A stretch of DNA of 64,000 bases. It comes from an uncultured Bacteroidales bacterium (GTDB lineage: Bacteria > Bacteroidota > Bacteroidia > Bacteroidales > F082). Below, piece by piece: positions 1 through 64,000 of this stretch. The notes under the pieces are model-generated. The model did not search any database and was not told the DNA's origin. It worked only from the letters and a program-made list of their open reading frames with translations. Each line of letters begins with the position of its first letter. The first letter of the stretch is position 1. The stretch spans positions 177,397 to 241,396 of the forward strand of contig ONFF01000009.1 in NCBI GenBank assembly GCA_900317055.1, read 5' to 3'. A program made the translations under genes and the position numbers.

Positions 1-1079
1 CGAAGCAAGGCGGTGTCGGGCAGGTTGCCGTCGGCATCAGGCCCTACATTGAGGAGGAAATTGCCGCCCTTGGCCACGATGTCGCACAAAAGATGGATGA
101 GTTTGTTGGTGCTTTTGTAAGTGTCGGTGGAGACATACGACCACGAGTTGCCCATCGACATGCAAGTTTCCCAAGGATAGGGCAGGAGCGAGTCGGGCAC
201 CTGCTGCTCGGGAGTCTGGTAGTTCTCGTATTTGCCGCCTACCGAACGGTCGACGATGATGAGGTCGGGGTTGTTTTCGCGGGCAATTTCGGCTACTTTG
301 GGCATGTCAATGTCCTGGATGTAGCCTTGGCATCCGAGCCAGGGACGCGTTTCGTCGTTCACGCTCCATTCGGGGCGCACCCAGCCACCATCGAGCCACA
401 GGATGTCGATGTCGCCGTAGTTGTGGGTAAGCTCGCGGATCTGTCTGTGAGTAAATTGCTTGTATTTCTCAAAACGCTCGGGCATAGTAGTCGGGTCGTA
501 GTTGACATTGCGGTCGGGGGTGGCCCATTCATGTGCCCAATAGTCATCGCAGTGCCAGTCGGGTTTCGAAAAATAGAGACCAGTCCAAAAGCCTTTTTCG
601 CGGAAGGCTTTCACCACTTCGCCCGTGATGTCAGCTTTGGGATTTTTCGAGAACGGGCAGCTTGGGTCGACAGTGGAGTAGGTGGTCTCCTTCGTGTCGA
701 ACATGCAGAAGCCGTCGTGGTGCTTCGTGGTGAAGACAACATACTTCATGCCCGCGTTTTTGGCGGCCTCGGCCCATTTTGAAGGATCGAAATGTTGCGG
801 GTTGAAGGTTTTGTTAAGATTTTGGTAATCAGTCTTATATTGGTAATAATCGGCGCCATTGCGGTTGATCCAAGGCTCGTTGCAGATGGACCATGACTCC
901 ACCACTTCCCATTGGGCGTAGATGCCCCAATGCATCATGAATCCAAATTTCAGGTCCTGCCATTGGCTGATGCGGTTGGTGATGACAGGGTCGGTTTCGG
1001 GAAGTTGGTCGGTTTGGGCAAAAGTGGTTGCGTAGAAAATGCTTATTAATAATAAGAGGAGTGATACTTTTTTCTTCAT
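1..1079 (-). CDS. Alpha-L-fucosidase, GH29 (C-terminus cut by window edge)
   Basis: Exported glycosidase that should release L-fucose from host or plant glycans. Only the first 359 residues are inside the window; the frame is open to base 1. Residues 1-22 are a signal peptide ending TTFAQ. The GH29 barrel follows: KFGFMMHWGIYA near residue 47, a KHHDGF motif, and DILWLDGGW, where Asp230 is at the position of the GH29 nucleophile. The acid/base residue cannot be assigned from the visible part. The ATG lies just downstream of a TATCTTTG box read on the minus strand. The coding strand is the minus strand; long frames on the plus strand here are shadows. Family assignment is firm; linkage specificity cannot be told. 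Confidence 0.93.
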   Translation of the reverse strand, partial: MKKKVSLLLLLISIFYATTFAQTDQLPETDPVITNRISQWQDLKFGFMMHWGIYAQWEVVESWSICNEPWINRNGADYYQYKTDYQNLNKTFNPQHFDPSKWAEAAKNAGMKYVVFTTKHHDGFCMFDTKETTYSTVDPSCPFSKNPKADITGEVVKAFREKGFWTGLYFSKPDWHCDDYWAHEWATPDRNVNYDPTTMPERFEKYKQFTHRQIRELTHNYGDIDILWLDGGWVRPEWSVNDETRPWLGCQGYIQDIDMPKVAEIARENNPDLIIVDRSVGGKYENYQTPEQQVPDSLLPYPWETCMSMGNSWSYVSTDTYKSTNKLIHLLCDIVAKGGNFLLNVGPDADGNLPDTALL

Positions 1080-1100
1080 GGAAGCTGAGTTTTAATGCGC

Positions 1101-1108
1101 CAAAGATA
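1101..1108 (-). promoter_or_regulatory. -7 box of the GH29 promoter
   Basis: Read on the minus strand this is TATCTTTG, a perfect match to the Bacteroidota -7 consensus TAnnTTTG, 21 bases before the fucosidase ATG. Confidence 0.7.
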
Positions 1109-1110
1109 CG

Positions 1111-1157
1111 AAAAAACCACGATTCGCAGCAAACACTGCAAATCGTGGTCGGTTTTT
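1111..1157 (-). terminator. Rho-independent terminator of the zeta-like toxin operon
   Basis: Stem 1116-1129 pairs with 1136-1149 (14 bp with one mismatch, 6-base loop). On the minus strand it is followed by six T, so it ends the toxin/partner transcript just before the fucosidase promoter. A five-T run on the other side could let it work in both directions. Confidence 0.8.
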
Positions 1158-1175
1158 CTATGTGATGTTGGAAGA

Positions 1176-1376
1176 TTATTCCTGTTCCATCAGGGCTTTG
1201 ACTTCCTTGGCTTTCACGGTGTAGATGTTACCATCGGCATCGCAGAAGCAGAAGGTGCCATTGTGGCGGCAGCGCATGGTGAGCAAGCGTTGCATGGAGA
1301 GGTCGAGGCCACTCATCAGCTTCTTGGTGAAGGAGGATACTTCATTCTTCTTGGCATTCACTGTTACTGTTGTCAT
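1176..1376 (-). CDS. Small protein overlapping the zeta-like toxin (putative partner/antitoxin)
   Basis: A 66-residue protein beginning MTTVTVNAKKNEV and ending KALMEQE. Its ATG lies inside the end of the zeta-like ATPase gene (35-base overlap), so the two are probably translationally coupled. The same frame is open further upstream, but those starts lie deep inside the ATPase gene. I do not recognise the family. It has no signal peptide or membrane segment, is mildly basic, and has two clustered cysteines (FCFCDADGN). A terminator follows directly, so the operon is these two genes only. An antitoxin or regulator role is inferred from position alone; epsilon/zeta and PezAT place the antitoxin first, so the order here is reversed. 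Confidence 0.6.
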   Translation of the reverse strand: MTTVTVNAKKNEVSSFTKKLMSGLDLSMQRLLTMRCRHNGTFCFCDADGNIYTVKAKEVKALMEQE

Positions 1377-1968
1377 ATTGTCTGATTTTTTTGAATTTTT
1401 CTTCGTTGTAAAACTTGATGGATTTGATGTTTCCTTCGGCGATGATTTCGGAGGGCATGATGCTGTTGTCGATGAACAAGAAATAGTCAACGACGGGGCA
1501 ATAAAGATGGAATAGGTTCTTGATGCCCGCTTTGTAACGCCTGCGGATAATGTTGTCGTCCACATGATGACCGCCATGCTTCACTCGCTCAGCCACGCGC
1601 TTGATGGCCAGTTCGGGACTTTGCAGCCAGAAATAAACGAGGCTGGCTTTGTAGCCCTGTTCGCGTGCCTTGAGGATGAGGGAGTGATAGGATTTGGCAG
1701 CCAAGGTGGTTTCGATGGCAAAATCAACTTTGTCAGCGATGTGTTTTTTGATGCATGTCAACATCAGGCGACCTGCGGCGACCTTGGCACCGTCGGGGTT
1801 GAGCGGTGACAGACCCTTGGCGATTTCGTCGCAGTTGACGAACTCCTTGCACTGCAGCGTCTCAGGCAAAACAGTCAAGGAGGCTGTGGTCTTTCCAGCT
1901 CCATTACAACCTGATATGATATATAAATTAGGCATCAAATAATAATTCTGCTCGTTTTGTGATGACAT
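1342..1968 (-). CDS. Zeta-toxin-like P-loop ATPase (COG4185 type)
   Basis: Cytosolic P-loop kinase of 208 residues, related to zeta toxins, which in characterised members phosphorylate UDP-N-acetylglucosamine. The sequence shows a Walker A motif (CNGAGKTT, about residues 20-28), NCDEIA at the usual catalytic Asp position, ETTLA, and the arginine-rich block KHGGHHVDDNIIRRRYKAG typical of this family. The chosen ATG gives an N-terminal extension; Met12 (position 1935), directly before the first strand, is an equally good start. A TATCTTTG box lies 22 bases upstream. The 3' end overlaps the small downstream gene. Whether it is toxic is not shown by sequence; many COG4185 members are uncharacterised. 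Confidence 0.82.
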   Translation of the reverse strand: MSSQNEQNYYLMPNLYIISGCNGAGKTTASLTVLPETLQCKEFVNCDEIAKGLSPLNPDGAKVAAGRLMLTCIKKHIADKVDFAIETTLAAKSYHSLILKAREQGYKASLVYFWLQSPELAIKRVAERVKHGGHHVDDNIIRRRYKAGIKNLFHLYCPVVDYFLFIDNSIMPSEIIAEGNIKSIKFYNEEKFKKIRQYDNSNSECQEE

Positions 1969-1989
1969 ATTTCATGCCAATTCACGCTG

Positions 1990-1997
1990 CAAAGATA
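1990..1997 (-). promoter_or_regulatory. -7 box of the zeta-like operon promoter
   Basis: Minus-strand TATCTTTG, perfect TAnnTTTG match, 22 bases before the chosen ATG. Confidence 0.65.
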
Positions 1998-2112
1998 CAA
2001 AAAATGTGAATGTGTCAACACTTTTCCACACTTTTCCACGATATTTTTTGGGATTTCTTTTTAATTATCTGAAAATCATACTAGTTGATAAACCTATGTC
2101 ATTCCAGCTTAG

Positions 2113-2166
2113 CCTCCCATGTCATTCCTACGGAGGTGTGTGCGTTGGCTAGGAATCTATGGGAGG
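2113..2166 (+). repeat. REP-like hairpin, copy 1
   Basis: Imperfect palindrome: CCTCCCAT, then GTC, then ATTCCTA, a 19-base loop, then TAGGAAT, CT, ATGGGAGG. The two stems are separated by an asymmetric internal loop (GTC opposite CT) that is also present in the copies at 2197-2260 and 28443-28493. It lies in the 390-base gap between the toxin operon and the next operon. Confidence 0.8.
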
Positions 2167-2196
2167 CGGTTCAAAGCAGTTAACCTAATGGGCCGG

Positions 2197-2260
2197 CTTC
2201 AGAAAGCATAGATTCCATGCTTTCACACAGCCCAGCGCAGGAATGACATACTTTCTGAAG
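2197..2260 (-). repeat. REP-like hairpin, copy 2 (inverted relative to copy 1)
   Basis: Read on the minus strand: CTTCAGAAAG-tAT, GTC, ATTCC, loop of 23, GGAAT, CT, ATG-CTTTCTGAAG. It has the same plan as copy 1 with a different outer stem, and the two are head to head, 30 bases apart. Apart from these two elements and a weak promoter, the gap 1969-2359 holds nothing I can recognise. Confidence 0.8.
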
Positions 2261-2333
2261 TCTGTTGACACCTAACTTTTGCGATAACATGACCTTTTTC
2301 CGTAATTCTATGCTGATTCTTCCCAAAAAGTTG

Positions 2334-2341
2334 TACTTTTA
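2334..2341 (+). promoter_or_regulatory. Probable -7 box of the four-gene surface operon
   Basis: TACTTTTA matches TAnnTTTG at seven of eight positions (last base A, not G) and lies 18 bases before the first ATG of the operon. Confidence 0.45.
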
Positions 2342-2359
2342 CCGCCTCAATCCAACGCA

Positions 2360-2923
2360 ATGAAGATTCGTACGATTATCGGATTACTACTTTTGGCTTT
2401 GGCGGTATGTTCCTGCCAAAAGCCCGTGGAGTATCCTATCGAGCCAAAGATTACATACGAGGGTTTCACCTATTTGATTAATGCTGACAGTACATTCAGC
2501 GGTGAGGGTATCATTGCTTTTTCTTATACCGATGGCGACGGTGACCTTGGCCTTGATGACGGCGATACATTGCCGCCTTTCGGCTTCCACGATACACATT
2601 ATTATAATATGGTGATTGATTACCTGAAATGTGTCAATGGCGAGTTCGTAAAGACGCCGCTGCTGAGTCCTCATGTGCCGACCAGTCCTGCCGACACGCT
2701 TGTGCTTTACGATACGGTGACCTTCAATGCCCGTTTCAAGCGACTTCGTGACTCGGAGGAACCGAAGGCCATCAGTGGCACGATGGAGTACAAGCTTACA
2801 GTACAAAATCCTTTCTCACCCAACGACACGGTGAAGTTTGAGATTCGTATCCTTGACCGTGCATTGCATGAAAGCAATGTGATACAGACCGAGCCCATTT
2901 TTACTAATCCTACAATGAAATAA
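2360..2923 (+). CDS. Lipoprotein of unknown function with an acidic DGDGDLG loop
   Basis: A 187-residue predicted lipoprotein: short hydrophobic leader, then Cys19 after AVCS as the likely lipidated residue. The mature part contains TDGDGDLGLDDGD (about residues 57-69), an acidic loop resembling calcium-binding loops, in an otherwise beta-rich sequence. I do not recognise a named family. It is the first gene of an operon with a T9SS-sorted M1 peptidase 12 bases downstream, which suggests a surface or periplasmic partner, but its job is not shown. Confidence 0.8.
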   Translation: MKIRTIIGLLLLALAVCSCQKPVEYPIEPKITYEGFTYLINADSTFSGEGIIAFSYTDGDGDLGLDDGDTLPPFGFHDTHYYNMVIDYLKCVNGEFVKTPLLSPHVPTSPADTLVLYDTVTFNARFKRLRDSEEPKAISGTMEYKLTVQNPFSPNDTVKFEIRILDRALHESNVIQTEPIFTNPTMK

Positions 2924-2935
2924 TAATACAGCAAT

Positions 2936-5233
2936 ATGAAACGACTTTTATTATTCTTAGTTTTGTTATTGACTTTTGCCAGTTTACAAGCGCAAACCGT
3001 TGGCGAGAACATTGATGTTACGCACTATGAAATCCACCTTTGGGGCTTCGATTTTACCAATCGCACGCTGCAAGGTGAGGCTTTTGTTGACTTCAACACA
3101 ACAGCCAGTCTTTCCACCCTCGTGCTGGAGTTGAAGACTCTCACTGTCACCGACGTGGCCTCCGACTACTATGGTGTGGAGAGTTTCAGCCAAGAGGGCG
3201 ATTTCCTTACCATCGTTTTCGATGAGACCATAGCCGCCAACGAGCATGTCACCTTAGATGTGCGCTATGGAGGATCTACCTTCAACGAGACCTGGGGCGG
3301 TGTGGAATGGTGGGGCACCGATTATGTCTATAACCTTGGCGTGGGTTTCGACAGCCAACCCCACAATCTCGGCAAGACTTGGTTCCCCTGCGTGGACAAC
3401 TTCACCGACAAGGCCACCTACGACCTGATCATCAGCGTCAGTAATGACAAGAAGGCCATCTGTGGCGGCAACCTTATGGAACATTATGACAATGGAGATG
3501 GTACTTCCACTTGGCATTGGTTTACCCCACAAGAGATTTCGACCTATCACATTTCTTTCGCCATCGGCGATTACGAACTGTGGCAAGATACCTATGAAGG
3601 GCTTAATGGAGACATCTTGATCGATGTGTACGCCAAACCCAACCAGATGAATAATGTACCTGGAACCTTTGTCCACATCAAGGAAATCATTGCGTTCTTT
3701 GAAGAGAATCTTGGCCCTTATCCTTTCAACCGTATCGGCTATGTCAGCACGGGCAAGGGCTGCATGGAGCATACCGACAATATCGCCTTTGCAGCAAGCA
3801 TCATCGACGGCACCACCTCGGGTGAGGAGTATGTTGCCCATGAATTGTCACACATGTGGTCGGGCAACCTGGTGACTTGCACCGAAGCGGGCGATATGTG
3901 GCTCAACGAAGGCTTCGCGCAGTTTTGGGGTGCTTTTTACGAAGCCGGTGTCTATGGTGAACAGCATTTCCAGAATACGATTTCGAATAAGGTCAGTGCC
4001 ATCACTGCATGGTGCAATAGCCCCTCCAACTGGATGCCGCTCAACAACATGCCCTTGAACATGACTTACGACAGCGATGCGGTCTATGAGCGCGGTGCTG
4101 TCATTGTCAACACGATGATGAACTACATGGGTCGCGAGAACTTCCTGGCAGCCATGCGAGCCTATTTCCAACAATATGCCTATCAGACAGCTACCTCCGA
4201 GCAGCTGTGTGAAGCCTTAACCCAATATTCTGGCATTGACATGCACGGTTTCTTTGACACCTATGTCTATTCGAGCGGCATGCCTAATCTGTTTGCATCA
4301 ATTATCTCTATTGAACCAGTCGGTGGTCAATACGAAGTGACGCTTGACTTGCACTATCAACATATTGGCGATTCACACATCGGTCAAAGCAATGTGTGCG
4401 AACTGACTTTCATTGGTCCTGACTTCCAGTGGGTCACTGAGAAAGTGAGTTGGGACAACCAGCATGGCAGCGCTACGGTCATTCTCGACTTTGAACCTGT
4501 GTGTATGGTGAGCGACATCAACAACAACTGGTTGGACGGAAAGCAACAGAAGACTGTCATGGTGAAGACATCGGCACAGCAAGCCTGCCATGGCTTCAGG
4601 TTTGAGGCCACCGCTCTGGCTGACTCGGTGTTTGTCGCTGTCGAGAATAACTTGGTGGGTCCTTACGACGACCCGCTGATACCCAAACTGACCCTTTCGT
4701 CCAAGCATTTTTGGTCCATCAACCGTTATGACTTTGGTGCGGCTAAGGTGAAAGGTATGTTTGATTACTCAAAGACCCAGGACGGCGACATCATCCAATC
4801 CGAAAACGATTCGGCCACCTTGCTTTACCGCAAGAACGCTTCGGAGGCTTGGCACGAAATCGCCCACACGATCTATTCAGGCTCCACTTGGAAAGTAGGT
4901 CGTCTTGTGGTCGATGATGTCATGCCGGGTGAATACGCTATCGCCGTTTGGGACAAGGAAGCCCTCGGCACTGAAGAATATGCCGAGCCTGAAAAGCAGA
5001 TGCAACTGTTCCCTAATCCTTCCAAAGACAGGGTTCGCATGACTTGGAGTGGCATTTGCGACGGTGTCATCCGCGTTCTTAGCCTGAATGGGAAAGAAGT
5101 GAGAAACGCTACATTTATCCAAACTGACAACCTTGAGCTTTCAACGGAAGGCTTGGCAAAGGGTTGCTATACAGTGGTGCGTCTCAATCAGGATGGCAGA
5201 GTCATGGAAACCAAGAAATTAATCGTTAAATGA
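2936..5233 (+). CDS. M1-family metallopeptidase with T9SS sorting domain
   Basis: Secreted zinc aminopeptidase-like protein, 765 residues. Residues 1-20 are a signal peptide ending LQAQ. The gluzincin site is intact: HELSH at 302-306 followed by MW, and the third ligand Glu325 in WLNEGF. The exopeptidase motif (GAMEN in classical members) reads GCMEH at about 275-279. The last 75 residues form a T9SS type A sorting domain beginning LFPNPS and ending KKLIVK, so the enzyme should be exported and anchored at the surface or released. Its stop overlaps the next ATG (ATGA), indicating coupling with the downstream lipoprotein gene. Likely role: surface peptide degradation. Confidence 0.93.
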   Translation: MKRLLLFLVLLLTFASLQAQTVGENIDVTHYEIHLWGFDFTNRTLQGEAFVDFNTTASLSTLVLELKTLTVTDVASDYYGVESFSQEGDFLTIVFDETIAANEHVTLDVRYGGSTFNETWGGVEWWGTDYVYNLGVGFDSQPHNLGKTWFPCVDNFTDKATYDLIISVSNDKKAICGGNLMEHYDNGDGTSTWHWFTPQEISTYHISFAIGDYELWQDTYEGLNGDILIDVYAKPNQMNNVPGTFVHIKEIIAFFEENLGPYPFNRIGYVSTGKGCMEHTDNIAFAASIIDGTTSGEEYVAHELSHMWSGNLVTCTEAGDMWLNEGFAQFWGAFYEAGVYGEQHFQNTISNKVSAITAWCNSPSNWMPLNNMPLNMTYDSDAVYERGAVIVNTMMNYMGRENFLAAMRAYFQQYAYQTATSEQLCEALTQYSGIDMHGFFDTYVYSSGMPNLFASIISIEPVGGQYEVTLDLHYQHIGDSHIGQSNVCELTFIGPDFQWVTEKVSWDNQHGSATVILDFEPVCMVSDINNNWLDGKQQKTVMVKTSAQQACHGFRFEATALADSVFVAVENNLVGPYDDPLIPKLTLSSKHFWSINRYDFGAAKVKGMFDYSKTQDGDIIQSENDSATLLYRKNASEAWHEIAHTIYSGSTWKVGRLVVDDVMPGEYAIAVWDKEALGTEEYAEPEKQMQLFPNPSKDRVRMTWSGICDGVIRVLSLNGKEVRNATFIQTDNLELSTEGLAKGCYTVVRLNQDGRVMETKKLIVK

Positions 5234-5763
5234 GAAATAAAATGAAGAATATCAAGTATTTATCGGTTTTGCTCATGTTGGGTTTCTTTTTCGTATCTTG
5301 CGAAAAACAGCCTCAGGAGAACGAATGGGAAAAGTATTATGGATACACCAATGAGGAAATCGTTGGGTCGTATTCTTTTTCCAACATTTCGAGTGCTTTT
5401 GATGATTTGACAGAAGGCGCCTATCTCCATATTTGCGAGGATGCTAAAGTCAACATCACGGCAACATCTGTGAGCACTATCGAGTTTAAGGTAAATTGTC
5501 CGAGCGATGAATTCAATCGGACATTTGAGGGTAGGCCTTGTGTGACCGATGACGACTTTTTGATTAATATGACGGTTCCTTCGGGGAACGCACATCCTGA
5601 TTATGAGTTGACGGTTTATGTCTATAAAAATGCCCAAGGCAAAATCCGTCTTCACGGTTTTGCCCGGCAAATTACCTATCAAATCGTTAACAATCCGGAT
5701 GGCTCGACTGTGTATAATGTCAAGTCTAAAGTCAATTATTATTTCGATGTCATTAAAAACTAA
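5230..5763 (+). CDS. Lipoprotein of unknown function
   Basis: A 177-residue predicted lipoprotein with lipobox FVSC (Cys24 from the first ATG). The first ATG overlaps the stop of the M1 peptidase gene; the ATG at 5242 (Met5) would give a shorter leader and is also plausible. The mature part looks like a small beta-sandwich and has no motif I recognise. It lies third in the operon, 12 bases before a T9SS cargo gene. Function is unknown; co-expression with the peptidase is the only clue. Confidence 0.8.
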   Translation: MRNKMKNIKYLSVLLMLGFFFVSCEKQPQENEWEKYYGYTNEEIVGSYSFSNISSAFDDLTEGAYLHICEDAKVNITATSVSTIEFKVNCPSDEFNRTFEGRPCVTDDDFLINMTVPSGNAHPDYELTVYVYKNAQGKIRLHGFARQITYQIVNNPDGSTVYNVKSKVNYYFDVIKN

Positions 5764-5775
5764 ATACTTACAACG

Positions 5776-6972
5776 ATGAAAAAAGGATTATTTACTTTGG
5801 CTATCCTCGTGATGGCATTTGGAAATTTGGGCTTTGCACAACACAAAGCGAATCTGAAATCAGATGCGACGGCCAATGTGCTCAAGCACTATGGTGTTCG
5901 CGACGAAACAACATTGGTGCCGGAGATCGCTACTTGGGAGACCACTTATAGCGAGAAGTATCGTACTGTCTACACTTACGATGAGTATGATTATTATCTC
6001 ATTGAGGAATTCACAAAAATAGATGAAGGCGATGGCTGGGTAGACTATTACATGATTAACTATGAGTACGACTTTTATGGCAATTTGCTTGAGGCGGTGG
6101 CCAAGTCAGCTTACGAAACTGGTATGATGGAAAACGAGACTCGCGCTTCCTATACTTATGATGACGATCAGCTGAGCGAAGTCATTTATCAAGAATGGGA
6201 AAACGGAACTTGGGAGAACGAAATGAAAGAGGTCTACAACTACAACGGTGATGTGACAACAGTCCTTTATTGGGATTGGAACGGTTCCAATTGGACTTCC
6301 GACGAGCTATACACCTACACCCGCAATGGCAACACCATCGAACTCATCATGCAATACATGCAAGGCGGTGCTTGGCAAAACGAGGAGAAAGAGATTATCA
6401 CCCTTAATTTTGATGAGAGAGTCACTGAAATCCTCAATCAAGACTGGGTTGGCTCTTCATGGGTCAATGATGAATTGACCACCTACAATTATGAAGGCGA
6501 TGTTTTCCCCACCAAGACCGTGAAGGAATGGAACGGCTCGGATTGGGAGAATCATCTGAAGTTTGAATACGCTTATGACGGCAATGGTAACGCAGTGAGT
6601 GGTCTTTGCCTTGGTTTTGGAGGTTATGACTGGGTGTCAGAAGATGGCGATATCGAGATGGTATTCGGTAATGGCGAAAAGAGTAACGAATACTACGGCT
6701 TATGGGTTGAAGTGGCCTATGTCGATCTGACAAATGTGGATGAAAATGTTTCTGCTGCTAGCTTCAAAGTGTATCCTGTGCCTGCCGAGAATGAAATCCA
6801 GATTCAGGCCGAAGGTTTCCAGAAAGCTGAAATCTATAGTCTTACTGGACAGAAACTAATGGAAAGCCTGGTTGAGAAGATGAATGTCAGTTCGTTGAGC
6901 CAAGGCGTTTATCTGTTGAGGCTTTACGACCAATCAGGCAAGGCTGAGGCACAAAGAATTGTTGTGAAATAA
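5776..6972 (+). CDS. T9SS-sorted surface protein with W-N-G-S-x-W repeats
   Basis: A 398-residue secreted protein: signal peptide ending GFAQ at about residue 22, then an array of about 40-residue units marked by W-x-N-G-[ST]-x-W and a Y-[TN]-Y strand (for example DWNGSNWTSDELYTY and EWNGSDWENHLKFEY), and a C-terminal T9SS domain beginning VYPVPAENE and ending RIVVK. The repeats probably form an elongated beta structure, as in YD-type repeat proteins; binding function is not shown. It is the last gene of the four-gene operon, followed at once by a strong terminator. Confidence 0.85.
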   Translation: MKKGLFTLAILVMAFGNLGFAQHKANLKSDATANVLKHYGVRDETTLVPEIATWETTYSEKYRTVYTYDEYDYYLIEEFTKIDEGDGWVDYYMINYEYDFYGNLLEAVAKSAYETGMMENETRASYTYDDDQLSEVIYQEWENGTWENEMKEVYNYNGDVTTVLYWDWNGSNWTSDELYTYTRNGNTIELIMQYMQGGAWQNEEKEIITLNFDERVTEILNQDWVGSSWVNDELTTYNYEGDVFPTKTVKEWNGSDWENHLKFEYAYDGNGNAVSGLCLGFGGYDWVSEDGDIEMVFGNGEKSNEYYGLWVEVAYVDLTNVDENVSAASFKVYPVPAENEIQIQAEGFQKAEIYSLTGQKLMESLVEKMNVSSLSQGVYLLRLYDQSGKAEAQRIVVK

Positions 6973-6990
6973 ACAAATAAATCGTGAAAT

Positions 6991-7019
6991 AAAAAAAGGA
7001 GGCAACGCCTCCTTTTTTT
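6991..7019. terminator. Bidirectional rho-independent terminator
   Basis: Seven A, stem GGAGGC, loop AAC, stem GCCTCC, seven T. It sits between convergent genes (T9SS cargo on plus, sensor kinase on minus) and can serve both. Confidence 0.92.
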
Positions 7020-7022
7020 ATT

Positions 7023-8531
7023 CTATTTCTTCAGGGTAATCCTAAATGTAGTCCCTTCGCCCACGATGGAGGATTTCACGAAGATTTTGCCCTTGTGGTA
7101 GTCCTCGATGATGCGCTTGGCCAAGGAAAGGCCGAGACCCCAGCCGCGTTTTTTGCTCGTGAATCCAGGGTTGAACACTTGGTTGATTTGCGACTTCGGA
7201 ATGCCCTTGCCCGTGTCGCTCAAATCGAGGTGGATGTGGTCGCCGTCATCGATGAGGTCAAGGGTGATTTTGCCGTGGTCGCCCATGGCATCGACAGAGT
7301 TTTTTGTCAGATTTTCAAGCACCCAGCGGAACAGCGAAGGAATCAAGGGCATGATCAATTCGCCATCGGGCAGGTTGACTTCAAATTCAAACTTCTTAGA
7401 GAACCGCTTTTGCAGGTAGTCCATCGTATCTCGGATGAGGTAGTTGATGTCAGTGGGCTCAGGAGTTGGCACAGAACCAATTTTTGAGAAGCGGTCGGTG
7501 ACAATTTGCAGGCGTTCGATGTCTTTTTCCATCTCGTAGGTGCCCACAAAAGGCTCTTCTTGCATCTTCAGTAGTTCAATCCAGCCCATCAGCGAGGAGA
7601 GCGGGGTGCCTAGTTGGTGTGCAGTTTCCTTAGCCATGCCAGCCCACACTTGGTTTTGCTCCGAACGGCGGGCATAGCTGAAGAGTAGATAGGCGATGAG
7701 CAAGAACAGGGCAAATACAACAAACTGGATGACAGGGTAGTAGCGCATCTGTTGCACCAAGTCGGTGGTGCGGTAGAAGATGGTGGCCTTGCCCTTGTTC
7801 ATGAACTCGATTTGCAACGGGTCGTTCTCGTTGCGCATGATTTCCAACTGCTGTCGCACATAGTTAGTGTCACGCATCATGAGGGAGTCGAGGTTACCGA
7901 AGCTGAGGATGGTGTCCTGGGCTTCATTGGTGACGATGACGGGTACGCCCATCGAGTTGAGCGTGATTTCCTCCATGAAGTGGTCGATCATATCCTCCAA
8001 CACGGCCTTCAAGTCAGTGTAGATTTGCGACTCGTTGTAATAAAGGTACTGAATGGTGCCGTAGCCTGGGTCGATTTTTATGGGCGGGTATTTGGAATAG
8101 GCGCTTTTCATCTCCTCGTCGAAGATTTCCTTCTCGTCTTGTGCCGCAGGAAGGTTGCTTTTGAAGATGATATTGTCCTTGGTGTCGGTGATGACTAAAG
8201 GAATACTGATGTTGTTGCGGATGATGTCGAGGTAGATGGCGGTGTTCTCGTTGGTCGAGATATCGATGACGCTACGGTAGGCGTTGGCTAGAAGGTCGAC
8301 GCGCAATTGTTCCTGTTCACTCACCTTGTTGAAAAACTCTTCGGTCGACTGCATCATCACGGCATGCTGCTCCATGGCGGCAGCCCACATCTTCACTTGT
8401 CGCGTCTCTTGTATGGCAATGGATTTCACCAAATGGTTGGTGTACCACAACGAGACACCGATAATGAGCAGGGCAACGACTGCCAAGGCCCATTTCCAGT
8501 GCTTTTTGTTGGTATAGAGATTCGTTTTCAC
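7023..8531 (-). CDS. Membrane sensor histidine kinase
   Basis: Inner-membrane two-component sensor, 502 residues. Transmembrane helices at about 13-32 and 265-286 enclose a periplasmic sensor region of about 230 residues. The phosphoacceptor is His305 in KETAHQLGTPLSS, followed by an N box (ENLTKNSVDAMG), a G1 box (DTGKGI) and a G2 box (GWGLGLSLA). There is no receiver domain and no response regulator beside it, so the partner is elsewhere. The start codon is GTG; no in-frame ATG occurs before the first helix, so this start is needed. It lies 91 bases downstream of rpoN on the same strand. Signal unknown. Confidence 0.92.
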   Translation of the reverse strand: MKTNLYTNKKHWKWALAVVALLIIGVSLWYTNHLVKSIAIQETRQVKMWAAAMEQHAVMMQSTEEFFNKVSEQEQLRVDLLANAYRSVIDISTNENTAIYLDIIRNNISIPLVITDTKDNIIFKSNLPAAQDEKEIFDEEMKSAYSKYPPIKIDPGYGTIQYLYYNESQIYTDLKAVLEDMIDHFMEEITLNSMGVPVIVTNEAQDTILSFGNLDSLMMRDTNYVRQQLEIMRNENDPLQIEFMNKGKATIFYRTTDLVQQMRYYPVIQFVVFALFLLIAYLLFSYARRSEQNQVWAGMAKETAHQLGTPLSSLMGWIELLKMQEEPFVGTYEMEKDIERLQIVTDRFSKIGSVPTPEPTDINYLIRDTMDYLQKRFSKKFEFEVNLPDGELIMPLIPSLFRWVLENLTKNSVDAMGDHGKITLDLIDDGDHIHLDLSDTGKGIPKSQINQVFNPGFTSKKRGWGLGLSLAKRIIEDYHKGKIFVKSSIVGEGTTFRITLKK

Positions 8532-8622
8532 AAAGTTAAAAACGATAATGTTCGAAAATTATTATAATTCGGTCAGAATTGCAATCCGACCGTGACGAAT
8601 TGGGGATTTGCAATCCCCTTTC

Positions 8623-10128
8623 TCAAATCTTTTTTCTCATTCGCCCCACAGGGATACCCAACTGTTCCCTATACTTTGCCACGGTTCGGCGGGCAATGGG
8701 GTAGCCTTTTTCTTTTAGGACGAACATGAGCTGCTCATCGGTCATGGGGTTGGCCTTATCCTCGTTTTCGACGGCATCCTTTAGGATTTTCTTGATTTCG
8801 CGGGTCGAGACTTCTTCGCCTTCTTCATTGGTGATGCCTTCGCTAAAGAAGAACTTCAGCAGGTGAGTGCCATAGGGTGTTTGCACATATTTGCTGTTGG
8901 CCACGCGTGAAATGGTGGAGATGTCGAGCCCCACTTTGTCGGCCACATCCTTTAGGATCATGGGCTTGAGTTGGGTCTCGTCTCCCGTCAAGAAGTATTC
9001 TTCTTGGATGTCGACGATGGCTTTCATCGTGATGTAGAGTGTGTTCTGCCTTTGGTTAATGGCGTCGATGAACCATTTGGCGGAGTCGATTTTCTGTTTC
9101 ACGAATTGAACGGCCTCCTGTTTGCTGCGGTTGTCCTTGCTGTTGGAGAACTCGTCCAGCATCTTCAAGTACGACTTGCTAACACGCAGTTCAGGAGCGT
9201 TGCGACCATCCAACGAAAGTTCCACCTTGCCGTCTCTGACATAGACGAAGAAGTCGGGCGTGATGTAATGGATGTTCTTGGTGCTGGAACTGGAGGCATC
9301 AGCAGGTTTTGGGTTGAGTTTGAGAATCTCATCTAGGGCGGCTTTTAGGTCGCGGTTGCTGACTTCGAGTTTCTTGGCGATTTTGTCGTAATGCTTCTTG
9401 GTGAACTCCTCGAAGAAATCCTTGACGATGGTCATGGCGAGGCTGTAGTCCTTGTGGAAAGGATTGTCCTCCTGAAGTCGTTTCAATTGAATGAGCAAGC
9501 ATTCCTGCAAGTCGCGGGCGGCGATGCCAGGAGGGTCGAGTTGTTGCACGATGCGGAGCACCTCTGAAACTTCTTCCTCAGTCGTGGAGACATTCATTGT
9601 GAATAGCATATCGTCGACGATGTTGGCGATGGGGCGGTTGAGGTAGCCGTTGTCGTCCAAGTTGCCGATGATGTATTGCCCGATTTCGAGTTGCTTTTCC
9701 GTCAGGTCGTGGTAGGCGAGTTGCTGGTTCAGGTAGTCTTGGAAGGTTTCCTCGTTAGCGATGGGGGCTTCGTAGTCGTCATCGTCGCCGCTGTAGTTGT
9801 TGGCTTGCAGCTTGTAGGAATAATCTTCCCGGTCTTCTTCCGAGAGGTAGTCGTTAATGTCGAACTCGTCGTCTTTGCTGAAGTTTATCTCGTCGTCGTT
9901 ATAGTCGTCATTTTCGCCGTTGTCGTCGGCGGGATCGTCAACGGTTGGCTCGTTCTCGTCATAGTCGCTGTCGTGAACATCTTCAAGGGCAGGGTTGATT
10001 TCCATCTCTTCCTTGATGCGTTGTTCGAGTTCGATTAATGGCAGCTGCAGCAGCTTCATCAGCTGGATTTGCTGCGGCGACAGCTTCAGCTCCTGTCGCT
10101 GGGTTTGAGTCAATCGTTGGTTGTTCAT
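8623..10128 (-). CDS. rpoN: RNA polymerase sigma-54 factor
   Basis: Sigma-54 directs RNA polymerase to -24/-12 promoters and needs an AAA+ activator. At 501 residues it has the full family plan: glutamine/leucine-rich region I (QRQELKLSPQQIQLMKLLQLP), a very acidic region II (about 45-120), the core-binding region, and a C-terminal RpoN box reading ARRTVAKYREQLGIP. No bacterial enhancer-binding activator is encoded in the window. The gene lies 85 bases after asnS on the same strand, with a short inverted repeat between them. Confidence 0.97.
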   Translation of the reverse strand: MNNQRLTQTQRQELKLSPQQIQLMKLLQLPLIELEQRIKEEMEINPALEDVHDSDYDENEPTVDDPADDNGENDDYNDDEINFSKDDEFDINDYLSEEDREDYSYKLQANNYSGDDDDYEAPIANEETFQDYLNQQLAYHDLTEKQLEIGQYIIGNLDDNGYLNRPIANIVDDMLFTMNVSTTEEEVSEVLRIVQQLDPPGIAARDLQECLLIQLKRLQEDNPFHKDYSLAMTIVKDFFEEFTKKHYDKIAKKLEVSNRDLKAALDEILKLNPKPADASSSSTKNIHYITPDFFVYVRDGKVELSLDGRNAPELRVSKSYLKMLDEFSNSKDNRSKQEAVQFVKQKIDSAKWFIDAINQRQNTLYITMKAIVDIQEEYFLTGDETQLKPMILKDVADKVGLDISTISRVANSKYVQTPYGTHLLKFFFSEGITNEEGEEVSTREIKKILKDAVENEDKANPMTDEQLMFVLKEKGYPIARRTVAKYREQLGIPVGRMRKKI

Positions 10129-10150
10129 CGTTTATTGAATTATGAATGCG

Positions 10151-10202
10151 GAATGCTGAATGCGGAATGCAGGTTTTGCCTTCAATTCATCATTCAGCAT
10201 TC
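10151..10202. repeat. GAATGCTGAAT inverted-repeat element, copy 1
   Basis: Arms GAATGCTGAAT (10151-10161) and ATTCAGCATTC (10192-10202), each embedded in partial tandem copies of the same motif. A related element lies at 58964-59018. It fills the gap between asnS and rpoN. Confidence 0.7.
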
Positions 10203-10213
10203 ATCATTCAGCA

Positions 10214-11653
10214 TTAATATAAGCAGTTCTTAGGTGTGCGTGGGAACGGGATGACGTCGCGGATGTTGGTCATGCCAGTGATGAAGAGGAGCAGACGCTC
10301 GAAGCCAAGGCCATAGCCAGAATGCGGCACCGAGCCGAAACGGCGGCTGTCGAGGTACCAGTTCATGGACTCCTCGGGGATGCCGACTTCGTGCATGCGG
10401 TCAAGGATCTTGCTGATATCGGTTTCACGCTCCGAGCCACCGATGATTTCACCGATGCCGGGGAAGAGTACATCCATGGCCCGGACAGTCTTGCCGTCTT
10501 CATTCTGTTTCATGTAGAAGGCCTTGATCTCTTTCGGGTAGTCAGTCAAGATGACAGGCTTCTTGAAGTGCTTCTCAACGAGGTAACGCTCGTGCTCCGA
10601 CTGCAGGTCGACGCCCCAGCCGTCAACGGGATATTGGAACTTGCCCTTCTTGTTGTAGTTGGAGTTGCGCAGAATTTCGATGGCCTCGGTGTAGGTCAGG
10701 CGCACGAACTCATGCTCAAGCACGAAGTGCAGCTTGCTGATAAGCTCCATCGACTTGTCTTCTTCCTTTTTGCCCTTCTCTTCGTCTTGCAGGCGCTTGC
10801 TGAGGAACTGGAGGTCGTCCATGTTGTTGTCCAAAGCATATTGGATCAAGTATTTCAGCATCTCCTCAGCGAGGTCCATGTTGTCGTTGATGTCGTAGAA
10901 AGCCATTTCCGGCTCAATCATCCAGAACTCGGCCAAGTGGCGTGTGGTGTTGGAGTTCTCTGCGCGGAAGGTGGGGCCGAATGTATAAATCTTGCCCAAT
11001 GCCGTGGCAGCCAACTCGCCTTCGAGCTGACCCGACACAGTGAGGTTGGTCGACTTGCCGAAGAAGTCTTGCTTGTAATCGACATTGCCTTGTTCGTCAC
11101 GAGGCGGGTTGTTGAGGTCGAGGGTGGTCACTTGGAACATCTCGCCTGCGCCTTCAGCATCGGAGGCGGTGATTAATGGCGTGTGGATATTATAGAAGCC
11201 TCGCTCGGTGAAGAACTTGTGGATGGCAAATACCATGGCATGACGCAGACGCATCACGGCGCCGAAGGTGTTGGTGCGGAAACGCAGGTGGGCGATGTCG
11301 CGCAGGAACTCCAACGAGTGTTTCTTGGGTTGCAACGGATATTCATCGGGGTTGGCGGGACCGAACAGGCCAATCTCCTTCACGGAGAGCTCCACGGCTT
11401 GTCCGCTACCCATTGATGCGACCAAAACACCCTTGGCCCAAAGGGATGCACCGGCATGCATGAGTGCCAGTTTTTCTTCGGGGATGACGTTCAGGTCGAT
11501 GACCAATTGTAGGTTATTGATGGTTGAGCCGTCGTTGAGGGCGATGAAGGCCACATTCTTGCTGCCGCGCTTGTTGCGCACCCAGCCCATTACAGTAATC
11601 TCATTGTCAGAGGCTTGCATCTGCAAGGCTTGCTTGATTTCAACTCTTTTCAT
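10214..11653 (-). CDS. asnS: Asparaginyl-tRNA synthetase
   Basis: Class IIb aminoacyl-tRNA synthetase charging tRNA-Asn, 479 residues (usual length about 465). An N-terminal OB-fold anticodon-binding domain (about 1-110, [22 protein letters not shown]) is followed by the catalytic domain with motif 2 ([22 protein letters not shown]) and motif 3 ([15 protein letters not shown]), ending [11 protein letters not shown]. The [15 protein letters not shown] block separates it from AspRS. It has its own promoter box upstream, divergent from the DAHP synthase gene, and rpoN follows. Confidence 0.97.
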
Positions 11654-11693
11654 TGTATGATGTTATTCTTTGTTGCGTATTATAAATAATGTG

Positions 11694-11701
11694 CAAAGTT
11701 A
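11694..11701 (-). promoter_or_regulatory. -7 box of the asnS promoter
   Basis: Minus-strand TAACTTTG, perfect TAnnTTTG match, 40 bases before the asnS ATG and divergent from the promoter at 11734. Confidence 0.65.
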
Positions 11702-11733
11702 CAAAAAAATGCAATGCAGGTTTGAAAATGTTG

Positions 11734-11741
11734 TACTTTTG
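11734..11741 (+). promoter_or_regulatory. -7 box of the DAHP synthase promoter
   Basis: TACTTTTG, perfect TAnnTTTG match, only 8 bases before the ATG, so the mRNA must be leaderless or nearly so. Confidence 0.65.
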
Positions 11742-11749
11742 CAAACATT

Positions 11750-12817
11750 ATGGCCAATATTTACACACAGTTGTCCACACCTTTCGTTATCGCCGGTCCC
11801 TGTAGCGTAGAATCTGAAGATCAGATAATATCCACGGCGCAAGCCTTGGCGCAAATCCCTGAGGTGAAGATGCTGCGCGGCGGCATCTGGAAGCCGCGTA
11901 CCCGCCCCGATGCCTTCGAGGGCAGGGGAAAGCAGGGTCTTGTCTGGCTCCGAGAAGCGAAACTGGAGACGGGTTTGCCTATCGCCACCGAGGTAGCCAC
12001 GCCCGAGCATGTCGAGTTGGCGTTGAAATACGAAGTCGATGCTTTGTGGATAGGTGCACGCACGGTGGTCAATCCCTTCTCGGTCCAGCAGCTGGCTGAT
12101 GCGATGTGTGGCACCGACATCCCCGTGTTCATCAAAAACCCCGTCTCGCCCGACTTGAACCTATGGATGGGTGCCTTCGAACGCTTCCAAAAGGCTGGCT
12201 TGACCCAATTGGCAGCCATTCATCGTGGCTTTGCATATTATAAGGAAACGCCTTACCGCAATTATCCCATGTGGGAAATTCCCATCGAGTTGACACGGCG
12301 TTTGAATGTGCCGCTCATCACTGATGTGAGCCACATCTGCGGCAATCGTGAACTGTTGCAATCCACTGCGCAGAAGGCCCTTGACCTCGCCACCGATGGA
12401 TTAATGATAGAGTGTCACATCAATCCTGATGCCGCCTTGACTGATGCCAAGCAGCAGATCACGCCCGAAGAGTTGAAACAATTACTAACCAGCTTGACCT
12501 TCCGTTCCAAACAGTCATGTAATGTGGAGCGCGACCTCGCTGGTCTTCGTGGCGAGATTGACGACATCGACAGCGAATTGTTGCAGCTGTTGGCACGTCG
12601 CATGGAGGTCAGTGCGCAGATTGGCGAATATAAGAAGCGCAACAATGTCACTGTGGTGCAGATTGACCGCTGGAAGAAGATTCTCGCCGACCATGTGGCC
12701 ACAGGTGAGGAGATGGGTTTGTCGCCCATATTAATTAATAAGGTGTTTGAAGCCATCCATCAGGCATCCATTGAGCGGCAGGGTCGCATCATGGAAAATG
12801 AGGAAGATTCCCATTAA
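11750..12817 (+). CDS. Bifunctional DAHP synthase / chorismate mutase
   Basis: Joins two steps of aromatic amino-acid synthesis: condensation of phosphoenolpyruvate with erythrose 4-phosphate, and chorismate to prephenate. 355 residues. Residues 1-255 are the KdsA-like DAHP synthase barrel (FVIAGPCSVES, RGGIWKPRTRPDAFEG, TEVATPEHVE, FIKNPVSPDLN). From about 265 an AroQ-type mutase helix bundle follows (RDLAGLRGEIDDIDSELLQLLARRM), ending QASIERQGRIM. The fusion may allow feedback control of the first step by the mutase domain, as known for this fusion type. The stop overlaps that of the convergent lipoprotein gene. Confidence 0.95.
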   Translation: MANIYTQLSTPFVIAGPCSVESEDQIISTAQALAQIPEVKMLRGGIWKPRTRPDAFEGRGKQGLVWLREAKLETGLPIATEVATPEHVELALKYEVDALWIGARTVVNPFSVQQLADAMCGTDIPVFIKNPVSPDLNLWMGAFERFQKAGLTQLAAIHRGFAYYKETPYRNYPMWEIPIELTRRLNVPLITDVSHICGNRELLQSTAQKALDLATDGLMIECHINPDAALTDAKQQITPEELKQLLTSLTFRSKQSCNVERDLAGLRGEIDDIDSELLQLLARRMEVSAQIGEYKKRNNVTVVQIDRWKKILADHVATGEEMGLSPILINKVFEAIHQASIERQGRIMENEEDSH

Positions 12818-13320
12818 TTGTAAATCGTCAGTTTGCTCCCGTCGAAGGTGGTGTGATACTGGATCAAATTATATACCGGTGTGCCATCTGTGGGAAAACT
12901 AGGAATCATGTCAGGCTCTCGAATGATAATCTGACCATTCAGAATGTTATAATAAGCGTTGTTGCAGCGGTCAACGACAAAAGGATAATCCACAATCATT
13001 CTTGTGGTGTTGCCTTGGCTGTCGGTGCAAGCGTCGGGTTCGTTGGGCGGTATACGGTCGTAGGCGGCAAAAGTGTCGTTAAGGTTGTCGGCATCGGGTC
13101 TGTGGAAAACAATGATGCCGCGACTTGTGCTTTCTATCTCGGATGTGATATATTCCCAGCCACCTATGGTATGTAGGTTCTGATACTGTATCTGGTTGGG
13201 GTAAATCGTGATAGGGTTGGGCAGAATCGGTCTGTTGGGGTTTTCTGAGTATTTCGTGCAGCCGTGCAGTAGGGGCAGGGCGCATATTAATATTAATAGG
13301 TGTAGTTTTGCGTTTTTCAT
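12814..13320 (-). CDS. Lipoprotein, possibly a Rieske-fold relative without iron ligands
   Basis: A 168-residue lipoprotein with lipobox LLHGC (Cys21). The mature part runs GIIVFHRPDADNLNDTFAAYDRIPP..., then FVVDRCNNAYYNILNGQII..., then a terminal YHTTFDGSKLTIYN. This layout resembles small Rieske-like lipoproteins of Bacteroidota (AYDR-x-C, then V-D-CPxCGSxF-x-LNG), but no CxH/CxxH pairs remain, so a [2Fe-2S] cluster is unlikely. The Rieske relation is my inference from motif order. The gene is convergent with the DAHP synthase gene, stops overlapping. Confidence 0.75.
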   Translation of the reverse strand: MKNAKLHLLILICALPLLHGCTKYSENPNRPILPNPITIYPNQIQYQNLHTIGGWEYITSEIESTSRGIIVFHRPDADNLNDTFAAYDRIPPNEPDACTDSQGNTTRMIVDYPFVVDRCNNAYYNILNGQIIIREPDMIPSFPTDGTPVYNLIQYHTTFDGSKLTIYN

Positions 13321-13375
13321 GACAGCAAAGAAACGCTTTTTTTCGCGAAATAGTACCCTAATGATGGAAAAATAT

Positions 13376-13383
13376 TACATTTG
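13376..13383 (+). promoter_or_regulatory. -7 box of the small basic lipoprotein gene
   Basis: TACATTTG, perfect TAnnTTTG match, 18 bases before the ATG. Confidence 0.6.
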
Positions 13384-13401
13384 CATGCAAAATAGTTAGT
13401 C

Positions 13402-13662
13402 ATGAAGAAGCGAATCCGTATAGTTGTCTATCTGTTGGCTTTGCTTTTGCTGTTGGGTTCGTGTGCCTCGTCTCGTTCGCGAGCCATGCGAAAAGCTGAG
13501 CGTCAGTTGGAGCAGCAGGAGAAGCAGTCCAAAAAGCAGTATGATAAGGCCAAGACGACCCATTACAAGCGTCAGGCGAAAAAAACCAAGCGCATGATGC
13601 AGAAAGACAAGCGTCGTGCCGAGCGGATGCGGCGTCGACAGCGCAGTAATCCGTTCTTTTGA
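13402..13662 (+). CDS. Small, highly basic lipoprotein
   Basis: An 86-residue protein with a clear lipoprotein leader (lipobox LGSC, Cys21). The mature part is almost all charged and helical: runs of Lys, Arg, Gln and Glu such as KAERQLEQQEKQSKKQ and MRRRQRSNPFF. It probably forms a single helix or binds acidic polymer, but function is unknown. A 250-base gap follows. It is AT-rich with no gene, and its only recognisable signal is the promoter of the receptor operon near its end. Confidence 0.8.
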   Translation: MKKRIRIVVYLLALLLLLGSCASSRSRAMRKAERQLEQQEKQSKKQYDKAKTTHYKRQAKKTKRMMQKDKRRAERMRRRQRSNPFF

Positions 13663-13845
13663 ACCTGAAATGAGCGAGAAATGGGTATAGAAGCTAAAAA
13701 ACGCGATTGAAGCGGTAAAAAATCTTATTGAAATGAATTTTTCCAAATGTCTGAAAATCAAAAATATAAACAACTGAAACTGAAATTCGGAAAGAAAAAA
13801 ATGCGAAAAACGCATATTTTTCTTGCGTACTTTGAAATAAGGTTG

Positions 13846-13853
13846 TAATTTTG
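13846..13853 (+). promoter_or_regulatory. -7 box of the receptor/cargo/PorV-like operon
   Basis: TAATTTTG, perfect TAnnTTTG match; a TTG about 20 bases upstream could be the -33 element. The leader to the ATG is about 55 bases. Confidence 0.6.
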
Positions 13854-13912
13854 ACGACTTTTAATGCACTATTATGCACCAAACAAAGTAGTATTACATA
13901 AAATTACAAGGT

Positions 13913-16900
13913 ATGTTTAAAAATTTACTAATGACCCTTGCCATCGTCCTGGCCACCTGCACGATGACCATGGCACAAGCGCAAGGAAGACTCAAAGGCA
14001 AGATTACCGATGACACAGGAGAAACGGTACCATTTGCAAACGTCATTGTTGAAAAAGGCGGAACACAAGTGGGAGGTACATCTTCTGACTTTGACGGTAA
14101 TTATGACATCAACCCGATTCCTCCGGGAACGTATGACCTCAAGGCGAGCTGTATTGGCTACAATGCCTTCGTTGTGAAGAACATTGTTATTCCTGCCAAC
14201 AAGATCACCTTCTACGACATCAAGATGGCCAGTGGAGCTATTAACATTGGTGAAGTCACTGTTGTCGACTACGAGATTCCTTTGATTTCAAAGGATAACA
14301 CTACGCAAGGTGCCTCCATTACCTCCGAGGAAATCGCCAAGTTGCCGGTGCGTTCGGCAGAAGGCGTTGCCGCCAGTGTTGGTGGTGTGTTCTCGCAAGA
14401 CGGTGAGGTCGGTTCCATCCGTGGTTCCCGTGAAGGCGCCGTCTACTACATCGACGGTGTGAAAGTTATCGGTAGTACGAGCGTGCCTCAAAGCGCCATC
14501 GACCAGGTCGATGTTATCTTGGGCGGTACGCCTGCCATGTATGGTGACGCCATGGGTGGTATCATCAACATGACCACTAAGGGCCCCAGCCGTACATGGG
14601 GTGGCGGTATCGAAGCCGAGTATTCGGTTGACGGTTACGGCCACGGCCGCTTGGGTGGTAGCTTGCAAGGACCGCTCATCAAGAGCAAGAAGAACGACCA
14701 GGAAGCCCTCCTCGGTTTCTTTCTCGCTTTTGATATCACGCACAACAAGTATGGCTATAGTTCAGCTGTGGGTTACTGGCGTGCTAAAGACGAGTACATG
14801 GAAAAGATCAGAACTAACCCTCTGACTATTGGTATCGGTACCAATGCCACCGCTGCTTACACGCAGAGAGACGACCTGTTCCAAACTCGTTTCCTCAACA
14901 ACACGACCAACCAAAGCGTTAACTTGACGGGTAAGATTGACGTTCGTACGGGTAAGACCACCAACCTCACCATTGGTGGATCAATGGTTTTGAGCGGTGG
15001 TCACTATGCCAGTGGCCGCAGCCAGTACTACTTCAACACAGACAAAAACTATCTGTCCAAATCGGGTACCTATCGTGGTTATATCCGCTTTACCCAACGT
15101 TTCCAGAGCGACCCCAATAGCACTTCGTTGATTTCCAATGTGTATTACAGCATCCAGGCCGACTATTCTCGCTTCACTAGCGAATCGGGCGACCCCGACT
15201 TGTGGAACAACATCTTTGCATACGGCAACTTGGGTAAGTTCACCACCTACAGAGCTCCTAACGCCCACTTCCAGACGACAGCTGTCGACTCAGTGTTGGT
15301 CAACGGCCAATACAAGAACCTCAGCAATGTGTTCGTGTTGGATAACTACTACGACACCTTGGTGACCTTCAAACCTTCCAACTTCAACCCCGATTTGGCC
15401 ACCTACGCCAACAATTATTTCGATCTGTATAAGGAGTATGGTTCAGTGGGTTATTATAACAACCTCTCCAACATCATCCTGAACAATGGTTTGATCAATG
15501 GTATGTCACCCAGCTATGTGTATGGTATGTATGCAGTGCCTGGTACCATCCAAGATTCTTACGGCAAGGCTGTCAACGACCAAATTGCAGTGAATGTCAA
15601 CGGTTCTATGACCCTTGGCAGAGGCGACAACTCTCACGATATCAAGTTGGGCTTCCAGTACGAGCAACAAAACAACTCGCAGATGTCGTTTAGCTCCAAC
15701 TACTGGACGCTGATGCGCGACATGACCAACTTCCACATCAGAGAGCTCGATATGGAACATCCTTTTGCCAACTCGGTTGATGGCCATGTTGATACAGTGC
15801 TTTTCCACAGACTGTATGACGAAACCACTCAGTACACCTTCGACGCCCGCTTGCGTCAGGCCATGGGTCTGCCAGTGGATGGCACAGAGTGGATTCTGAT
15901 CGATACCTACGATTTCGATAACAATACCATTAAATATTACGATGAAAACGGTAAGATGAGAACCGGTAAGGTTGAAGGCGGCCTTGACATGAGCATGTTT
16001 GGTGCCGATGAGCTGACCCGCGACGGTAACTTCTCGGTCTACTATTATGGCTACAGCTACGATGGCCATACCAAGTATTCACTGACCGAACGTCCTTCGC
16101 TCAACGATTTCTTCAACCATCAGGATTCGGAAAAGGTCTTCGACCGCCCGATTGGTGCTCAACAGCCCATCTATATGGCTGGTTACCTCCAAGACAAGTT
16201 CGCATTCAAAGACCTGATCTTCAACATCGGTGTCCGTGTCGACCGTTTCGACGCCAACCAACAGGTGCTGAAAGACCCGTATGTGCTGTACGACTTCCAT
16301 ACCGTTGGCGACATTAAGAGCGCTATCAAGAACAACCAATTGAACGAAGAGAACTATGGCTTCGCCGGTCTTGCATCTAGCATTTATGTCCCCGACAACA
16401 TTGGTGATGATTATGTTCCTTACGTGAATAAGATCAGCGAAATCACTGAAATCGTTGGTTATCGTTCGGGCAACACTTGGTACAACGCGGAAGGTGTTGA
16501 AATTGCCAACCCCGAAGTCCTCGACATGGGTACTGGTGTTACGCCTTGGATCAAGAAACAATATATTGAAAAAGAGAAGCAAGTGGTTGACATCAACTCC
16601 TTCAAGGACTACGATCCCGCTTGGAGCATCATGCCTCGTATCTCCTTCTCCTTCCCGATTTCCGATGAAGCTTTGTTCTTCGCTCACTACGATGTGTTGA
16701 CGCAGCGTCCTACCAGTGCCTACTACTGCAGCCCGCTGTACTACTACCGTTTCACCGACCTCTCGGGTACGGTTGCCAACCCCAACCTGAAGCCTTCGCA
16801 GACCATCGAGTACGAACTCGGTTTCACCCAGAAGGTGACCAACACTTCGTCAATGACGATTTCGGCTTACTACCACGAGTTGCGTAACATGATCCAGATG

Positions 16901-17683
16901 TACCGTTTCAACGGTGCTTTCCCCAAGGGCTACAACTCATTCAGCAACCTCGACTTCGGTACTGTCAAGGGTTTGACTGCCAGCTACGACATGCGTCGTA
17001 CGAAGAACGCTCGTATTCGTGCCAGCTACACCTTGCAGTTTGCCGACATGACTGGTTCTTCAACCTCCACGGCTGCCGCTCTGATTGCCGCTGGTGTGCC
17101 TAACCTGAGATCCACCTTCCCGACCAATGCCGACCGTCGTCACAGCTTCAACTTGACACTCGACTATCGTTACAGCAGTGGTAAGGACTATGATGGCCCC
17201 ACCATTAAGGGTCACCAGATCCTTTCCAACACTGGTTTTGCTTTGCAAGTCAATGGTGGTTCGGGTACGCCTTTCACCGCTGCCCGTAAGGTTTCGTCAC
17301 CCATCTCGGCCAGCAACAATTTGCTCCAAGGTACCTACAACGGTTCCCGTATTCCTGCTTCGTTCCGTTTCGACCTCCGCGTCGACAAGGACTTCGATTT
17401 CACCATTGGTGGCAAGGAAGAAGGCAAGAAGGGCCGCGAGGCTTTCGTGAATGTGTATCTGCAAGTGCTGAACCTGCTCAATTCGAAGAACATTACCAAT
17501 GTGTATAACGCTACTGGTAATCCCGATGACGATGGTTACCTCTCAGCACCTGAATGGCAAAATGAAATCAACAGCCAAATTGACCCGCAGGCTTACATCC
17601 AAATGTATGAGCTCTACGTCAACAGTGGCGGCAACTATTCAATGCCTCGTCACATCAGAGTTGGTTTGAGCTTCAATTTCTAA
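13913..17683 (+). CDS. TonB-dependent receptor with carboxypeptidase-regulatory domain
   Basis: Outer-membrane receptor of 1256 residues. Signal peptide to about 22; carboxypeptidase-regulatory-like domain about 26-113 (GRLKGKITDDTGETVPFANVIVE...GNYDINPIPPGTYDLKASCIGY); plug about 130-230 (VRSAEGVAASVGGVFSQ, SIRGSREGAVYYIDGVKV, DVILGGTPAMYGDAMGGIINM); then a beta-barrel that ends in aromatic SFNF. It is the first gene of an operon with a giant secreted protein (37 bases on) and a PorV-like barrel (36 bases further). No SusD partner is present, so a SusCD glycan importer is unlikely. It may act with the cargo in surface assembly or in uptake of its ligand. Codon use (GGT, CGT, AAC) suggests high expression. 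Confidence 0.93.
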   Translation: MFKNLLMTLAIVLATCTMTMAQAQGRLKGKITDDTGETVPFANVIVEKGGTQVGGTSSDFDGNYDINPIPPGTYDLKASCIGYNAFVVKNIVIPANKITFYDIKMASGAINIGEVTVVDYEIPLISKDNTTQGASITSEEIAKLPVRSAEGVAASVGGVFSQDGEVGSIRGSREGAVYYIDGVKVIGSTSVPQSAIDQVDVILGGTPAMYGDAMGGIINMTTKGPSRTWGGGIEAEYSVDGYGHGRLGGSLQGPLIKSKKNDQEALLGFFLAFDITHNKYGYSSAVGYWRAKDEYMEKIRTNPLTIGIGTNATAAYTQRDDLFQTRFLNNTTNQSVNLTGKIDVRTGKTTNLTIGGSMVLSGGHYASGRSQYYFNTDKNYLSKSGTYRGYIRFTQRFQSDPNSTSLISNVYYSIQADYSRFTSESGDPDLWNNIFAYGNLGKFTTYRAPNAHFQTTAVDSVLVNGQYKNLSNVFVLDNYYDTLVTFKPSNFNPDLATYANNYFDLYKEYGSVGYYNNLSNIILNNGLINGMSPSYVYGMYAVPGTIQDSYGKAVNDQIAVNVNGSMTLGRGDNSHDIKLGFQYEQQNNSQMSFSSNYWTLMRDMTNFHIRELDMEHPFANSVDGHVDTVLFHRLYDETTQYTFDARLRQAMGLPVDGTEWILIDTYDFDNNTIKYYDENGKMRTGKVEGGLDMSMFGADELTRDGNFSVYYYGYSYDGHTKYSLTERPSLNDFFNHQDSEKVFDRPIGAQQPIYMAGYLQDKFAFKDLIFNIGVRVDRFDANQQVLKDPYVLYDFHTVGDIKSAIKNNQLNEENYGFAGLASSIYVPDNIGDDYVPYVNKISEITEIVGYRSGNTWYNAEGVEIANPEVLDMGTGVTPWIKKQYIEKEKQVVDINSFKDYDPAWSIMPRISFSFPISDEALFFAHYDVLTQRPTSAYYCSPLYYYRFTDLSGTVANPNLKPSQTIEYELGFTQKVTNTSSMTISAYYHELRNMIQMYRFNGAFPKGYNSFSNLDFGTVKGLTASYDMRRTKNARIRASYTLQFADMTGSSTSTAAALIAAGVPNLRSTFPTNADRRHSFNLTLDYRYSSGKDYDGPTIKGHQILSNTGFALQVNGGSGTPFTAARKVSSPISASNNLLQGTYNGSRIPASFRFDLRVDKDFDFTIGGKEEGKKGREAFVNVYLQVLNLLNSKNITNVYNATGNPDDDGYLSAPEWQNEINSQIDPQAYIQMYELYVNSGGNYSMPRHIRVGLSFNF

Positions 17684-17720
17684 TAGGAGAGACTATTCAT
17701 AACGAAAAATTACTAGTATT

Positions 17721-20700
17721 ATGAAGAATATATTTCGATTTTTGTTAGCGGCGCTGCTCATCGTGAGCGCTGTGACTCCCGGAAAGGCTGAAATGTACAA
17801 GTATGGACACAATGGCAGTGGTCAGCGTGCCCAGACCGCAGCCGGATGTACGCCTTCGTCAGCTTTCGAATGGCTCGACATCAACAATGTCAGAACCCGT
17901 ATCAATGCGGGTGGTGACATGTGGTGGGACCTTCCCTCTGGAACGGGTTCCAAGTACTTCATTCCTGCCAATGGCTCGGCTACTTCACTGTATGCCGGCT
18001 CACTGTGGATTGCTGGTGTCGACGTCAACAACCAGTTGAAGTGCGCCGCCTTGCGTTTCCGCCAGGTTGGTAACGACTACTACACTGGCCCTTTGACCGT
18101 CGACGGCAAGGCCTCCATCACTCCTGAAACCTGCGCCAAGTGGGATAAGATCTATAAGATCACCCGCGCCGAGGTGGACGAATTCCTCGCCGCCTTCGAC
18201 CCCAATACGGGTAGACTGGATGAAGGATATCAGATGCCTACCATCATCAAGAATTGGCCCGCCACCCGTGCCGATGATGACCCGGAAGGCATTGCCAAGT
18301 ATTTGGCTCCTTTCTACGATGCCGACGGTGATGGTGAATATAATCCTGAAATCGGTGACTATCCCTACTATGACATCACCAATGAACTCTGCCACACTAA
18401 GATTTCGACCATGGAAGAAGAGCTTGAGGGAACTATGCACGGTTCCATCTTGGCTGACCAGGTACTAAAGGGTGACCAAACCTTGTGGTGGATCTTCAAT
18501 GATAAAGGTGCTGCTCACACTGAGTCGGGTGGTCAAGCTATCGGTATCGAAGTGCGTGCCCAAGCTTTCGCTTTCGCCACGAACGACGAAATCAACAACA
18601 TGACTTTCTGCAGCTATGAAATCATCAACCGTTCCACTTACACCTTGACGGGTACCTACTTCTCGCCTTGGACTGACGTCGACCTCGGTTTCGCTAAGGA
18701 CGACTATGTGGGCTGCGACGTTGGACGTGGTTTGGGTTATGGTTACAACGGTGCTTATATCGACGGTAGTGGTGAACCCGAAGCCTACGGTGCTCAGCCT
18801 CCGGCGATTGGTATCGACTTCTTCCAAGGCCCTTATATGGATCCCGATGGAATCGACAACCCCAAGTATACTTATGAACTTGAACTTGACCATTACGAAG
18901 TTGTTCCTGGAACTACCGACACTATCTTCTTCTATGATACCGTGAACCAGACACAAGTGGTTGACTTCAGCATCAATGGTGTGAACTTTGGCAATGGTAT
19001 CGTTGACGACGAACGTTTTGGTATGCGCCGTTTCGTGTATCACAACAATAGCAATGCTGATAATGGTGACCCCGAGACCGCTCCTGAATATTACAACTAT
19101 CTGCGTGGTATTTGGAAGAACGGTGCCAAGATGCGTTTTGGTGGCGATGCTTTCGCAAGCAGCGATGTTGTTGGTCCTGAGTGCGACTTCATGTTCCCTG
19201 GCGATTCCGACCCGTGGAACTGGGGTACCGGTGGTAATACTCCGAATGGTGGTTTCAACCAGAATGGTAAATACTGGACTGAAGAGCAGTGCGGCAATGC
19301 ACCTAACGACCGTCGTTTCATGCAGTCGGCAGGTCCCTTCACCCTGGAACCTGGTGCTGTCAACTACATCACCTTCGGTGTGCCGTGGGCACGTGCCACC
19401 TCTGGCGGTGCATGGGCATCAGTTGAGTTGCTGCGCGTGGTCGACGACAAGTGCCAAGCCTTGTTCGACAACTGCTTCAAGGTTATCGACGGACCTAGCG
19501 CTCCAGATTTGACCATCCGTGAGCTCGATCAGAGACTCATTATCTATCTGTCGAACGGTACGCTCTCCAATAACTATAAGGAGAAATACATTGAACTTGA
19601 CCCCGAAATTCCGACTGGTAGAACTGAACATTTGTTAGTCAAGAAAGATACTATTTGGCACATTAACGCTGAAGGCGACAGCATTTATCAAATCGATGAG
19701 GAATACAAAGATTCGACATTTGTTTACGACAGATACTATCGCTTTGAAGGTTATAAAGTGTATCAAGTGGCCAATGCCGAAGTGGGTGCCGACGAGTTGA
19801 ACAACAATGACAAAGCCCGTTTGGTGTTCCAATGCGACGTGCGCAATAATGTGGGTCGTCTGCTCAACTATGAATTCGACGAGTCGTTGCAAGCCAACGT
19901 CCCGAGCCTGAAGGTGTATGGCGGCGATGCCGGTATTTCCCACAGCTTCGTGCTCACTGAGGACAAGTTCTCGACGAGCGACAATCCTCGTTTGGTCAAC
20001 CACACACCTTATTATTTCATGGCTGTGGCCTATGCCTACAACAACTATCTGGACTACAATCAGGACGATGCTCTTGGTCTGCAAGGTCAGAAGAAGCCTT
20101 ATCTCGAAGGCAGAAAGAACATTCAGGTGTATACCGCTATTCCTCACAAGATTGTCAACGGTACTGTGCTGCAAGCCGACTATGGCGACAGCCCTGCAAT
20201 CACCCGTGTCGTTGGTGCTGGTAACGGCTTCAACGAGCTTGAGTTGAGTCAAGCTTCGATTGACGAGATTATGAGCAAGCCTATGGCCAATGATTCGACC
20301 AACCGTTTTGGTAATCCCAATTATCCTGCTTCGTATCATCCTACTTATGTTGCTGGTTATGGTCCTATCAATGTGAAGATTATCGACCCGCTGAATGTGA
20401 AGTCTCACAGCTATGAGTTGGTGTTTGACAATATGTATGAGAAATATACGCATAACATCACCAACAATCCTGACATTAAGGGTGACTCCGCTGCTCGTAT
20501 GGTCAACAATTGGTACTTGGTTGACTTGACCGATATGGATACCATCTTTAGTGACACCACTACGGTGTACGACAATGAGCAGATGCTCATCGACCGTGGT
20601 ATTTCTGTCAATGTCACCCAAGTCTATGAGTTTGGTCGTATCTGGGCTGGTCTGTATTATAATGATAAGAACGACGGAGATCCGTGGAAGGATTACTATA

Positions 20701-22271
20701 CTGTCGTTGCCCAAAACAACGGTGTGATTACTTCGTCAATCGAATACACTGATCCTAGCAATCAATGGATGAGTGCTATCCGCGACATCGATGTGCCTGG
20801 TTCATACTTGAACTGGATCCGTTCTGGTACGTATGTCGACATGAATGATGGTGGTAGTATTAATAACGACTATAACATGTCGTCAACCCAATATAATGGT
20901 ACTGGTAAGAGCCAGCCTTGGGACCCGAACGAGAATTGGGAAAAGATTGCCAACCGTTCGTGGACAACTCCTTTATTCGCCTCAGGTACGGGACATACTG
21001 GTGCTTTGGATCCAGGTCCTGTAGCTCAAGGTGGTAGTGTTGATAGCGCGTTTAAGAAGACTGTCAGTGTCGACATCGTCTTCACTGCTGATAAGAGTAA
21101 GTGGACCCGTTGCCCCGTTATTGAGATGTGCATGGATCCTACCCTTAGCGAAAACAATGTTAAGAGATTCTGCTTGCGTAAGCACGCTTCGGTTGACAAG
21201 GACGGTAATCCGTATATGATTAAGGATGAAACCAACAAGGACATTCCGTTCAACTTGTGGTCTCAAGCTGGTGATGCCCAATATGTCTCCAATAACCCAG
21301 AGGATCCGAACTTCATCGGTGCTCAAGGCATGGGTTGGTTCCCGGGCTATGTCATCGATGTTGAAAACGGCATCCGTCTGAATGTTGCCTTCGGTGAGGA
21401 CTCCTATTTGGAGGATCTCGGTGGTCGCGATATGATCTTCAATCCTGCCAAGGTGCAGAAGGCCACAGCTGAAGACGCATCAGGTGAACTTCAAGAGTAT
21501 GACCCGGCTATCTTCCGTGGTACGGATCGCGATCCCGTCTTTGGTGGTAAGCACTTTGTCTACATCTGGCGTATGGACTCCCTCCCGATGGTGAGTACGG
21601 CACCTTGGAAACAAGTGAAGAACTACGGTTATGACGGTGGTCAGCTGCTGTTCAACTCAATGAATGCTATTCAGAAGTTGAATAGTGGTATGATTACGAA
21701 CATGAACAGAAGCTTATACAAGCTGGTCATGTGGATTGGTATGCCGATGGGCATCGAAGGTATGGAATGGTTGCCTGAAGGCAATGAGTGCCGTGTCCGT
21801 ATCCGTCTGGCCAAGCCTTATGCTCCTGGCTATGGCTTCCCGTTACAACAAGAGAATCCGGATCTGATGATCAACAACTTGAATCCGAAGTACACCTTCT
21901 CGATTGATGGTTGGGATCCTCTCTTGAACGATAAAGAGAAGACAGAGAAAGACCTCAACCTTGTTACGGTGGTGCCTAATCCTTATTATGCCTATAACTC
22001 CTACGAAGGCAACGCACTGACCAATAAGGTGAAGATCATCAACCTGCCCAACAAGTGTATCGTTTCGATCTATACCTTGAGTGGCACGAAGGTGCGTCAG
22101 TTCCGTAAGGACAATGAAACAACGAGTATTGAATGGGATCTCACGAACTTTGCCAATACGCCTGTGGCTTCTGGCTTCTACTTGATTCATGTCAAGGATT
22201 TGACCAGTGGCAGTGAGCGTACCATCAAGTTCTTTGGTGCCATGCGTCAAGTTGACCTGAACACATTCTAA
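17721..22271 (+). CDS. Giant secreted protein with T9SS/FlgD-like C-terminus
   Basis: A 1516-residue exported protein: signal peptide to about residue 24 (VTPGKAE), then long beta-rich sequence with aromatic and Asp-rich stretches (for example DADGDGEYNPEIGDYPYYD). The C-terminus begins VVPNPYYAYNSYEGN and continues VKIINLPNKCIVSIYTLSGTK...WDLTNFANTPVASGFYLIHVKD, a FlgD-like Ig domain used as a T9SS signal in related proteins. Unlike type A signals it carries a 12-residue tail (AMRQVDLNTF at the very end). I recognise no enzymatic domain. Position between a TonB-type receptor and a PorV-like protein marks it as the probable client of both. Confidence 0.88.
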   Translation: MKNIFRFLLAALLIVSAVTPGKAEMYKYGHNGSGQRAQTAAGCTPSSAFEWLDINNVRTRINAGGDMWWDLPSGTGSKYFIPANGSATSLYAGSLWIAGVDVNNQLKCAALRFRQVGNDYYTGPLTVDGKASITPETCAKWDKIYKITRAEVDEFLAAFDPNTGRLDEGYQMPTIIKNWPATRADDDPEGIAKYLAPFYDADGDGEYNPEIGDYPYYDITNELCHTKISTMEEELEGTMHGSILADQVLKGDQTLWWIFNDKGAAHTESGGQAIGIEVRAQAFAFATNDEINNMTFCSYEIINRSTYTLTGTYFSPWTDVDLGFAKDDYVGCDVGRGLGYGYNGAYIDGSGEPEAYGAQPPAIGIDFFQGPYMDPDGIDNPKYTYELELDHYEVVPGTTDTIFFYDTVNQTQVVDFSINGVNFGNGIVDDERFGMRRFVYHNNSNADNGDPETAPEYYNYLRGIWKNGAKMRFGGDAFASSDVVGPECDFMFPGDSDPWNWGTGGNTPNGGFNQNGKYWTEEQCGNAPNDRRFMQSAGPFTLEPGAVNYITFGVPWARATSGGAWASVELLRVVDDKCQALFDNCFKVIDGPSAPDLTIRELDQRLIIYLSNGTLSNNYKEKYIELDPEIPTGRTEHLLVKKDTIWHINAEGDSIYQIDEEYKDSTFVYDRYYRFEGYKVYQVANAEVGADELNNNDKARLVFQCDVRNNVGRLLNYEFDESLQANVPSLKVYGGDAGISHSFVLTEDKFSTSDNPRLVNHTPYYFMAVAYAYNNYLDYNQDDALGLQGQKKPYLEGRKNIQVYTAIPHKIVNGTVLQADYGDSPAITRVVGAGNGFNELELSQASIDEIMSKPMANDSTNRFGNPNYPASYHPTYVAGYGPINVKIIDPLNVKSHSYELVFDNMYEKYTHNITNNPDIKGDSAARMVNNWYLVDLTDMDTIFSDTTTVYDNEQMLIDRGISVNVTQVYEFGRIWAGLYYNDKNDGDPWKDYYTVVAQNNGVITSSIEYTDPSNQWMSAIRDIDVPGSYLNWIRSGTYVDMNDGGSINNDYNMSSTQYNGTGKSQPWDPNENWEKIANRSWTTPLFASGTGHTGALDPGPVAQGGSVDSAFKKTVSVDIVFTADKSKWTRCPVIEMCMDPTLSENNVKRFCLRKHASVDKDGNPYMIKDETNKDIPFNLWSQAGDAQYVSNNPEDPNFIGAQGMGWFPGYVIDVENGIRLNVAFGEDSYLEDLGGRDMIFNPAKVQKATAEDASGELQEYDPAIFRGTDRDPVFGGKHFVYIWRMDSLPMVSTAPWKQVKNYGYDGGQLLFNSMNAIQKLNSGMITNMNRSLYKLVMWIGMPMGIEGMEWLPEGNECRVRIRLAKPYAPGYGFPLQQENPDLMINNLNPKYTFSIDGWDPLLNDKEKTEKDLNLVTVVPNPYYAYNSYEGNALTNKVKIINLPNKCIVSIYTLSGTKVRQFRKDNETTSIEWDLTNFANTPVASGFYLIHVKDLTSGSERTIKFFGAMRQVDLNTF

Positions 22272-22307
22272 ACAAATGTAATTGCTAACCGTAAATAACT
22301 TATCATC

Positions 22308-23396
22308 ATGAAGAAATCATTTAGATATATCGTATTGAGCTTCGTAATCCTATTTGGATTAAGTGCTCCTCAAGCATTTGCAGGAAACAAAGACCGTTCA
22401 GGCCAAGCTGGCGCTCCCGAGCTGTTGATTAACCCTTGGGCCGCATCGTCGGGCTGGGGCAATGCAGGCATGTCGTTCGTTCATGGCGTCGAAGCCATCT
22501 ACGGCAATGTGGCTGGCATCAGCTCGTGCCGCACCCTGGATGTGAACTTTACCCACACCAGCTGGCTGGTTGGTGTGGGTAATGACACCCGCATCTCCTC
22601 ATTCGGCTTCCTGGCTCGCGTGGGTGAGTCAAGCGTGTTGGGTCTCTCCTTCATGTCGTTCAGCCTCGGTGCAATCCCGATTACGACTGTGGGTAACCCC
22701 GACCCGAACACCTTGGGTACCTACAAACCTAACCTGATGAACATCAATCTGTCGTTCGCTAAGGCATTTTCCAACAGTATCAGCGGCGGCTTCAACCTGA
22801 AGATCATCAGCGAGTCCATCAAAGATATGGGCGGTGTTGGTGTGGCCTTAGACGCTGGTATCCAGTATGTCACTGGCCCCTTCGACAACATCCACTTTGG
22901 TATCACTCTGAAGAACATTGGACCTACCATGAAGTTCTCAGGTGACGGTCTCTCACTCAGGGTGTTCATGGACAACGCCAGCAACCAGCAGTTCACTATG
23001 CTGCAGCGCGCCGACGACTTCGAATTGCCCACCCAATTGAGCATCGCTGCCGCCTATGATTTCCTGTTTGCTGAAACCAACAGAATCACCTTGGCTGGTA
23101 ACTTCTGCTCCAACTCCTTCACCAACGACCAATTCATCGTCGGTCTGGAGTATAGCTGGAAGGAGATGTTCTTGATTCGCGCCGGTTACACCTACGAAAA
23201 CGGCATTTGGTCGAAGGAAGGCATCCTTTACGATGATGGCTGCATGAACATCAACCGCGGCCTCAGCGCTGGTGTGTCTATCGATGTGCCCGTCTCCAAG
23301 AAGGAAGACGCCATGCGTTTTGCTCTGGATTATTCCTACAGAGACACCTACACCTTCGGTGGTACCCATAGCGTGGGCGTGAGAATTATTTTCTAA
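22308..23396 (+). CDS. PorV/PorQ-family outer-membrane protein
   Basis: A 362-residue predicted FadL-like barrel: signal peptide ending QAFA at about 25, then the family hallmark near the mature N-terminus (LLINPWAASSGWGNAGMSFVHGVEAIYGNVAGIS, matching the usual A-x-G-x-G...A-x-Y-x-NPAG layout), and alternating amphipathic strands to a terminal aromatic (GVRIIF). PorV binds C-terminal signals of T9SS cargo at the translocon and shuttles them to the attachment complex; PorQ is a related attachment-complex protein. As this one is encoded in an operon with a single giant cargo, it may be a dedicated paralogue. Assignment to V or Q is not possible here. Confidence 0.88.
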   Translation: MKKSFRYIVLSFVILFGLSAPQAFAGNKDRSGQAGAPELLINPWAASSGWGNAGMSFVHGVEAIYGNVAGISSCRTLDVNFTHTSWLVGVGNDTRISSFGFLARVGESSVLGLSFMSFSLGAIPITTVGNPDPNTLGTYKPNLMNINLSFAKAFSNSISGGFNLKIISESIKDMGGVGVALDAGIQYVTGPFDNIHFGITLKNIGPTMKFSGDGLSLRVFMDNASNQQFTMLQRADDFELPTQLSIAAAYDFLFAETNRITLAGNFCSNSFTNDQFIVGLEYSWKEMFLIRAGYTYENGIWSKEGILYDDGCMNINRGLSAGVSIDVPVSKKEDAMRFALDYSYRDTYTFGGTHSVGVRIIF

Positions 23397-23423
23397 AACT
23401 GGTATCAGTTTAGAAATAATTTG

Positions 23424-23431
23424 TATCTTTG
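23424..23431 (+). promoter_or_regulatory. -7 box of the greA promoter
   Basis: TATCTTTG, perfect TAnnTTTG match. Transcription should begin near 23438, upstream of a terminator-like hairpin. Confidence 0.7.
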
Positions 23432-23450
23432 CAGTCGCAAACCAAAAGAA

Positions 23451-23480
23451 GACCCTTATTTCGGTAAGGGTCTCTTTTTT
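23451..23480 (+). terminator. Terminator-like hairpin in the greA leader
   Basis: Stem GACCCTTA (23451-23458), loop TTTCGG, stem TAAGGGTC (23465-23472), then TCTTTTTT. It lies downstream of the greA promoter box and 35 bases before the greA ATG, so it can act on greA's own transcript as an attenuator and release a leader RNA of about 43 nt; read-through from the PorV-like gene would also end here. Confidence 0.8.
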
Positions 23481-23514
23481 GCAACCTGCAATGAAATAAA
23501 TAAACATAATTACT

Positions 23515-23988
23515 ATGTCAGAAATCAAATACTTTACCCCAGAAGGGTTACAAAAACTGAAGGACGAACTTGACGACTTGATTCTTCGCGAACGTCCACG
23601 CATCGTGCAAGCCATCCAGGAAGCTCGCGACAAAGGCGACCTCTCTGAGAATGCCGAATATGATGCTGCGAAAGAGGCTCAGGGCCTGCTTGAAGCCAAA
23701 ATAGCCGAACTGCAAGACCTCATCTTCAATGCCCGTATCCTCGACGAGTCGAAGATGGACAACTCAAAGGTGCTGCTCTATTCGACGGTGAAGATCAAAA
23801 ACACCAAGTCGGGCATGATGATGACTTACGCCATCGTGCCTGAGAAGGAGGCTAACTTCAAGGAAGGCAAGCTCTCTATCAACTCGCCCATAGGTCAAGG
23901 ACTGTTGGGCAAGCAGGTGGGCGACATCGCCGAGATTCAGGTGCCTGCCGGCAAAGTTCAGTTCGAAGTTGTTGAAATTACCCGTTAA
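23515..23988 (+). CDS. greA: Transcription elongation factor GreA
   Basis: Rescues backtracked RNA polymerase by stimulating transcript cleavage in the active centre. 157 residues, the usual length. The N-terminal coiled coil (about 12-75) carries the tip GDLSENAEY with acidic Asp42 and Glu45 at the catalytic metal-coordinating positions; the C-terminal FKBP-like domain ends KVQFEVVEITR. The leader contains a terminator-like hairpin, suggesting autocontrol. A HIT-family gene follows after 11 bases. Confidence 0.97.
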   Translation: MSEIKYFTPEGLQKLKDELDDLILRERPRIVQAIQEARDKGDLSENAEYDAAKEAQGLLEAKIAELQDLIFNARILDESKMDNSKVLLYSTVKIKNTKSGMMMTYAIVPEKEANFKEGKLSINSPIGQGLLGKQVGDIAEIQVPAGKVQFEVVEITR

Positions 23989-23999
23989 TATCACAAGTC

Positions 24000-24392
24000 A
24001 TGGCTACCATATTCACAAGAATCGTGAAAGGGGAAATCCCTTGTTATAAGATTGCCGAAGACGAGCGTTTCTTTGCCTTCATGGACATCAATCCAGTTGC
24101 TGTGGGTCACACCTTGGTGATTCCCAAGCGCGAGGATGACTATATCTTCAACCTCGAGGATGACGAAATCGGTGCCATGATGGTCTTCGCCAAGAAAGTG
24201 GCTAAGGCCATCGAGAAAGCTGTGACATGCAAGCGCATCGGCGTGGCTGTTATCGGCTTGGAAGTGCCTCATGCGCATATCCACCTCATTCCCATCTCTC
24301 AGGAAGGCGATATGGACTTCAAGAAAGAACATGTGCATATGAGTGAAGAGGAGTTCCGCGAGGTGCAGAAGCGCATTGTGGAGAATCTTTGA
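24000..24392 (+). CDS. HIT-family nucleotide hydrolase/transferase
   Basis: Small cytosolic histidine-triad protein, 130 residues, close to the Hint branch that hydrolyses adenosine phosphoramidates. The triad is HAHIHL with His91, His93 and His95; the upstream part shows the usual PVAVGHTLVIPKRE strand. Co-transcribed with greA. Assignment to family is firm; substrate unknown. Confidence 0.93.
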   Translation: MATIFTRIVKGEIPCYKIAEDERFFAFMDINPVAVGHTLVIPKREDDYIFNLEDDEIGAMMVFAKKVAKAIEKAVTCKRIGVAVIGLEVPHAHIHLIPISQEGDMDFKKEHVHMSEEEFREVQKRIVENL

Positions 24393-24408
24393 TTTCACCC
24401 TGTTTTTG

Positions 24409-24507
24409 TTTCACGCAGAATACGCAGAATTATTGGAATTTATTTATGTAGAGACGTAGCGCGCTACGTCTCTATCTTTTCCAAGATTCAGCGAATTCTG
24501 CGTGAAA
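24409..24507. repeat. CACGCAGAA inverted-repeat element, copy 1, with central palindrome
   Basis: Terminal arms TTTCACGCAGAAT (24409-24421) and ATTCTGCGTGAAA (24495-24507) enclose a perfect 26-bp palindrome (24449-24474, half-site TAGAGACGTAGCG). No coding frame. The arms recur in the element at 25840-25926, so copies flank the Plug gene. Confidence 0.8.
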
Positions 24508-24533
24508 TAGTTTATAGTAATAAGAAATTTGAG

Positions 24534-24541
24534 TACTTTTG
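24534..24541 (+). promoter_or_regulatory. -7 box of the Plug gene promoter
   Basis: TACTTTTG, perfect TAnnTTTG match, 21 bases before the ATG at 24562; it lies inside the longer open frame that begins at 24529, which excludes that earlier start. Confidence 0.7.
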
Positions 24542-24561
24542 CAGAAACAATACTCTTTGCG

Positions 24562-25833
24562 ATGAAAAAGTTTCTTTTTTTGATGACCTTGCTTCTGTGG
24601 GCAGCAGTTGGTTACGCCCAGGATTTCGACCTGCCCTGTGGCAACCTCAATTACAAGCCAGAAATACAGACCGTATTGCTTTATGCTGACGACAACCAGC
24701 TGAACGACCCCATTATCCCATTAGAGGATATGATGGGCCGTTTGACCCTTTCGTTCGACATTATTGATGGGCAAGGCGAGGTACTCAACTACACCTTCAT
24801 CCATTGCAGCCACGATTGGCAACCCACTGATATGCAGCGTATACAATATGCCTCGGGCTTCGAATCGGATCGTTTGGACGATTATGCTTTTTCGCGCAAT
24901 ACCTTGATAGAATATGTCAACTACCACCTCACCTTTCCAAGGGAGGACATGGTGCCGCTTATCTCGGGCAACTATCTGCTTATCGTATATGGCGACGATT
25001 TGAACGATTTGTATCTAACCCGTCGTTTCATGGTGGTTGACGAGAAAGCCCATGTGGGTGCCACTGTGCCGCGCTATCCCGATGACCTCAACTACACCGA
25101 TACGCACCAGCAACTCAATGTCAAGGTGAACATGAACAACTATCTTACGGGAAACACGCAGCAGTATAGCTTCTTGACCATCCGACAAAACGGCCGCTGG
25201 GACAATGCCGCCGAAGGCTTGAAACCTACCTATGTTTATCCCGATTATATCTCCTTTGAGCATCATCCTCAGACGGTTTTTGAGGCAGCCAACCAATATA
25301 GACGTTTCAATACGAGCAACTTCTATTTCCAATCTGAAAACTTGGCCCACATTCGCCAGACTGACGAGTGTTTTGAAATCGATATTGCTACTTGTGAGTC
25401 GCGGGCGCGGTTGGCCTACACTTCGTATGAGGACATTCATGGCGAGAAATTCGTTTATGTGGAGAACGAGGACCTCGACAACTCAACTGAGGCCGACTAT
25501 TGCCGCGTCAATTTCTTTTACAAGAGCGAGGCACCGCTGACCCACGAGGACATCTATATCATGGGTGCGCTCAACGACTGGTGCTTCAACGAGAGTAACA
25601 AGATGACATATGACTATCGTTTGCGCGGCTACACCTGTTCGATGGTACTCAAACAAGGCTACTACAACTTCATGTTCGTTACCCTCGACCACCAGACCCA
25701 CGAAATCATGACCGACATGACGGCTGGTAACCATTGGGAGACTAACAATGTCTACAAGCTATATTTCTATTTCTACAATGCCCTTAAGGGCTATGATGAG
25801 CTGGTAGGTTATTCCACGGTGAATTCACATTAA
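24562..25833 (+). CDS. Type IX secretion system Plug protein (former DUF5103)
   Basis: Periplasmic-side protein that seals the T9SS translocon pore (SprA/Sov) when PorV is absent. 423 residues from the ATG at 24562; an earlier in-frame ATG at 24529 precedes the promoter box and lacks a signal-like start. Signal peptide 1-19 (MKKFLFLMTLLL...VGYAQ). The N-terminal domain shows features I associate with this family (YKPEIQTVLLY, FIHCSHDWQPTDMQRIQYASGF, YHLTFP, SGNYLLIVY), followed by the C-terminal part with IYIMGALNDW. Together with several T9SS cargos and a PorV-like protein this says the organism has a working T9SS, though the translocon gene itself is outside the window. Confidence 0.87.
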   Translation: MKKFLFLMTLLLWAAVGYAQDFDLPCGNLNYKPEIQTVLLYADDNQLNDPIIPLEDMMGRLTLSFDIIDGQGEVLNYTFIHCSHDWQPTDMQRIQYASGFESDRLDDYAFSRNTLIEYVNYHLTFPREDMVPLISGNYLLIVYGDDLNDLYLTRRFMVVDEKAHVGATVPRYPDDLNYTDTHQQLNVKVNMNNYLTGNTQQYSFLTIRQNGRWDNAAEGLKPTYVYPDYISFEHHPQTVFEAANQYRRFNTSNFYFQSENLAHIRQTDECFEIDIATCESRARLAYTSYEDIHGEKFVYVENEDLDNSTEADYCRVNFFYKSEAPLTHEDIYIMGALNDWCFNESNKMTYDYRLRGYTCSMVLKQGYYNFMFVTLDHQTHEIMTDMTAGNHWETNNVYKLYFYFYNALKGYDELVGYSTVNSH

Positions 25834-25839
25834 TCGTCT

Positions 25840-25926
25840 CACGCAGAAATCGCAGAATTATGAGAAACGCAAAGCGACGCAAAAATAGCAGCCGGTAGGT
25901 TCTGCGATTTCTGCGGATTCTGCGTG
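25840..25926. repeat. CACGCAGAA inverted-repeat element, copy 2
   Basis: Left arm CACGCAGAAATCGCAGAA (25840-25857); right arm TTCTGCGATTTCTGCG (25900-25915) running on to TTCTGCGTG-like ends at 25926. It shares its outer motif with the element at 24409-24507. It ends 18 bases before the priA ATG. Confidence 0.75.
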
Positions 25927-25944
25927 CAAAAAAGACCTATTCCC

Positions 25945-28428
25945 ATGAGCGACTCCCGTATCACCCTCTTTGCTGAAATCTTACTACCGATTCCAGTTCC
26001 GAGCACCTTCACCTATCGTGTGCCCTTCGCCTTGAACGAAAAGGTGCGCGTGGGGCAAAGAGCAGTGGTGCAGTTCGGCAAGACCAAAATCATGTCGGGA
26101 TTGATTGTCGGGCTGACCGAACAAGTGCCCTCGGTGGAAGTCAAATTCTTGATGGATTTACTTGATGAACAGCCGATTGTGAACGAGAGACAGCTGAAGT
26201 TTTGGGACTGGGTGAAGGCTTACTACATGTGTCATCTCGGCGAGGTGATGCAAGCCGCTTTGCCTTCGGCTTTGAAGCTGAGCAGCGAGACCACCGTAGC
26301 TCTGTCGCCCGACTACATCCTCGACTCCGTAGCCTTGAACGACTTCGAGTACCTCATCGTTGAAGCCTTGCAAATCAAGCCGAAAATTGCCATCAGCGAG
26401 GTGAGCAAGATTATCGGTTTCAAGAAGGTGATGCCCCTTGTCCATTCGATGATGGAGAAAGGCATCCTCGTGATGGAGGAGGAACTGAATGAGAAATACA
26501 AGGCCAAATACGAGCGTTTTGTGCGGCTTGCGGCTGCATACCGTGACGAGGCAAAGGTGCATGAGTTAATGGACAACCTTACCAAGCGTGCCTACAAACA
26601 GCTCGAGGTATTGCTTGCCTTCATCACCCTTGGCGGTGATGCCGATAACGATATTATGGCCAAGGCTTTGCTGGAAAAAGCCAATGCCACATCCTCGATA
26701 CTGAAAAACATGGCCGAGAAAGGTATTTTTGAGGTCTATGAGCGAAAGGTGAGCCGTCTAAAGGAGTTTAAGGTGCAGACTGATGTGGACAGCATCCAGC
26801 TTACAGAAGCCCAACAGAGGGCCTACAATGGCATTAAGGCGGGTTTTGGTGAGAAGAAGCCTGTGCTGCTTCATGGCGTGACCTCAAGCGGCAAGACGGC
26901 TATTTATATCAAGTTGATCAAGGAAGCCATCGATCAAGGCAAGCAGGTCTTGTATCTCTTGCCAGAAATTGCACTTACGGCACAAATCATCAACCGTCTG
27001 AAAGAGTATTTTGGCGACAGGCTGGGTGTGTATCATTCTCGTTATGGTAACAACGAGCGGGTAGAGGTATGGGAACAGGTTCGTGATTTCGGGCAGACAC
27101 AGTCGCCTAGACATCAAATCATTATCGGTTCGCGTTCGGCCATTTTCTTGCCTTACTCTGACATTGGTCTTATCATCGTGGACGAAGAGCATGATAGCAG
27201 CTTCAAGCAAATCGACCCTGCACCACGCTATAATGCCCGTGATGCCGCCATTGTGTTGGCTGCCATGCATCAGGCGAATATCGTATTAGGCTCGGCTACG
27301 CCTTCTTACGAAAGCTATTTCAATGCCTTGAGTGGCCGCTACCAATTGGTGGAAATCACAGAGCGTTTTGGAGGCGTGCAGATGCCTGAAATCATCCTCA
27401 GCGACATGCGTGTGGAACGCCGTCGTAAAACAATGAAGGCCGATTTTGGCAGCACTTTGCTGGATGCGATGAAAGAGACCTTGGAAGAGCATAACCAGAC
27501 CATTTTGTTTCAAAACCGACGCGGATTTTCGCTGCGTTTGGAATGCGACGAATGCCATTATGTGCCGCAATGTATCAATTGTGATGTGAGTCTTATCTAT
27601 CACAAGAGCCAAAATGTGCTGCGTTGTCATTACTGCGGCTACACAGCCAGTGTTCCTACCGAATGTCCAGTGTGTCATAGTACAAACATCCGAATGCATG
27701 GTTTTGGTACTGAGAAGATCGAGGAGGATTTGAGCCTTGTCATGCCTGAGGCAAAAGTCGCGCGTCTTGACCTTGACACCACGCGCTCAAAAAACGACTA
27801 CCAAAGCATTTTGGAAGCCTTCCAAGACCATGAAACCAACATCCTCGTGGGCACCCAGATGGTCACCAAGGGCTTGGATTTCGACTCGGTGAAAGTGGTG
27901 GGCATCCTTAACGCCGACAATATGCTTTCTTTCCCTGATTTCCGCGCTCACGAGCGCAGTTTCCAGCTGATGGCTCAGGTGGCGGGTCGCGCAGGCCGCA
28001 AAGGCAAACAAGGCAAGGTCATTATCCAGACCTACGAGCCTGCGCATCCCGTTTTACAGGATGTGTTGCGCAACGACTTCCGTGGACTTTACGAGAAGCA
28101 AATGGTCATCCGCCGACAGTTTGGCTATCCGCCGTTTTATCGCCTCATTCTTATCCGATTGAAGCACAAGGACTACCAAAAACTCAATCCTGCTTCGGCG
28201 GAATTGGCTGCCATGCTTCGCCCCATCTTCAAGCAGGATTTGCTTGGGCCAGAATACCCTGTGGTTTCAAGAGTCAAGAATCTGTATATCAAGCAGATGA
28301 TGGTGAAGTTTAGGCGGGACTACAATACCCAAAAGGTGAAGGAGTTGATTGCACAGCAGATTCGTTTGTTCCAGCAGAATTCCGAGTACAAGGCCGTTCA
28401 GGTGCAGATTGATGTGGATCCGATGTAG
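25945..28428 (+). CDS. priA: Primosomal protein N' (replication restart helicase PriA)
   Basis: Recognises stalled forks and reloads the replisome; 3'-5' SF2 helicase. 827 residues from the ATG at 25945; an in-frame GTG at 25924 lies inside a repeat arm and was rejected. The 3'-DNA-binding domain (LPIPVPSTFTYRVP) is followed by Walker A (GVTSSGKT), DEEHD (Walker B/DEAH-like), GSATPSYESY, and a zinc region of paired cysteines between helicase motifs (CDECHYVPQCINC...CHYCGY...CPVCHS). RecA-like motif VAGRAGRKGKQGKV is intact. Confidence 0.96.
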   Translation: MSDSRITLFAEILLPIPVPSTFTYRVPFALNEKVRVGQRAVVQFGKTKIMSGLIVGLTEQVPSVEVKFLMDLLDEQPIVNERQLKFWDWVKAYYMCHLGEVMQAALPSALKLSSETTVALSPDYILDSVALNDFEYLIVEALQIKPKIAISEVSKIIGFKKVMPLVHSMMEKGILVMEEELNEKYKAKYERFVRLAAAYRDEAKVHELMDNLTKRAYKQLEVLLAFITLGGDADNDIMAKALLEKANATSSILKNMAEKGIFEVYERKVSRLKEFKVQTDVDSIQLTEAQQRAYNGIKAGFGEKKPVLLHGVTSSGKTAIYIKLIKEAIDQGKQVLYLLPEIALTAQIINRLKEYFGDRLGVYHSRYGNNERVEVWEQVRDFGQTQSPRHQIIIGSRSAIFLPYSDIGLIIVDEEHDSSFKQIDPAPRYNARDAAIVLAAMHQANIVLGSATPSYESYFNALSGRYQLVEITERFGGVQMPEIILSDMRVERRRKTMKADFGSTLLDAMKETLEEHNQTILFQNRRGFSLRLECDECHYVPQCINCDVSLIYHKSQNVLRCHYCGYTASVPTECPVCHSTNIRMHGFGTEKIEEDLSLVMPEAKVARLDLDTTRSKNDYQSILEAFQDHETNILVGTQMVTKGLDFDSVKVVGILNADNMLSFPDFRAHERSFQLMAQVAGRAGRKGKQGKVIIQTYEPAHPVLQDVLRNDFRGLYEKQMVIRRQFGYPPFYRLILIRLKHKDYQKLNPASAELAAMLRPIFKQDLLGPEYPVVSRVKNLYIKQMMVKFRRDYNTQKVKELIAQQIRLFQQNSEYKAVQVQIDVDPM

Positions 28429-28442
28429 GGCTGTCATTGCAG

Positions 28443-28493
28443 CAGCCATGTCATGCCAACGCTGGCATGTGCGTCTGCGGGCATCTATGGCTG
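28443..28493 (+). repeat. REP-like hairpin, copy 3
   Basis: CAGCCAT, GTC, ATGCC, loop of 22, GGCAT, CT, ATGGCTG. Same plan and same GTC/CT internal loop as the elements at 2113 and 2197, with both stems changed in a pairing-preserving way. It lies 15 bases after priA. Confidence 0.78.
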
Positions 28494-28567
28494 TGTCGTA
28501 TCGGTCAGCGAAATAGAAGATGCTCATTTTCTGCAACATTTTTAGCGCTGTATTGCCCAAAAAGACC

Positions 28568-28575
28568 TATTTTTG
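28568..28575 (+). promoter_or_regulatory. -7 box of the second receptor gene
   Basis: TATTTTTG, perfect TAnnTTTG match, 28 bases before the ATG at 28604. It lies inside the longer open frame beginning at 28520, so that start is excluded. Confidence 0.65.
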
Positions 28576-28603
28576 CAGCCCTAAAACGAGCAGAATTATT
28601 ACT

Positions 28604-31081
28604 ATGAAAAAAACTATCTTATTCTTTTTGGCGCTTCTATGTTGCGCCCAATTCTCTTTTGCCGCCATCACTGTTAAAGGTCGCGTTTTTGACAACTCAA
28701 CAGGTCATCCCATGGAATATGCCACGGTGCGTGCCTGCACTTTGCCTGATAAGACATTTGTTTCGGGCTGTGTCACTGACCCTACGGGACACTTTACCTT
28801 GGAACTTGAGAAAGGCCGCTATGAGCTTGAAATCCAATATATGGGATTCAATACCTCCTATAAAAGCATTAACCTCGATGGCACGAAAAGCACGGTCGAT
28901 GTGGGCAGAATCAATCTTTCGCCCGACAGCCGCATGCTGAATGAGGTGAATGTGGTGGCAGAGAAGAGTACCTACGAAATGACTTTGGATAAACATGTCT
29001 TCAATGTGGGAAAGGATGTGGCCAACACTGCAGGCAACGCCATCGAGGTGCTGGAGAACATCCCTGCCGTTTCGGTCGATGTGGAAGGCAATGTGAGCCT
29101 TCGTGGTGATGACGGTGTGCGTATCCTCATCGATGGCAAGGAATCGGGCCTCTCGGGTATGAGCACCCAAGATGCTTTGCGCACCTTGCAGGGCGACATG
29201 ATTGAACGCATCGAGGTCATCACCAATCCTTCAGTGCGCTACGATGCCGAAGGCTCGGCAGGCATCATCAATATCATCTTGAAAAAGGATAAACGCCAAG
29301 GCTTCAATGGCGCGGTCAACATCAGAGGTGGTTATCCTTGGATGTACGGTGCCAGTCTTTCGGGCAACTACCGCCTGAAACGTTGGAACTTCTTCGGTAG
29401 CTATGGCTTCAACAATCGTCGAAATATTGGCGGCGGTGTCAATAAGACCAAGCGCTTCAGTGATATTGTTGATGGCGACACCCTCTTCACCCAACTCACT
29501 GACCAGACCACTGAACGTAGGATGAACCGTATGGGTCATAATGTGCGCGTGGGTGCCGACTATTACATCACTGACCATGATATTGTGAGTGCCGCATTCG
29601 TCTACCGTTATGGCAAACTGGAGACGCATCCCGTGGTGCGTTATTCCGATGAGTATCCGCTTTGGGACTCCGCTTCGTATGATGTGCGCGCCGAGGATTA
29701 TTGGGAGTACGACCCGATGTATGAGGTCACCCTTGACTATGACAAGACCTTTGAACGCAAAGGCCGCAGCCTGAAGGCTAATGTGCGTTTCTTCACCAAT
29801 ACCGAGAATGCGGGCTCCGACATCAACGAGTCGCTCTATCCTAATGCGGATGCACAACAGGCTTTATGGACCATTTATCAGAAGACGGGCAATGACCAGC
29901 GCATGCGCAACCTGCAGGCCAGTATCGACTATGTGCATCCCTTCCTCACCAAGGCGCAGTGGGAGATTGGCGGCAAATATACCAACCGCAATATTTTGAG
30001 CAACGACAGCGTATGGCAGAAGAATGACGGCATTTGGGAGCCTTTGGGAAACTATTGTTATGATTACGAATACAGCGAGCAAGTGGCTGCTTTGTATACC
30101 AGCCTCGGCAACGAGTGGGGGCGCTGGTCGGGCCAGGTGGGGCTGCGTGCCGAGATGACCGACATCTTGACCAACCTGAAGGGTTATGCCCACGACGGCA
30201 ATGACTCCATCAACGGAGGCAAGCCCTACTTTGACTTCTTCCCGAGTGCTCACATCAACTATTCGGTGAACGAGTTCAACCAGTTCCAGGTGAGCTATAC
30301 GCGCCGTATTCGTCGTCCGGGCTTTTGGCAGATGAGCCCCTTCCGTTCCTATAACGATAACCGTAACATTCGTTTGGGCAACCCTGCCTTGACGCCGACC
30401 TATATGGACAGCTACGAACTCGGTTACATCCACTTCTGGGACAAGGCCAGCTTCAACTTCACGACCTATTACCGTCATGGCACGAATATGATCCGTCATT
30501 ATACCTACGAGGATGATGGCGTGTTCTACAGCATGCCCATCAACTTTGGCAAAGCCGATGATTTTGGCGTAGAGATGGTGGCCCAAGGCCAGATGACTAA
30601 ATGGTGGAACCTTAACGGTAATGTCAACTTCTTCCGCTCCCAATTCAACGGCACCATCAACGACAAGGTCTATGACGATGCCACTTGGATGCTCTTTGGC
30701 CGTGCTGTGTCGAAATTCAAGGTGAGCAACTGGTTCGACCTTCAGCTGACGGCCCACATCATGGGTCCCCACAAAGAGCCTTTGGGCATGCGTAAAGGCA
30801 ACTGGTGGATGGATCTCGCCGTGAGCAAGGAAATCTTCAACGGCAACGGTACCATCACCTTTAATGTGCGCGACCTCTTCAACTCACGCAGCTGGGGTGG
30901 CGAGTCGTGGGGCGATGGTTTCTGGCAGTATAACACCAGCACTTGGAACCGCCGTTCGTTCTCGCTTAATTTCAATTACCGCATCAATCAGCAGAACATC
31001 AAGCGTAACCGTCCCGATGGTGAAGGAGGTGGCGACGATGAAGGCGGCGGTGGCGGTGAGGAACAATCAGAGGAATTCTGA
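28604..31081 (+). CDS. TonB-dependent receptor-like outer-membrane protein (OMP_b-brl_3 type)
   Basis: Outer-membrane receptor, 825 residues. Signal peptide ending FSFAA at about residue 20; carboxypeptidase-regulatory domain about 22-110 (ITVKGRVFDNSTGHPMEYATV...YMGF); plug about 115-230 (EVLENIPAVSVDVEGNVSLRG, VRILIDGKESG, IERIEVITNPSVRYDAEG, GIINIILKK); barrel thereafter. The NPSVRYDAEGSAGIINIIL block is typical of this subfamily. The C-terminus extends past the last strand (FSLNFNYRINQQ) into an acidic, glycine-rich tail of about 25 residues ending in Phe. It stands alone, with no SusD or T9SS partner beside it. Substrate unknown. Confidence 0.92.
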   Translation: MKKTILFFLALLCCAQFSFAAITVKGRVFDNSTGHPMEYATVRACTLPDKTFVSGCVTDPTGHFTLELEKGRYELEIQYMGFNTSYKSINLDGTKSTVDVGRINLSPDSRMLNEVNVVAEKSTYEMTLDKHVFNVGKDVANTAGNAIEVLENIPAVSVDVEGNVSLRGDDGVRILIDGKESGLSGMSTQDALRTLQGDMIERIEVITNPSVRYDAEGSAGIINIILKKDKRQGFNGAVNIRGGYPWMYGASLSGNYRLKRWNFFGSYGFNNRRNIGGGVNKTKRFSDIVDGDTLFTQLTDQTTERRMNRMGHNVRVGADYYITDHDIVSAAFVYRYGKLETHPVVRYSDEYPLWDSASYDVRAEDYWEYDPMYEVTLDYDKTFERKGRSLKANVRFFTNTENAGSDINESLYPNADAQQALWTIYQKTGNDQRMRNLQASIDYVHPFLTKAQWEIGGKYTNRNILSNDSVWQKNDGIWEPLGNYCYDYEYSEQVAALYTSLGNEWGRWSGQVGLRAEMTDILTNLKGYAHDGNDSINGGKPYFDFFPSAHINYSVNEFNQFQVSYTRRIRRPGFWQMSPFRSYNDNRNIRLGNPALTPTYMDSYELGYIHFWDKASFNFTTYYRHGTNMIRHYTYEDDGVFYSMPINFGKADDFGVEMVAQGQMTKWWNLNGNVNFFRSQFNGTINDKVYDDATWMLFGRAVSKFKVSNWFDLQLTAHIMGPHKEPLGMRKGNWWMDLAVSKEIFNGNGTITFNVRDLFNSRSWGGESWGDGFWQYNTSTWNRRSFSLNFNYRINQQNIKRNRPDGEGGGDDEGGGGGEEQSEEF

Positions 31082-31090
31082 ATAAATAAA

Positions 31091-31115
31091 GGAGGCGACC
31101 CATCGGGTCGCCTCC
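31091..31115. terminator. Hairpin terminator after the second receptor
   Basis: Stem GGAGGCGACCC, loop ATC, stem GGGTCGCCTCC (11 bp perfect), 9 bases after the stop. The T tract is poor (TTGCTT), so it may be only partly efficient or mainly protect the 3' end. Confidence 0.65.
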
Positions 31116-31148
31116 TTGCTTATGACAGCTCTTGTAGGACTGTCATGT

Positions 31149-31182
31149 CATGGCAGCCGCTTTGGAACGAGCGGCTGCCATG
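31149..31182 (-). terminator. Hairpin after the giant adhesin gene
   Basis: Perfect 13-bp stem CATGGCAGCCGCT / AGCGGCTGCCATG with an 8-base loop, 12 bases after the adhesin stop on the minus strand. No clear T tract, so it is a 3'-end hairpin or a repeat rather than a proven terminator. Confidence 0.5.
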
Positions 31183-31193
31183 GTTACGGCTTA

Positions 31194-34100
31194 TCATTGC
31201 ATGACCGTGACGCGTTTCACTGTCATACCGTTTGCCGTGTTGACGCGCACCATGTACATGCCCGCATTGAACTGGACCATGTTCAAGGTGTATTCATCAG
31301 CATTGACTTCGGTGTCGAAGACCACTTGGCCGAGGACGCTCACCACAGTGATATGGTTCATGCCGGAGGCTTGGATGGTCACATTGCCCTTAGTCGGGTT
31401 CGGGAAGAGGGCGACCTCGTCGCTCTGTTCGTTCAAACCAACGCTGACGGAGATGAGGACATAGTTCTGTGCCAAGTCGTCGGCGTTCAAAGCCGGGACG
31501 GACTCACAACCGTCTTCATAGACCGTGCGGACTTGATAATAGTAGTCGTTAGAGGTCGTGGGTGTGTCGATGTACTCGTAGTAGGTCTGGCCTTCAACAT
31601 AGGGCACTTCACCGATGAGGGTGTAGTTGATGTTGTCGGTCGAACGATACACATTGTACTTCACTGGAGCGCCGTTGTCGTCGCGCAAGCTTGTGGCATT
31701 GAATGAGCTCATGCTTACAGGCTTCACAACCAGATTAGCCTCGCGGGTCGAACCATTGGTGAAGTTTGTGGTGGTACCATCGTTCATCGTCAGGAAGTCA
31801 CCCTTGCCTCCATTGCTTACATGGACAAATTGGATAAAGCTATAGGTGTAGCCGAACGATGACAGCGGGACCCACATGTCTTGGACACCCATCCACATGG
31901 TGTTCGGGTCGCCAAGATAAGTTGTCATTGGAGCAGGAGCGTCGATGGAACCGTCGGTGTAGAACATCACCCACAGGTTCTGTGTTCCATCGATGGCCAC
32001 AGGTTGGTCGAGCTGGATAGGTTTCAAGCCTTGCTCGCCATCGATGTAGTAGGTCTGCGAGGTGATCTCCGTTTGAGGAGCATTGTCGCCGCCAAGGTAG
32101 ATGTGCACTTCGCAATTGCCAGTCAGTTCGGGATCGCCAACGTCAAGGAACCAAATTTGGTCGATTACACCGCTGGTAAAGCCTTGCTCGACAATCATGC
32201 TGGCAGGATACATGCAACCCCAATAGAATGGCATGCCTTGTGCGCCAAGGGTGCCTTCGACGGAGAATTCATCATCGATGGACAGGTAAGAAAGCCATTC
32301 GTTGCCAGGAACGGGTTGCTCGCCCCACCAAATCTTGGATTGGTCGGTCGTTGTGAGGGCTTCACCGTGGATGGTGATGTCGCTTTCGCAAACCAAAGCA
32401 GGCTCGATGCACTCGGGGCAGCTCATGGCATAATAGTAGTTGTTGTCGGGCAGTTCGGCCGTGCCAGGATACACCATGCGGACGCACACCTCGCTGGCAT
32501 TGCCAGTGTATTCATAGGTGTTGGTAGGGACGGGCACAAAGGCCTCCCATTCACCATCGGCAAAGATCATGGCACCGATGCAGTCGGTCTCGCCTGGTGT
32601 CGGAGGAGGTGTACTGCCTTCTTCAATGTAGGCACGAATCATCCAAGTGTAGTTCAGTGTTGGGGCAGCCTCAAGGATATCCATCCAATCAATGCCGTCC
32701 ATAGAGACCCAACGACCGTTGGCATCGCCCGTGTTGTCGCAGCAAGCCGCAGGATAGTTGGCGCCACTTTGGTTGTAGAACACTACCCAGACATTCTTGG
32801 TCGGGTCAATCGTGACAGGCTCGGCGAAGGTGAACTCAACGAAGTCTTCAGCACCTGTAAAGGTCACATCCATCTGACCTACTTGGTTGGCGGGAGCCGT
32901 GGCGCCATCGTTGTAGATGGTCACATTGCCCGTCATGGCCATGTAGTCGTAGGCCGAGACTTTGGTCAAAGCATTGCCGTTGTAGCTACCGGCTGGGAAC
33001 ATGACGGCCCAGTAGAACTGTCCGCCACCCGTGCCGATGCCATCCACATTGACGCCGTTGTCGTAGTAGTACCATTCACCGTCGCGGTTGGCAAGGTTCT
33101 CGGCAGTGCGAATGGCTCTCGCCGGCGTGGTCACATTCTCACCCGTAGGCACAGAAACCATGCCGTTACGGTCAGTGATGGTCAAGTTGATCATGTCGCC
33201 CGTGCCTGAGCTGGAAAGCGTGTAGGTGTACATCTTACCGGCTTCATACACCATGTTGTCACCTTTGCTCTCTGCATTGCCGCTGTTGCCGGCAAACCAT
33301 ATCGTACTGACTTTGTCGGGGTTGATGATGGCATAGTCGTAAGTGCCAGCGGGGATTTCGATGGCCACGCTGTTGTTGACGACGATGTTTGCAGGGTTGA
33401 TGCCATAGTCGGCGTTCTCGGGAATCGTGTATTCGAAGCCGTCGAAGCTGCCGATTTCGTCGAAATACATGGCGGCTTCGAGTTGCGTGTACATCGTGGC
33501 GTCGGCATCAAGCAGCATTTGATAGCCAGAGCCATCGCCCCAAATGTCGGTCGGGACATTCAGCACGACCACGGCATTTTCGCCCGGTTGTGGCGGAGGT
33601 ACAGGACCCGTGCCAGTCGGGTAATCCCAGCTGATAGTAGTGCCGTTAACTGTTACGCCGTTGAGAGTGCCAGCGTAGTGCTCGCAGCTTTCATATTGCC
33701 ACACGCATTCTGTCCAGTCGCTCATTCCAGTGCTGTAAATGGCAGCCACCTTACAGATGTAGTGCTCGCCTTCAACGAGGCTCTCAGTCTCAAGTTGGCA
33801 GAACGGATTTACGGTGTTGGTGTTGAAGATAGGCTCATGGTCGATGCTCTCGCACATTACCTTGAAGCCCTCGAGATGACGGTCGTCGCTCTTGGCTCCA
33901 ACGCTCAACTCAACATCGTCAATCCAAATCTCATACATGTCATAATTGACATCATGGAAGGCGATATACACGCTCTGACCAGCGTAATCGCTGAGGTCGA
34001 TGCTGTGGAAACGCCAGTTCTCATAACGGTCGGCTTCGTGGCGCATATTGGCCTTGGTGTTTGAGCTGCCCTTGGCTTCGCCACCCCACACTTGGGTGAA

Positions 34101-37100
34101 GTCACTAGCACTTGGGTTGTCGGCTGTGGCCACGCAGACCGAGAAGCTCTCAGGATAGCTGTCGTTGGCATTGTCGGCCCAGAAACTCAGCGTGGAACCG
34201 TTGACGATGTCATACTTCACAGGAGTGATGAGATAGCTGTCAGTGTTATAGGCACCCACATAGTCCACGAAGGAATAGCACATGGCGAAGCCCGTACCAC
34301 TATGGGCAAGCGTGGAGTAGTCATAGCCACCGAGGTTGTTGCTGTTGTGGATCCACGAACCACCGTCGCTGTTGACATTCAGTACATTCCAGCCGTTCAG
34401 GCCGTTTTCAAAGTCTTCGGTGAAGGTGCTGCCGTTGCCACCTTGGCCACCGCCACCACCGCTCGGCAGACCTTGGGCATCCCACATGGCCCAACCAGTA
34501 CGGGAGACATAGAGATTGTCAATACCGTAGATGATCTCGGTCATTACATAACGAAGGTGGGTCTCGTCCCAGATGTGGACTGTGTCTTCAATCGGATAGT
34601 ATCCGTCGAAATCAATCTTCACGAGGTAATCGCCCTTGCGGAAGCTTTCCCAACTGTAGAAGCCTGTTTCGTCAAGTGTGATGGAGGCCATCGGGTTGTT
34701 GGCTTGTTCGTTTTCGTTCAGGTTGATGAAACTCACTTCGACACCTTCAGGACTATCGGCGCTGTTGAGTAACACATTGATGTCAACTAGGCCATCTCCG
34801 AGATTCATGTCTTTCTCAAGGCAGTTCGACCAGATGGTCTCGCTTTCACGAGGCAGGGCAAGTTGGTTGAGGTTGTTGGTGCCAGGGCCTGGAGTTGGGC
34901 CAGTGCCGCTACCAGCAACGATGGTCACATCGTCAATCCAAATTTCATATTGGTCGTAGTTCACATCGTGGAAGGCAATCCACACTTCCTGACCGGCATA
35001 GGCGCTTAGGTCAATGCTGTGCTCACGCCAGTTGTCATAACGGTTATTGTCATGGCGTACATTAGCCTTGGCGCTCGAGTTGCCCTTGGCACCGCCACTC
35101 CATACTTGTGTGAAGTCGCTAGCCGTCGGAGCATCAGAAGTGGTGGCCACACAGACTGAGAAGTTTTCAGGATAGGTGTCGTTGGCATTGTCAGCGTAGA
35201 AAGTGAGAGTGGAACCATTTTCGATGCTGTACTTCTGCGGTGACACAAGGTAACTGTCGGTGTTGTAGGAACCAACATAGTCGATGTATGAGTAACACAT
35301 GGCAAAGCCAGTGCCGCCATGGGCGTGAGTGGTGTAGTCATAGCCGCCAGGGTTGGCTGAACTGTGCAACCAAGTGCCTTCACCCGTATTGACATCGATG
35401 ACTGTCCAGCCTTCAAGATCAGTTTCAAATCCGTAGGTGTAGTCGTCACGAGTAGCTTTGGCGTTGTTGACATTGATAGGCTCAGACCAGTGGATAGGAC
35501 CAGCGATTTCTTCGCCACGGTTACCAGCATACACGGTGCCAACACCCCATTTGTAGACGCCAGGAGCCACATCCGGCCAATCCACATCGATGTAGACGGT
35601 GTCGGGCATCCAAACGGTAGCCAGCAGCACGGTGTTCTCTTCGGTGTAAGGACCGTCGTTGTAGCAGTTCGTACGATACACTCTGTAGTGTGACAGGGCA
35701 CGGTTGCTATTAGCCATCACCAACGGTCTGCTTGAAGCATTGGGGTTGATGCTCTCGTAAATCACTCTATTGTCGCCCTTCGCAATGGTACGGAGTCTGC
35801 TGTCGATCTTGGCACCTTGACCCAGGGCCAGAGGAGCATTTTGGGCACTCTTGGCAGAGCCGAGAACCACGCTGCGACCAGAACGGTCGGTGAAGTAGTT
35901 GCGCATGGTCCAAACGCCACCGCCATAGTTCTCCCAACCTTCACCAGCGTTCCACCAGTCGCCATTCGGGTTGCTGTCGCTGTTGCACATACCGACGGGA
36001 TAACCCAAACCACCAGCTACATTCACTTGCCAAATGACCCATAGGTCTTGGCTCCCGTTCACAGCAACAGGCGTGTCGAGATCCCAGTCGACCCATTGGC
36101 CGAGACCAACAGGCAGGTCAACAGTCTTAGTGGACACCAAGGTACCGGCACCAGGAGTGCTACCGCCTTGGTAGATGTTGCAGGTGTAGTTGCCGCCCAC
36201 AGCACCATAGAGGTCGTCGCTGAACATGGAGACCTTGGTCAGCTGGAAGCCGTTGTATTGGCCAGTGATGCTCGTCGGATAGTGGTAGCCGAAAGCAGGT
36301 TGGTCGGTCAGGTTCGAACGCAAGGCATCGTTGAACTCGCCTTCCAGATAGGTGTGCCAACCGGCACCCAAGGGTTCGGGTTGACGGTAGAAGGTGATGT
36401 AGTCAACATAGAAGCAGTCGTCGTTGTTGTTCACGCTGCCATCCTTCTCATATCTCCATTGGAAGGTGTGGTCGCCAGCGGTGATGGGGAACTTGCGCTC
36501 GCCCCAACTGCCAGCACCAGTGTACTGACCCATCTGAGTACCATCAATGAAGAAGTATCCGTAGTCCCAGCCCTGTTCGCTCGAGATCTTGCCGAAGAAG
36601 CTCATCTCGCCGTCGGCGGGGATGTTGACCGTCACTGTCATGTTGCTGATGACGCTGTTTACACCAGCGCCGCCGCTCTTCATGCAGTAGGTGCCTTCAT
36701 ACGGATCAGTAGTGGTGATGCTCCAAGGATAGGAGGCATCGAGTTGCCAATCGAACAGGCTGAAGTCGCCCGTCTCGAAGGGTTCAATGATTTCTTCACC
36801 AGGCAAGCCACAGCCCCAGTACACCTTCACATAAGGGCTTTCCGGGTCGAGGCTGTCGGGATAGTACTCGGCGATGACGGTGCAGACGGGATCGAAGTTT
36901 TCGTCCATGAGGAAGTTCACTTCGTTCTCCTGGGCGTTGTGGGCTACGGTGAAGGGCAACGGATGGACCGTTACGACATCCTGGTAGCCTTCCTTTGAAG
37001 CCATGACGTCAGTGTAGGTACCGGCATAGACTTGTTTGCTGTAGTAACCATTGGCATCGGTCGTGGCAGTATAGGTCTGGGTGTCGCCAAATTCATCTTG

Positions 37101-39107
37101 ACCTGTCAGGGTGACGGTGGCGTTTTCGATGCCAGTTTCGCCATCTTGCTCCCAAACATAGCCGTTGATGCCCGTCTCGTTGGTGTAGCCGCTCACCTGC
37201 ACGGTGATGATGTTGGAGGGCATGGATTCGCCTTCGTCATAGATGGTGGTCACATAGTATTCGTAGCCGTCCATGTTGTATTCTAGCGGACCGTCCACAT
37301 AGCTTGTGGCACTCATGTCGTTGGTGCTGGTCTCACCCACCTTTTCGCCGTTGCGGTAAATGAAATAGGTGCGGAAGGTGCGGTCTTGGATGGCCGTCCA
37401 GCTCAAAGTGACTTGTTGGTCTTCGAAGATGGTGTAGTCGTTGGCGACGAGGTCATGAGGCTTATTGAGATGTGTGGTGAAGCCCCAGGTTTGGCCGAGG
37501 GTTTCGCAACCTTCGCTGCCGTTACGCACATCCACTCTCCAGAAATAGTTGGTGTTGTTCCAGAGGTCGGTCACTGTGTAGCTTTCGGCAAGGTTGCGTG
37601 TCCAGTCAACGAGGACGGATTGCGGATGCTCTGGATCGGGATAGTAGGTTGTGCCGAACACCAAACGATACTCCGTGGCGAAGTTGGGTAGATGCCATTG
37701 CAGGGTCACACTGGCTGGCTCAAGACCGTCGGTGTCGTCAGCCGGAGTGGGTCCGTAGGCTTGCTCGGGGCAGGGCATGGGCTCGGTGTTGATTTCGACT
37801 GTGAACGGATCGGAAGCCGAAGAAGCCACAAGATAATAGGTGCCAGGGACAACGGGCAGGTTCTCGATGACGGGGCCTGCGGTATACTCCGTATTCTCAG
37901 GAGTGGTAGGTATCGGACCCGTGTAGTTGTTGTTGGCCATGGGGCCGCCTTCGCCGTTGAAATCCTCGGTGTAGAGAGCCACCTTGCCGTTGTCGCCATT
38001 GCTGACGCTGGCATTCAGCACTGCATCGGCATCGATGACAAGTTCAAACACGGCGTCGTTGCCTTCCTCAATGTCGGGGAAAGGCAGCGTGTAGTCGTTG
38101 TGCATGCCAGCAACCGTTTCCACATAGGGGAAGGTGATTTCGTCGTGCGGTCGCGGCATTTCGACCACATCAGGAATCTCGGGAGCGTAGAACTCGACAG
38201 TGACGGGCCAAACGGAAGCCGTGCGACCCGCTTCTTGGTAAATGGCCACAAACTGACGATCGACAACGCCGGCTTCCTCACCATTGGTGCTGATGTCAAG
38301 GTCAACGGTTTCATCTCGACCAATCAGGAAAGGCGTTTCGATGTCTCCTAGAACGAAGAGACCATCATGTGGGGTGAAATCAAGGTTCGTCACCGTGGCG
38401 GCGGCGCCTTCGCTTTTCAGTTGAAAGTGGAAAGGCTCCATCCAGGCTCCAATGGGTCGGGTGCCCACATTGAGGGCATCCACTTCTTCCTCATTGACAA
38501 GAGCTACCAAACGGTGCTCGGCAGAAGCACTCGCTTCGTAGACGAAAGTGGTTTGGGGCAGGAAATCGCGCGCGATAGGCGTGATGGCTTCAAGGCTGGT
38601 GTAGCTGTAGTTCTGCACACTAGCTCCTGGAGCGTCAATGCCCTTGAAAGTGATAGATTTGTAGTTACCTCTTGTCGGTTGATAGACACCGATCAACAGG
38701 TTACCACCGTGGTAAGTGTAGGGAGTGGTAAAGTTCACCACCAGTTGTTCGCCCGTTCCATCGAGGGGACCTTCGTAGACGATGGTCGCACCCTCAGTGC
38801 CTTGGAACGCACTCATGGTGGTGTAGTCCACTTCCGTTAGGAAAACCTGAAAAGTTCCAGTCCAAGCATCAAGTGCAGGGAGGTCGATCTGGAACCTCAA
38901 GCTTGTGATGTCGCTGTCGGTCATGCTGGCAAGGTCGGCAGCGGGTGTCACGAACTCCGCCTTTAGGTAGGCGTCAGCGTAAAAACCATAAACCGGCACA
39001 TAAGCATTAGTGACGGTACCAGTGTTTACGGTCAGTTCTTCGGCTCTCACCAACCCCGTGATGGCCAGCAAGAGCGCCAAAACCAAAGAAATTACTTTCT
39101 TTTGCAT
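31194..39107 (-). CDS. Giant T9SS-sorted adhesin with gingipain/haemagglutinin-type domains
   Basis: A 2637-residue secreted, modular protein. Signal peptide to about 22 (GLVRAEE). Approximate order: FN3-like domains 457-632; carboxypeptidase-regulatory-like domain 636-711; MAM-like domain 774-909; cleaved-adhesin domains 1221-1397 and 1559-1737 (FETDLEGWTVIDVNTGEGTW..., each ending in YEIWIDDV); a DUF2436-like domain 1845-1981 (NVPTDIWGDGSGYQMLLDAD, EIPAGTYDYAIINP, EAGKMYTYTL), as in the Kgp/HagA adhesins of Porphyromonas; FN3-like near 2480-2560; and a T9SS type A signal from VALFPNPTKGN to RVTVMQ. Pro/Gly-rich linkers separate modules. No protease domain is present, so this is an adhesin or haem/glycoprotein binder rather than a gingipain. 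Confidence 0.9.
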   Translation of the reverse strand: MQKKVISLVLALLLAITGLVRAEELTVNTGTVTNAYVPVYGFYADAYLKAEFVTPAADLASMTDSDITSLRFQIDLPALDAWTGTFQVFLTEVDYTTMSAFQGTEGATIVYEGPLDGTGEQLVVNFTTPYTYHGGNLLIGVYQPTRGNYKSITFKGIDAPGASVQNYSYTSLEAITPIARDFLPQTTFVYEASASAEHRLVALVNEEEVDALNVGTRPIGAWMEPFHFQLKSEGAAATVTNLDFTPHDGLFVLGDIETPFLIGRDETVDLDISTNGEEAGVVDRQFVAIYQEAGRTASVWPVTVEFYAPEIPDVVEMPRPHDEITFPYVETVAGMHNDYTLPFPDIEEGNDAVFELVIDADAVLNASVSNGDNGKVALYTEDFNGEGGPMANNNYTGPIPTTPENTEYTAGPVIENLPVVPGTYYLVASSASDPFTVEINTEPMPCPEQAYGPTPADDTDGLEPASVTLQWHLPNFATEYRLVFGTTYYPDPEHPQSVLVDWTRNLAESYTVTDLWNNTNYFWRVDVRNGSEGCETLGQTWGFTTHLNKPHDLVANDYTIFEDQQVTLSWTAIQDRTFRTYFIYRNGEKVGETSTNDMSATSYVDGPLEYNMDGYEYYVTTIYDEGESMPSNIITVQVSGYTNETGINGYVWEQDGETGIENATVTLTGQDEFGDTQTYTATTDANGYYSKQVYAGTYTDVMASKEGYQDVVTVHPLPFTVAHNAQENEVNFLMDENFDPVCTVIAEYYPDSLDPESPYVKVYWGCGLPGEEIIEPFETGDFSLFDWQLDASYPWSITTTDPYEGTYCMKSGGAGVNSVISNMTVTVNIPADGEMSFFGKISSEQGWDYGYFFIDGTQMGQYTGAGSWGERKFPITAGDHTFQWRYEKDGSVNNNDDCFYVDYITFYRQPEPLGAGWHTYLEGEFNDALRSNLTDQPAFGYHYPTSITGQYNGFQLTKVSMFSDDLYGAVGGNYTCNIYQGGSTPGAGTLVSTKTVDLPVGLGQWVDWDLDTPVAVNGSQDLWVIWQVNVAGGLGYPVGMCNSDSNPNGDWWNAGEGWENYGGGVWTMRNYFTDRSGRSVVLGSAKSAQNAPLALGQGAKIDSRLRTIAKGDNRVIYESINPNASSRPLVMANSNRALSHYRVYRTNCYNDGPYTEENTVLLATVWMPDTVYIDVDWPDVAPGVYKWGVGTVYAGNRGEEIAGPIHWSEPINVNNAKATRDDYTYGFETDLEGWTVIDVNTGEGTWLHSSANPGGYDYTTHAHGGTGFAMCYSYIDYVGSYNTDSYLVSPQKYSIENGSTLTFYADNANDTYPENFSVCVATTSDAPTASDFTQVWSGGAKGNSSAKANVRHDNNRYDNWREHSIDLSAYAGQEVWIAFHDVNYDQYEIWIDDVTIVAGSGTGPTPGPGTNNLNQLALPRESETIWSNCLEKDMNLGDGLVDINVLLNSADSPEGVEVSFINLNENEQANNPMASITLDETGFYSWESFRKGDYLVKIDFDGYYPIEDTVHIWDETHLRYVMTEIIYGIDNLYVSRTGWAMWDAQGLPSGGGGGQGGNGSTFTEDFENGLNGWNVLNVNSDGGSWIHNSNNLGGYDYSTLAHSGTGFAMCYSFVDYVGAYNTDSYLITPVKYDIVNGSTLSFWADNANDSYPESFSVCVATADNPSASDFTQVWGGEAKGSSNTKANMRHEADRYENWRFHSIDLSDYAGQSVYIAFHDVNYDMYEIWIDDVELSVGAKSDDRHLEGFKVMCESIDHEPIFNTNTVNPFCQLETESLVEGEHYICKVAAIYSTGMSDWTECVWQYESCEHYAGTLNGVTVNGTTISWDYPTGTGPVPPPQPGENAVVVLNVPTDIWGDGSGYQMLLDADATMYTQLEAAMYFDEIGSFDGFEYTIPENADYGINPANIVVNNSVAIEIPAGTYDYAIINPDKVSTIWFAGNSGNAESKGDNMVYEAGKMYTYTLSSSGTGDMINLTITDRNGMVSVPTGENVTTPARAIRTAENLANRDGEWYYYDNGVNVDGIGTGGGQFYWAVMFPAGSYNGNALTKVSAYDYMAMTGNVTIYNDGATAPANQVGQMDVTFTGAEDFVEFTFAEPVTIDPTKNVWVVFYNQSGANYPAACCDNTGDANGRWVSMDGIDWMDILEAAPTLNYTWMIRAYIEEGSTPPPTPGETDCIGAMIFADGEWEAFVPVPTNTYEYTGNASEVCVRMVYPGTAELPDNNYYYAMSCPECIEPALVCESDITIHGEALTTTDQSKIWWGEQPVPGNEWLSYLSIDDEFSVEGTLGAQGMPFYWGCMYPASMIVEQGFTSGVIDQIWFLDVGDPELTGNCEVHIYLGGDNAPQTEITSQTYYIDGEQGLKPIQLDQPVAIDGTQNLWVMFYTDGSIDAPAPMTTYLGDPNTMWMGVQDMWVPLSSFGYTYSFIQFVHVSNGGKGDFLTMNDGTTTNFTNGSTREANLVVKPVSMSSFNATSLRDDNGAPVKYNVYRSTDNINYTLIGEVPYVEGQTYYEYIDTPTTSNDYYYQVRTVYEDGCESVPALNADDLAQNYVLISVSVGLNEQSDEVALFPNPTKGNVTIQASGMNHITVVSVLGQVVFDTEVNADEYTLNMVQFNAGMYMVRVNTANGMTVKRVTVMQ

Positions 39108-39516
39108 AAAAAAATGATTTGATAATTAATAAATGAATAATTCTTGGAGTGCATAAAGCACTCTGCATAATTTAGTTGAAGCAATGGCTTGTAGAATAAC
39201 ATCGAAAAGAAAAAATGCCGCAAGACTGACAGCTTACGACATTTTTACACCAATTAAATTCACCTATTTGATTAACCAAATCAATTCAATCAACAAGTTA
39301 GGTGCAAAAAAGCCTCTGAAAGTAACTCGGTGACTTTGGGGAGTTCAAATGCAATATGTTTCTGGATTTTGCATTGCCCAAAGAAACTGTCGCTGTCAAA
39401 CTTCCGACAAAATATTCTGAAGCAAAACTGCTTTGGAATTTTTGTATCTTTATGAATCAGTTTGGATAAATTCTCCTATCTTTGCGCCATCGTTCTATGC
39501 ATAAAACCTTGCGCTT
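39108..39516. other. 409-base non-coding region between divergent genes
   Basis: AT-rich spacer between the giant adhesin gene (minus) and purL (plus). It contains the purL promoter box at 39477. I found no perfect TAnnTTTG box for the adhesin and no coding frame or strong hairpin. The adhesin's promoter and any operators must be here, but I cannot place them. Confidence 0.6.
39477..39484 (+). promoter_or_regulatory. -7 box of the purL operon
   Basis: TATCTTTG, perfect TAnnTTTG match, 32 bases before the purL ATG. Confidence 0.65.
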
Positions 39517-42500
39517 ATGGTATGCTTTTTCCAATCTGACAATCAACGAGTTATAGCCGTTGATTCCAAATCAGAACTTTCCGAGGAAACCGTTTCCAAA
39601 CTTAGGTGGCTTTTCGGTAATGCCGCAAAAATCGAAAAAGACACGGTGAAAGGCCATTTTGTCGGCCCGCGCCGCGAGATGATCACGCCTTGGAGCACCA
39701 ATGCTGTCGAGATTACCCAAAACATGGGCATCAAAGGCATCATCCGCATCGAGGAGTTCCAGCGCGTGGAGTCGAAGAAGGCTCCCTACGACCCAATGCT
39801 GCAAAACCGTTACGAGAACCTTGACCAAAATGTGTTCTCTGTCGACCGTAAACCTGAGCCGCTGAAATATATCGATGACATTGAGACCTACAACCAGCAG
39901 GAAGGGCTGGCGCTGAGTAGCGAGGAAATGGAATACCTGAAAGGCATATCCGCAAAGATTGGGCGCAAACTGACTGATAGCGAGGTGTATGGCTTTGCGC
40001 AGGTTAACTCCGAACACTGCCGCCACAAGATTTTTAACGGCACCTTCGTCATCGATGGCAAGCAGATGCCCAACACGCTCTTTGCCCTCATCAAGAAGAC
40101 CTCGAAGATGAACCCGAACCGCCTCGTGTCGGCTTATAAAGATAATGTGGCTTTCATCCTTGGTCCCAAGGTGGAACAGTTCGCTCCTGCCGAGCCTAAC
40201 AAGCCTTCAGCTTTCCAAATCAAGCCCATTGAGACCGTGATTTCATTGAAAGCAGAGACACACAACTTCCCGACCACTGTGGAACCTTTCAATGGTGCAG
40301 CCACGGGTAGCGGTGGCGAAATCCGTGACCGTCTTGCCGGTGGTCAAGGTAGTTTGCCTTTGGCGGGCACTGCAGTTTATATGACTTCCTATCCCCGCAC
40401 GGAGCAAGGCCGTGAGTGGGAGAAAGACATCGAGCCGCGCAAGTGGTTGTATCAGACACCGGAAGAGATTCTCATCAAGGCATCCAACGGTGCCTCTGAC
40501 TTTGGCAACAAGTTCGGCCAGCCCCTCATCAACGGCAGTCTGTTGACCTTTGAGCATAGTGAGAAAGAAACATTGGGCTACGACAAGGTCATCATGCTGG
40601 CTGGTGGCATCGGTTTCGCCAAGGTGAAGGATGCCAAGAAGTTGGAACCTGAGGAGGGCGATGTCATCATCGTTCTCGGTGGTGACAACTACCGCATCGG
40701 TATGGGCGGCGGTGCTGTGTCGAGCGTCGATACGGGCCAATATAGCAACGCTATCGAGCTGAACGCCGTGCAGCGTGCCAATCCTGAGATGCAAAAGCGC
40801 GTGAGTAATGTGATTCGTGCCATGGCCGAGAGCGACCATAACCCCATCCGCAGCATCCACGACCACGGTGCGGGTGGTCACCTCAACTGCCTTAGCGAGC
40901 TCATCGAGGACGCAGGTGGTGTGGTTTATGTCGACAATCTGCCCGTTGGCGACCCGACGCTTTCCGACAAGGAAATCATCGGCAACGAGTCACAGGAGCG
41001 CATGGGCTTGTTAGTCAATAAGAAAGACAAAGATATCATCAAAGAAACCGCCGAGCGCGAGCGGGCCCCGTATTACGAGGTGGGTGAGGTGACTGGCGAC
41101 GAGCGCCTGCGTTTTGTCCGCAAGAAAGGCAAGGCTCCCATCGACTTGGCCATCTCCGACTTCTTCGGCAGTGCGCCTAAGACGATATTAAAAGACAAGA
41201 CCAAACCTTATCATTTCAAGAAGATCAGCTACACCAAGCGCGACATACACAAGTACCTCAACAATGTGCTGCAAATGGAAGCCGTAGCCTGCAAAGACTG
41301 GCTCACCAACAAGGTGGACCGCTCCGTGACGGGTCGCGTGGCACAGCAGCAGTGCGTGGGCGAGATACAATTGCCTTTGAGTAACCTTGGTATCAGTGCC
41401 TTGGACTACAATGGAAGGCGAGGCATTGCCACTGCCTTGGGTCACGCTCCGATAGCGGGTCTCATCGACCCTGCCGCTGCTTCGCGTCTTTCGGTTTCCG
41501 AGGCTTTGACCAATATTCTATGGGCTCCGATTGAAGGTAACCTTGAAGGTGTTTCGCTGAGCGCCAATTGGATGTGGCCTGCCAAACAGGAAGGCGAAAC
41601 GGCTCGTCTTTATGAAGCCGTGAAGGCCTTGAGCGACTATTGCGTGGCTTTGGGCATCAATGTGCCGACAGGCAAGGACAGCCTCTCGATGACACAGAAA
41701 TATCCCGATGGCGAGAAGGTTGTGGCTCCTGGAACGGTTATCGTCTCCGCTGCGGGCGAGGTCTCGAACATTCGTCAGGTCATTCGTCCCGTAATGAAGG
41801 CCGATGAGAACACAGAACTCCTTTACATCGATTTCTCAAAGGATGGTTTCGAATTGGGTGGTAGCAGCTTTGCTCAAAGTATCGGTGCCATCGGTCAGGC
41901 TGTGCCTGATGTGAAGAGTGTCAACTACTTCAAGAAGTGCTTCAATGCCATTCAAAAACTAATTGAAAGCAATTTGATTTTGGCAGGTCACGATGTGTCG
42001 GCAGGTGGTTTGATCACCACTTTGTTGGAGATGAATTTTGCCAATACTACTTACGGCATGAACCTCGACCTCAGCGCTTTCGATAAGGACGACTTGATGG
42101 CCGTGCTCTTCTGCGAGAAGCCTTCGGTGGTCATCCAAGTCTCCAACGACGGTATCGCCAACCGTATGTTGCGCGAGTTGGGTATCAACTTCAAGATGAT
42201 TGGCAAGCCTCATGCCAAGCGTCAGGTCAACATCCTACATGCCGAGCACAACTACATCTTCGACATCGACGAGTTGCGCGACACTTGGTTCAAGTCGTCG
42301 TACCTGCTCGACCGCAAGCAGAGCGGTCCGCGCAAGGCCATGGAGCGTTTCATGAACTACAAGAAACAGTATCTGCATTATAGCTTTGGTAGGAACTTCA
42401 CCGGCACGGCCGCCAGCCTCGGCATCGACATGCATCGCCGCCAGCCCACGGGCATCAACGCGGCCATCATCCGCGAGAAGGGCTGCCAGTGCGACCGCGA

Positions 42501-43206
42501 AATGGCTTATGCCCTTTATCTTGCTGGCTTTGATGTGCGCGATGTCACCATGACCGACCTCGCCACAGGCCGCGAAGACCTCAAGGATGTGAATATGATT
42601 GCCTTCATCGGTGGCTTCTCCAACTCCGATGTGCTTGGTTCAGCCAAAGGCTGGGCGGGTGCCTTCCTCTACAACAAGAAGGCCAAGAAAGCCTTGGATG
42701 ACTTCTACGCTCGTGAGGACACCTTAAGTCTTGGCGTTTGCAACGGCTGCCAGTTGATGATGGAACTCGGTCTGCTCTATCCCGACCACGAGGAGCACCC
42801 CGTGATGATGCATAACGACTCGCACAAGTTCGAGTCGGGCTTCCTCAATGTGGAGATTGCCCAAAACGAGAGCGTGATGCTCAAGTCGCTGTCGGGTCGC
42901 CGCCTCGGCGTTTGGATTGCCCACGGCGAGGGTCGTTTCTACTTCCCTTGCTACCGCGACAAGTACAAGATTGTGATGAGTTACGGCCAGGACGAATACC
43001 CGGGCAACCCTAATGGTAGTGACTGGTCAACAGCCGCAGTATGCTCTAATGATGGTCGCCATCTCGCCATGATGCCGCACCTTGAGCGCGCTTTCTTGCC
43101 TTGGCAGTGGGCCTACTATCCCGACGAGCGCAAGAACGACGAGGTATCGCCTTGGATGGAGGCGTTTGTGAATGCTCGGAAGTGGGTGGAGGAGAATAGG
43201 AAGTAA
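39517..43206 (+). CDS. purL: Phosphoribosylformylglycinamidine synthase (single-chain PurL)
   Basis: Fourth step of purine synthesis: FGAR + glutamine + ATP to FGAM. 1229 residues, the long single-chain form. The N-terminal PurS-like region, two AIRS-type ATP-binding halves (SVNSEHCRHKIF-like block at QVNSEHCRHKIFNG; THNFPTTVEPFNGAATGSGGEIRD split over about residues 248-272) and a C-terminal class I glutamine amidotransferase domain are all present. The amidotransferase nucleophile is Cys1075 in GVCNGCQ, with the later HGEGRFYF carrying the histidine. No truncation. First gene of an operon with ybaK (3 bases on) and an acetyltransferase. Confidence 0.97.
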   Translation: MVCFFQSDNQRVIAVDSKSELSEETVSKLRWLFGNAAKIEKDTVKGHFVGPRREMITPWSTNAVEITQNMGIKGIIRIEEFQRVESKKAPYDPMLQNRYENLDQNVFSVDRKPEPLKYIDDIETYNQQEGLALSSEEMEYLKGISAKIGRKLTDSEVYGFAQVNSEHCRHKIFNGTFVIDGKQMPNTLFALIKKTSKMNPNRLVSAYKDNVAFILGPKVEQFAPAEPNKPSAFQIKPIETVISLKAETHNFPTTVEPFNGAATGSGGEIRDRLAGGQGSLPLAGTAVYMTSYPRTEQGREWEKDIEPRKWLYQTPEEILIKASNGASDFGNKFGQPLINGSLLTFEHSEKETLGYDKVIMLAGGIGFAKVKDAKKLEPEEGDVIIVLGGDNYRIGMGGGAVSSVDTGQYSNAIELNAVQRANPEMQKRVSNVIRAMAESDHNPIRSIHDHGAGGHLNCLSELIEDAGGVVYVDNLPVGDPTLSDKEIIGNESQERMGLLVNKKDKDIIKETAERERAPYYEVGEVTGDERLRFVRKKGKAPIDLAISDFFGSAPKTILKDKTKPYHFKKISYTKRDIHKYLNNVLQMEAVACKDWLTNKVDRSVTGRVAQQQCVGEIQLPLSNLGISALDYNGRRGIATALGHAPIAGLIDPAAASRLSVSEALTNILWAPIEGNLEGVSLSANWMWPAKQEGETARLYEAVKALSDYCVALGINVPTGKDSLSMTQKYPDGEKVVAPGTVIVSAAGEVSNIRQVIRPVMKADENTELLYIDFSKDGFELGGSSFAQSIGAIGQAVPDVKSVNYFKKCFNAIQKLIESNLILAGHDVSAGGLITTLLEMNFANTTYGMNLDLSAFDKDDLMAVLFCEKPSVVIQVSNDGIANRMLRELGINFKMIGKPHAKRQVNILHAEHNYIFDIDELRDTWFKSSYLLDRKQSGPRKAMERFMNYKKQYLHYSFGRNFTGTAASLGIDMHRRQPTGINAAIIREKGCQCDREMAYALYLAGFDVRDVTMTDLATGREDLKDVNMIAFIGGFSNSDVLGSAKGWAGAFLYNKKAKKALDDFYAREDTLSLGVCNGCQLMMELGLLYPDHEEHPVMMHNDSHKFESGFLNVEIAQNESVMLKSLSGRRLGVWIAHGEGRFYFPCYRDKYKIVMSYGQDEYPGNPNGSDWSTAAVCSNDGRHLAMMPHLERAFLPWQWAYYPDERKNDEVSPWMEAFVNARKWVEENRK

Positions 43207-43209
43207 GCT

Positions 43210-43713
43210 ATGCCCAAAGAAAAAATCAACAAGACCAACGCCTGCCGCATCCTCGACCAGAAGAAGATTGCGTATGAGCTGATTCCCTACGAGGTGGATG
43301 AGAACGACCTTGGGGCGCAGCACATCGCCGACCAACTGGGTGAGGATATCGATCAGGTGTTCAAGACCTTGGTGCTGAAAGGCGACAAGATTGGATATTT
43401 CGTCTGCGTCATCCCTGGCAACGATGAACTCGACCTGAAGAAGACCGCCAAAGCCACGGGCAACAAGAGTTGCGACCTCATCCCGATGAAGGAACTGTTG
43501 CCGCTGACAGGCTACATCCGTGGCGGTTGCTCGCCTGTGGGCATGAAAAAGCAATTTCCGACCTTTATCCATGAGACCTGCGAGTTGTTTGATTACATCT
43601 ATGTCAGTGCAGGTGTCAGAGGTTTGCAGTTCAAACTCAACCCACAGGATCTGATTCAGGTGGTGGAGATGACCGTTGCCGATTTGACCATCTTTGAATT
43701 GGGCCAAAAATGA
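43210..43713 (+). CDS. ybaK: Cys-tRNA(Pro)/Cys-tRNA(Cys) deacylase YbaK
   Basis: Trans-editing enzyme that clears cysteine mis-charged on tRNA-Pro. 167 residues, usual for the family. Visible blocks: VFKTLVLKGDK with the conserved lysine of the family, VCVIPGNDELDLKKTAKATGNK, and GYIRGGCSPVGMKKQFPTFI. Three bases after purL; its stop overlaps the start of the next gene. Confidence 0.93.
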   Translation: MPKEKINKTNACRILDQKKIAYELIPYEVDENDLGAQHIADQLGEDIDQVFKTLVLKGDKIGYFVCVIPGNDELDLKKTAKATGNKSCDLIPMKELLPLTGYIRGGCSPVGMKKQFPTFIHETCELFDYIYVSAGVRGLQFKLNPQDLIQVVEMTVADLTIFELGQK

Positions 43714-44234
43714 GTTACACCATCCGCAAATCCACCTTGGCCGACCTGCCGATCATCCTTTATCTTCGTGACCAAGCCCGCGAAATCATGAGGAGTTACG
43801 GCAATACCTTCCAATGGCCTGACGGCTATCCACGCGATGATATGTTTAAGAAAGACATTGAATTGGGCGGTAGTCATGTCATGCTTAATGAGGCAGGTGA
43901 GATCGTTGGTACTTTTGCCTTACTACCCAGTCCTGAGGTGACCTACAATGTCATTTACGACGGACAATGGCTGGATGATGAACCTTACTATGTCATCCAT
44001 CGCATCGCCAGCACGCCCGAATCACATGGCATTTTGGATGCGCTTTTGGACTATTGCGAAACTCTAGTTTCCAATATCCGCATTGATACACATGAGGCTA
44101 ATATCATCATGCGTAAGGGCTTGGAAAAGCATGGGTATCAATACTGTGGCATCATATATCTGTTGGATGGTAACGAACGATTGGCGTTTCAGAAAAAACT
44201 ACAATCACGCTATGAAGCGTCATCGCGGACTTGA
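43710..44234 (+). CDS. GNAT-like N-acetyltransferase
   Basis: A 174-residue protein with the GNAT layout: strand 1 (YTIRKSTLADLPIILYLRDQAREIM), the central sheet (VMLNEAGEIVGTFAL), VIHRIASTPESHGILDALLDYC in the acetyl-CoA-binding helix region, and IRIDTHEANIIMRKGLEKHGYQYCGII, typical of the GNAT C-terminus. The Q/R-x-x-G-x-G/A loop is degenerate. ATGA overlap with ybaK. The final codons run into a repeat hairpin and the TGA stop lies in its loop, so the last few residues (ASSRT) may be recent additions. Substrate unknown. Confidence 0.85.
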   Translation: MSYTIRKSTLADLPIILYLRDQAREIMRSYGNTFQWPDGYPRDDMFKKDIELGGSHVMLNEAGEIVGTFALLPSPEVTYNVIYDGQWLDDEPYYVIHRIASTPESHGILDALLDYCETLVSNIRIDTHEANIIMRKGLEKHGYQYCGIIYLLDGNERLAFQKKLQSRYEASSRT

Positions 44235-44301
44235 TCCGCGATATCCTGCACTAAAGGGATTCGTCTTCGCACATAGGAGATGGCGGATCTTTGTCCGCCA
44301 T
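44222..44301. repeat. Doublet of GCGGA hairpins (REP-like)
   Basis: Hairpin 1: ATCGCGGA (44222-44229), loop CTTGA, TCCGCGAT (44235-44242). Hairpin 2: ATGGCGGA (44280-44287), loop TCTTTG, TCCGCCAT (44294-44301). Both share the GCGGA core. They sit between convergent genes; neither has a T tract. Confidence 0.75.
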
Positions 44302-44348
44302 AACGGCTTAGGGTGTAGTGTGGCATTCCCCAGCGGGTGGCTGACCAA

Positions 44349-45506
44349 TCAATCGATATTTTCGATAATCTTATCCTCCTCGCTCAAATCCGGGACAAGT
44401 CGCTGGATAATCTTGTAGCGGTAGAAGAAACGGATGGCCACGACACGCACCACTGTATAAGCGGGTATGGCAACCAACATGCCAATGGTGCCACCGATAT
44501 GGCCTGCCATGAGCAGCACGATGAAGATCTCCAAAGGATGTGCCTTGATGCTCGTCGAGTAGATGAGCGGCTGGTAGATGAAGTTATCAATGAGCTGTGC
44601 AGCCAGCATGATGGCGAGGATGATGAGGGCGAAGACCCAGATGTTGACATCCAAACCTGCACCTGTTCCGAGCTTCAAGACGATTCCGAAAACAATACCA
44701 ATAACATCGCCGATGAGCGGTCCGACATAAGGAATCACATTCAGCAAACCAGCGATGAAGCCAATGGCGATGGCATAGCTGAAATCAAACCGTGCGATGA
44801 GCCACAAACCGAGGAAGTCGACCAAGGCTACCCCTAACATTTCAATGAACAAGCCCACAAAATAGCGTGACAATAGCTGCTTGATTTCGCTCAAGGTCTT
44901 GCTTAATGTCAATTCGTGCTTGTCGGGGACAAAAGCGCAGATGATCCGCTCAAACAATCCTTCTTCCTTGAGGAAAAAGAACGAGATGAACACGATGGCA
45001 AACAGGGCGACAAAGGCGCTGGTGACCAAAGATGCCACTGAACCAACGATGCCGCTCACTTTTCCGAAATCAACCAGCTCCCGGATTTTATCCATGAGAA
45101 GTGCGGAAAGATCGAAGTCTTCGCCCAAGTTGGGAAACATTCCAATCAGCCATTCATTCACTTTGTCGATGGGATTCGACTCGAAATAGCTGCTCGTTTC
45201 AATGGCTGAGGCATCCCTGACGATGTTAGAGACCAAAGGAACCATTTGAGTGACGATCATCGTAAGAATGAAAAAGATGAGTATGATGGAGAGCAAGGCC
45301 AAAAGCCAGTCGGGTGCGCTCTTTCCCTTGATTTTTATCTTTCGCATCAGCTGCATGAGCGGCCGTCCGATCATGGAGACCACAAAGGCCACGATGATGT
45401 AGATGAGCACATTCTTGAAGTACCAACACAAGGCCAAAACCATGGCCAAACCACCCAATTTGATGATGTAACCCGCTAATTTATCGGTGTTTCTCTCGTT
45501 TTCCAT
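44349..45506 (-). CDS. AI-2E family transporter (PF01594 permease)
   Basis: Inner-membrane protein, 385 residues with about eight hydrophobic segments. Family markers: the N-terminal pair of helices (GGLAMVLALCWYF, LIYIIVAFVVSMIGRPL), a central soluble helix region (about 115-165), PYVGPLIGDVIGIVFGIV and QLIDNFIYQPLIYS, then HPLEIFIVLLMAGHIGGTIGMLVAIP. Members include TqsA and sodium/proton antiporters, so the name does not prove autoinducer export. It has its own promoter, divergent from the transglycosylase gene. Confidence 0.93.
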   Translation of the reverse strand: MENERNTDKLAGYIIKLGGLAMVLALCWYFKNVLIYIIVAFVVSMIGRPLMQLMRKIKIKGKSAPDWLLALLSIILIFFILTMIVTQMVPLVSNIVRDASAIETSSYFESNPIDKVNEWLIGMFPNLGEDFDLSALLMDKIRELVDFGKVSGIVGSVASLVTSAFVALFAIVFISFFFLKEEGLFERIICAFVPDKHELTLSKTLSEIKQLLSRYFVGLFIEMLGVALVDFLGLWLIARFDFSYAIAIGFIAGLLNVIPYVGPLIGDVIGIVFGIVLKLGTGAGLDVNIWVFALIILAIMLAAQLIDNFIYQPLIYSTSIKAHPLEIFIVLLMAGHIGGTIGMLVAIPAYTVVRVVAIRFFYRYKIIQRLVPDLSEEDKIIENID

Positions 45507-45530
45507 AGGAAATATTTAGTTTTGAAATGA

Positions 45531-45538
45531 CAAAATTA
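45531..45538 (-). promoter_or_regulatory. -7 box of the AI-2E family gene
   Basis: Minus-strand TAATTTTG, perfect TAnnTTTG match, 24 bases before the ATG. Confidence 0.65.
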
Positions 45539-45570
45539 GTATTTTTTCAATCCTAATAGACGATTTTTGG

Positions 45571-45578
45571 TAATTTTG
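45571..45578 (+). promoter_or_regulatory. -7 box of the transglycosylase operon
   Basis: TAATTTTG, perfect TAnnTTTG match, 47 bases before the ATG; divergent from the box at 45531. Confidence 0.65.
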
Positions 45579-45625
45579 CGTTCTCTTTCAAAAAGGAGTC
45601 TCACCATTTGTAATTATCGTCCCAA

Positions 45626-47170
45626 ATGAAACGTATACATCTTATCTCATTGTTAGCACTTTTCCCTTTCGCCTCTTTGTTTGCGCAAGTCTATGAACCT
45701 TTGGCACCCGATGCTGATACCTTGGAACTTGACGACCAGAGAGTCAATGACTTGAACTCAGGTAAGGCTGTTGTAGAAGAGTCGACCGTGATGGAAATGC
45801 TTGACATGGTGAGTTCCTACGGTATGACGAAAGATGTGTACTTGGACATCGATAAAAAAGCCTGGAACAAGTATGGCTTCAAGGAAGACGATGTGCCAGC
45901 CTACGATGACAGCGTCTACATGCAACGCATACAGGCCTTGGCATGCGAGACAACGATTCCTCTGACTTTCAACGGTCATGTCAAGTCGTTTATCGAGTTG
46001 TATGCCAATCGCCGTCGTCAGCAATCGAGCCGCATGTTGGGGCTTTCCTATGTCTATTTTCCTATGTTTGAGGAATACCTTTCCAAATACAATCTTCCTC
46101 TGGAATTGAAGTATCTAGCTATGGTGGAGTCGGCACTGAATCCTATTGCAGGCTCTAAGGCGGGTGCCAAGGGCTTGTGGCAGTTCATGCGTGGCACAGG
46201 TTCGGAATACGGCTTGAAGGTAACTTCTCTCATTGACGAACGCTACTATCCCGACAAGGAAACCGATGCTGCCTGTCGATACCTGAAAAGCCTATATGTG
46301 CGTTATGAGGACTGGTTTCTCGTGCTGGCCGCCTACAACTCGGGTCCAGGTACGGTAAACAGGGCCATCATCAGGGCAGGTGGCGTGAAGAACTACTGGG
46401 CTATCTGGCCTTATCTGCCCGCTGAGACGCGTGGCTATGTCCCGGCTTTCATCGCCGTGACCTATGTGATGAACTATGCTCCTGAGCATAACCTCTATCC
46501 CATGAATCCCGGCTTGTTGATGCATGGCACCGACACGGTGCTGGTGCGCGATCGTGTGGCCTTCGACCAAATCAACGAGTGCATCGGTGTACCTATGGTC
46601 GACTTGGAGTTTTTCAATCCGCAATTCACCAAACGCGTTGTCCCAGGTTCGAAAGAATCCCCCTATGCGCTGCGCATGCCCACCAAGTACACCTTACGCT
46701 TCACGCAGCTCGAGGACAGCATATACAGCTATGTAAGCAAGTCCGAGAAAGCCCGAGAGATTATTGAGGAAAAGGTGGAGGAGGTGAGCGACAGTTTCGT
46801 CCATGTGGTGAAAAAAGGCGAGAGCCTTGGCAGTGTTGCGAGGAAATACCATGTTACCGTGGCGAAGATCAAGAAATGGAACCACTTGAAGCGCGAAACC
46901 CTCCATGTTGGACAGCGTCTTACCATCTATCGCTCTGGCTCTCCTATGGCTCAGGTAAATAATAAGACCACTAAGAGTAGCGCCAAGAGCGCCAAGAACA
47001 ATAGCAAGGCGACAAAATCGGCCGCGCCCAAGACCCACACCGTGAAAAAAGGAGAGACACTCAGTTCCATCTCAAGGAAATATGGTTGCACGGTCAACGA
47101 CCTCAAGAAATGGAACAACCTGAAGGGCAACAGCGTTAAAGTGGGGCAGAAGTTGAAGATTAAGAAATAA
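45626..47170 (+). CDS. Membrane-bound lytic murein transglycosylase with two LysM domains (MltD-like)
   Basis: Periplasmic peptidoglycan lyase forming 1,6-anhydro-MurNAc ends. 514 residues: signal peptide to about 21 (FASLFAQ), SLT domain about 145-300 with catalytic Glu168 in MVESALNP, GLWQFMRGTGSEYGLK and VLAAYNSGPGTVNRAI, then LysM domains at about 391-437 (HVVKKGESLGSVARKYHV) and 471-513 (HTVKKGETLSSISRKYGC) joined by an Asn/Lys/Ser-rich linker. First gene of a probable operon with a DUF4837 lipoprotein gene. Confidence 0.95.
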   Translation: MKRIHLISLLALFPFASLFAQVYEPLAPDADTLELDDQRVNDLNSGKAVVEESTVMEMLDMVSSYGMTKDVYLDIDKKAWNKYGFKEDDVPAYDDSVYMQRIQALACETTIPLTFNGHVKSFIELYANRRRQQSSRMLGLSYVYFPMFEEYLSKYNLPLELKYLAMVESALNPIAGSKAGAKGLWQFMRGTGSEYGLKVTSLIDERYYPDKETDAACRYLKSLYVRYEDWFLVLAAYNSGPGTVNRAIIRAGGVKNYWAIWPYLPAETRGYVPAFIAVTYVMNYAPEHNLYPMNPGLLMHGTDTVLVRDRVAFDQINECIGVPMVDLEFFNPQFTKRVVPGSKESPYALRMPTKYTLRFTQLEDSIYSYVSKSEKAREIIEEKVEEVSDSFVHVVKKGESLGSVARKYHVTVAKIKKWNHLKRETLHVGQRLTIYRSGSPMAQVNNKTTKSSAKSAKNNSKATKSAAPKTHTVKKGETLSSISRKYGCTVNDLKKWNNLKGNSVKVGQKLKIKK

Positions 47171-47214
47171 CCAGATTGCAGGCCTTAGGCTTGCACCTAA
47201 AACACCAACATACT

Positions 47215-48216
47215 ATGAAAAACGCTCTGAAAATCGCCATCATTGTCTTGATTGCCGGCATGATGGTGTCGTGTGAAGAATCCAGTGGCCCCAGAAAAGC
47301 CCGTTCTGTGGGCGGCACTCGCGAAATCCTTGTCATCACGCAAAACCCTGACCAATGGGATGGCACCATAGGCGACACCCTCCGCAGTTTCTTCCTGCAG
47401 GAACAATATGGACTGCCCCAACCTGAATCGCGCAACAACTTGGCGCACATCAATGCGGAAGCCTTCTCCGATATGTTCAAGAAACACAAGTGCATCTTTG
47501 AGGTTGAGATTGACCCAACTCTCAAGGAGGCTGTGGCCAAGACCATGGAAGACCATTGGTCAGCTCCACAGCGATATGTGAAAATCAGTGCTCCCGATGT
47601 AGCCTCGTGGCTTGCGGTTTTCGACAAGCAGAAGGAAATCTATCAGCAGTGGTATGACAAGGTGGAGCGTGAGCGCATCTTGACCGTGTTTCGTCCCACT
47701 AAAGACGATTCCATCGCCAGTGCCATCGCCAAGAGGTTCGGCTTCACTTTGACTGTACCTCAAGGCTTTTACATCGCCAAGTCCGAGTCCGATTTTATGT
47801 GGCTTCGCAAGGAACTGGAACGCTCGAGTTCCGACATCGTCATCTATCAGATACCTTACCGCGACACCTTGCAGTTTGAGCCCAAGGCCTTGCTCTCGAT
47901 GCGCGACCTGATGATGGGGCAACACATTCCAGGCCCCTCTGAAGGTTCCTATATGGGCACAGAGACTAAGTTCGTGCCGCCTTTGGTGACCACGGCAAGC
48001 CAATTCCCTGCCGGATACGCCAAGGAGATGCGAGGTATGTGGAAGGTGTACAACAATTATATGGGCGGACCTTTCGTCTCCTACACCTTCGCCAATAACC
48101 GCACAGGACAGCTTGTCACCGTTGAAGGCTTCTATTACGAGCCTAACCAGAAGAAACGCAATCTTATGCTCCAGCTTGAATCCATCGCCTACAGCTTGAA
48201 GTTCGTCGAGGAATAG
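47215..48216 (+). CDS. DUF4837 family lipoprotein
   Basis: A 333-residue Bacteroidota lipoprotein. ATG at 47215 gives a proper leader with lipobox MVSC (Cys20); the in-frame TTG at 47176 was rejected. Features I associate with DUF4837: GTREILVIT near the N-terminus, YGLPQPESRNNLAHINAEAFS, and a second half with IYQIPYRDT and GGPFVSYTFANNRTGQLVTVEGF. Function is unknown in the family. It follows the transglycosylase gene by 44 bases and precedes a nuclease-domain gene by 7. Confidence 0.87.
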   Translation: MKNALKIAIIVLIAGMMVSCEESSGPRKARSVGGTREILVITQNPDQWDGTIGDTLRSFFLQEQYGLPQPESRNNLAHINAEAFSDMFKKHKCIFEVEIDPTLKEAVAKTMEDHWSAPQRYVKISAPDVASWLAVFDKQKEIYQQWYDKVERERILTVFRPTKDDSIASAIAKRFGFTLTVPQGFYIAKSESDFMWLRKELERSSSDIVIYQIPYRDTLQFEPKALLSMRDLMMGQHIPGPSEGSYMGTETKFVPPLVTTASQFPAGYAKEMRGMWKVYNNYMGGPFVSYTFANNRTGQLVTVEGFYYEPNQKKRNLMLQLESIAYSLKFVEE

Positions 48217-48223
48217 TTTTTTT

Positions 48224-48682
48224 ATGGATGTCCCGCATCTGCAATGGTTCAAGACCGAGGAGCGTGAGGGGAAGACCTATATTTACGACCCTTTGCGTCG
48301 TCGGCAGGTCGTGCTGACCCCTGAGGAGGAAGTCAGGCAACGGGTGCTGTATCTCTTGGTGGAGCGCCTCAATGTGCCTTCGGGTTTGCTGGCAGTGGAG
48401 TATTCGGTGAAGGTGAATGGTTTGGATAAGCGAGCTGATGCTGTTGTTTTTGGCACTGAGGGTCTTCCCTTGATGATTGTTGAATGCAAGGCTCCAACGG
48501 TGACGCTTACCGAGGCTGTGCTTGAGCAGGCTGTACGCTATCATTCCGCACTAAGACCCAAATACTTGCTGCTCAGCAATACTAACGCTACCTATTGCTT
48601 CAAGGTAGAGGGTCAAAGATTAAGTCCACTTGACCATCTCCCGGATTTTGATGAAATGAAAGGTGAAAGCGAACTTAAGTAG
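48224..48682 (+). CDS. Stand-alone HsdR N-terminal-type nuclease domain protein
   Basis: A 152-residue protein matching the N-terminal domain of type I restriction HsdR subunits. The PD-(D/E)xK core is visible as RADAVVFGTEGLPLMIVECKAP (split about residues 70-91), with Asp72, Glu88 and Lys90 as catalytic candidates, plus AVLEQAVRYHSALRPKYLLLSN. No helicase, HsdM or HsdS is nearby. Stand-alone versions recur in Bacteroidota, role unknown. The 3' end overlaps the convergent GtrA gene by 8 bases. Confidence 0.87.
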   Translation: MDVPHLQWFKTEEREGKTYIYDPLRRRQVVLTPEEEVRQRVLYLLVERLNVPSGLLAVEYSVKVNGLDKRADAVVFGTEGLPLMIVECKAPTVTLTEAVLEQAVRYHSALRPKYLLLSNTNATYCFKVEGQRLSPLDHLPDFDEMKGESELK

Positions 48683-49085
48683 CAAACGTAAATAATAAAT
48701 TTCCGAAGAAATTCCAAAGCGTGGAGGCACCTACAGCGAAGACCTTGCTGAGGTAGAAGTTCCATTTCAGTTTGCCATTAAGCAGCCACACCGTCAGCGT
48801 GTCGATGCCCAAGCCGACTAATGCGATGCCAAAATACTTCACATATTCTATCCCTATTTGAGGGTTGGTGCTTTGGAAAGTCCAGATGCGATTGAGCAGG
48901 TAGTTGGTTGTGGCAGCGACAATGAAGCCTAGAATATTGCTTAGGTATTTGTTCCATTTCAGCCATTCCTTGCAGACATAGGTAACGCCGAAGTTGACGA
49001 AAACACCTGAAAAGCCTACCACTCCGAACTTTAGGAATTTCAGGAGGAAGGTTCGGCTGAGTTCTATGTTCAACAAGGTCTTCAT
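48675..49085 (-). CDS. GtrA family membrane protein
   Basis: Four-helix inner-membrane protein, 136 residues, of the GtrA/DPMS family implicated in flipping or anchoring lipid-linked sugars. Helices at about 15-35 (FLKFGVVGFSGVFVNFGVTYV), 45-67 (YLSNILGFIVAATTNYLLNRIWTF), 80-100 and 108-133. The NYLLNRIWTF block is the family hallmark. No glycosyltransferase gene is adjacent. Confidence 0.92.
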   Translation of the reverse strand: MKTLLNIELSRTFLLKFLKFGVVGFSGVFVNFGVTYVCKEWLKWNKYLSNILGFIVAATTNYLLNRIWTFQSTNPQIGIEYVKYFGIALVGLGIDTLTVWLLNGKLKWNFYLSKVFAVGASTLWNFFGNLLFTFAT

Positions 49086-49104
49086 GGCTTTCGAATCGAG
49101 CCTG

Positions 49105-49112
49105 CAAAAATA
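49105..49112 (-). promoter_or_regulatory. -7 box of the GtrA gene
   Basis: Minus-strand TATTTTTG, perfect TAnnTTTG match, 19 bases before the ATG. Confidence 0.6.
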
Positions 49113-49229
49113 GTAATAATTAATAAGGTGTTTGAAACCGCATTGAATTTTCTACTTTGAGATTCCCTAGGGAATCCCTATATTTTCTTGAAATTTTCTT
49201 GTCAGTAGGACAATCCCGTAAAAAAAAAC

Positions 49230-49237
49230 TATATTTG
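49230..49237 (+). promoter_or_regulatory. -7 box of the queA promoter
   Basis: TATATTTG, perfect TAnnTTTG match, 10 bases before the first ATG at 49248; the second in-frame ATG (49254) is an alternative with a slightly longer leader. Confidence 0.65.
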
Positions 49238-49247
49238 CAGAAAATTT

Positions 49248-50465
49248 ATGACGATGAACGCGGTGAAAGACATCTCCATCGAAGCCTACGACTATCCTCT
49301 GCCCGAAGATCGCATCGCCAAGTATCCCTTGCCTGAGCGCGATGGTTCGAAGCTGCTGGTATTGAAAGGCAATGAGTTGTTGGAATCGCAGTTCAAGCAC
49401 ATCGGTGATTTCCTCCCCAAGGAAACCTTGTTGGTCTTCAACGAGACCAAGGTCATTCGTGCCCGCTTGCAATTCCATAAGGCAACAGGTTCGCGCATCG
49501 AGGTGTTTTGTCTTGAACCGGAACAGGACTATCAGCTGGCATTCTCTTCCAGTTCTCCTGTCCGCTGGAAGTGCTTGATAGGCAACTCGAAAAGATGGAA
49601 AGAAGGTCCCCTCACCATGGAGCTAAGGGTGGGAGGTGAACCTGTAACCTTGACGGCGCAACGCATTGCGCAGAACGACCAGTATGCCGAGATTGAGTTC
49701 TCATGGACACCCGAGAGTCTTTCATTTGCCTCTGTGCTTGAGGCAGCTGGCGAGATTCCTTTGCCGCCTTATTTGCATCGTGATGCCGAGCCTGCCGACC
49801 GCGACCGTTACCAGACTGTCTTTGCCCGTTATGATGGCTCGGTGGCTGCCCCTACGGCGGGGCTGCATTTCACCCAACCGCTCATTGCTGCCCTGCGTAA
49901 CCAAGGCTTCACCTTCGACGAGGTGACACTGCATGTTGGGGCAGGTACGTTCAAACCTGTCGCGACCGACACCATAGGTCAACATGCCATGCATTCTGAG
50001 ACCATCATCGTGCGTCGGTCGTTGATTGAAAACTTAGTTTCCCATTTCGGGAAGCCGATTGTCCCTGTCGGAACCACTAGCACCCGTACCTTGGAGAGCC
50101 TCTATTGGATTGGTGTGATGCTCAAGGAACAAGGTTCCGATTTGCGTCCGCTGCATGTGGAACAGTGGTTCCCATACGAGAGCCATACTCCGCTTTCGGC
50201 AGCAGAATCCCTACAATATGTATTGGATTACCTTAACCTTCATGGCCTAACCCGCTTGGAGGCCACAACGGCCCTTATGATTGCACCTTATTATAATATG
50301 CGTATCATCACGGGGCTGATTACGAACTTTCACCAGCCAAAGAGCACTTTGTTGTTGTTGGTTTCTGCGCTCATTGGTGAGCGTTGGCAGGAATGCTACC
50401 GTTTCGCTTTGGACCACAACTTCCGTTTTTTGAGCTATGGTGACAGTTGTTTATTCTTGCCGTGA
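49248..50465 (+). CDS. queA: tRNA preQ1(34) S-adenosylmethionine ribosyltransferase-isomerase
   Basis: Forms epoxyqueuosine at the wobble base from preQ1 and the ribosyl group of SAM. 405 residues, somewhat longer than the usual 350 because of extended linkers. Conserved blocks: YPLPEDRIAKYPLPERDGSKLL, VFNETKVIRARLQF, PTAGLHFT, HVGAGTFKPV, VGTTSTRTLES and ITNFHQPKSTLLLLVSALIG, ending HNFRFLSYGDSCLFLP. No other queuosine gene is in the window. Confidence 0.96.
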   Translation: MTMNAVKDISIEAYDYPLPEDRIAKYPLPERDGSKLLVLKGNELLESQFKHIGDFLPKETLLVFNETKVIRARLQFHKATGSRIEVFCLEPEQDYQLAFSSSSPVRWKCLIGNSKRWKEGPLTMELRVGGEPVTLTAQRIAQNDQYAEIEFSWTPESLSFASVLEAAGEIPLPPYLHRDAEPADRDRYQTVFARYDGSVAAPTAGLHFTQPLIAALRNQGFTFDEVTLHVGAGTFKPVATDTIGQHAMHSETIIVRRSLIENLVSHFGKPIVPVGTTSTRTLESLYWIGVMLKEQGSDLRPLHVEQWFPYESHTPLSAAESLQYVLDYLNLHGLTRLEATTALMIAPYYNMRIITGLITNFHQPKSTLLLLVSALIGERWQECYRFALDHNFRFLSYGDSCLFLP

Positions 50466-50540
50466 TTTTCTGGCACGGTTTTTGTAATTTTTCAAATCGA
50501 AAGAAACAACATTAATTATTCACTTTAAAACTTAATCAAA

Positions 50541-51320
50541 ATGAAAAGATCTATTCTATTTGGAGTCCTGGCAATGTTTGCCGTGAGCGCCCTGAGTATC
50601 CAGAACTTGAATGCTCAAAATGAAGATGACAAAACCAACAACAATTCCACACAGGCTATTATTCAGCCTAAGGACAAACCCCAAGACAATGGTGAAAAAA
50701 CTATCAAGAAGGATGGTGATAACAAAAAACCCACACAGGCTATCAATGAGACTAAACCCAAACCTCAAGTAGATGCCAGTAAAGATGCTGACAAGAATAG
50801 CCAAGATGGAAAGAAAGATGGCACAATCCAGAAAGAAGATCCTAAAGCACCTGCAATGAGATCCGCTAATCCTAATGGAAAGAATGATGTCAAGGCTAAT
50901 AAGACTGACAAACCCAAGAGACCCAAGTTGATCAAGGAAAAGAAGGCGAAGAACGATGCTAAGGCTGAGGAGAAGAAAGCAGGAGAGAAGCAACAAGGCA
51001 ATGAAGTCTTTATCAAAAAGGATGGCAAGCCCAGCTCCAAGCACAAGATGGTCAAAGATCAAAAGGCAAAGAACGATGCTAAGGTTAGCGAGAAGAAAGA
51101 CGACCAGAACGCTAATGGCAATGGAAAAAAGGCTGGTATGGTAAAGCCTGGTAAAGCTGAGAATAAAGTCCAAAGTGGTGTGGGAAAGGAAAACTCTAAT
51201 CAAAAGGAAGTTGATCCTACCTCCAAGAACGAACCTAGTGCTCCTATCAATAATGTTGTCAGACCTAAACAAAAGGTCAAAGAAGGAACTGGCAAGCAGA
51301 ATAACAACGGGACATTGTAA
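50541..51320 (+). CDS. Secreted Lys/Asn/Asp-rich low-complexity protein
   Basis: A 259-residue protein with a signal peptide (about 1-25, ending NLNAQ) followed by an entirely hydrophilic, probably disordered chain rich in Lys, Asn, Asp and Pro. Two related segments, EKKAKNDAKAEEKKAGEKQQ and DQKAKNDAKVSEKKDDQN, indicate internal duplication. Codon use is more AT-rich than in neighbouring genes. No family recognised. It has its own strong terminator. A periplasmic or surface spacer or polyanion binder is possible but unproven. Confidence 0.78.
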   Translation: MKRSILFGVLAMFAVSALSIQNLNAQNEDDKTNNNSTQAIIQPKDKPQDNGEKTIKKDGDNKKPTQAINETKPKPQVDASKDADKNSQDGKKDGTIQKEDPKAPAMRSANPNGKNDVKANKTDKPKRPKLIKEKKAKNDAKAEEKKAGEKQQGNEVFIKKDGKPSSKHKMVKDQKAKNDAKVSEKKDDQNANGNGKKAGMVKPGKAENKVQSGVGKENSNQKEVDPTSKNEPSAPINNVVRPKQKVKEGTGKQNNNGTL

Positions 51321-51343
51321 AACATGCCTGACGGTTAATGAAA

Positions 51344-51380
51344 AAAGCGGAATGCTGGATAAACCCGGCATTCCGCTTTC
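51344..51380. terminator. Bidirectional rho-independent terminator
   Basis: Stem AAAGCGGAATGC (51344-51355) / GCATTCCGCTTT (51368-51379), flanked by A-rich and T-rich runs (TTTCTTTGTTTT follows). It lies between convergent genes and can serve both. Confidence 0.88.
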
Positions 51381-51395
51381 TTTGTTTTAAGGCAT

Positions 51396-52367
51396 TTACT
51401 TTTTTCTACCCGAAAGCAGCTCGGCGTAAGCACGGAGGTGCTTTTTCTTTTCTTCGGGCAAGCTGATGGCAGCTAAGGATTCGATGGCCTTGCGGTCGTA
51501 GTCGAGCATGACTTGTTCGACGGTTTCTTTCACATGCAGACGGTCGTAGATGGCCTGCACCTCTTCTATTTTTTCCTCTTCGTCATGGTCGATGCGTAGA
51601 GTGAAGAGGTATTCAAGGCGTTTGCGGTCTTTTTCTGAGGCCAATTCCAATGCCTTCAGGTAGAGGTAAGTCTTCTTATTGTCGGCGATGTCACCACCAT
51701 GCCGCTTGCCGAACACTTCCACATCGCTATAGAGGTCGAGGATGTCGTCTTGCAGCTGGAAGCTCATGCCCATATTGATACCGAAATCGTAAAGATGTTG
51801 GATGTCGGCATCTGTTGCGCCAGCCACGGTCGCACCCATTTGCAGCGCAGTGGCCAAAAGGACGGCGGTCTTCAGCCGGATCATCTCCAAGTATTCTGGG
51901 ATGGTCACATTACCGAGGGTCTCGAAGTTGAGGTCCATTTGCTGGCCTTCGCAAATCTCGATGGCCACCTTGCCTAGTTGCTTGGCAAGTTCCGCACCTT
52001 TCTTGGGGTGTAAGGCATATTGGAAGGCCTTGGCGAGCATAGCATCGCCGGAGAGGATGGCAATATCGGCGTTCCATTTTTGATACACGGTCTCCTTGCC
52101 ACGCCTGAGCGGTGCCTTGTCCATGATGTCGTCGTGGATAAGGGTGAAGTTGTGGAAGGTCTCCAAGGCCAAGGCAGGCCATAAGGCCTCGTTTTCGTCG
52201 CCGCTAAACATCTCGTTGGCCAAGAGGCAGAGCATGGGACGGAGGCGTTTGCCGCTTTGCAAAATGGTGTAAGCTATGGGTTCGTATAACTCCTTCGGCT
52301 GTCCGCTGAAGTCGGTCTTTGCCATGAAATCGGCAAAATCTTGTTGCAGTTGCTTGATTGTTTCCAT
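51396..52367 (-). CDS. Polyprenyl diphosphate synthase
   Basis: All-helical trans-prenyltransferase adding isopentenyl diphosphate units to make a linear isoprenoid for quinones or carriers. 323 residues. First aspartate-rich motif DDIMD at 79-83, preceded by LIH; second DDILD at 207-211, preceded by SFQLQ; GKRLRP at 39-44 and GDAMLAKAF are also present. The residues before the first motif (FHNFTLIHDD) lack the bulky pair of short-chain enzymes, but chain length cannot be fixed by eye. Own promoter. Confidence 0.95.
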   Translation of the reverse strand: METIKQLQQDFADFMAKTDFSGQPKELYEPIAYTILQSGKRLRPMLCLLANEMFSGDENEALWPALALETFHNFTLIHDDIMDKAPLRRGKETVYQKWNADIAILSGDAMLAKAFQYALHPKKGAELAKQLGKVAIEICEGQQMDLNFETLGNVTIPEYLEMIRLKTAVLLATALQMGATVAGATDADIQHLYDFGINMGMSFQLQDDILDLYSDVEVFGKRHGGDIADNKKTYLYLKALELASEKDRKRLEYLFTLRIDHDEEEKIEEVQAIYDRLHVKETVEQVMLDYDRKAIESLAAISLPEEKKKHLRAYAELLSGRKK

Positions 52368-52389
52368 GAAATTAGAGGTTTCGATGCCA

Positions 52390-52397
52390 CAAAATTA
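52390..52397 (-). promoter_or_regulatory. -7 box of the polyprenyl synthase gene
   Basis: Minus-strand TAATTTTG, perfect TAnnTTTG match, 22 bases before the ATG. Confidence 0.65.
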
Positions 52398-52456
52398 AAG
52401 ATTTTCATTGGAAATGGACAATTTGGAGCGGAATTTGTGGTTTTATAAATAATAAA

Positions 52457-52529
52457 CCGGCCCTTCGACGGGCTCAGGGACCTTGCTTTTATTGTTGTTG
52501 AGGGTGCTTGAGCCTGTCGGAGGTCCCGT
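52457..52529. repeat. Inverted repeat of the GCCTGTCGAAGG type
   Basis: Imperfect arms: CGGCCCTTCGACGGGCTCAG (from 52458) and, on the other strand, CGGGACCTCCGACAGGCTCA (from 52528). Each continues into a short ACC end. It resembles a widely dispersed intergenic palindrome with core GAGCCTGTCGAAGG. It lies in the divergent gap before the 52560 lipoprotein gene. Confidence 0.65.
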
Positions 52530-52559
52530 ATGTACAAGTAGAATCAAAACAGCAAAACC

Positions 52560-53615
52560 ATGAAATACCTCCGACTGATTCCCGCGTTGTTGCTCGGTGC
52601 AATGCTGACCGCTTGCAACACAACCAAGAAACTCTATGAAGCCCAAGAATATGACCAGGTCATCCAGCGTCTGGCACCCGACATCTGCGATGGCGACATG
52701 AACGCCAGTCGTATCAATATGGTGGCAGTTTCGTATCACAAGGCCAACCAAGCCGACCATGAGCGCATACTAGCCTTGAAAGCTTCTGGTCAACCCGATG
52801 TTTGGCCCGAGATTTATCAGCGTTATTGCAGCATGAAGGGCCGCAATGATGCCTTGAAATGCTTCCCGACCAAGATGAAAAACGGCATGAACTATGTGAA
52901 GCTCGACTTTGACGAAGACATGACCGTTGCCCGCAACCATGCGGAGGCTTTCTTAGTGGCTAAGGCCAACCAACTCCTTAATACGGGCACACCTGCAGAT
53001 GCCCTTGAAGCGGACAAATATATCGAACAGCTATGGCATACCAACAAGGACAACAGTAGCCTGCCCGAGCTGCAGAAGAACAGTCTGCTGCGCCAGGCCG
53101 AACGCGTGCTGGTATCTGTCGACAACGATGACGAGCGCCCGTTGTTGCGCGATTTCGTTGATGTTGTGCTGCATTTCGACGCAGGTGAAGTGCCGGCCAA
53201 TGTGGTGCCGGCCACACGCCGCATCCGCTTGAGAAGCGACGATGCCGAGGTGAGGGCCGTCATCAACGACATCCAGGTCACTCCTGACCGTCTGGATGAG
53301 GTGACCTTCAAGGAGACCTATGACGGTAAGACCGTTGAGGTGACTGACCACTCGCAAAACAAAACCGTTACTGTTTCAGGAGTGTTAAAGTATTACGATG
53401 CCTCAGGCTATCGTTCGTTGGTGTCTATACCTTTCGAGGTGAAATCTACCTTCAAGAACGATTACACCACCATCAAGGGCGACCGCGAGGCCTGCTCGGC
53501 TGAGACATTGAGTCGCCTTAAAAGTCATCCCGTGCCTGTCCCGACGGACGAGAGCATGCTCATTGATGCGGCGAAAAGGTTAAATGATTTGATTGCGTCG
53601 GAGCTGAAGAAATAG
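52560..53615 (+). CDS. Lipoprotein of unknown function
   Basis: A 351-residue predicted lipoprotein: lipobox LTAC (Cys19), then a helical, TPR-like first half (TTKKLYEAQEYDQVIQRLAPDI, VAVSYHKANQADHERILALKASG) and a second half rich in beta structure with charged strands (TRRIRLRSDDAEVRAVINDIQV). No family name recognised. The last 56 bases overlap the end of the convergent DUF4296 gene. A role in envelope assembly is possible from the TPR-like start, but unproven. Confidence 0.8.
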   Translation: MKYLRLIPALLLGAMLTACNTTKKLYEAQEYDQVIQRLAPDICDGDMNASRINMVAVSYHKANQADHERILALKASGQPDVWPEIYQRYCSMKGRNDALKCFPTKMKNGMNYVKLDFDEDMTVARNHAEAFLVAKANQLLNTGTPADALEADKYIEQLWHTNKDNSSLPELQKNSLLRQAERVLVSVDNDDERPLLRDFVDVVLHFDAGEVPANVVPATRRIRLRSDDAEVRAVINDIQVTPDRLDEVTFKETYDGKTVEVTDHSQNKTVTVSGVLKYYDASGYRSLVSIPFEVKSTFKNDYTTIKGDREACSAETLSRLKSHPVPVPTDESMLIDAAKRLNDLIASELKK

Positions 53616-53985
53616 ATTTCTCCTTGTCCAATCGGTTCATTATCGAGTCCATAATGCGTTCCAGCACCTCGGGCTGTGTGGAATAATACCTTATGTTTTG
53701 CACAAAAATGCTGTCCGTGATGCCATAATGCTCGAAGAATTGATCGTAGTATTCCCTCGTCATCTTGATATAGTCTTTCGGGGCGATTTTGACCGAATCT
53801 TCCACTTTCTGGTCACGTTCTTTGGATTTCTGGTAGTTGATGTCGGCCTCGATGATTTGCACATCGGTCAACACATCAATCATTTCCTGCTCCGAGAGTA
53901 GCCGCTCGGGCATAAAACTTTTCTCCTTGCGACCGCAGGCGGTCACAAGGAGAAAGAGCAGGATGAAAATAGATAGCTTTTTCAT
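53560..53985 (-). CDS. DUF4296 lipoprotein
   Basis: A 141-residue lipoprotein with lipobox VTAC (Cys17). The conserved DUF4296 part is PERLLSEQEMIDVLTDVQIIEADINYQKS, followed by YYDQFFEHYGITDSIFVQNIRYYS. The last 18 codons overlap the convergent lipoprotein gene and are probably not part of the conserved fold. It follows recQ by 6 bases on the same strand, so the two are probably co-transcribed. Function unknown in the family. Confidence 0.87.
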   Translation of the reverse strand: MKKLSIFILLFLLVTACGRKEKSFMPERLLSEQEMIDVLTDVQIIEADINYQKSKERDQKVEDSVKIAPKDYIKMTREYYDQFFEHYGITDSIFVQNIRYYSTQPEVLERIMDSIMNRLDKEKSISSAPTQSNHLTFSPHQ

Positions 53986-53991
53986 TCCTAG

Positions 53992-56199
53992 TTAGTTACC
54001 TACATCCGACAAGAACTTGATACGCATCAGGCGCACTTCTTCCTCTTCATATTCGTCTTCACCAAGCTCACGAAGGGCGGCCTGCACATCGTCCGATTCG
54101 GCCTCTTGGAAATAATCAAGGATGTCTTGCTGGTGATAGATGTCGATGTTCTCCTCGATATAATAGTTGATGTCGAGATGGGTGCCACTCGATACGATGC
54201 TCTCAATCTCAGATAGCAACTCGTCGAATTCCAAGCCCTTGCCATAGGCGATGTCTTCCAGCGGGATCTTTTTGTCGATGTTTTGGATGATGCCGATTTT
54301 GAGTGCGGAGTTGTTGACCACCGACTTTACCACCATGTCGTTCGGGCGCGTGATTTCGTTCTCTTCCACATACTCTTTGATGAGTTTGATGAAAGGCTCA
54401 CCGAATTTTTCGGCCTTGCCTGCACCCACGCCCGCGATTTGGGTCATTTCCTCCTTGGTGATGGGGTATTGGATGGCCATGTCTTCCAACGATGGGTCTT
54501 GGAAGATGACGAATGGCGGCAGACCATTTTGTTTGGCGATGGTCTTGCGCAGGTCTTTCAACAAGGCAAAGAGGGTCTTGTCGGCACCGCCGTCCTTGTT
54601 GGCACCCATGGCTGCCATGGTCTCCGGATCGTCGTCGTCAGTGTTCTCGTAGTCGTGGTCCTTGACGAGCATGATGGTGTAAGGCTTCTTGATGAAGTTC
54701 TTACCCTCCTTGGTGATTTTCAGGATACCATAGTTCTCGATGTCCTTCGACAGCAGCTTGTTGACCAAAGCCTGGCGGATGACAGCGGTCCAATATTTGT
54801 CGTCATGTTCGTCGCCAGCACCGAAGAACTCGTTGTTTTCTTGCTTTGCCGCCTTGATGTCGCCAGTGAGTTTGCCGGCCAGCAGTTCAGCGATATGTTT
54901 GGTCTTGAAGAGCTGTTTGGTGTCTTCCACGGCTTCGAGCACGAGCTTGAGGTCTTCCTTGCCGTCGAATTTCTCTTTCGGGTAGCGGCAGTTATCGCAT
55001 GAGCCGCAGTTCTCCTTGTTGTATTCCTCACCGAAATAGTGGAGTAGGAGTTTGTGGCGGCAAACAGCTGATTCGGCGTATGTTACGGTTTCGTTCAGCA
55101 GCTCACGGGCAATTTCCTGTTCGGCAACATTCTTGCCTTTGTTGAACTTTTCCAGCTTGTGGATGTCCTCGTAGTCGTAGAAGGCGATGCAGTTGCCTTC
55201 GCCGCCGTCGCGACCGGCACGACCTGTCTCTTGATAATAGCCTTCGAGGCTCTTGGGGATGTCGTGGTGGATGACGAAGCGCACATCAGGCTTGTCGATT
55301 CCCATGCCGAAAGCGATGGTGGCCACGATGACATCGACCTCCTCCATAAGGAACTTGTCTTGGTTTTCCTTACGCGTCTGACTGTCGAGGCCGGCGTGGT
55401 AAGGCAGGGCACGGATGCCGTTGACGACGAGCGTCTCGGCCAGTTCTTCCACTTTCTTGCGGCTGAGGCAGTACACGATGCCCGACTTGCCCGGGTTCTG
55501 CTTGATGTATTTGATGATGTCCTTGATGACGTCTTTGGTCTTGGGACGCACCTCGTAGTAAAGGTTGGGACGGTCGAACGACGACTTGAACACCTTGGCA
55601 TCCATGATTTCAAGGTTCTTCATGATGTCGTTTTGCACCTTGACGGTGGCTGTGGCCGTCAGTGCGATGATGGGAAGGGTTTCGTCGATGGCATTGATGA
55701 TGGGGCGCAGACGGCGGTATTCAGGGCGGAAGTCGTGACCCCACTCCGAAATGCAGTGTGCCTCGTCGATGGCGATGAACGAAATCTTGAGGCCACGCAG
55801 AAATTCGGTCGTCTCCTCTTTGGTGAGCGACTCAGGCGCCACATAGAGTAGTTTGGTCTTACCACTCTTCAAGTCTTCCTTCACCTCAAGCAGTTCGGCT
55901 TTCGAGAGTGATGAGTTCATCACATGGGCGATGCCCAGCTCGGTGCCAAAGTTGCGGATCATGTCGACTTGGTTTTTCATCAGGGCGATGAGTGGCGATA
56001 CAACGATGGCCGTGCCTTTCGACATCAGCGCTGGCAATTGGTAGCAAAGCGATTTGCCGCCACCCGTGGGCATCAGAACGAAAGTATTGTTGCCGCCAAG
56101 GATGCTTTTGATGATCTCTTCCTGGTTCCCTTTGAACTGGTCGAAACCGAAAACATTCTTCAACAGTTTGTGAATCTCAAGGTCTGCTTTTTTTGCCAT
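53992..56199 (-). CDS. recQ: ATP-dependent DNA helicase RecQ
   Basis: 3'-5' SF2 helicase acting in recombination and repair. The ATG at 56199 gives 735 residues; an earlier in-frame ATG at 56292 was rejected because AAGGAGG lies 5 bases before 56199. Motifs: MPTGGGKSLCYQLPA, DEAHCISEWGHDFRPEY, FGMGIDKPDVRFVIH, ETGRAGRDGGEG; then the RecQ zinc site (CRHKLL...CGSCDNC), a winged helix, and an HRDC domain (about 555-640). An extra C-terminal region of about 90 acidic residues (EEEEVRLMRIKFLSDVGN end) goes beyond HRDC. Confidence 0.96.
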   Translation of the reverse strand: MAKKADLEIHKLLKNVFGFDQFKGNQEEIIKSILGGNNTFVLMPTGGGKSLCYQLPALMSKGTAIVVSPLIALMKNQVDMIRNFGTELGIAHVMNSSLSKAELLEVKEDLKSGKTKLLYVAPESLTKEETTEFLRGLKISFIAIDEAHCISEWGHDFRPEYRRLRPIINAIDETLPIIALTATATVKVQNDIMKNLEIMDAKVFKSSFDRPNLYYEVRPKTKDVIKDIIKYIKQNPGKSGIVYCLSRKKVEELAETLVVNGIRALPYHAGLDSQTRKENQDKFLMEEVDVIVATIAFGMGIDKPDVRFVIHHDIPKSLEGYYQETGRAGRDGGEGNCIAFYDYEDIHKLEKFNKGKNVAEQEIARELLNETVTYAESAVCRHKLLLHYFGEEYNKENCGSCDNCRYPKEKFDGKEDLKLVLEAVEDTKQLFKTKHIAELLAGKLTGDIKAAKQENNEFFGAGDEHDDKYWTAVIRQALVNKLLSKDIENYGILKITKEGKNFIKKPYTIMLVKDHDYENTDDDDPETMAAMGANKDGGADKTLFALLKDLRKTIAKQNGLPPFVIFQDPSLEDMAIQYPITKEEMTQIAGVGAGKAEKFGEPFIKLIKEYVEENEITRPNDMVVKSVVNNSALKIGIIQNIDKKIPLEDIAYGKGLEFDELLSEIESIVSSGTHLDINYYIEENIDIYHQQDILDYFQEAESDDVQAALRELGEDEYEEEEVRLMRIKFLSDVGN

Positions 56200-56204
56200 G
56201 ATTT

Positions 56205-56211
56205 CCTCCTT
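56205..56211 (-). promoter_or_regulatory. Strong Shine-Dalgarno site of recQ
   Basis: Minus-strand AAGGAGG, 5 bases before the ATG at 56199. This decides the start, and is unusual because Bacteroidota genes seldom carry full Shine-Dalgarno sites. Confidence 0.8.
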
Positions 56212-56302
56212 TTGGTATTGTCCGAATTTTTGCGTTATTTTGCAATCTGTTTTGAAAATCTGCGTTATTGCCAAAGAGAGTTTTCTCCCCAATCAGCAAA
56301 GA

Positions 56303-56310
56303 CAAAGTTA
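56303..56310 (-). promoter_or_regulatory. -7 box of the recQ promoter
   Basis: Minus-strand TAACTTTG, perfect TAnnTTTG match; the leader to the ATG at 56199 would be about 95 bases. Confidence 0.6.
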
Positions 56311-56351
56311 TAGTATTTCACCAATACGGCGCAAGTAATTTTTGAGAAAAG

Positions 56352-57317
56352 ATGACAAAAAATGGAGAAATAATTCAATTTGCCACTCAAATTATTGAGA
56401 ATGAAGCGAATGCAATCATTGAGCTAAAAGCGAAATTGGACGATGATTTTGCCAAAGTCGTGGCATTGGTGCTTGAAAACAAAGGAAATCTGGTGTTTTC
56501 GGGCATTGGGAAAAGTGCCCTCATCGCCCAAAAGATTGTGGCTACGATGAATTCGACGGGCACTACTGCAGTGTTTATGCATGCCGCCGATGCCATCCAC
56601 GGCGACTTGGGCATTGTTCGTGAGGGTGATATCGTGGTGATTCTCTCGAAAAGCGGCGAAACGCCGGAAATCAAGATGCTAGTGCCGCTCATCAAGTTGC
56701 GGGGCAACAAGATTGTGGCCATGGTGGGCAACCGCCAGTCGTATCTTGCCTCACAGGCTGACTTTGTCCTTGATGTGACCGTGGATGAGGAAGCCATCCC
56801 TGGCAGTTTGGCGCCGACCAGCAGTACAACAGCCCAACTCGTCATGGGTGATGCGCTTGCATTAATATTAATGAGGTGTAGAGGCTTCTCCACCGATGAT
56901 TTTGCCAAGTTCCACCCTGGTGGGGCTTTGGGCAAGCAACTCTATCTCCGCGTGAAAGACCTCTACATTAGGAATGAGCGTCCCGAGGTGGGGCCCGACG
57001 ACAACCTCACTCGCGTCATCATTGAGATGACCCACAAACGCTTGGGTGCCACTGTGGTGATGAAGGATGGACAACTGTTAGGCATCATCACTGACGGAGA
57101 CCTGCGCCGCATGCTGATAAAATACCCCAACATCGAGCAAGTGAAGGCCGCACAAATCATGACCTGCAATCCCAAGACCATCGACGAGGATGCCTTGGTG
57201 GTGGATGCCTTGCACAAGATGCGGGAAAACAGCATTACGCAATTGCCAGTGGTGCATGATGGAAAGTATTTGGGGATTATCCATTTGCATGATATTTTGA
57301 AGGAAGGGATTTTTTAA
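56352..57317 (+). CDS. kdsD: Arabinose-5-phosphate isomerase (KpsF/GutQ family)
   Basis: Interconverts ribulose 5-phosphate and arabinose 5-phosphate, the entry to KDO for LPS. 321 residues: SIS domain about 35-170 (GIGKSALIAQKIVATMNSTGT, SKSGETPEIKMLVPLIK, PTSSTTAQLVMGDALALIL) and two CBS domains to the end (VIIEMTHKRLGATVVMKDGQLLGIITDGDLRR; ITQLPVVHDGKYLGIIHLHDIL). It lies 29 bases before lptB, grouping two LPS functions. Confidence 0.95.
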   Translation: MTKNGEIIQFATQIIENEANAIIELKAKLDDDFAKVVALVLENKGNLVFSGIGKSALIAQKIVATMNSTGTTAVFMHAADAIHGDLGIVREGDIVVILSKSGETPEIKMLVPLIKLRGNKIVAMVGNRQSYLASQADFVLDVTVDEEAIPGSLAPTSSTTAQLVMGDALALILMRCRGFSTDDFAKFHPGGALGKQLYLRVKDLYIRNERPEVGPDDNLTRVIIEMTHKRLGATVVMKDGQLLGIITDGDLRRMLIKYPNIEQVKAAQIMTCNPKTIDEDALVVDALHKMRENSITQLPVVHDGKYLGIIHLHDILKEGIF

Positions 57318-57346
57318 ATTGATAATTGATAATTGATAATTTGAAG

Positions 57347-58084
57347 ATGAAGTTGCGAACTGAAGATTTGGTCAAGAAATACGGTCAACGCACCGTGGTC
57401 AACAAGGTGAATGTTGAATTGGAACAAGGTGAGATTGTCGGACTGTTGGGTCCCAACGGGGCGGGCAAGACAACCACATTCTATATGGTGGTAGGGCTCA
57501 TCAAACCTTATTCCGGCAAGGTGTTCCTTGAGGATCAGGACATCTCCGACCTGCCCATGTACCGTCGTGCCCAAATCGGCATCGGCTATTTGGCGCAGGA
57601 AGCCTCAGTGTTCCGCCAGATGAGCGTGGAGGACAATATCTCATCGGTGATGCAGTTCAAGCAAGGCCTCACGAAGCAACAGCAAGCTGAGAAGTTGGAA
57701 GGACTGCTCGATGAGTTTGGCTTGCAGCATGTGCGCAAGAGCAAGGGCATACAGCTTTCGGGTGGTGAGCGTCGCCGTACCGAGATTGCCCGTGCTTTGG
57801 CCGTCGACCCTAACTTTATCCTTTTGGACGAGCCTTTCGCTGGCGTCGATCCCATTGCTGTGGAGGACATTCAGCGCATCATTTTCAAACTGAAAAGGAA
57901 GAACATCGGTGTGCTCATTACCGACCACAATGTGCATGAGACCTTGAGCATCACCGACCGCGCCTATTTGCTTTTCGACGGCAAGGTGCTCATGTCGGGT
58001 TCACCTGAGCAGTTGGCTGCTGATGAACATGTCCGCGAAGTCTATCTGGGACATAATTTCATTCTTCACAAGAAAGAAATGTAA
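57347..58084 (+). CDS. lptB: LPS export ABC transporter ATP-binding protein LptB
   Basis: Cytosolic ATPase of the LptB2FG machine that extracts LPS from the inner membrane. 245 residues from the ATG at 57347; the in-frame TTG at 57326 was rejected because it lies within a TTGATAA-type low-complexity run. Walker [11 protein letters not shown]-loop region [17 protein letters not shown], signature LSGGERRR, Walker [14 protein letters not shown], switch histidine in [13 protein letters not shown] and [10 protein letters not shown] are the LptB marks. Confidence 0.94.
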
Positions 58085-58086
58085 AA

Positions 58087-58217
58087 GATTCCCTTCGGGA
58101 ATGGAGTGTAGTCATTAATTAAAAAGCGGCGGCATACAACCTAAACGATCCGTAAATGTCACAAGCCGCCGCATGTAAAACAAGTGAATTGCCATTCCCG
58201 AAGGGAATCCCAATTCA
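58087..58217. repeat. Nested inverted repeats between lptB and pssA
   Basis: Outer perfect 18-bp arms (58087-58104 GATTCCCTTCGGGAATGG; 58192-58209). Each arm contains its own ATTCCC/GGGAAT hairpin, and the right one extends to GTGAATTG/CAATTCAC, reaching into the pssA stop codon. The inner stem GCGGCGGC (58126-58133) / GCCGCCGC (58165-58172) is listed separately as a terminator. Confidence 0.8.
58121..58172 (-). terminator. Probable pssA terminator
   Basis: On the minus strand GCGGCGGC (58172-58165) pairs with GCCGCCGC (58133-58126), followed at once by TTTTT. The loop is long (31 bases), so strength is uncertain. Confidence 0.6.
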
Positions 58218-58928
58218 CTCCATTTTCTTTGCGAAGAATACCGACAGCAAAACATAAAGCACCATCACGAAAGGCAAGGCCACTAGGCGGAAGACGGCCA
58301 CCGCAACTACGGCGACGATGAGGAAAATCCACCTGACTTCGTTGCCTTTCCATTTTGCCGACTTCATCTTGAACGAGAAAAACCTCAATCGACACACCAT
58401 CATGAATGAGAAAATGAGCGTGATGCCAAGACAGCACCAATAGCCCAAAGCTCCATCGACAAGGTGTCCCACTTGGCCAAGTGCCAAGGGGAGTGAAGCG
58501 ATGAAGATGGCCATGCCTGGAGCAGGCAAACCACGAAACGAGGTCTTTTGTGTGTCGTCGACATTGAATTTCGCCAAACGGATGGCCGAAAACACGGGCA
58601 ACAGAAACGCCAAACAAGGCAACACATAGACCCCCAACAGCGTTATGGATGGCAAGTCAAAGGCGTGAACCATCAACCAGTACATGATGAATCCAGGTGC
58701 TACACCCGACGAAACCACATCGGCCAACGAGTCCAAGTCGGCACCAATGGGCGAATGGGCATGGAGCAGGCGCGCTGCAAAGCCATCGAAGAAGTCGAAG
58801 AGACCAGCCACAAAGATCATGATGGCCGCCTTGACGGGCATGCCGCAGGCGACAAAAAGGATGGAGAGGCAGCCCGAAACCAGGTTGCCGCAGGTGATGG
58901 CATTGGGAATGTGTTGCTTTAGTTTCAT
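58215..58928 (-). CDS. pssA: CDP-diacylglycerol-serine O-phosphatidyltransferase
   Basis: Inner-membrane enzyme making phosphatidylserine, the precursor of phosphatidylethanolamine. 237 residues from the ATG at 58928. An earlier in-frame ATG at 59015 was rejected because it precedes the promoter box and reads through a repeat. The CDP-alcohol phosphotransferase motif is intact: DGFAARLLHAHSPIGADLDSLAD fits D-G-x2-A-R-x8-G-x3-D-x3-D. It begins PNAITCGNLVSGCLSI, the PssA type, and has about seven membrane segments. Confidence 0.95.
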   Translation of the reverse strand: MKLKQHIPNAITCGNLVSGCLSILFVACGMPVKAAIMIFVAGLFDFFDGFAARLLHAHSPIGADLDSLADVVSSGVAPGFIMYWLMVHAFDLPSITLLGVYVLPCLAFLLPVFSAIRLAKFNVDDTQKTSFRGLPAPGMAIFIASLPLALGQVGHLVDGALGYWCCLGITLIFSFMMVCRLRFFSFKMKSAKWKGNEVRWIFLIVAVVAVAVFRLVALPFVMVLYVLLSVFFAKKME

Positions 58929-58939
58929 CTTTTTTTTTG

Positions 58940-58947
58940 CAAAGATA
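58940..58947 (-). promoter_or_regulatory. -7 box of the pssA promoter
   Basis: Minus-strand TATCTTTG, perfect TAnnTTTG match, 11 bases before the ATG at 58928, implying a leader of only a few bases. Confidence 0.65.
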
Positions 58948-58963
58948 GCGATTTTTTTAATGT

Positions 58964-59018
58964 GGAATGCTGAATGATGAATGCTGAATGACATTCCTAA
59001 TTCCGCATTCAGCATTCC
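58964..59018. repeat. GGAATGCTGAATG inverted-repeat element, copy 2
   Basis: Arms GGAATGCTGAATG (58964-58976) and CATTCAGCATTCC (59006-59018), 13 bp perfect, with a further ATGCTGAATG between. Related to the element at 10151-10202. It separates the divergent pssA and murF-alr promoters. Confidence 0.75.
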
Positions 59019-59029
59019 GCATTTTTATT

Positions 59030-59037
59030 TATCTTTG
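59030..59037 (+). promoter_or_regulatory. -7 box of the murF-alr promoter
   Basis: TATCTTTG, perfect TAnnTTTG match, 20 bases before the ATG. Confidence 0.65.
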
Positions 59038-59057
59038 CAGAATAATTCAATGGATTT

Positions 59058-61541
59058 ATGCAGCACCAGTTTTATTCCTTGCAGAAGGTTGCGGAAATCG
59101 TCAATGGGCAGCTTATCGGAGCCTCAGATGAACGCAAAATCAGCGATTTGCTTATCGACAGCCGCCACCTGATGGACCCCAACCAAGCCTTGTTTTTTGC
59201 TTTGCAAAGCCACCGCAATGATGGTCATAAGTATATTGAGGAACTTTACGAGAAAGGGGTCAGGGCCTTTGTGGTGAAACAATGTCCCGAGGCTTCATGC
59301 CCCGAAGCCGCTTTCATCGTTGTGGCCGACACGCTGAAAGCCTTGCAGGCGTTGGCTTCTTATCATCGCCAGCAGTTCAGCATTCCCGTCATCGGTATCA
59401 CAGGTAGCAACGGCAAAACCATCGTCAAGGAATGGCTCTATCAGATGTTGAGTCCCGACTACAACATCGTGCGCAGCCCCAAGAGCTACAATTCGCAGGT
59501 GGGTGTGCCGCTCTCGGTGTGGCAGATGAATGAAAGCAACGAACTGGCCATTTTCGAGGCGGGCATCTCCGAACCCGACGAGATGATGGCTTTGCAAGAC
59601 ATCATTCGTCCGACCATTGGTGTGTTCACCAACATTGGGCAGGCTCACGAGGAGAATTTCATCAACCATGCCCAAAAGGTGGGCGAGAAGATGAACCTCT
59701 TCACCAAAGCTGAGTCGCTGGTGTATTGTATGGATTATTCTGAGATTCAGCAGGTTGTGATGCGTTCTGGAATGTCCTCTAAGGTGAAGTTATTCACCTG
59801 GAGCCGCAAGTTCGAGGAAGCCGACCTTATGGTTAAGGAGGTTGTAGTGGGCGAGAAACAGACCCAAGTGCAATGCCTTTATAAAGGTGCATCGCTGTCG
59901 TTCACCATTCCTTTCGCTGACGCGGCTTCCATTGAGAATGCCATCCACTGCATTGCCGTTGGGCTGCTGATGAAGATGAGCCCTGAACTCATTGCCGAAC
60001 GGCTCATGTCGCTGACTTCCATCGCCATGCGCTTGGAGATCAAGGCTGGCATGAACAACTGCACTATCATCAACGACTACTACAACTCCGATGTCAACTC
60101 GCTGTCTATTGCCTTGGATACGATGAAGCAACAGCACCAGCACCAGCGTAATGTGGTGATTCTGTCCGACATCCTGCAAAGTGGGCGTAGCGAGATGGAT
60201 TTGTATGCCGAGATAGCGCAACTGCTGAAAACCAAAGGTGTCGACATGTTGATTGGTATCGGCGAGGGCATCTCGCGACAGGCCAACAAGTTCGACATGG
60301 AGCGTTATTTCTATCCCAATGTGGCTGATTTTCTGGCGCATTTCCCTTTCTCGAAGTTCAACAACCAGACCATCCTGCTGAAAGGAGCCCGTGCTTTTGA
60401 GTTCGAGCAAATCGGCATGGAACTACAAGAGAAGGCGCACGAAACCGTGTTGGAAATCAACTTCAACCATTTGGTTAACAATCTCAACCATTTCCGCTCG
60501 AAGATTAAGCCGGAGACCAAGTTGATGGTGATGGTGAAGGCGTTCGGTTATGGCAGCGGCAACCTTGAGGTTTCCAATGTGCTACAATACCATAACGTCG
60601 ACTATCTGACGGTTGCCTTCGCCGACGAGGGTGTGGAATTGCGCCGTGCGGGCATCAACTTGCCTATCATGGTGATGAGTCCTGAGGTGAATAGCTATGA
60701 TAACATCATCAAATACCACCTTGAGCCTGAGGTGTTCAGTTTCCGCAATCTGGAGTTCATCGAAAAGGCGATGGAGAACCTCGCCTTGCCCGAGGCGCAT
60801 CCCTTGAATGTACACATCAAGCTCGACACCGGCATGCACCGTTTGGGTTTTTCTTTGAACGAGTTGCCCGAGCTTATCCGCCGCATTCAGGCCAACCCGC
60901 TCCTGCATGTGAAGAGCGTGTTTTCGCATTTGGCCACGGCCGACAATCCTTCCGAGGATGCTTTCACATTGAGCCAGATCCATTGTTTCGAGGAAGGCAG
61001 CGCCATGATTCGTGAGGCATTCCCGCAGGTCATCCGCCATATCCTCAACACGGCGGGCATCTCGCGTTTCCCGCAATACCAGTTCGACATGGTGCGCTTG
61101 GGCATTGGTCTCTATGGTGTGTCGACTTGCGAGGCCGATAAGGGTATGTTGCAGCCTGTGGTGTCGCTCAAGACGACCATCAACCAGATTAAGCACATTC
61201 CTGCGGGCGACAGCATTGGTTATAACCGCCATGGCCATGCCGAGCATGATATGCTTATTGGCATTGTGCCCATTGGCTATGCCGACGGCCTCTCGCGTCT
61301 CTTGGGCAACGGCAACGGCAAGTTCTATGTGAACGGACGCCAGGTGCCTGTGGTGGGCGACATCTGCATGGACATGTGTATGCTCGATTTGACCGATGTG
61401 GAAGCCACAGAGGGCGACACGGTGGTTATCTTTGATGCCGAGCACGACATCAACGACATTGCCCGTGCCTGCCAAACCATTCCCTATGAAATCATGACGC
61501 GCGTCTCGCAGCGCGTGAAGCGGGTGTATTATCAGGAGTAG
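59058..61541 (+). CDS. murF/alr: Bifunctional MurF (UDP-MurNAc-tripeptide:D-Ala-D-Ala ligase) / alanine racemase
   Basis: Fuses supply of D-alanine with the ligase that adds D-Ala-D-Ala to the peptidoglycan precursor. 827 residues. N-terminal Mur ligase about 1-450, with ATP loop GITGSNGKTIVKEWLYQML and YNSQVGVPLSVW. C-terminal fold-type III racemase from about 460, with PLP lysine Lys494 in MVKAFGYGSG, LDTGMHRLGF, DSIGYNRHG (catalytic Tyr region) and VPIGYADGLSR. Such fusions are known in Bacteroidota. D-Ala-D-Ala ligase itself is not in the window. Confidence 0.96.
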   Translation: MQHQFYSLQKVAEIVNGQLIGASDERKISDLLIDSRHLMDPNQALFFALQSHRNDGHKYIEELYEKGVRAFVVKQCPEASCPEAAFIVVADTLKALQALASYHRQQFSIPVIGITGSNGKTIVKEWLYQMLSPDYNIVRSPKSYNSQVGVPLSVWQMNESNELAIFEAGISEPDEMMALQDIIRPTIGVFTNIGQAHEENFINHAQKVGEKMNLFTKAESLVYCMDYSEIQQVVMRSGMSSKVKLFTWSRKFEEADLMVKEVVVGEKQTQVQCLYKGASLSFTIPFADAASIENAIHCIAVGLLMKMSPELIAERLMSLTSIAMRLEIKAGMNNCTIINDYYNSDVNSLSIALDTMKQQHQHQRNVVILSDILQSGRSEMDLYAEIAQLLKTKGVDMLIGIGEGISRQANKFDMERYFYPNVADFLAHFPFSKFNNQTILLKGARAFEFEQIGMELQEKAHETVLEINFNHLVNNLNHFRSKIKPETKLMVMVKAFGYGSGNLEVSNVLQYHNVDYLTVAFADEGVELRRAGINLPIMVMSPEVNSYDNIIKYHLEPEVFSFRNLEFIEKAMENLALPEAHPLNVHIKLDTGMHRLGFSLNELPELIRRIQANPLLHVKSVFSHLATADNPSEDAFTLSQIHCFEEGSAMIREAFPQVIRHILNTAGISRFPQYQFDMVRLGIGLYGVSTCEADKGMLQPVVSLKTTINQIKHIPAGDSIGYNRHGHAEHDMLIGIVPIGYADGLSRLLGNGNGKFYVNGRQVPVVGDICMDMCMLDLTDVEATEGDTVVIFDAEHDINDIARACQTIPYEIMTRVSQRVKRVYYQE

Positions 61542-61560
61542 AATTGCTTGTGTTTTTTAA

Positions 61561-61661
61561 TCCCCCCTGCCCCCCTTTTAAGGGGGGGACTGCTGGGGCT
61601 TTGCGCTACGCCTTTTAAGAGGTGGGGGCTGCTGGGCCTCTTTTAGGTGGGGCAGGGGGGA
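61561..61661. repeat. C/G-homopolymer inverted-repeat element
   Basis: Perfect 13-bp arms TCCCCCCTGCCCC (61561-61573) and GGGGCAGGGGGGA (61649-61661). Inside are CCCCCCTTTTAAGGGGGG and a CTTTTAAGAGG/CCTCTTTTAGG stem, and two CTGCTGGG copies. Non-coding, 19 bases after murF-alr. It resembles a MITE-like or REP-like element. Confidence 0.75.
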
Positions 61662-61694
61662 CTAGATGCCTCGCTTTGCGCCGAACCAAACATA

Positions 61695-61728
61695 CAAAAA
61701 AGAAACCAGCGGCGCAATGCGCCGCTGG
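61695..61728 (-). terminator. Rho-independent terminator of the right-edge surface-protein operon
   Basis: On the minus strand CCAGCGGCG, loop CATTG, CGCCGCTGG, then TTTCTTTTTTG. It lies 38 bases after the stop of the 90-residue protein gene. Confidence 0.88.
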
Positions 61729-61766
61729 CTTCCTGTCAAAATAGTGTGAAAAGGGAAGGTGATTGC

Positions 61767-62039
61767 TTAATCCTCCTTGCGTTTTTTGGATACCATGTAG
61801 GCTGCGCCGAGGCCGAGCAATACGGCGATGCCGCTACCAAGAGGAGCATCCTGGTTACCATTCAGACCGAACTCTGAGGGGAGACTGGGAGTGGGAATCA
61901 TGCCGACTTCACGGTCGCCATAGAGGCCGTAGGTGGGCTCGGAAGCGCCGCGTTGGAACAGACCGCCGTCGTTAGTGTTAGCAAATGTCGTCAGGCTGAG
62001 GCCGAGGACGACTGCGATTGTCAAAGCTAATTTTTTCAT
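61767..62039 (-). CDS. Small exported protein with C-terminal membrane anchor and KKRKED tail
   Basis: A 90-residue protein: signal peptide to about 20 (LTTFA), a Gly/Pro-rich middle (GLYGDREVGMIPTPSLPSEFG), then NQDAPLGSGIAVLLGLGAAYMV as a transmembrane segment and a basic tail KKRKED. The PLGSGIAVLLGLGAAY stretch recalls a short C-terminal module seen on several Bacteroidota surface proteins; its tripartite form (motif, helix, basic tail) resembles sorting signals. It lies 36 bases after a T9SS cargo gene, same strand. Function unknown. Confidence 0.75.
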   Translation of the reverse strand: MKKLALTIAVVLGLSLTTFANTNDGGLFQRGASEPTYGLYGDREVGMIPTPSLPSEFGLNGNQDAPLGSGIAVLLGLGAAYMVSKKRKED

Positions 62040-62075
62040 TGTTATGTTCTGTTTTTTATAGGTTAGACAATAGGA

Positions 62076-63644
62076 TTATTTCACGACTTTCTGGACCTTC
62101 ATGTTGTCGCCGTTGACGAGGCGGACCATGTAGACACCAGGAGCGGCGTCGATGTTGACGTTGGCGCTGCCGTTGATGCTTTCGCTCATGATGATACGGC
62201 CAGTGACGTCGACCACTTGCAGGGTGGCGTTACCTTCGTTGTTGACGAAGAGGCTGCCGTTGCTGAAGAAGGCGAAGTTGTTTTCATCGCTGCTGGTGGC
62301 GAAGACCAGGCGGAAGCGGCTGGCGTAGTCGGTGGTGTTGGCGCTGAAGGAGTAGCTCGGGTTGGCGAGCAGGTCTTGGTCGGCACCAGTGAGGTTGTCG
62401 ATGAGGTGGAGGTAGCTGAACTCAACGTTCTCGGTGGAGAGGTTCAGGTTGTAGGTGCCATTGCTCTCGGCCTTGAAGCTGACGGGCATTTCGCCCATGC
62501 CTTCGCTGCGGACGATGGCATATTCTTTACCTTCCATGGGGAAGTAAACCTTCGAGCTGTTGTTGAATTGGAACTTGGGCAGGTTGCTGCCTTGTCCGAA
62601 GCCAACGATGGCGCGGTCGACGAGGTTGCCGCCTTCGGTGAGGTTGAGGGCGAGCAGGGCTTTCTTTGCGCTTTCACCCATGGTGATGTTCACGGTTTCG
62701 CCTGCTGCTTCAGCTTTGACGAGGGCACCTTCCAAAGCATCAACTGCTGTACCGGCATCATAGGGGTTGAAGATACCGCCTTCCAGTCTGTAGAAAGGTT
62801 TGTCGAGAGTGGCAGTGGCATTGTAGGGGTTACCCACGATGTTCCAGCCATGCATGGTTTCATCTTCGTTTTCGGTGAAATAGTCCAGATCGACAGCCAG
62901 AGTTGTTTCGGCATAGGCGCCTTCGCTGGGGTAGGTGAGGGTGTAGGTTTCTCCTTCACCGTCACCGCTGTTGGCGTAGAGGTAGCCGTGGCCGAGTTCG
63001 AGGTCGAAGGGGTTGATTTCGGTTTCGCTGGCCTTACGGTTGATCCATTCCTTGCCTTCACTGTCGCCTTTTTGGTCGAAGTAGTAGAGGTCGTAGGTGT
63101 TCTCGAGCATGTTGGTCACAGCCGAGGGGTTCACGTCGCTGGGTGTGGAGATGAGGTACCATTGGTTGGGAGTGATTTCCTTGGTGATGCCGCCGCCCGA
63201 GACGAAGTTAAGGACCACACACTCTTCAACTGGGAGCAGGTCCCAGACTTCAAAGTGCTCTTCTCCAAGGTGAACTTGAACATAGGGCAATTCGCAGTTT
63301 TCATACAGTGTGCTTGTGGCATGGTTGTACATCTTGAAGGTGACAGTTGCCCCCGTTTCGTTATCGTTGTAGTAGATAACATTGTTTACGGTCGGAAATG
63401 GATCGCCCTCCTCTTCTCCATCATACATGAAGTAAGTACCTCTGATTTCATCATTAACGAACATTGCAACTTCTATTGCTTCGAAGTTGTCATCATAGGT
63501 GATGATTTGTCCATCAATTTGGACATAGGCCACCAAACCATTCTGGGTCTCAAAATGGCTGGTAAAATCCCAATAATGCTCTTGGGCGAACATAGATCCG
63601 CCGAACGCGATTGCTAAAATTAATGTCAATAATAACTTTTTCAT
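62076..63644 (-). CDS. T9SS-sorted secreted protein of unknown function
   Basis: A 522-residue exported protein: signal peptide to about 20 (GGSMFAQ), an N-terminal beta domain (ETQNGLVAYVQIDGQIITYDDNFEAIEVAMFVNDEIRG in the region 30-70), a middle with NQWYLISTPSD and HGWNIVGNPYNA, and a C-terminal T9SS type A signal (QVVDVTGRIIMSESIN...VNIDAAPGVYMVRLVNGD...VQKVVK). The WNIVGNPYNAT segment is common in cell-surface proteins of this phylum. It lies between two other surface-protein genes on the same strand. Confidence 0.85.
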   Translation of the reverse strand: MKKLLLTLILAIAFGGSMFAQEHYWDFTSHFETQNGLVAYVQIDGQIITYDDNFEAIEVAMFVNDEIRGTYFMYDGEEEGDPFPTVNNVIYYNDNETGATVTFKMYNHATSTLYENCELPYVQVHLGEEHFEVWDLLPVEECVVLNFVSGGGITKEITPNQWYLISTPSDVNPSAVTNMLENTYDLYYFDQKGDSEGKEWINRKASETEINPFDLELGHGYLYANSGDGEGETYTLTYPSEGAYAETTLAVDLDYFTENEDETMHGWNIVGNPYNATATLDKPFYRLEGGIFNPYDAGTAVDALEGALVKAEAAGETVNITMGESAKKALLALNLTEGGNLVDRAIVGFGQGSNLPKFQFNNSSKVYFPMEGKEYAIVRSEGMGEMPVSFKAESNGTYNLNLSTENVEFSYLHLIDNLTGADQDLLANPSYSFSANTTDYASRFRLVFATSSDENNFAFFSNGSLFVNNEGNATLQVVDVTGRIIMSESINGSANVNIDAAPGVYMVRLVNGDNMKVQKVVK

Positions 63645-63686
63645 AGTGAATTAATTTTGTTTTGTTTGATTGATTTTGTTTGACAA

Positions 63687-64000
63687 TTATTTATTAAACA
63701 GTTTATTAAAAGCATTCTTTAATGCAGTGTTAGACTTATTTTCCACTTTGATATCAGGCATTGTTGCCTTGGGTGCGATAATGCTGATATCTAAGGTCTT
63801 GAGGCTTTCCTTTTTGGCAACCTTTGCGAATTGGTCGTTCTTGGGGCTTGCTTTGGCAGCCTTGCTTGCGCTTGGGTAGACAAGCGTTCTTTCTTCTGTA
63901 ACAGATGCGCCCGAAACGTACATGTAGCCTTTTCCAGGTTCAAGGCTGTTCAGGCCTTGTGCTCTCCAGTTGCCATTACCATATCTGGCGTTGCCGTCCT
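63687..64000 (-). CDS. C-terminal part of a surface protein (5' end beyond window)
   Basis: The frame is open to the right edge: 104 complete codons are visible. The first visible residues read DGNARYGNGNWRAQGLNSLE followed by PGKGYMYVSGAS; W-x(5-8)-L-E-PGKGY-x-Y is typical of repeated domains in Bacteroidota surface proteins. The internal ATG at 63923 is therefore not the start. The end (KNAFNKLFNK) is not a T9SS signal, so the protein is retained by other means or ends in a different domain. The next gene begins 42 bases downstream. Confidence 0.7.
   Translation of the reverse strand, partial: DGNARYGNGNWRAQGLNSLEPGKGYMYVSGASVTEERTLVYPSASKAAKASPKNDQFAKVAKKESLKTLDISIIAPKATMPDIKVENKSNTALKNAFNKLFNK

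Follow-up and report, generated by a model that had tools for sequence, protein, structure and literature searches.

Why does the genome of an uncultured Bacteroidales bacterium place a PorV-family barrel gene directly behind the genes for one giant exported protein and one TonB-dependent receptor? The question is raised by a locus in assembly GCA_900317055.1 (contig ONFF01000009.1, positions 177,397 to 241,396 of the forward strand), a stretch of 64,000 nt that we refer to as the window. Type A C-terminal domains of the type IX secretion system (T9SS) are reported to be all recognised by PorV (PMC12618676), a view of one barrel for every type A client. An earlier, sequence-only reading of the window had proposed instead a dedicated T9SS module, with the barrel reserved for a single cargo. 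We compared the three genes across the class and the phylum, and assessed what their products might do together.

Gene layout and conservation of the locus

In the window, the receptor gene (R, 13913..17683, 1256 aa), the gene for the giant protein (C, 17721..22271, 1516 aa, with a Sec signal peptide recognised by eye) and the gene for the outer membrane barrel (B, 22308..23396, 362 aa) all lie on the + strand, separated by 37 and then 36 bases, exactly where the sequence-only reading had placed its operon. Neither the R-C nor the C-B gap holds a terminator-like hairpin. Such a hairpin, of 10 pairs, lies 3' of B (23449..23474, both strands), between B and greA (named by eye), in a region where terminator-like sites occur at chance level (11 versus 9.7 expected). 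A T9SS plug gene follows 1.1 kb downstream of B, and the 168-aa gene upstream of R had no NCBIfam match.

R has a signal peptide (by eye) and carries CarboxypepD_reg and Plug domains, both above their Pfam cut-offs. A TonB-box-like stretch at residues 113-125 (14249..14287, + strand), recognised by eye in an alignment of 105 R sequences, has the consensus VEVxxYKVPLI among orthologues, with Pro123 and Ile125 present in at least 90% of them. R therefore has all the features of an Oar-type receptor, namely the CarboxypepD_reg extension, the Plug and the TonB box, the last as judged by eye. The SusC model (TIGR04056) found no match on R at E <= 1 and no SusD match was found on C, which agrees with the earlier description of a receptor lacking a SusD partner.

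Genome-wide searches, which covered C and B, found C in 245 and B in 241 of 296 class genomes, with 237 carrying the two together (E <= 1e-10). Eight genomes had C only, four had B only (all weak matches, E ~2e-16 to 1e-10) and 47 had neither (Fisher p = 2e-41, a value that ignores relatedness). SprA was present in 288 of the 296 genomes, including 244 of the 245 with C; C or B occurred in 248 of these 288, and the other 40 were without both.

In the gene neighbourhoods, a neighbour was counted when it shared the strand of C and lay no more than 3 kb away. Cargo genes were taken from the window and from 120 fetched loci, some of them overlapping: 40 chosen from the listed top C matches, mostly one per family with some genomes represented twice, and 80 further loci that were the best-scoring 80 of at least 577. 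Twelve of 126 rows were dropped (seven cargo genes cut by contig ends, three pieces of frameshifted genes in L103 and L106, and two loci that duplicated others, L164 repeating L091 and L177 repeating L069). At 106 of the remaining 114 intact cargo genes, R, C and B occurred in full, in the same order and on the same strand. This count comprises 103 loci found by script and three added by eye (L137, L163, L170), in which the missing gene overlaps C; one locus (L095) has an extra ORF between R and C. Merging genes more than 90% identical gave 104 of 112. Median gaps were 27 and 33 bases, and on each side 103 of 105 gaps were no longer than 100 bases.

Eight cargo genes were without the full triad (L069, L075, L078, L085, L166, L167, L087 and L184), and seven of the 114 had neither R before them nor B after them, which counts against the explanation that we favour below. 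L087 and L184 lie near contig ends, and in the assembly of L167 all three genes are present on another contig (L164), whose end cuts R. The C of L078 is a second copy with B just upstream, and that of L085 is a second copy with its own R, in a tandem R-C-R-C-B arrangement with one B. Because such C copies without a following B sit in genomes that have B elsewhere (L069, L075, L078, L085, L087), a single B may serve two or more C proteins. The earlier proposal of one barrel per cargo thus holds for most loci as a one-to-one pairing, but not strictly.

Across the phylum, a sample of 296 genomes, some of them members of the class, gave matches to C in 85 genomes and to B in 150, the latter figure taking in distant PorV relatives. 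With up to six B-like candidates scored per genome, many genomes outside the class had several B-like matches, at least six in some, distant relatives included. Twenty outside loci were chosen for the proximity of C and B, with R unused in the choice. All 20 had R, C and B in the same order and on the same strand, with an R-profile match of 951-1145 aa at every one. This conservation shows more than chance adjacency and, together with the separate PorV of the genome described below, upholds the idea of a dedicated module. Neither of the two findings that the sequence-only reading had named as speaking against such a module, a barrel that is the sole PorV of its genome or three genes not kept together elsewhere, was made. 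The nearest named relative of the window locus, whose B is 97% identical, comes from the MAG RUG14699, assigned to an uncultured Bacteroidia bacterium, and ruminant gut is the labelled origin of many others. The best 80 of at least 577 relatives were all MAG-derived or uncultured, which may explain why the locus has not been described before.

A separate barrel and a giant protein with a private tail

B belongs to the PorV family, scoring 150.5 bits against a cut-off of 90 for the family model (PorV_fam, NF033709). It falls far below the equivalog cut-offs for PorV (85.7 versus 250), PorQ (53.1 versus 220) and PorV2 (45 versus 325). Its best profile match was PorV (6h3i_F, E 1.6e-16), and its structure model (pLDDT 82.6) has a FadL-like barrel fold, as in PorV; the best fold match was again PorV (8gl6_F, E 2.2e-14, TM 0.65, 16% identity), followed by FadL. 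In a tree of 49 PorV-family proteins, B formed a single clade (24 rows, support 100/99) that is separate from those of PorV, PorQ and PorV2 and from one more, small clade. The tree does not resolve how these clades join (deepest support 48/19), and its bootstrap had not converged. The tree omits a small PorV-family protein (L006) and a weak match (L215), and the L197 ORF was taken from L219. The equivalog cut-offs and the tree rule out that B is itself PorV, PorQ or PorV2.

Nor is B the only PorV-family barrel in its genome, which is 98.7% complete. Five PorV-family matches were found there, four of them above the cut-off: PorV (433.8 bits), a second PorV-like gene (270.5), PorQ (245.9), B, and a small protein below the cut-off. 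PorV directly follows the end of PorU, on a contig other than that of B. In each of seven other genomes, the best PorV-family match (392-439 bits) is likewise a protein that the tree places with PorV. B is thus a PorV relative distinct from the main PorV, as had been supposed from the window alone. Its mature N-terminus includes a strongly conserved segment at residues 25-37 (22380..22418, + strand), mostly of low model confidence, in which G26, N27, R30, G32 and G35 are invariant in alignments of 33 and of 68 sequences. Residues 20-33 have pLDDT < 50, and this segment, strongly conserved and poorly ordered in the model, looks like a binding motif.

Other PorV-family barrels also have neighbours of interest. 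PorV2 adjoins PorU2 giants in three loci (L232, L233, L236); a fourth has a cut giant (L234), a fifth a remnant (L235) and a sixth none in the stretch read (L231). No R-profile match was listed in these six loci. Two of them (L235, L236) contain, some genes away, a further gene of ~825 aa. In the small further clade (L224, L225), the barrel gene lies next to lipoprotein-like genes (by eye), a short C-like protein that reaches 33-58 bits against the C profile, and a TonB receptor that reaches 208-215 bits against that of R; in L224 a gene matching a nuclease model is present as well. A linked giant is a feature of several PorV-family barrels, and the pairs PorV-PorU and PorV2-PorU2 speak in this way for the explanation that we favour below.

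The giant protein ends in an Ig-like domain (residues ~1418-1506, 21972..22238, + strand). In a structure model covering residues 640-1516 (mean pLDDT 87.7), this region has the seven-strand fold of a type A C-terminal domain, with its strands between residues 1416 and 1506. Its match to the type A tail models is below threshold (TIGR04183, 19.8 bits versus a cut-off of 23; Pfam, 14.3 versus 27), in a genome with at least 150 type A tails above the cut-off (150 of the 196 candidates scored). The VVPNPY motif noted earlier in C is indeed present, but not at the C-terminus; it occupies residues 1418-1423, ~95 residues before the end, where the terminal domain begins.

By three measures this domain is nearest to that of PorZ, although PorZ leads the ordinary type A domains by a modest margin only. 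A PorZ profile run over the genome ranked PorZ itself first (600 bits), C second through its terminal domain (E 1.3e-7) and PorU fourth (E 6.6e-5). Against the PDB, the C model had PorZ (5m11, E 1.6e-5) as its sole match at E <= 0.001, followed by a DUF3244 protein (E 0.0084), PorU (E 0.013) and the substrate NucA (E 0.13). Domain profiles scored 58.6 for PorZ, 49.4 for ordinary type A (from a set of 30 rows, at least one of them, L013, wrong), 48.6 for PorU and 43.7 for PorU2. In the single outside-class C that was scanned, PorZ was again the only NCBIfam match, at the terminal domain. Several observations count against the explanation that we favour: the lead of PorZ is modest, the PorU domain is no closer to C than is type A, the DUF3244 protein ranks ahead of PorU in the PDB search, and the C model does not show the additional beta-ribbon that PorU and PorZ are reported to have (PMC11285876). 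The body of C, for which no known domain was found, also counts against it. For the model, which starts at residue 640, the sole PDB match at E <= 0.001 was PorZ, confined to the terminal domain; the C of the window had no Pfam domain at E <= 0.01, and a set of 34 C proteins gave only FlgD_ig (5/34) and Por_Secre_tail (1/34) at the same threshold. C has no lipoprotein signal by eye, and no match to the type B model at E <= 1.

Past the last strand, C continues into a conserved tail (residues 1507-1516, 22239..22268, + strand). The sequence-only reading had noted an atypical signal with 12 extra residues; an extra tail is present, of 10 residues rather than 12, strand seven ending at 1506 in the model. 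Across 114 class rows, Arg1509 was found in all 114, Lys1503 in 112 and Asp1512 in 111, and position 1516 was Phe or Tyr in 107. These per-position counts are the fair ones, since one count of a tail motif used a motif written after viewing the tails. Outside the class the middle of the tail differs, and most tails (17 of 20 by a loose pattern) end in a Leu-Asp/Asn-x-Phe/Tyr-like manner. The DNA pattern of the tail had one match in the genome, versus five for the reversed pattern; a signal common to many proteins was therefore not seen, and of the earlier proposal a tail on C that is both private and conserved is supported. Because the tail is poorly ordered on its own (the last five residues have pLDDT < 50) yet strongly conserved, it looks like a binding motif.

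A candidate outer-membrane complex and its alternatives

For the three products together we infer a single outer-membrane complex that would act as a SusCD-like uptake unit, with B as the private, permanent anchor of C, a reading to which we give about even chances. C would be made with its Sec signal and exported to the surface by way of the type IX translocon, a route suggested by its terminal domain and by SprA in nearly every C-bearing genome. Its terminal domain and conserved tail would then be taken by B and not by the general PorV. In translocon structures, PorV is reported to hold the C-terminal domain with its loops (PMC10994853). The domain would be kept uncleaved, with B serving C as PorQ serves PorZ and PorV serves PorU; this step draws on the similarity of domain and barrel. 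PorU and PorZ are reported to be held by PorV and PorQ (PMC5562754) and their domains not to be removed (PMC10202324, PMC11285876). A review further suggests that cognate PorV-like barrels may shield the domain from cleavage (PMC10202324). Thus anchored, C would sit on or beside R, energised by TonB, and R would most likely be a TonB-coupled uptake receptor with C as its surface partner. The unit would resemble SusC-SusD, with a T9SS-delivered giant on a barrel in place of a lipoprotein. The 40 SprA-bearing genomes that have neither C nor B count against this explanation as well. The broader form of this idea, that such units occur across the phylum with the giant as a lid held uncleaved on a private, tail-reading PorV-family barrel, we regard as rather doubtful.

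The sequence-only reading had favoured a client-specific shuttle, in which B would take C from the translocon for cleavage and attachment or release and then be recycled, with R as anchor or energy-coupled partner. Such shuttles are reported for type B domains (PMC12618676); C does carry a private tail, and the C copies without a following B suggest that B may serve several. Against this, the terminal domain of C resembles the PorZ domain more than it does ordinary type A domains, if by a modest margin, and the mostly one-to-one, adjacent pairing of B and C fits an anchor equally well or better. We consider the shuttle unlikely. A lasting surface subunit retained by B is a more probable role for C than that of a cargo in transit, since its domain is nearest to that of PorZ, which is reported to stay bound to PorQ uncleaved (PMC10202324). 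No more probable than the shuttle, in our estimate, is that the three genes are an additional component of the T9SS or of the surface-assembly machinery and not a nutrient system: C would be a helper held by B, with R as scaffold, much as PorZ delivers glycolipid. The frequency of C or B among SprA-bearing genomes, the nearby plug gene, the PorZ-like domain and the precedent of PorU2-PorV2 would all fit. However, 40 SprA-bearing genomes manage without both C and B, the several B-like matches per genome outside the class point rather to a set of uptake systems, and the R-profile match persists at all 20 outside loci.

Two further readings seem to us very improbable. Oar, a receptor with an N-terminal make-up like that of R, is reported to be required for protein secretion in Myxococcus (PMC6434023), and R could in principle serve C in this manner. 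Yet C has both a signal peptide, which PopC is reported to lack (PMC6434023), and a terminal domain of the T9SS kind, and SprA accompanies C in all but one genome. Equally slight are the chances that the three genes are merely transcribed together, with PorV handling C. The short gaps alone would agree with this, but the same gene order is kept across the class and beyond, B forms a separate clade, and B and C co-occur almost perfectly.

If the favoured complex is correct, type IX export and TonB-coupled receptors, two hallmark outer-membrane systems of Bacteroidota, would be linked in one machine, and PorV-family barrels would emerge as a general set of anchors (PorV-PorU, PorQ-PorZ, PorV2-PorU2 and B-C). 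Independently of mechanism, a PorV-family barrel has kept its own giant partner across the class and beyond, in contrast to the view of PorV as the barrel for all type A domains, and the private tail makes the pairing of B and C testable.

Comparison with known systems

Among the open-access papers listed by our searches, we found none that describes R, C and B as a unit. A search for 'PorV2' with 'type IX secretion' returned a single open-access paper, and 'PorU2' was absent among the matches listed. A barrel-anchored protein with a T9SS-type domain is of a known kind; the receptor as third partner is new. Like PorQ-PorZ and PorV-PorU, the locus pairs a PorV-family barrel with a partner bearing a C-terminal domain, the PorZ domain being the nearest to that of C. 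Unlike PorZ, C has no NCBIfam PorZ match outside its terminal domain, and unlike PorU it has no match to the NCBIfam PorU sortase. It also differs from PorQ-PorZ in the conserved tail of C, in the separate clade of B and in the TonB receptor as a third gene; moreover, PorZ and PorQ of the same genome lie on different contigs, unlike the adjacent C and B. PorV2-PorU2 (NF052325, NF052324) likewise couples a paralogous barrel to an adjacent giant, whose terminal domain is FlgD-like and whose ending is particular to it. PorU2, however, is a sortase relative, unlike C, and B is far below the PorV2 cut-off.

The PorP/SprF carriers are reported to be encoded directly after their clients, to pair with them as cognates and to serve orphans in trans (PMC12618676), all of which recalls B. 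B scores below the NCBIfam PorP/SprF cut-off (25.9 versus 90.55) though just above that of Pfam PF11751 (23.8 versus 22.3). C lacks a type B match, and the word 'TonB' is absent from the main text of that paper. SusC-SusD differs in that R lacks a SusC match and C lacks both a SusD match and, by eye, a lipoprotein signal; what it shares with the present locus is that genes for a TonB-dependent receptor and for a large exported protein are neighbours.

Secretion-related genes beside the triad and in its genome

In the window, the gene for a T9SS plug protein (24529-25833; NF052315, 328.7 bits) lies 1.1 kb downstream of the PorV-family barrel gene B, with a greA-like and then a HIT-like gene, both named by eye, between the two. 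The window also encodes a 2637-residue protein (31194-39107) that combines a choice-of-anchor J match with a T9SS type A C-terminal domain. Elsewhere in the same genome, about 3.5 kb from PorV, a second PorV-like gene (L228:8994-10196, C19) scored 270.5 bits, above the PorV cut-off of 250.

In further families too, judging by sequence ends only, a greA-like gene follows the receptor-giant-barrel triad at L137 (15518-16427, including a HIT-like gene), L095 (6806-7279) and L078 (6414-7019).

Related loci with a PorV-family barrel

A cousin cluster at two loci (L224:8310-19224 and L225:458-13803) comprises a receptor resembling R, a protein resembling the giant C but lacking its conserved tail, lipoprotein-like genes and a PorV-family barrel that forms a clade of its own; the L224 copy additionally has a nuclease-model match. 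This cluster is perhaps a second receptor-anchor system. At L232, L233 and L236, PorV2 adjoins a PorU2 giant of 1662-1723 residues, and these giants share a conserved FGKMYLMR-like ending.
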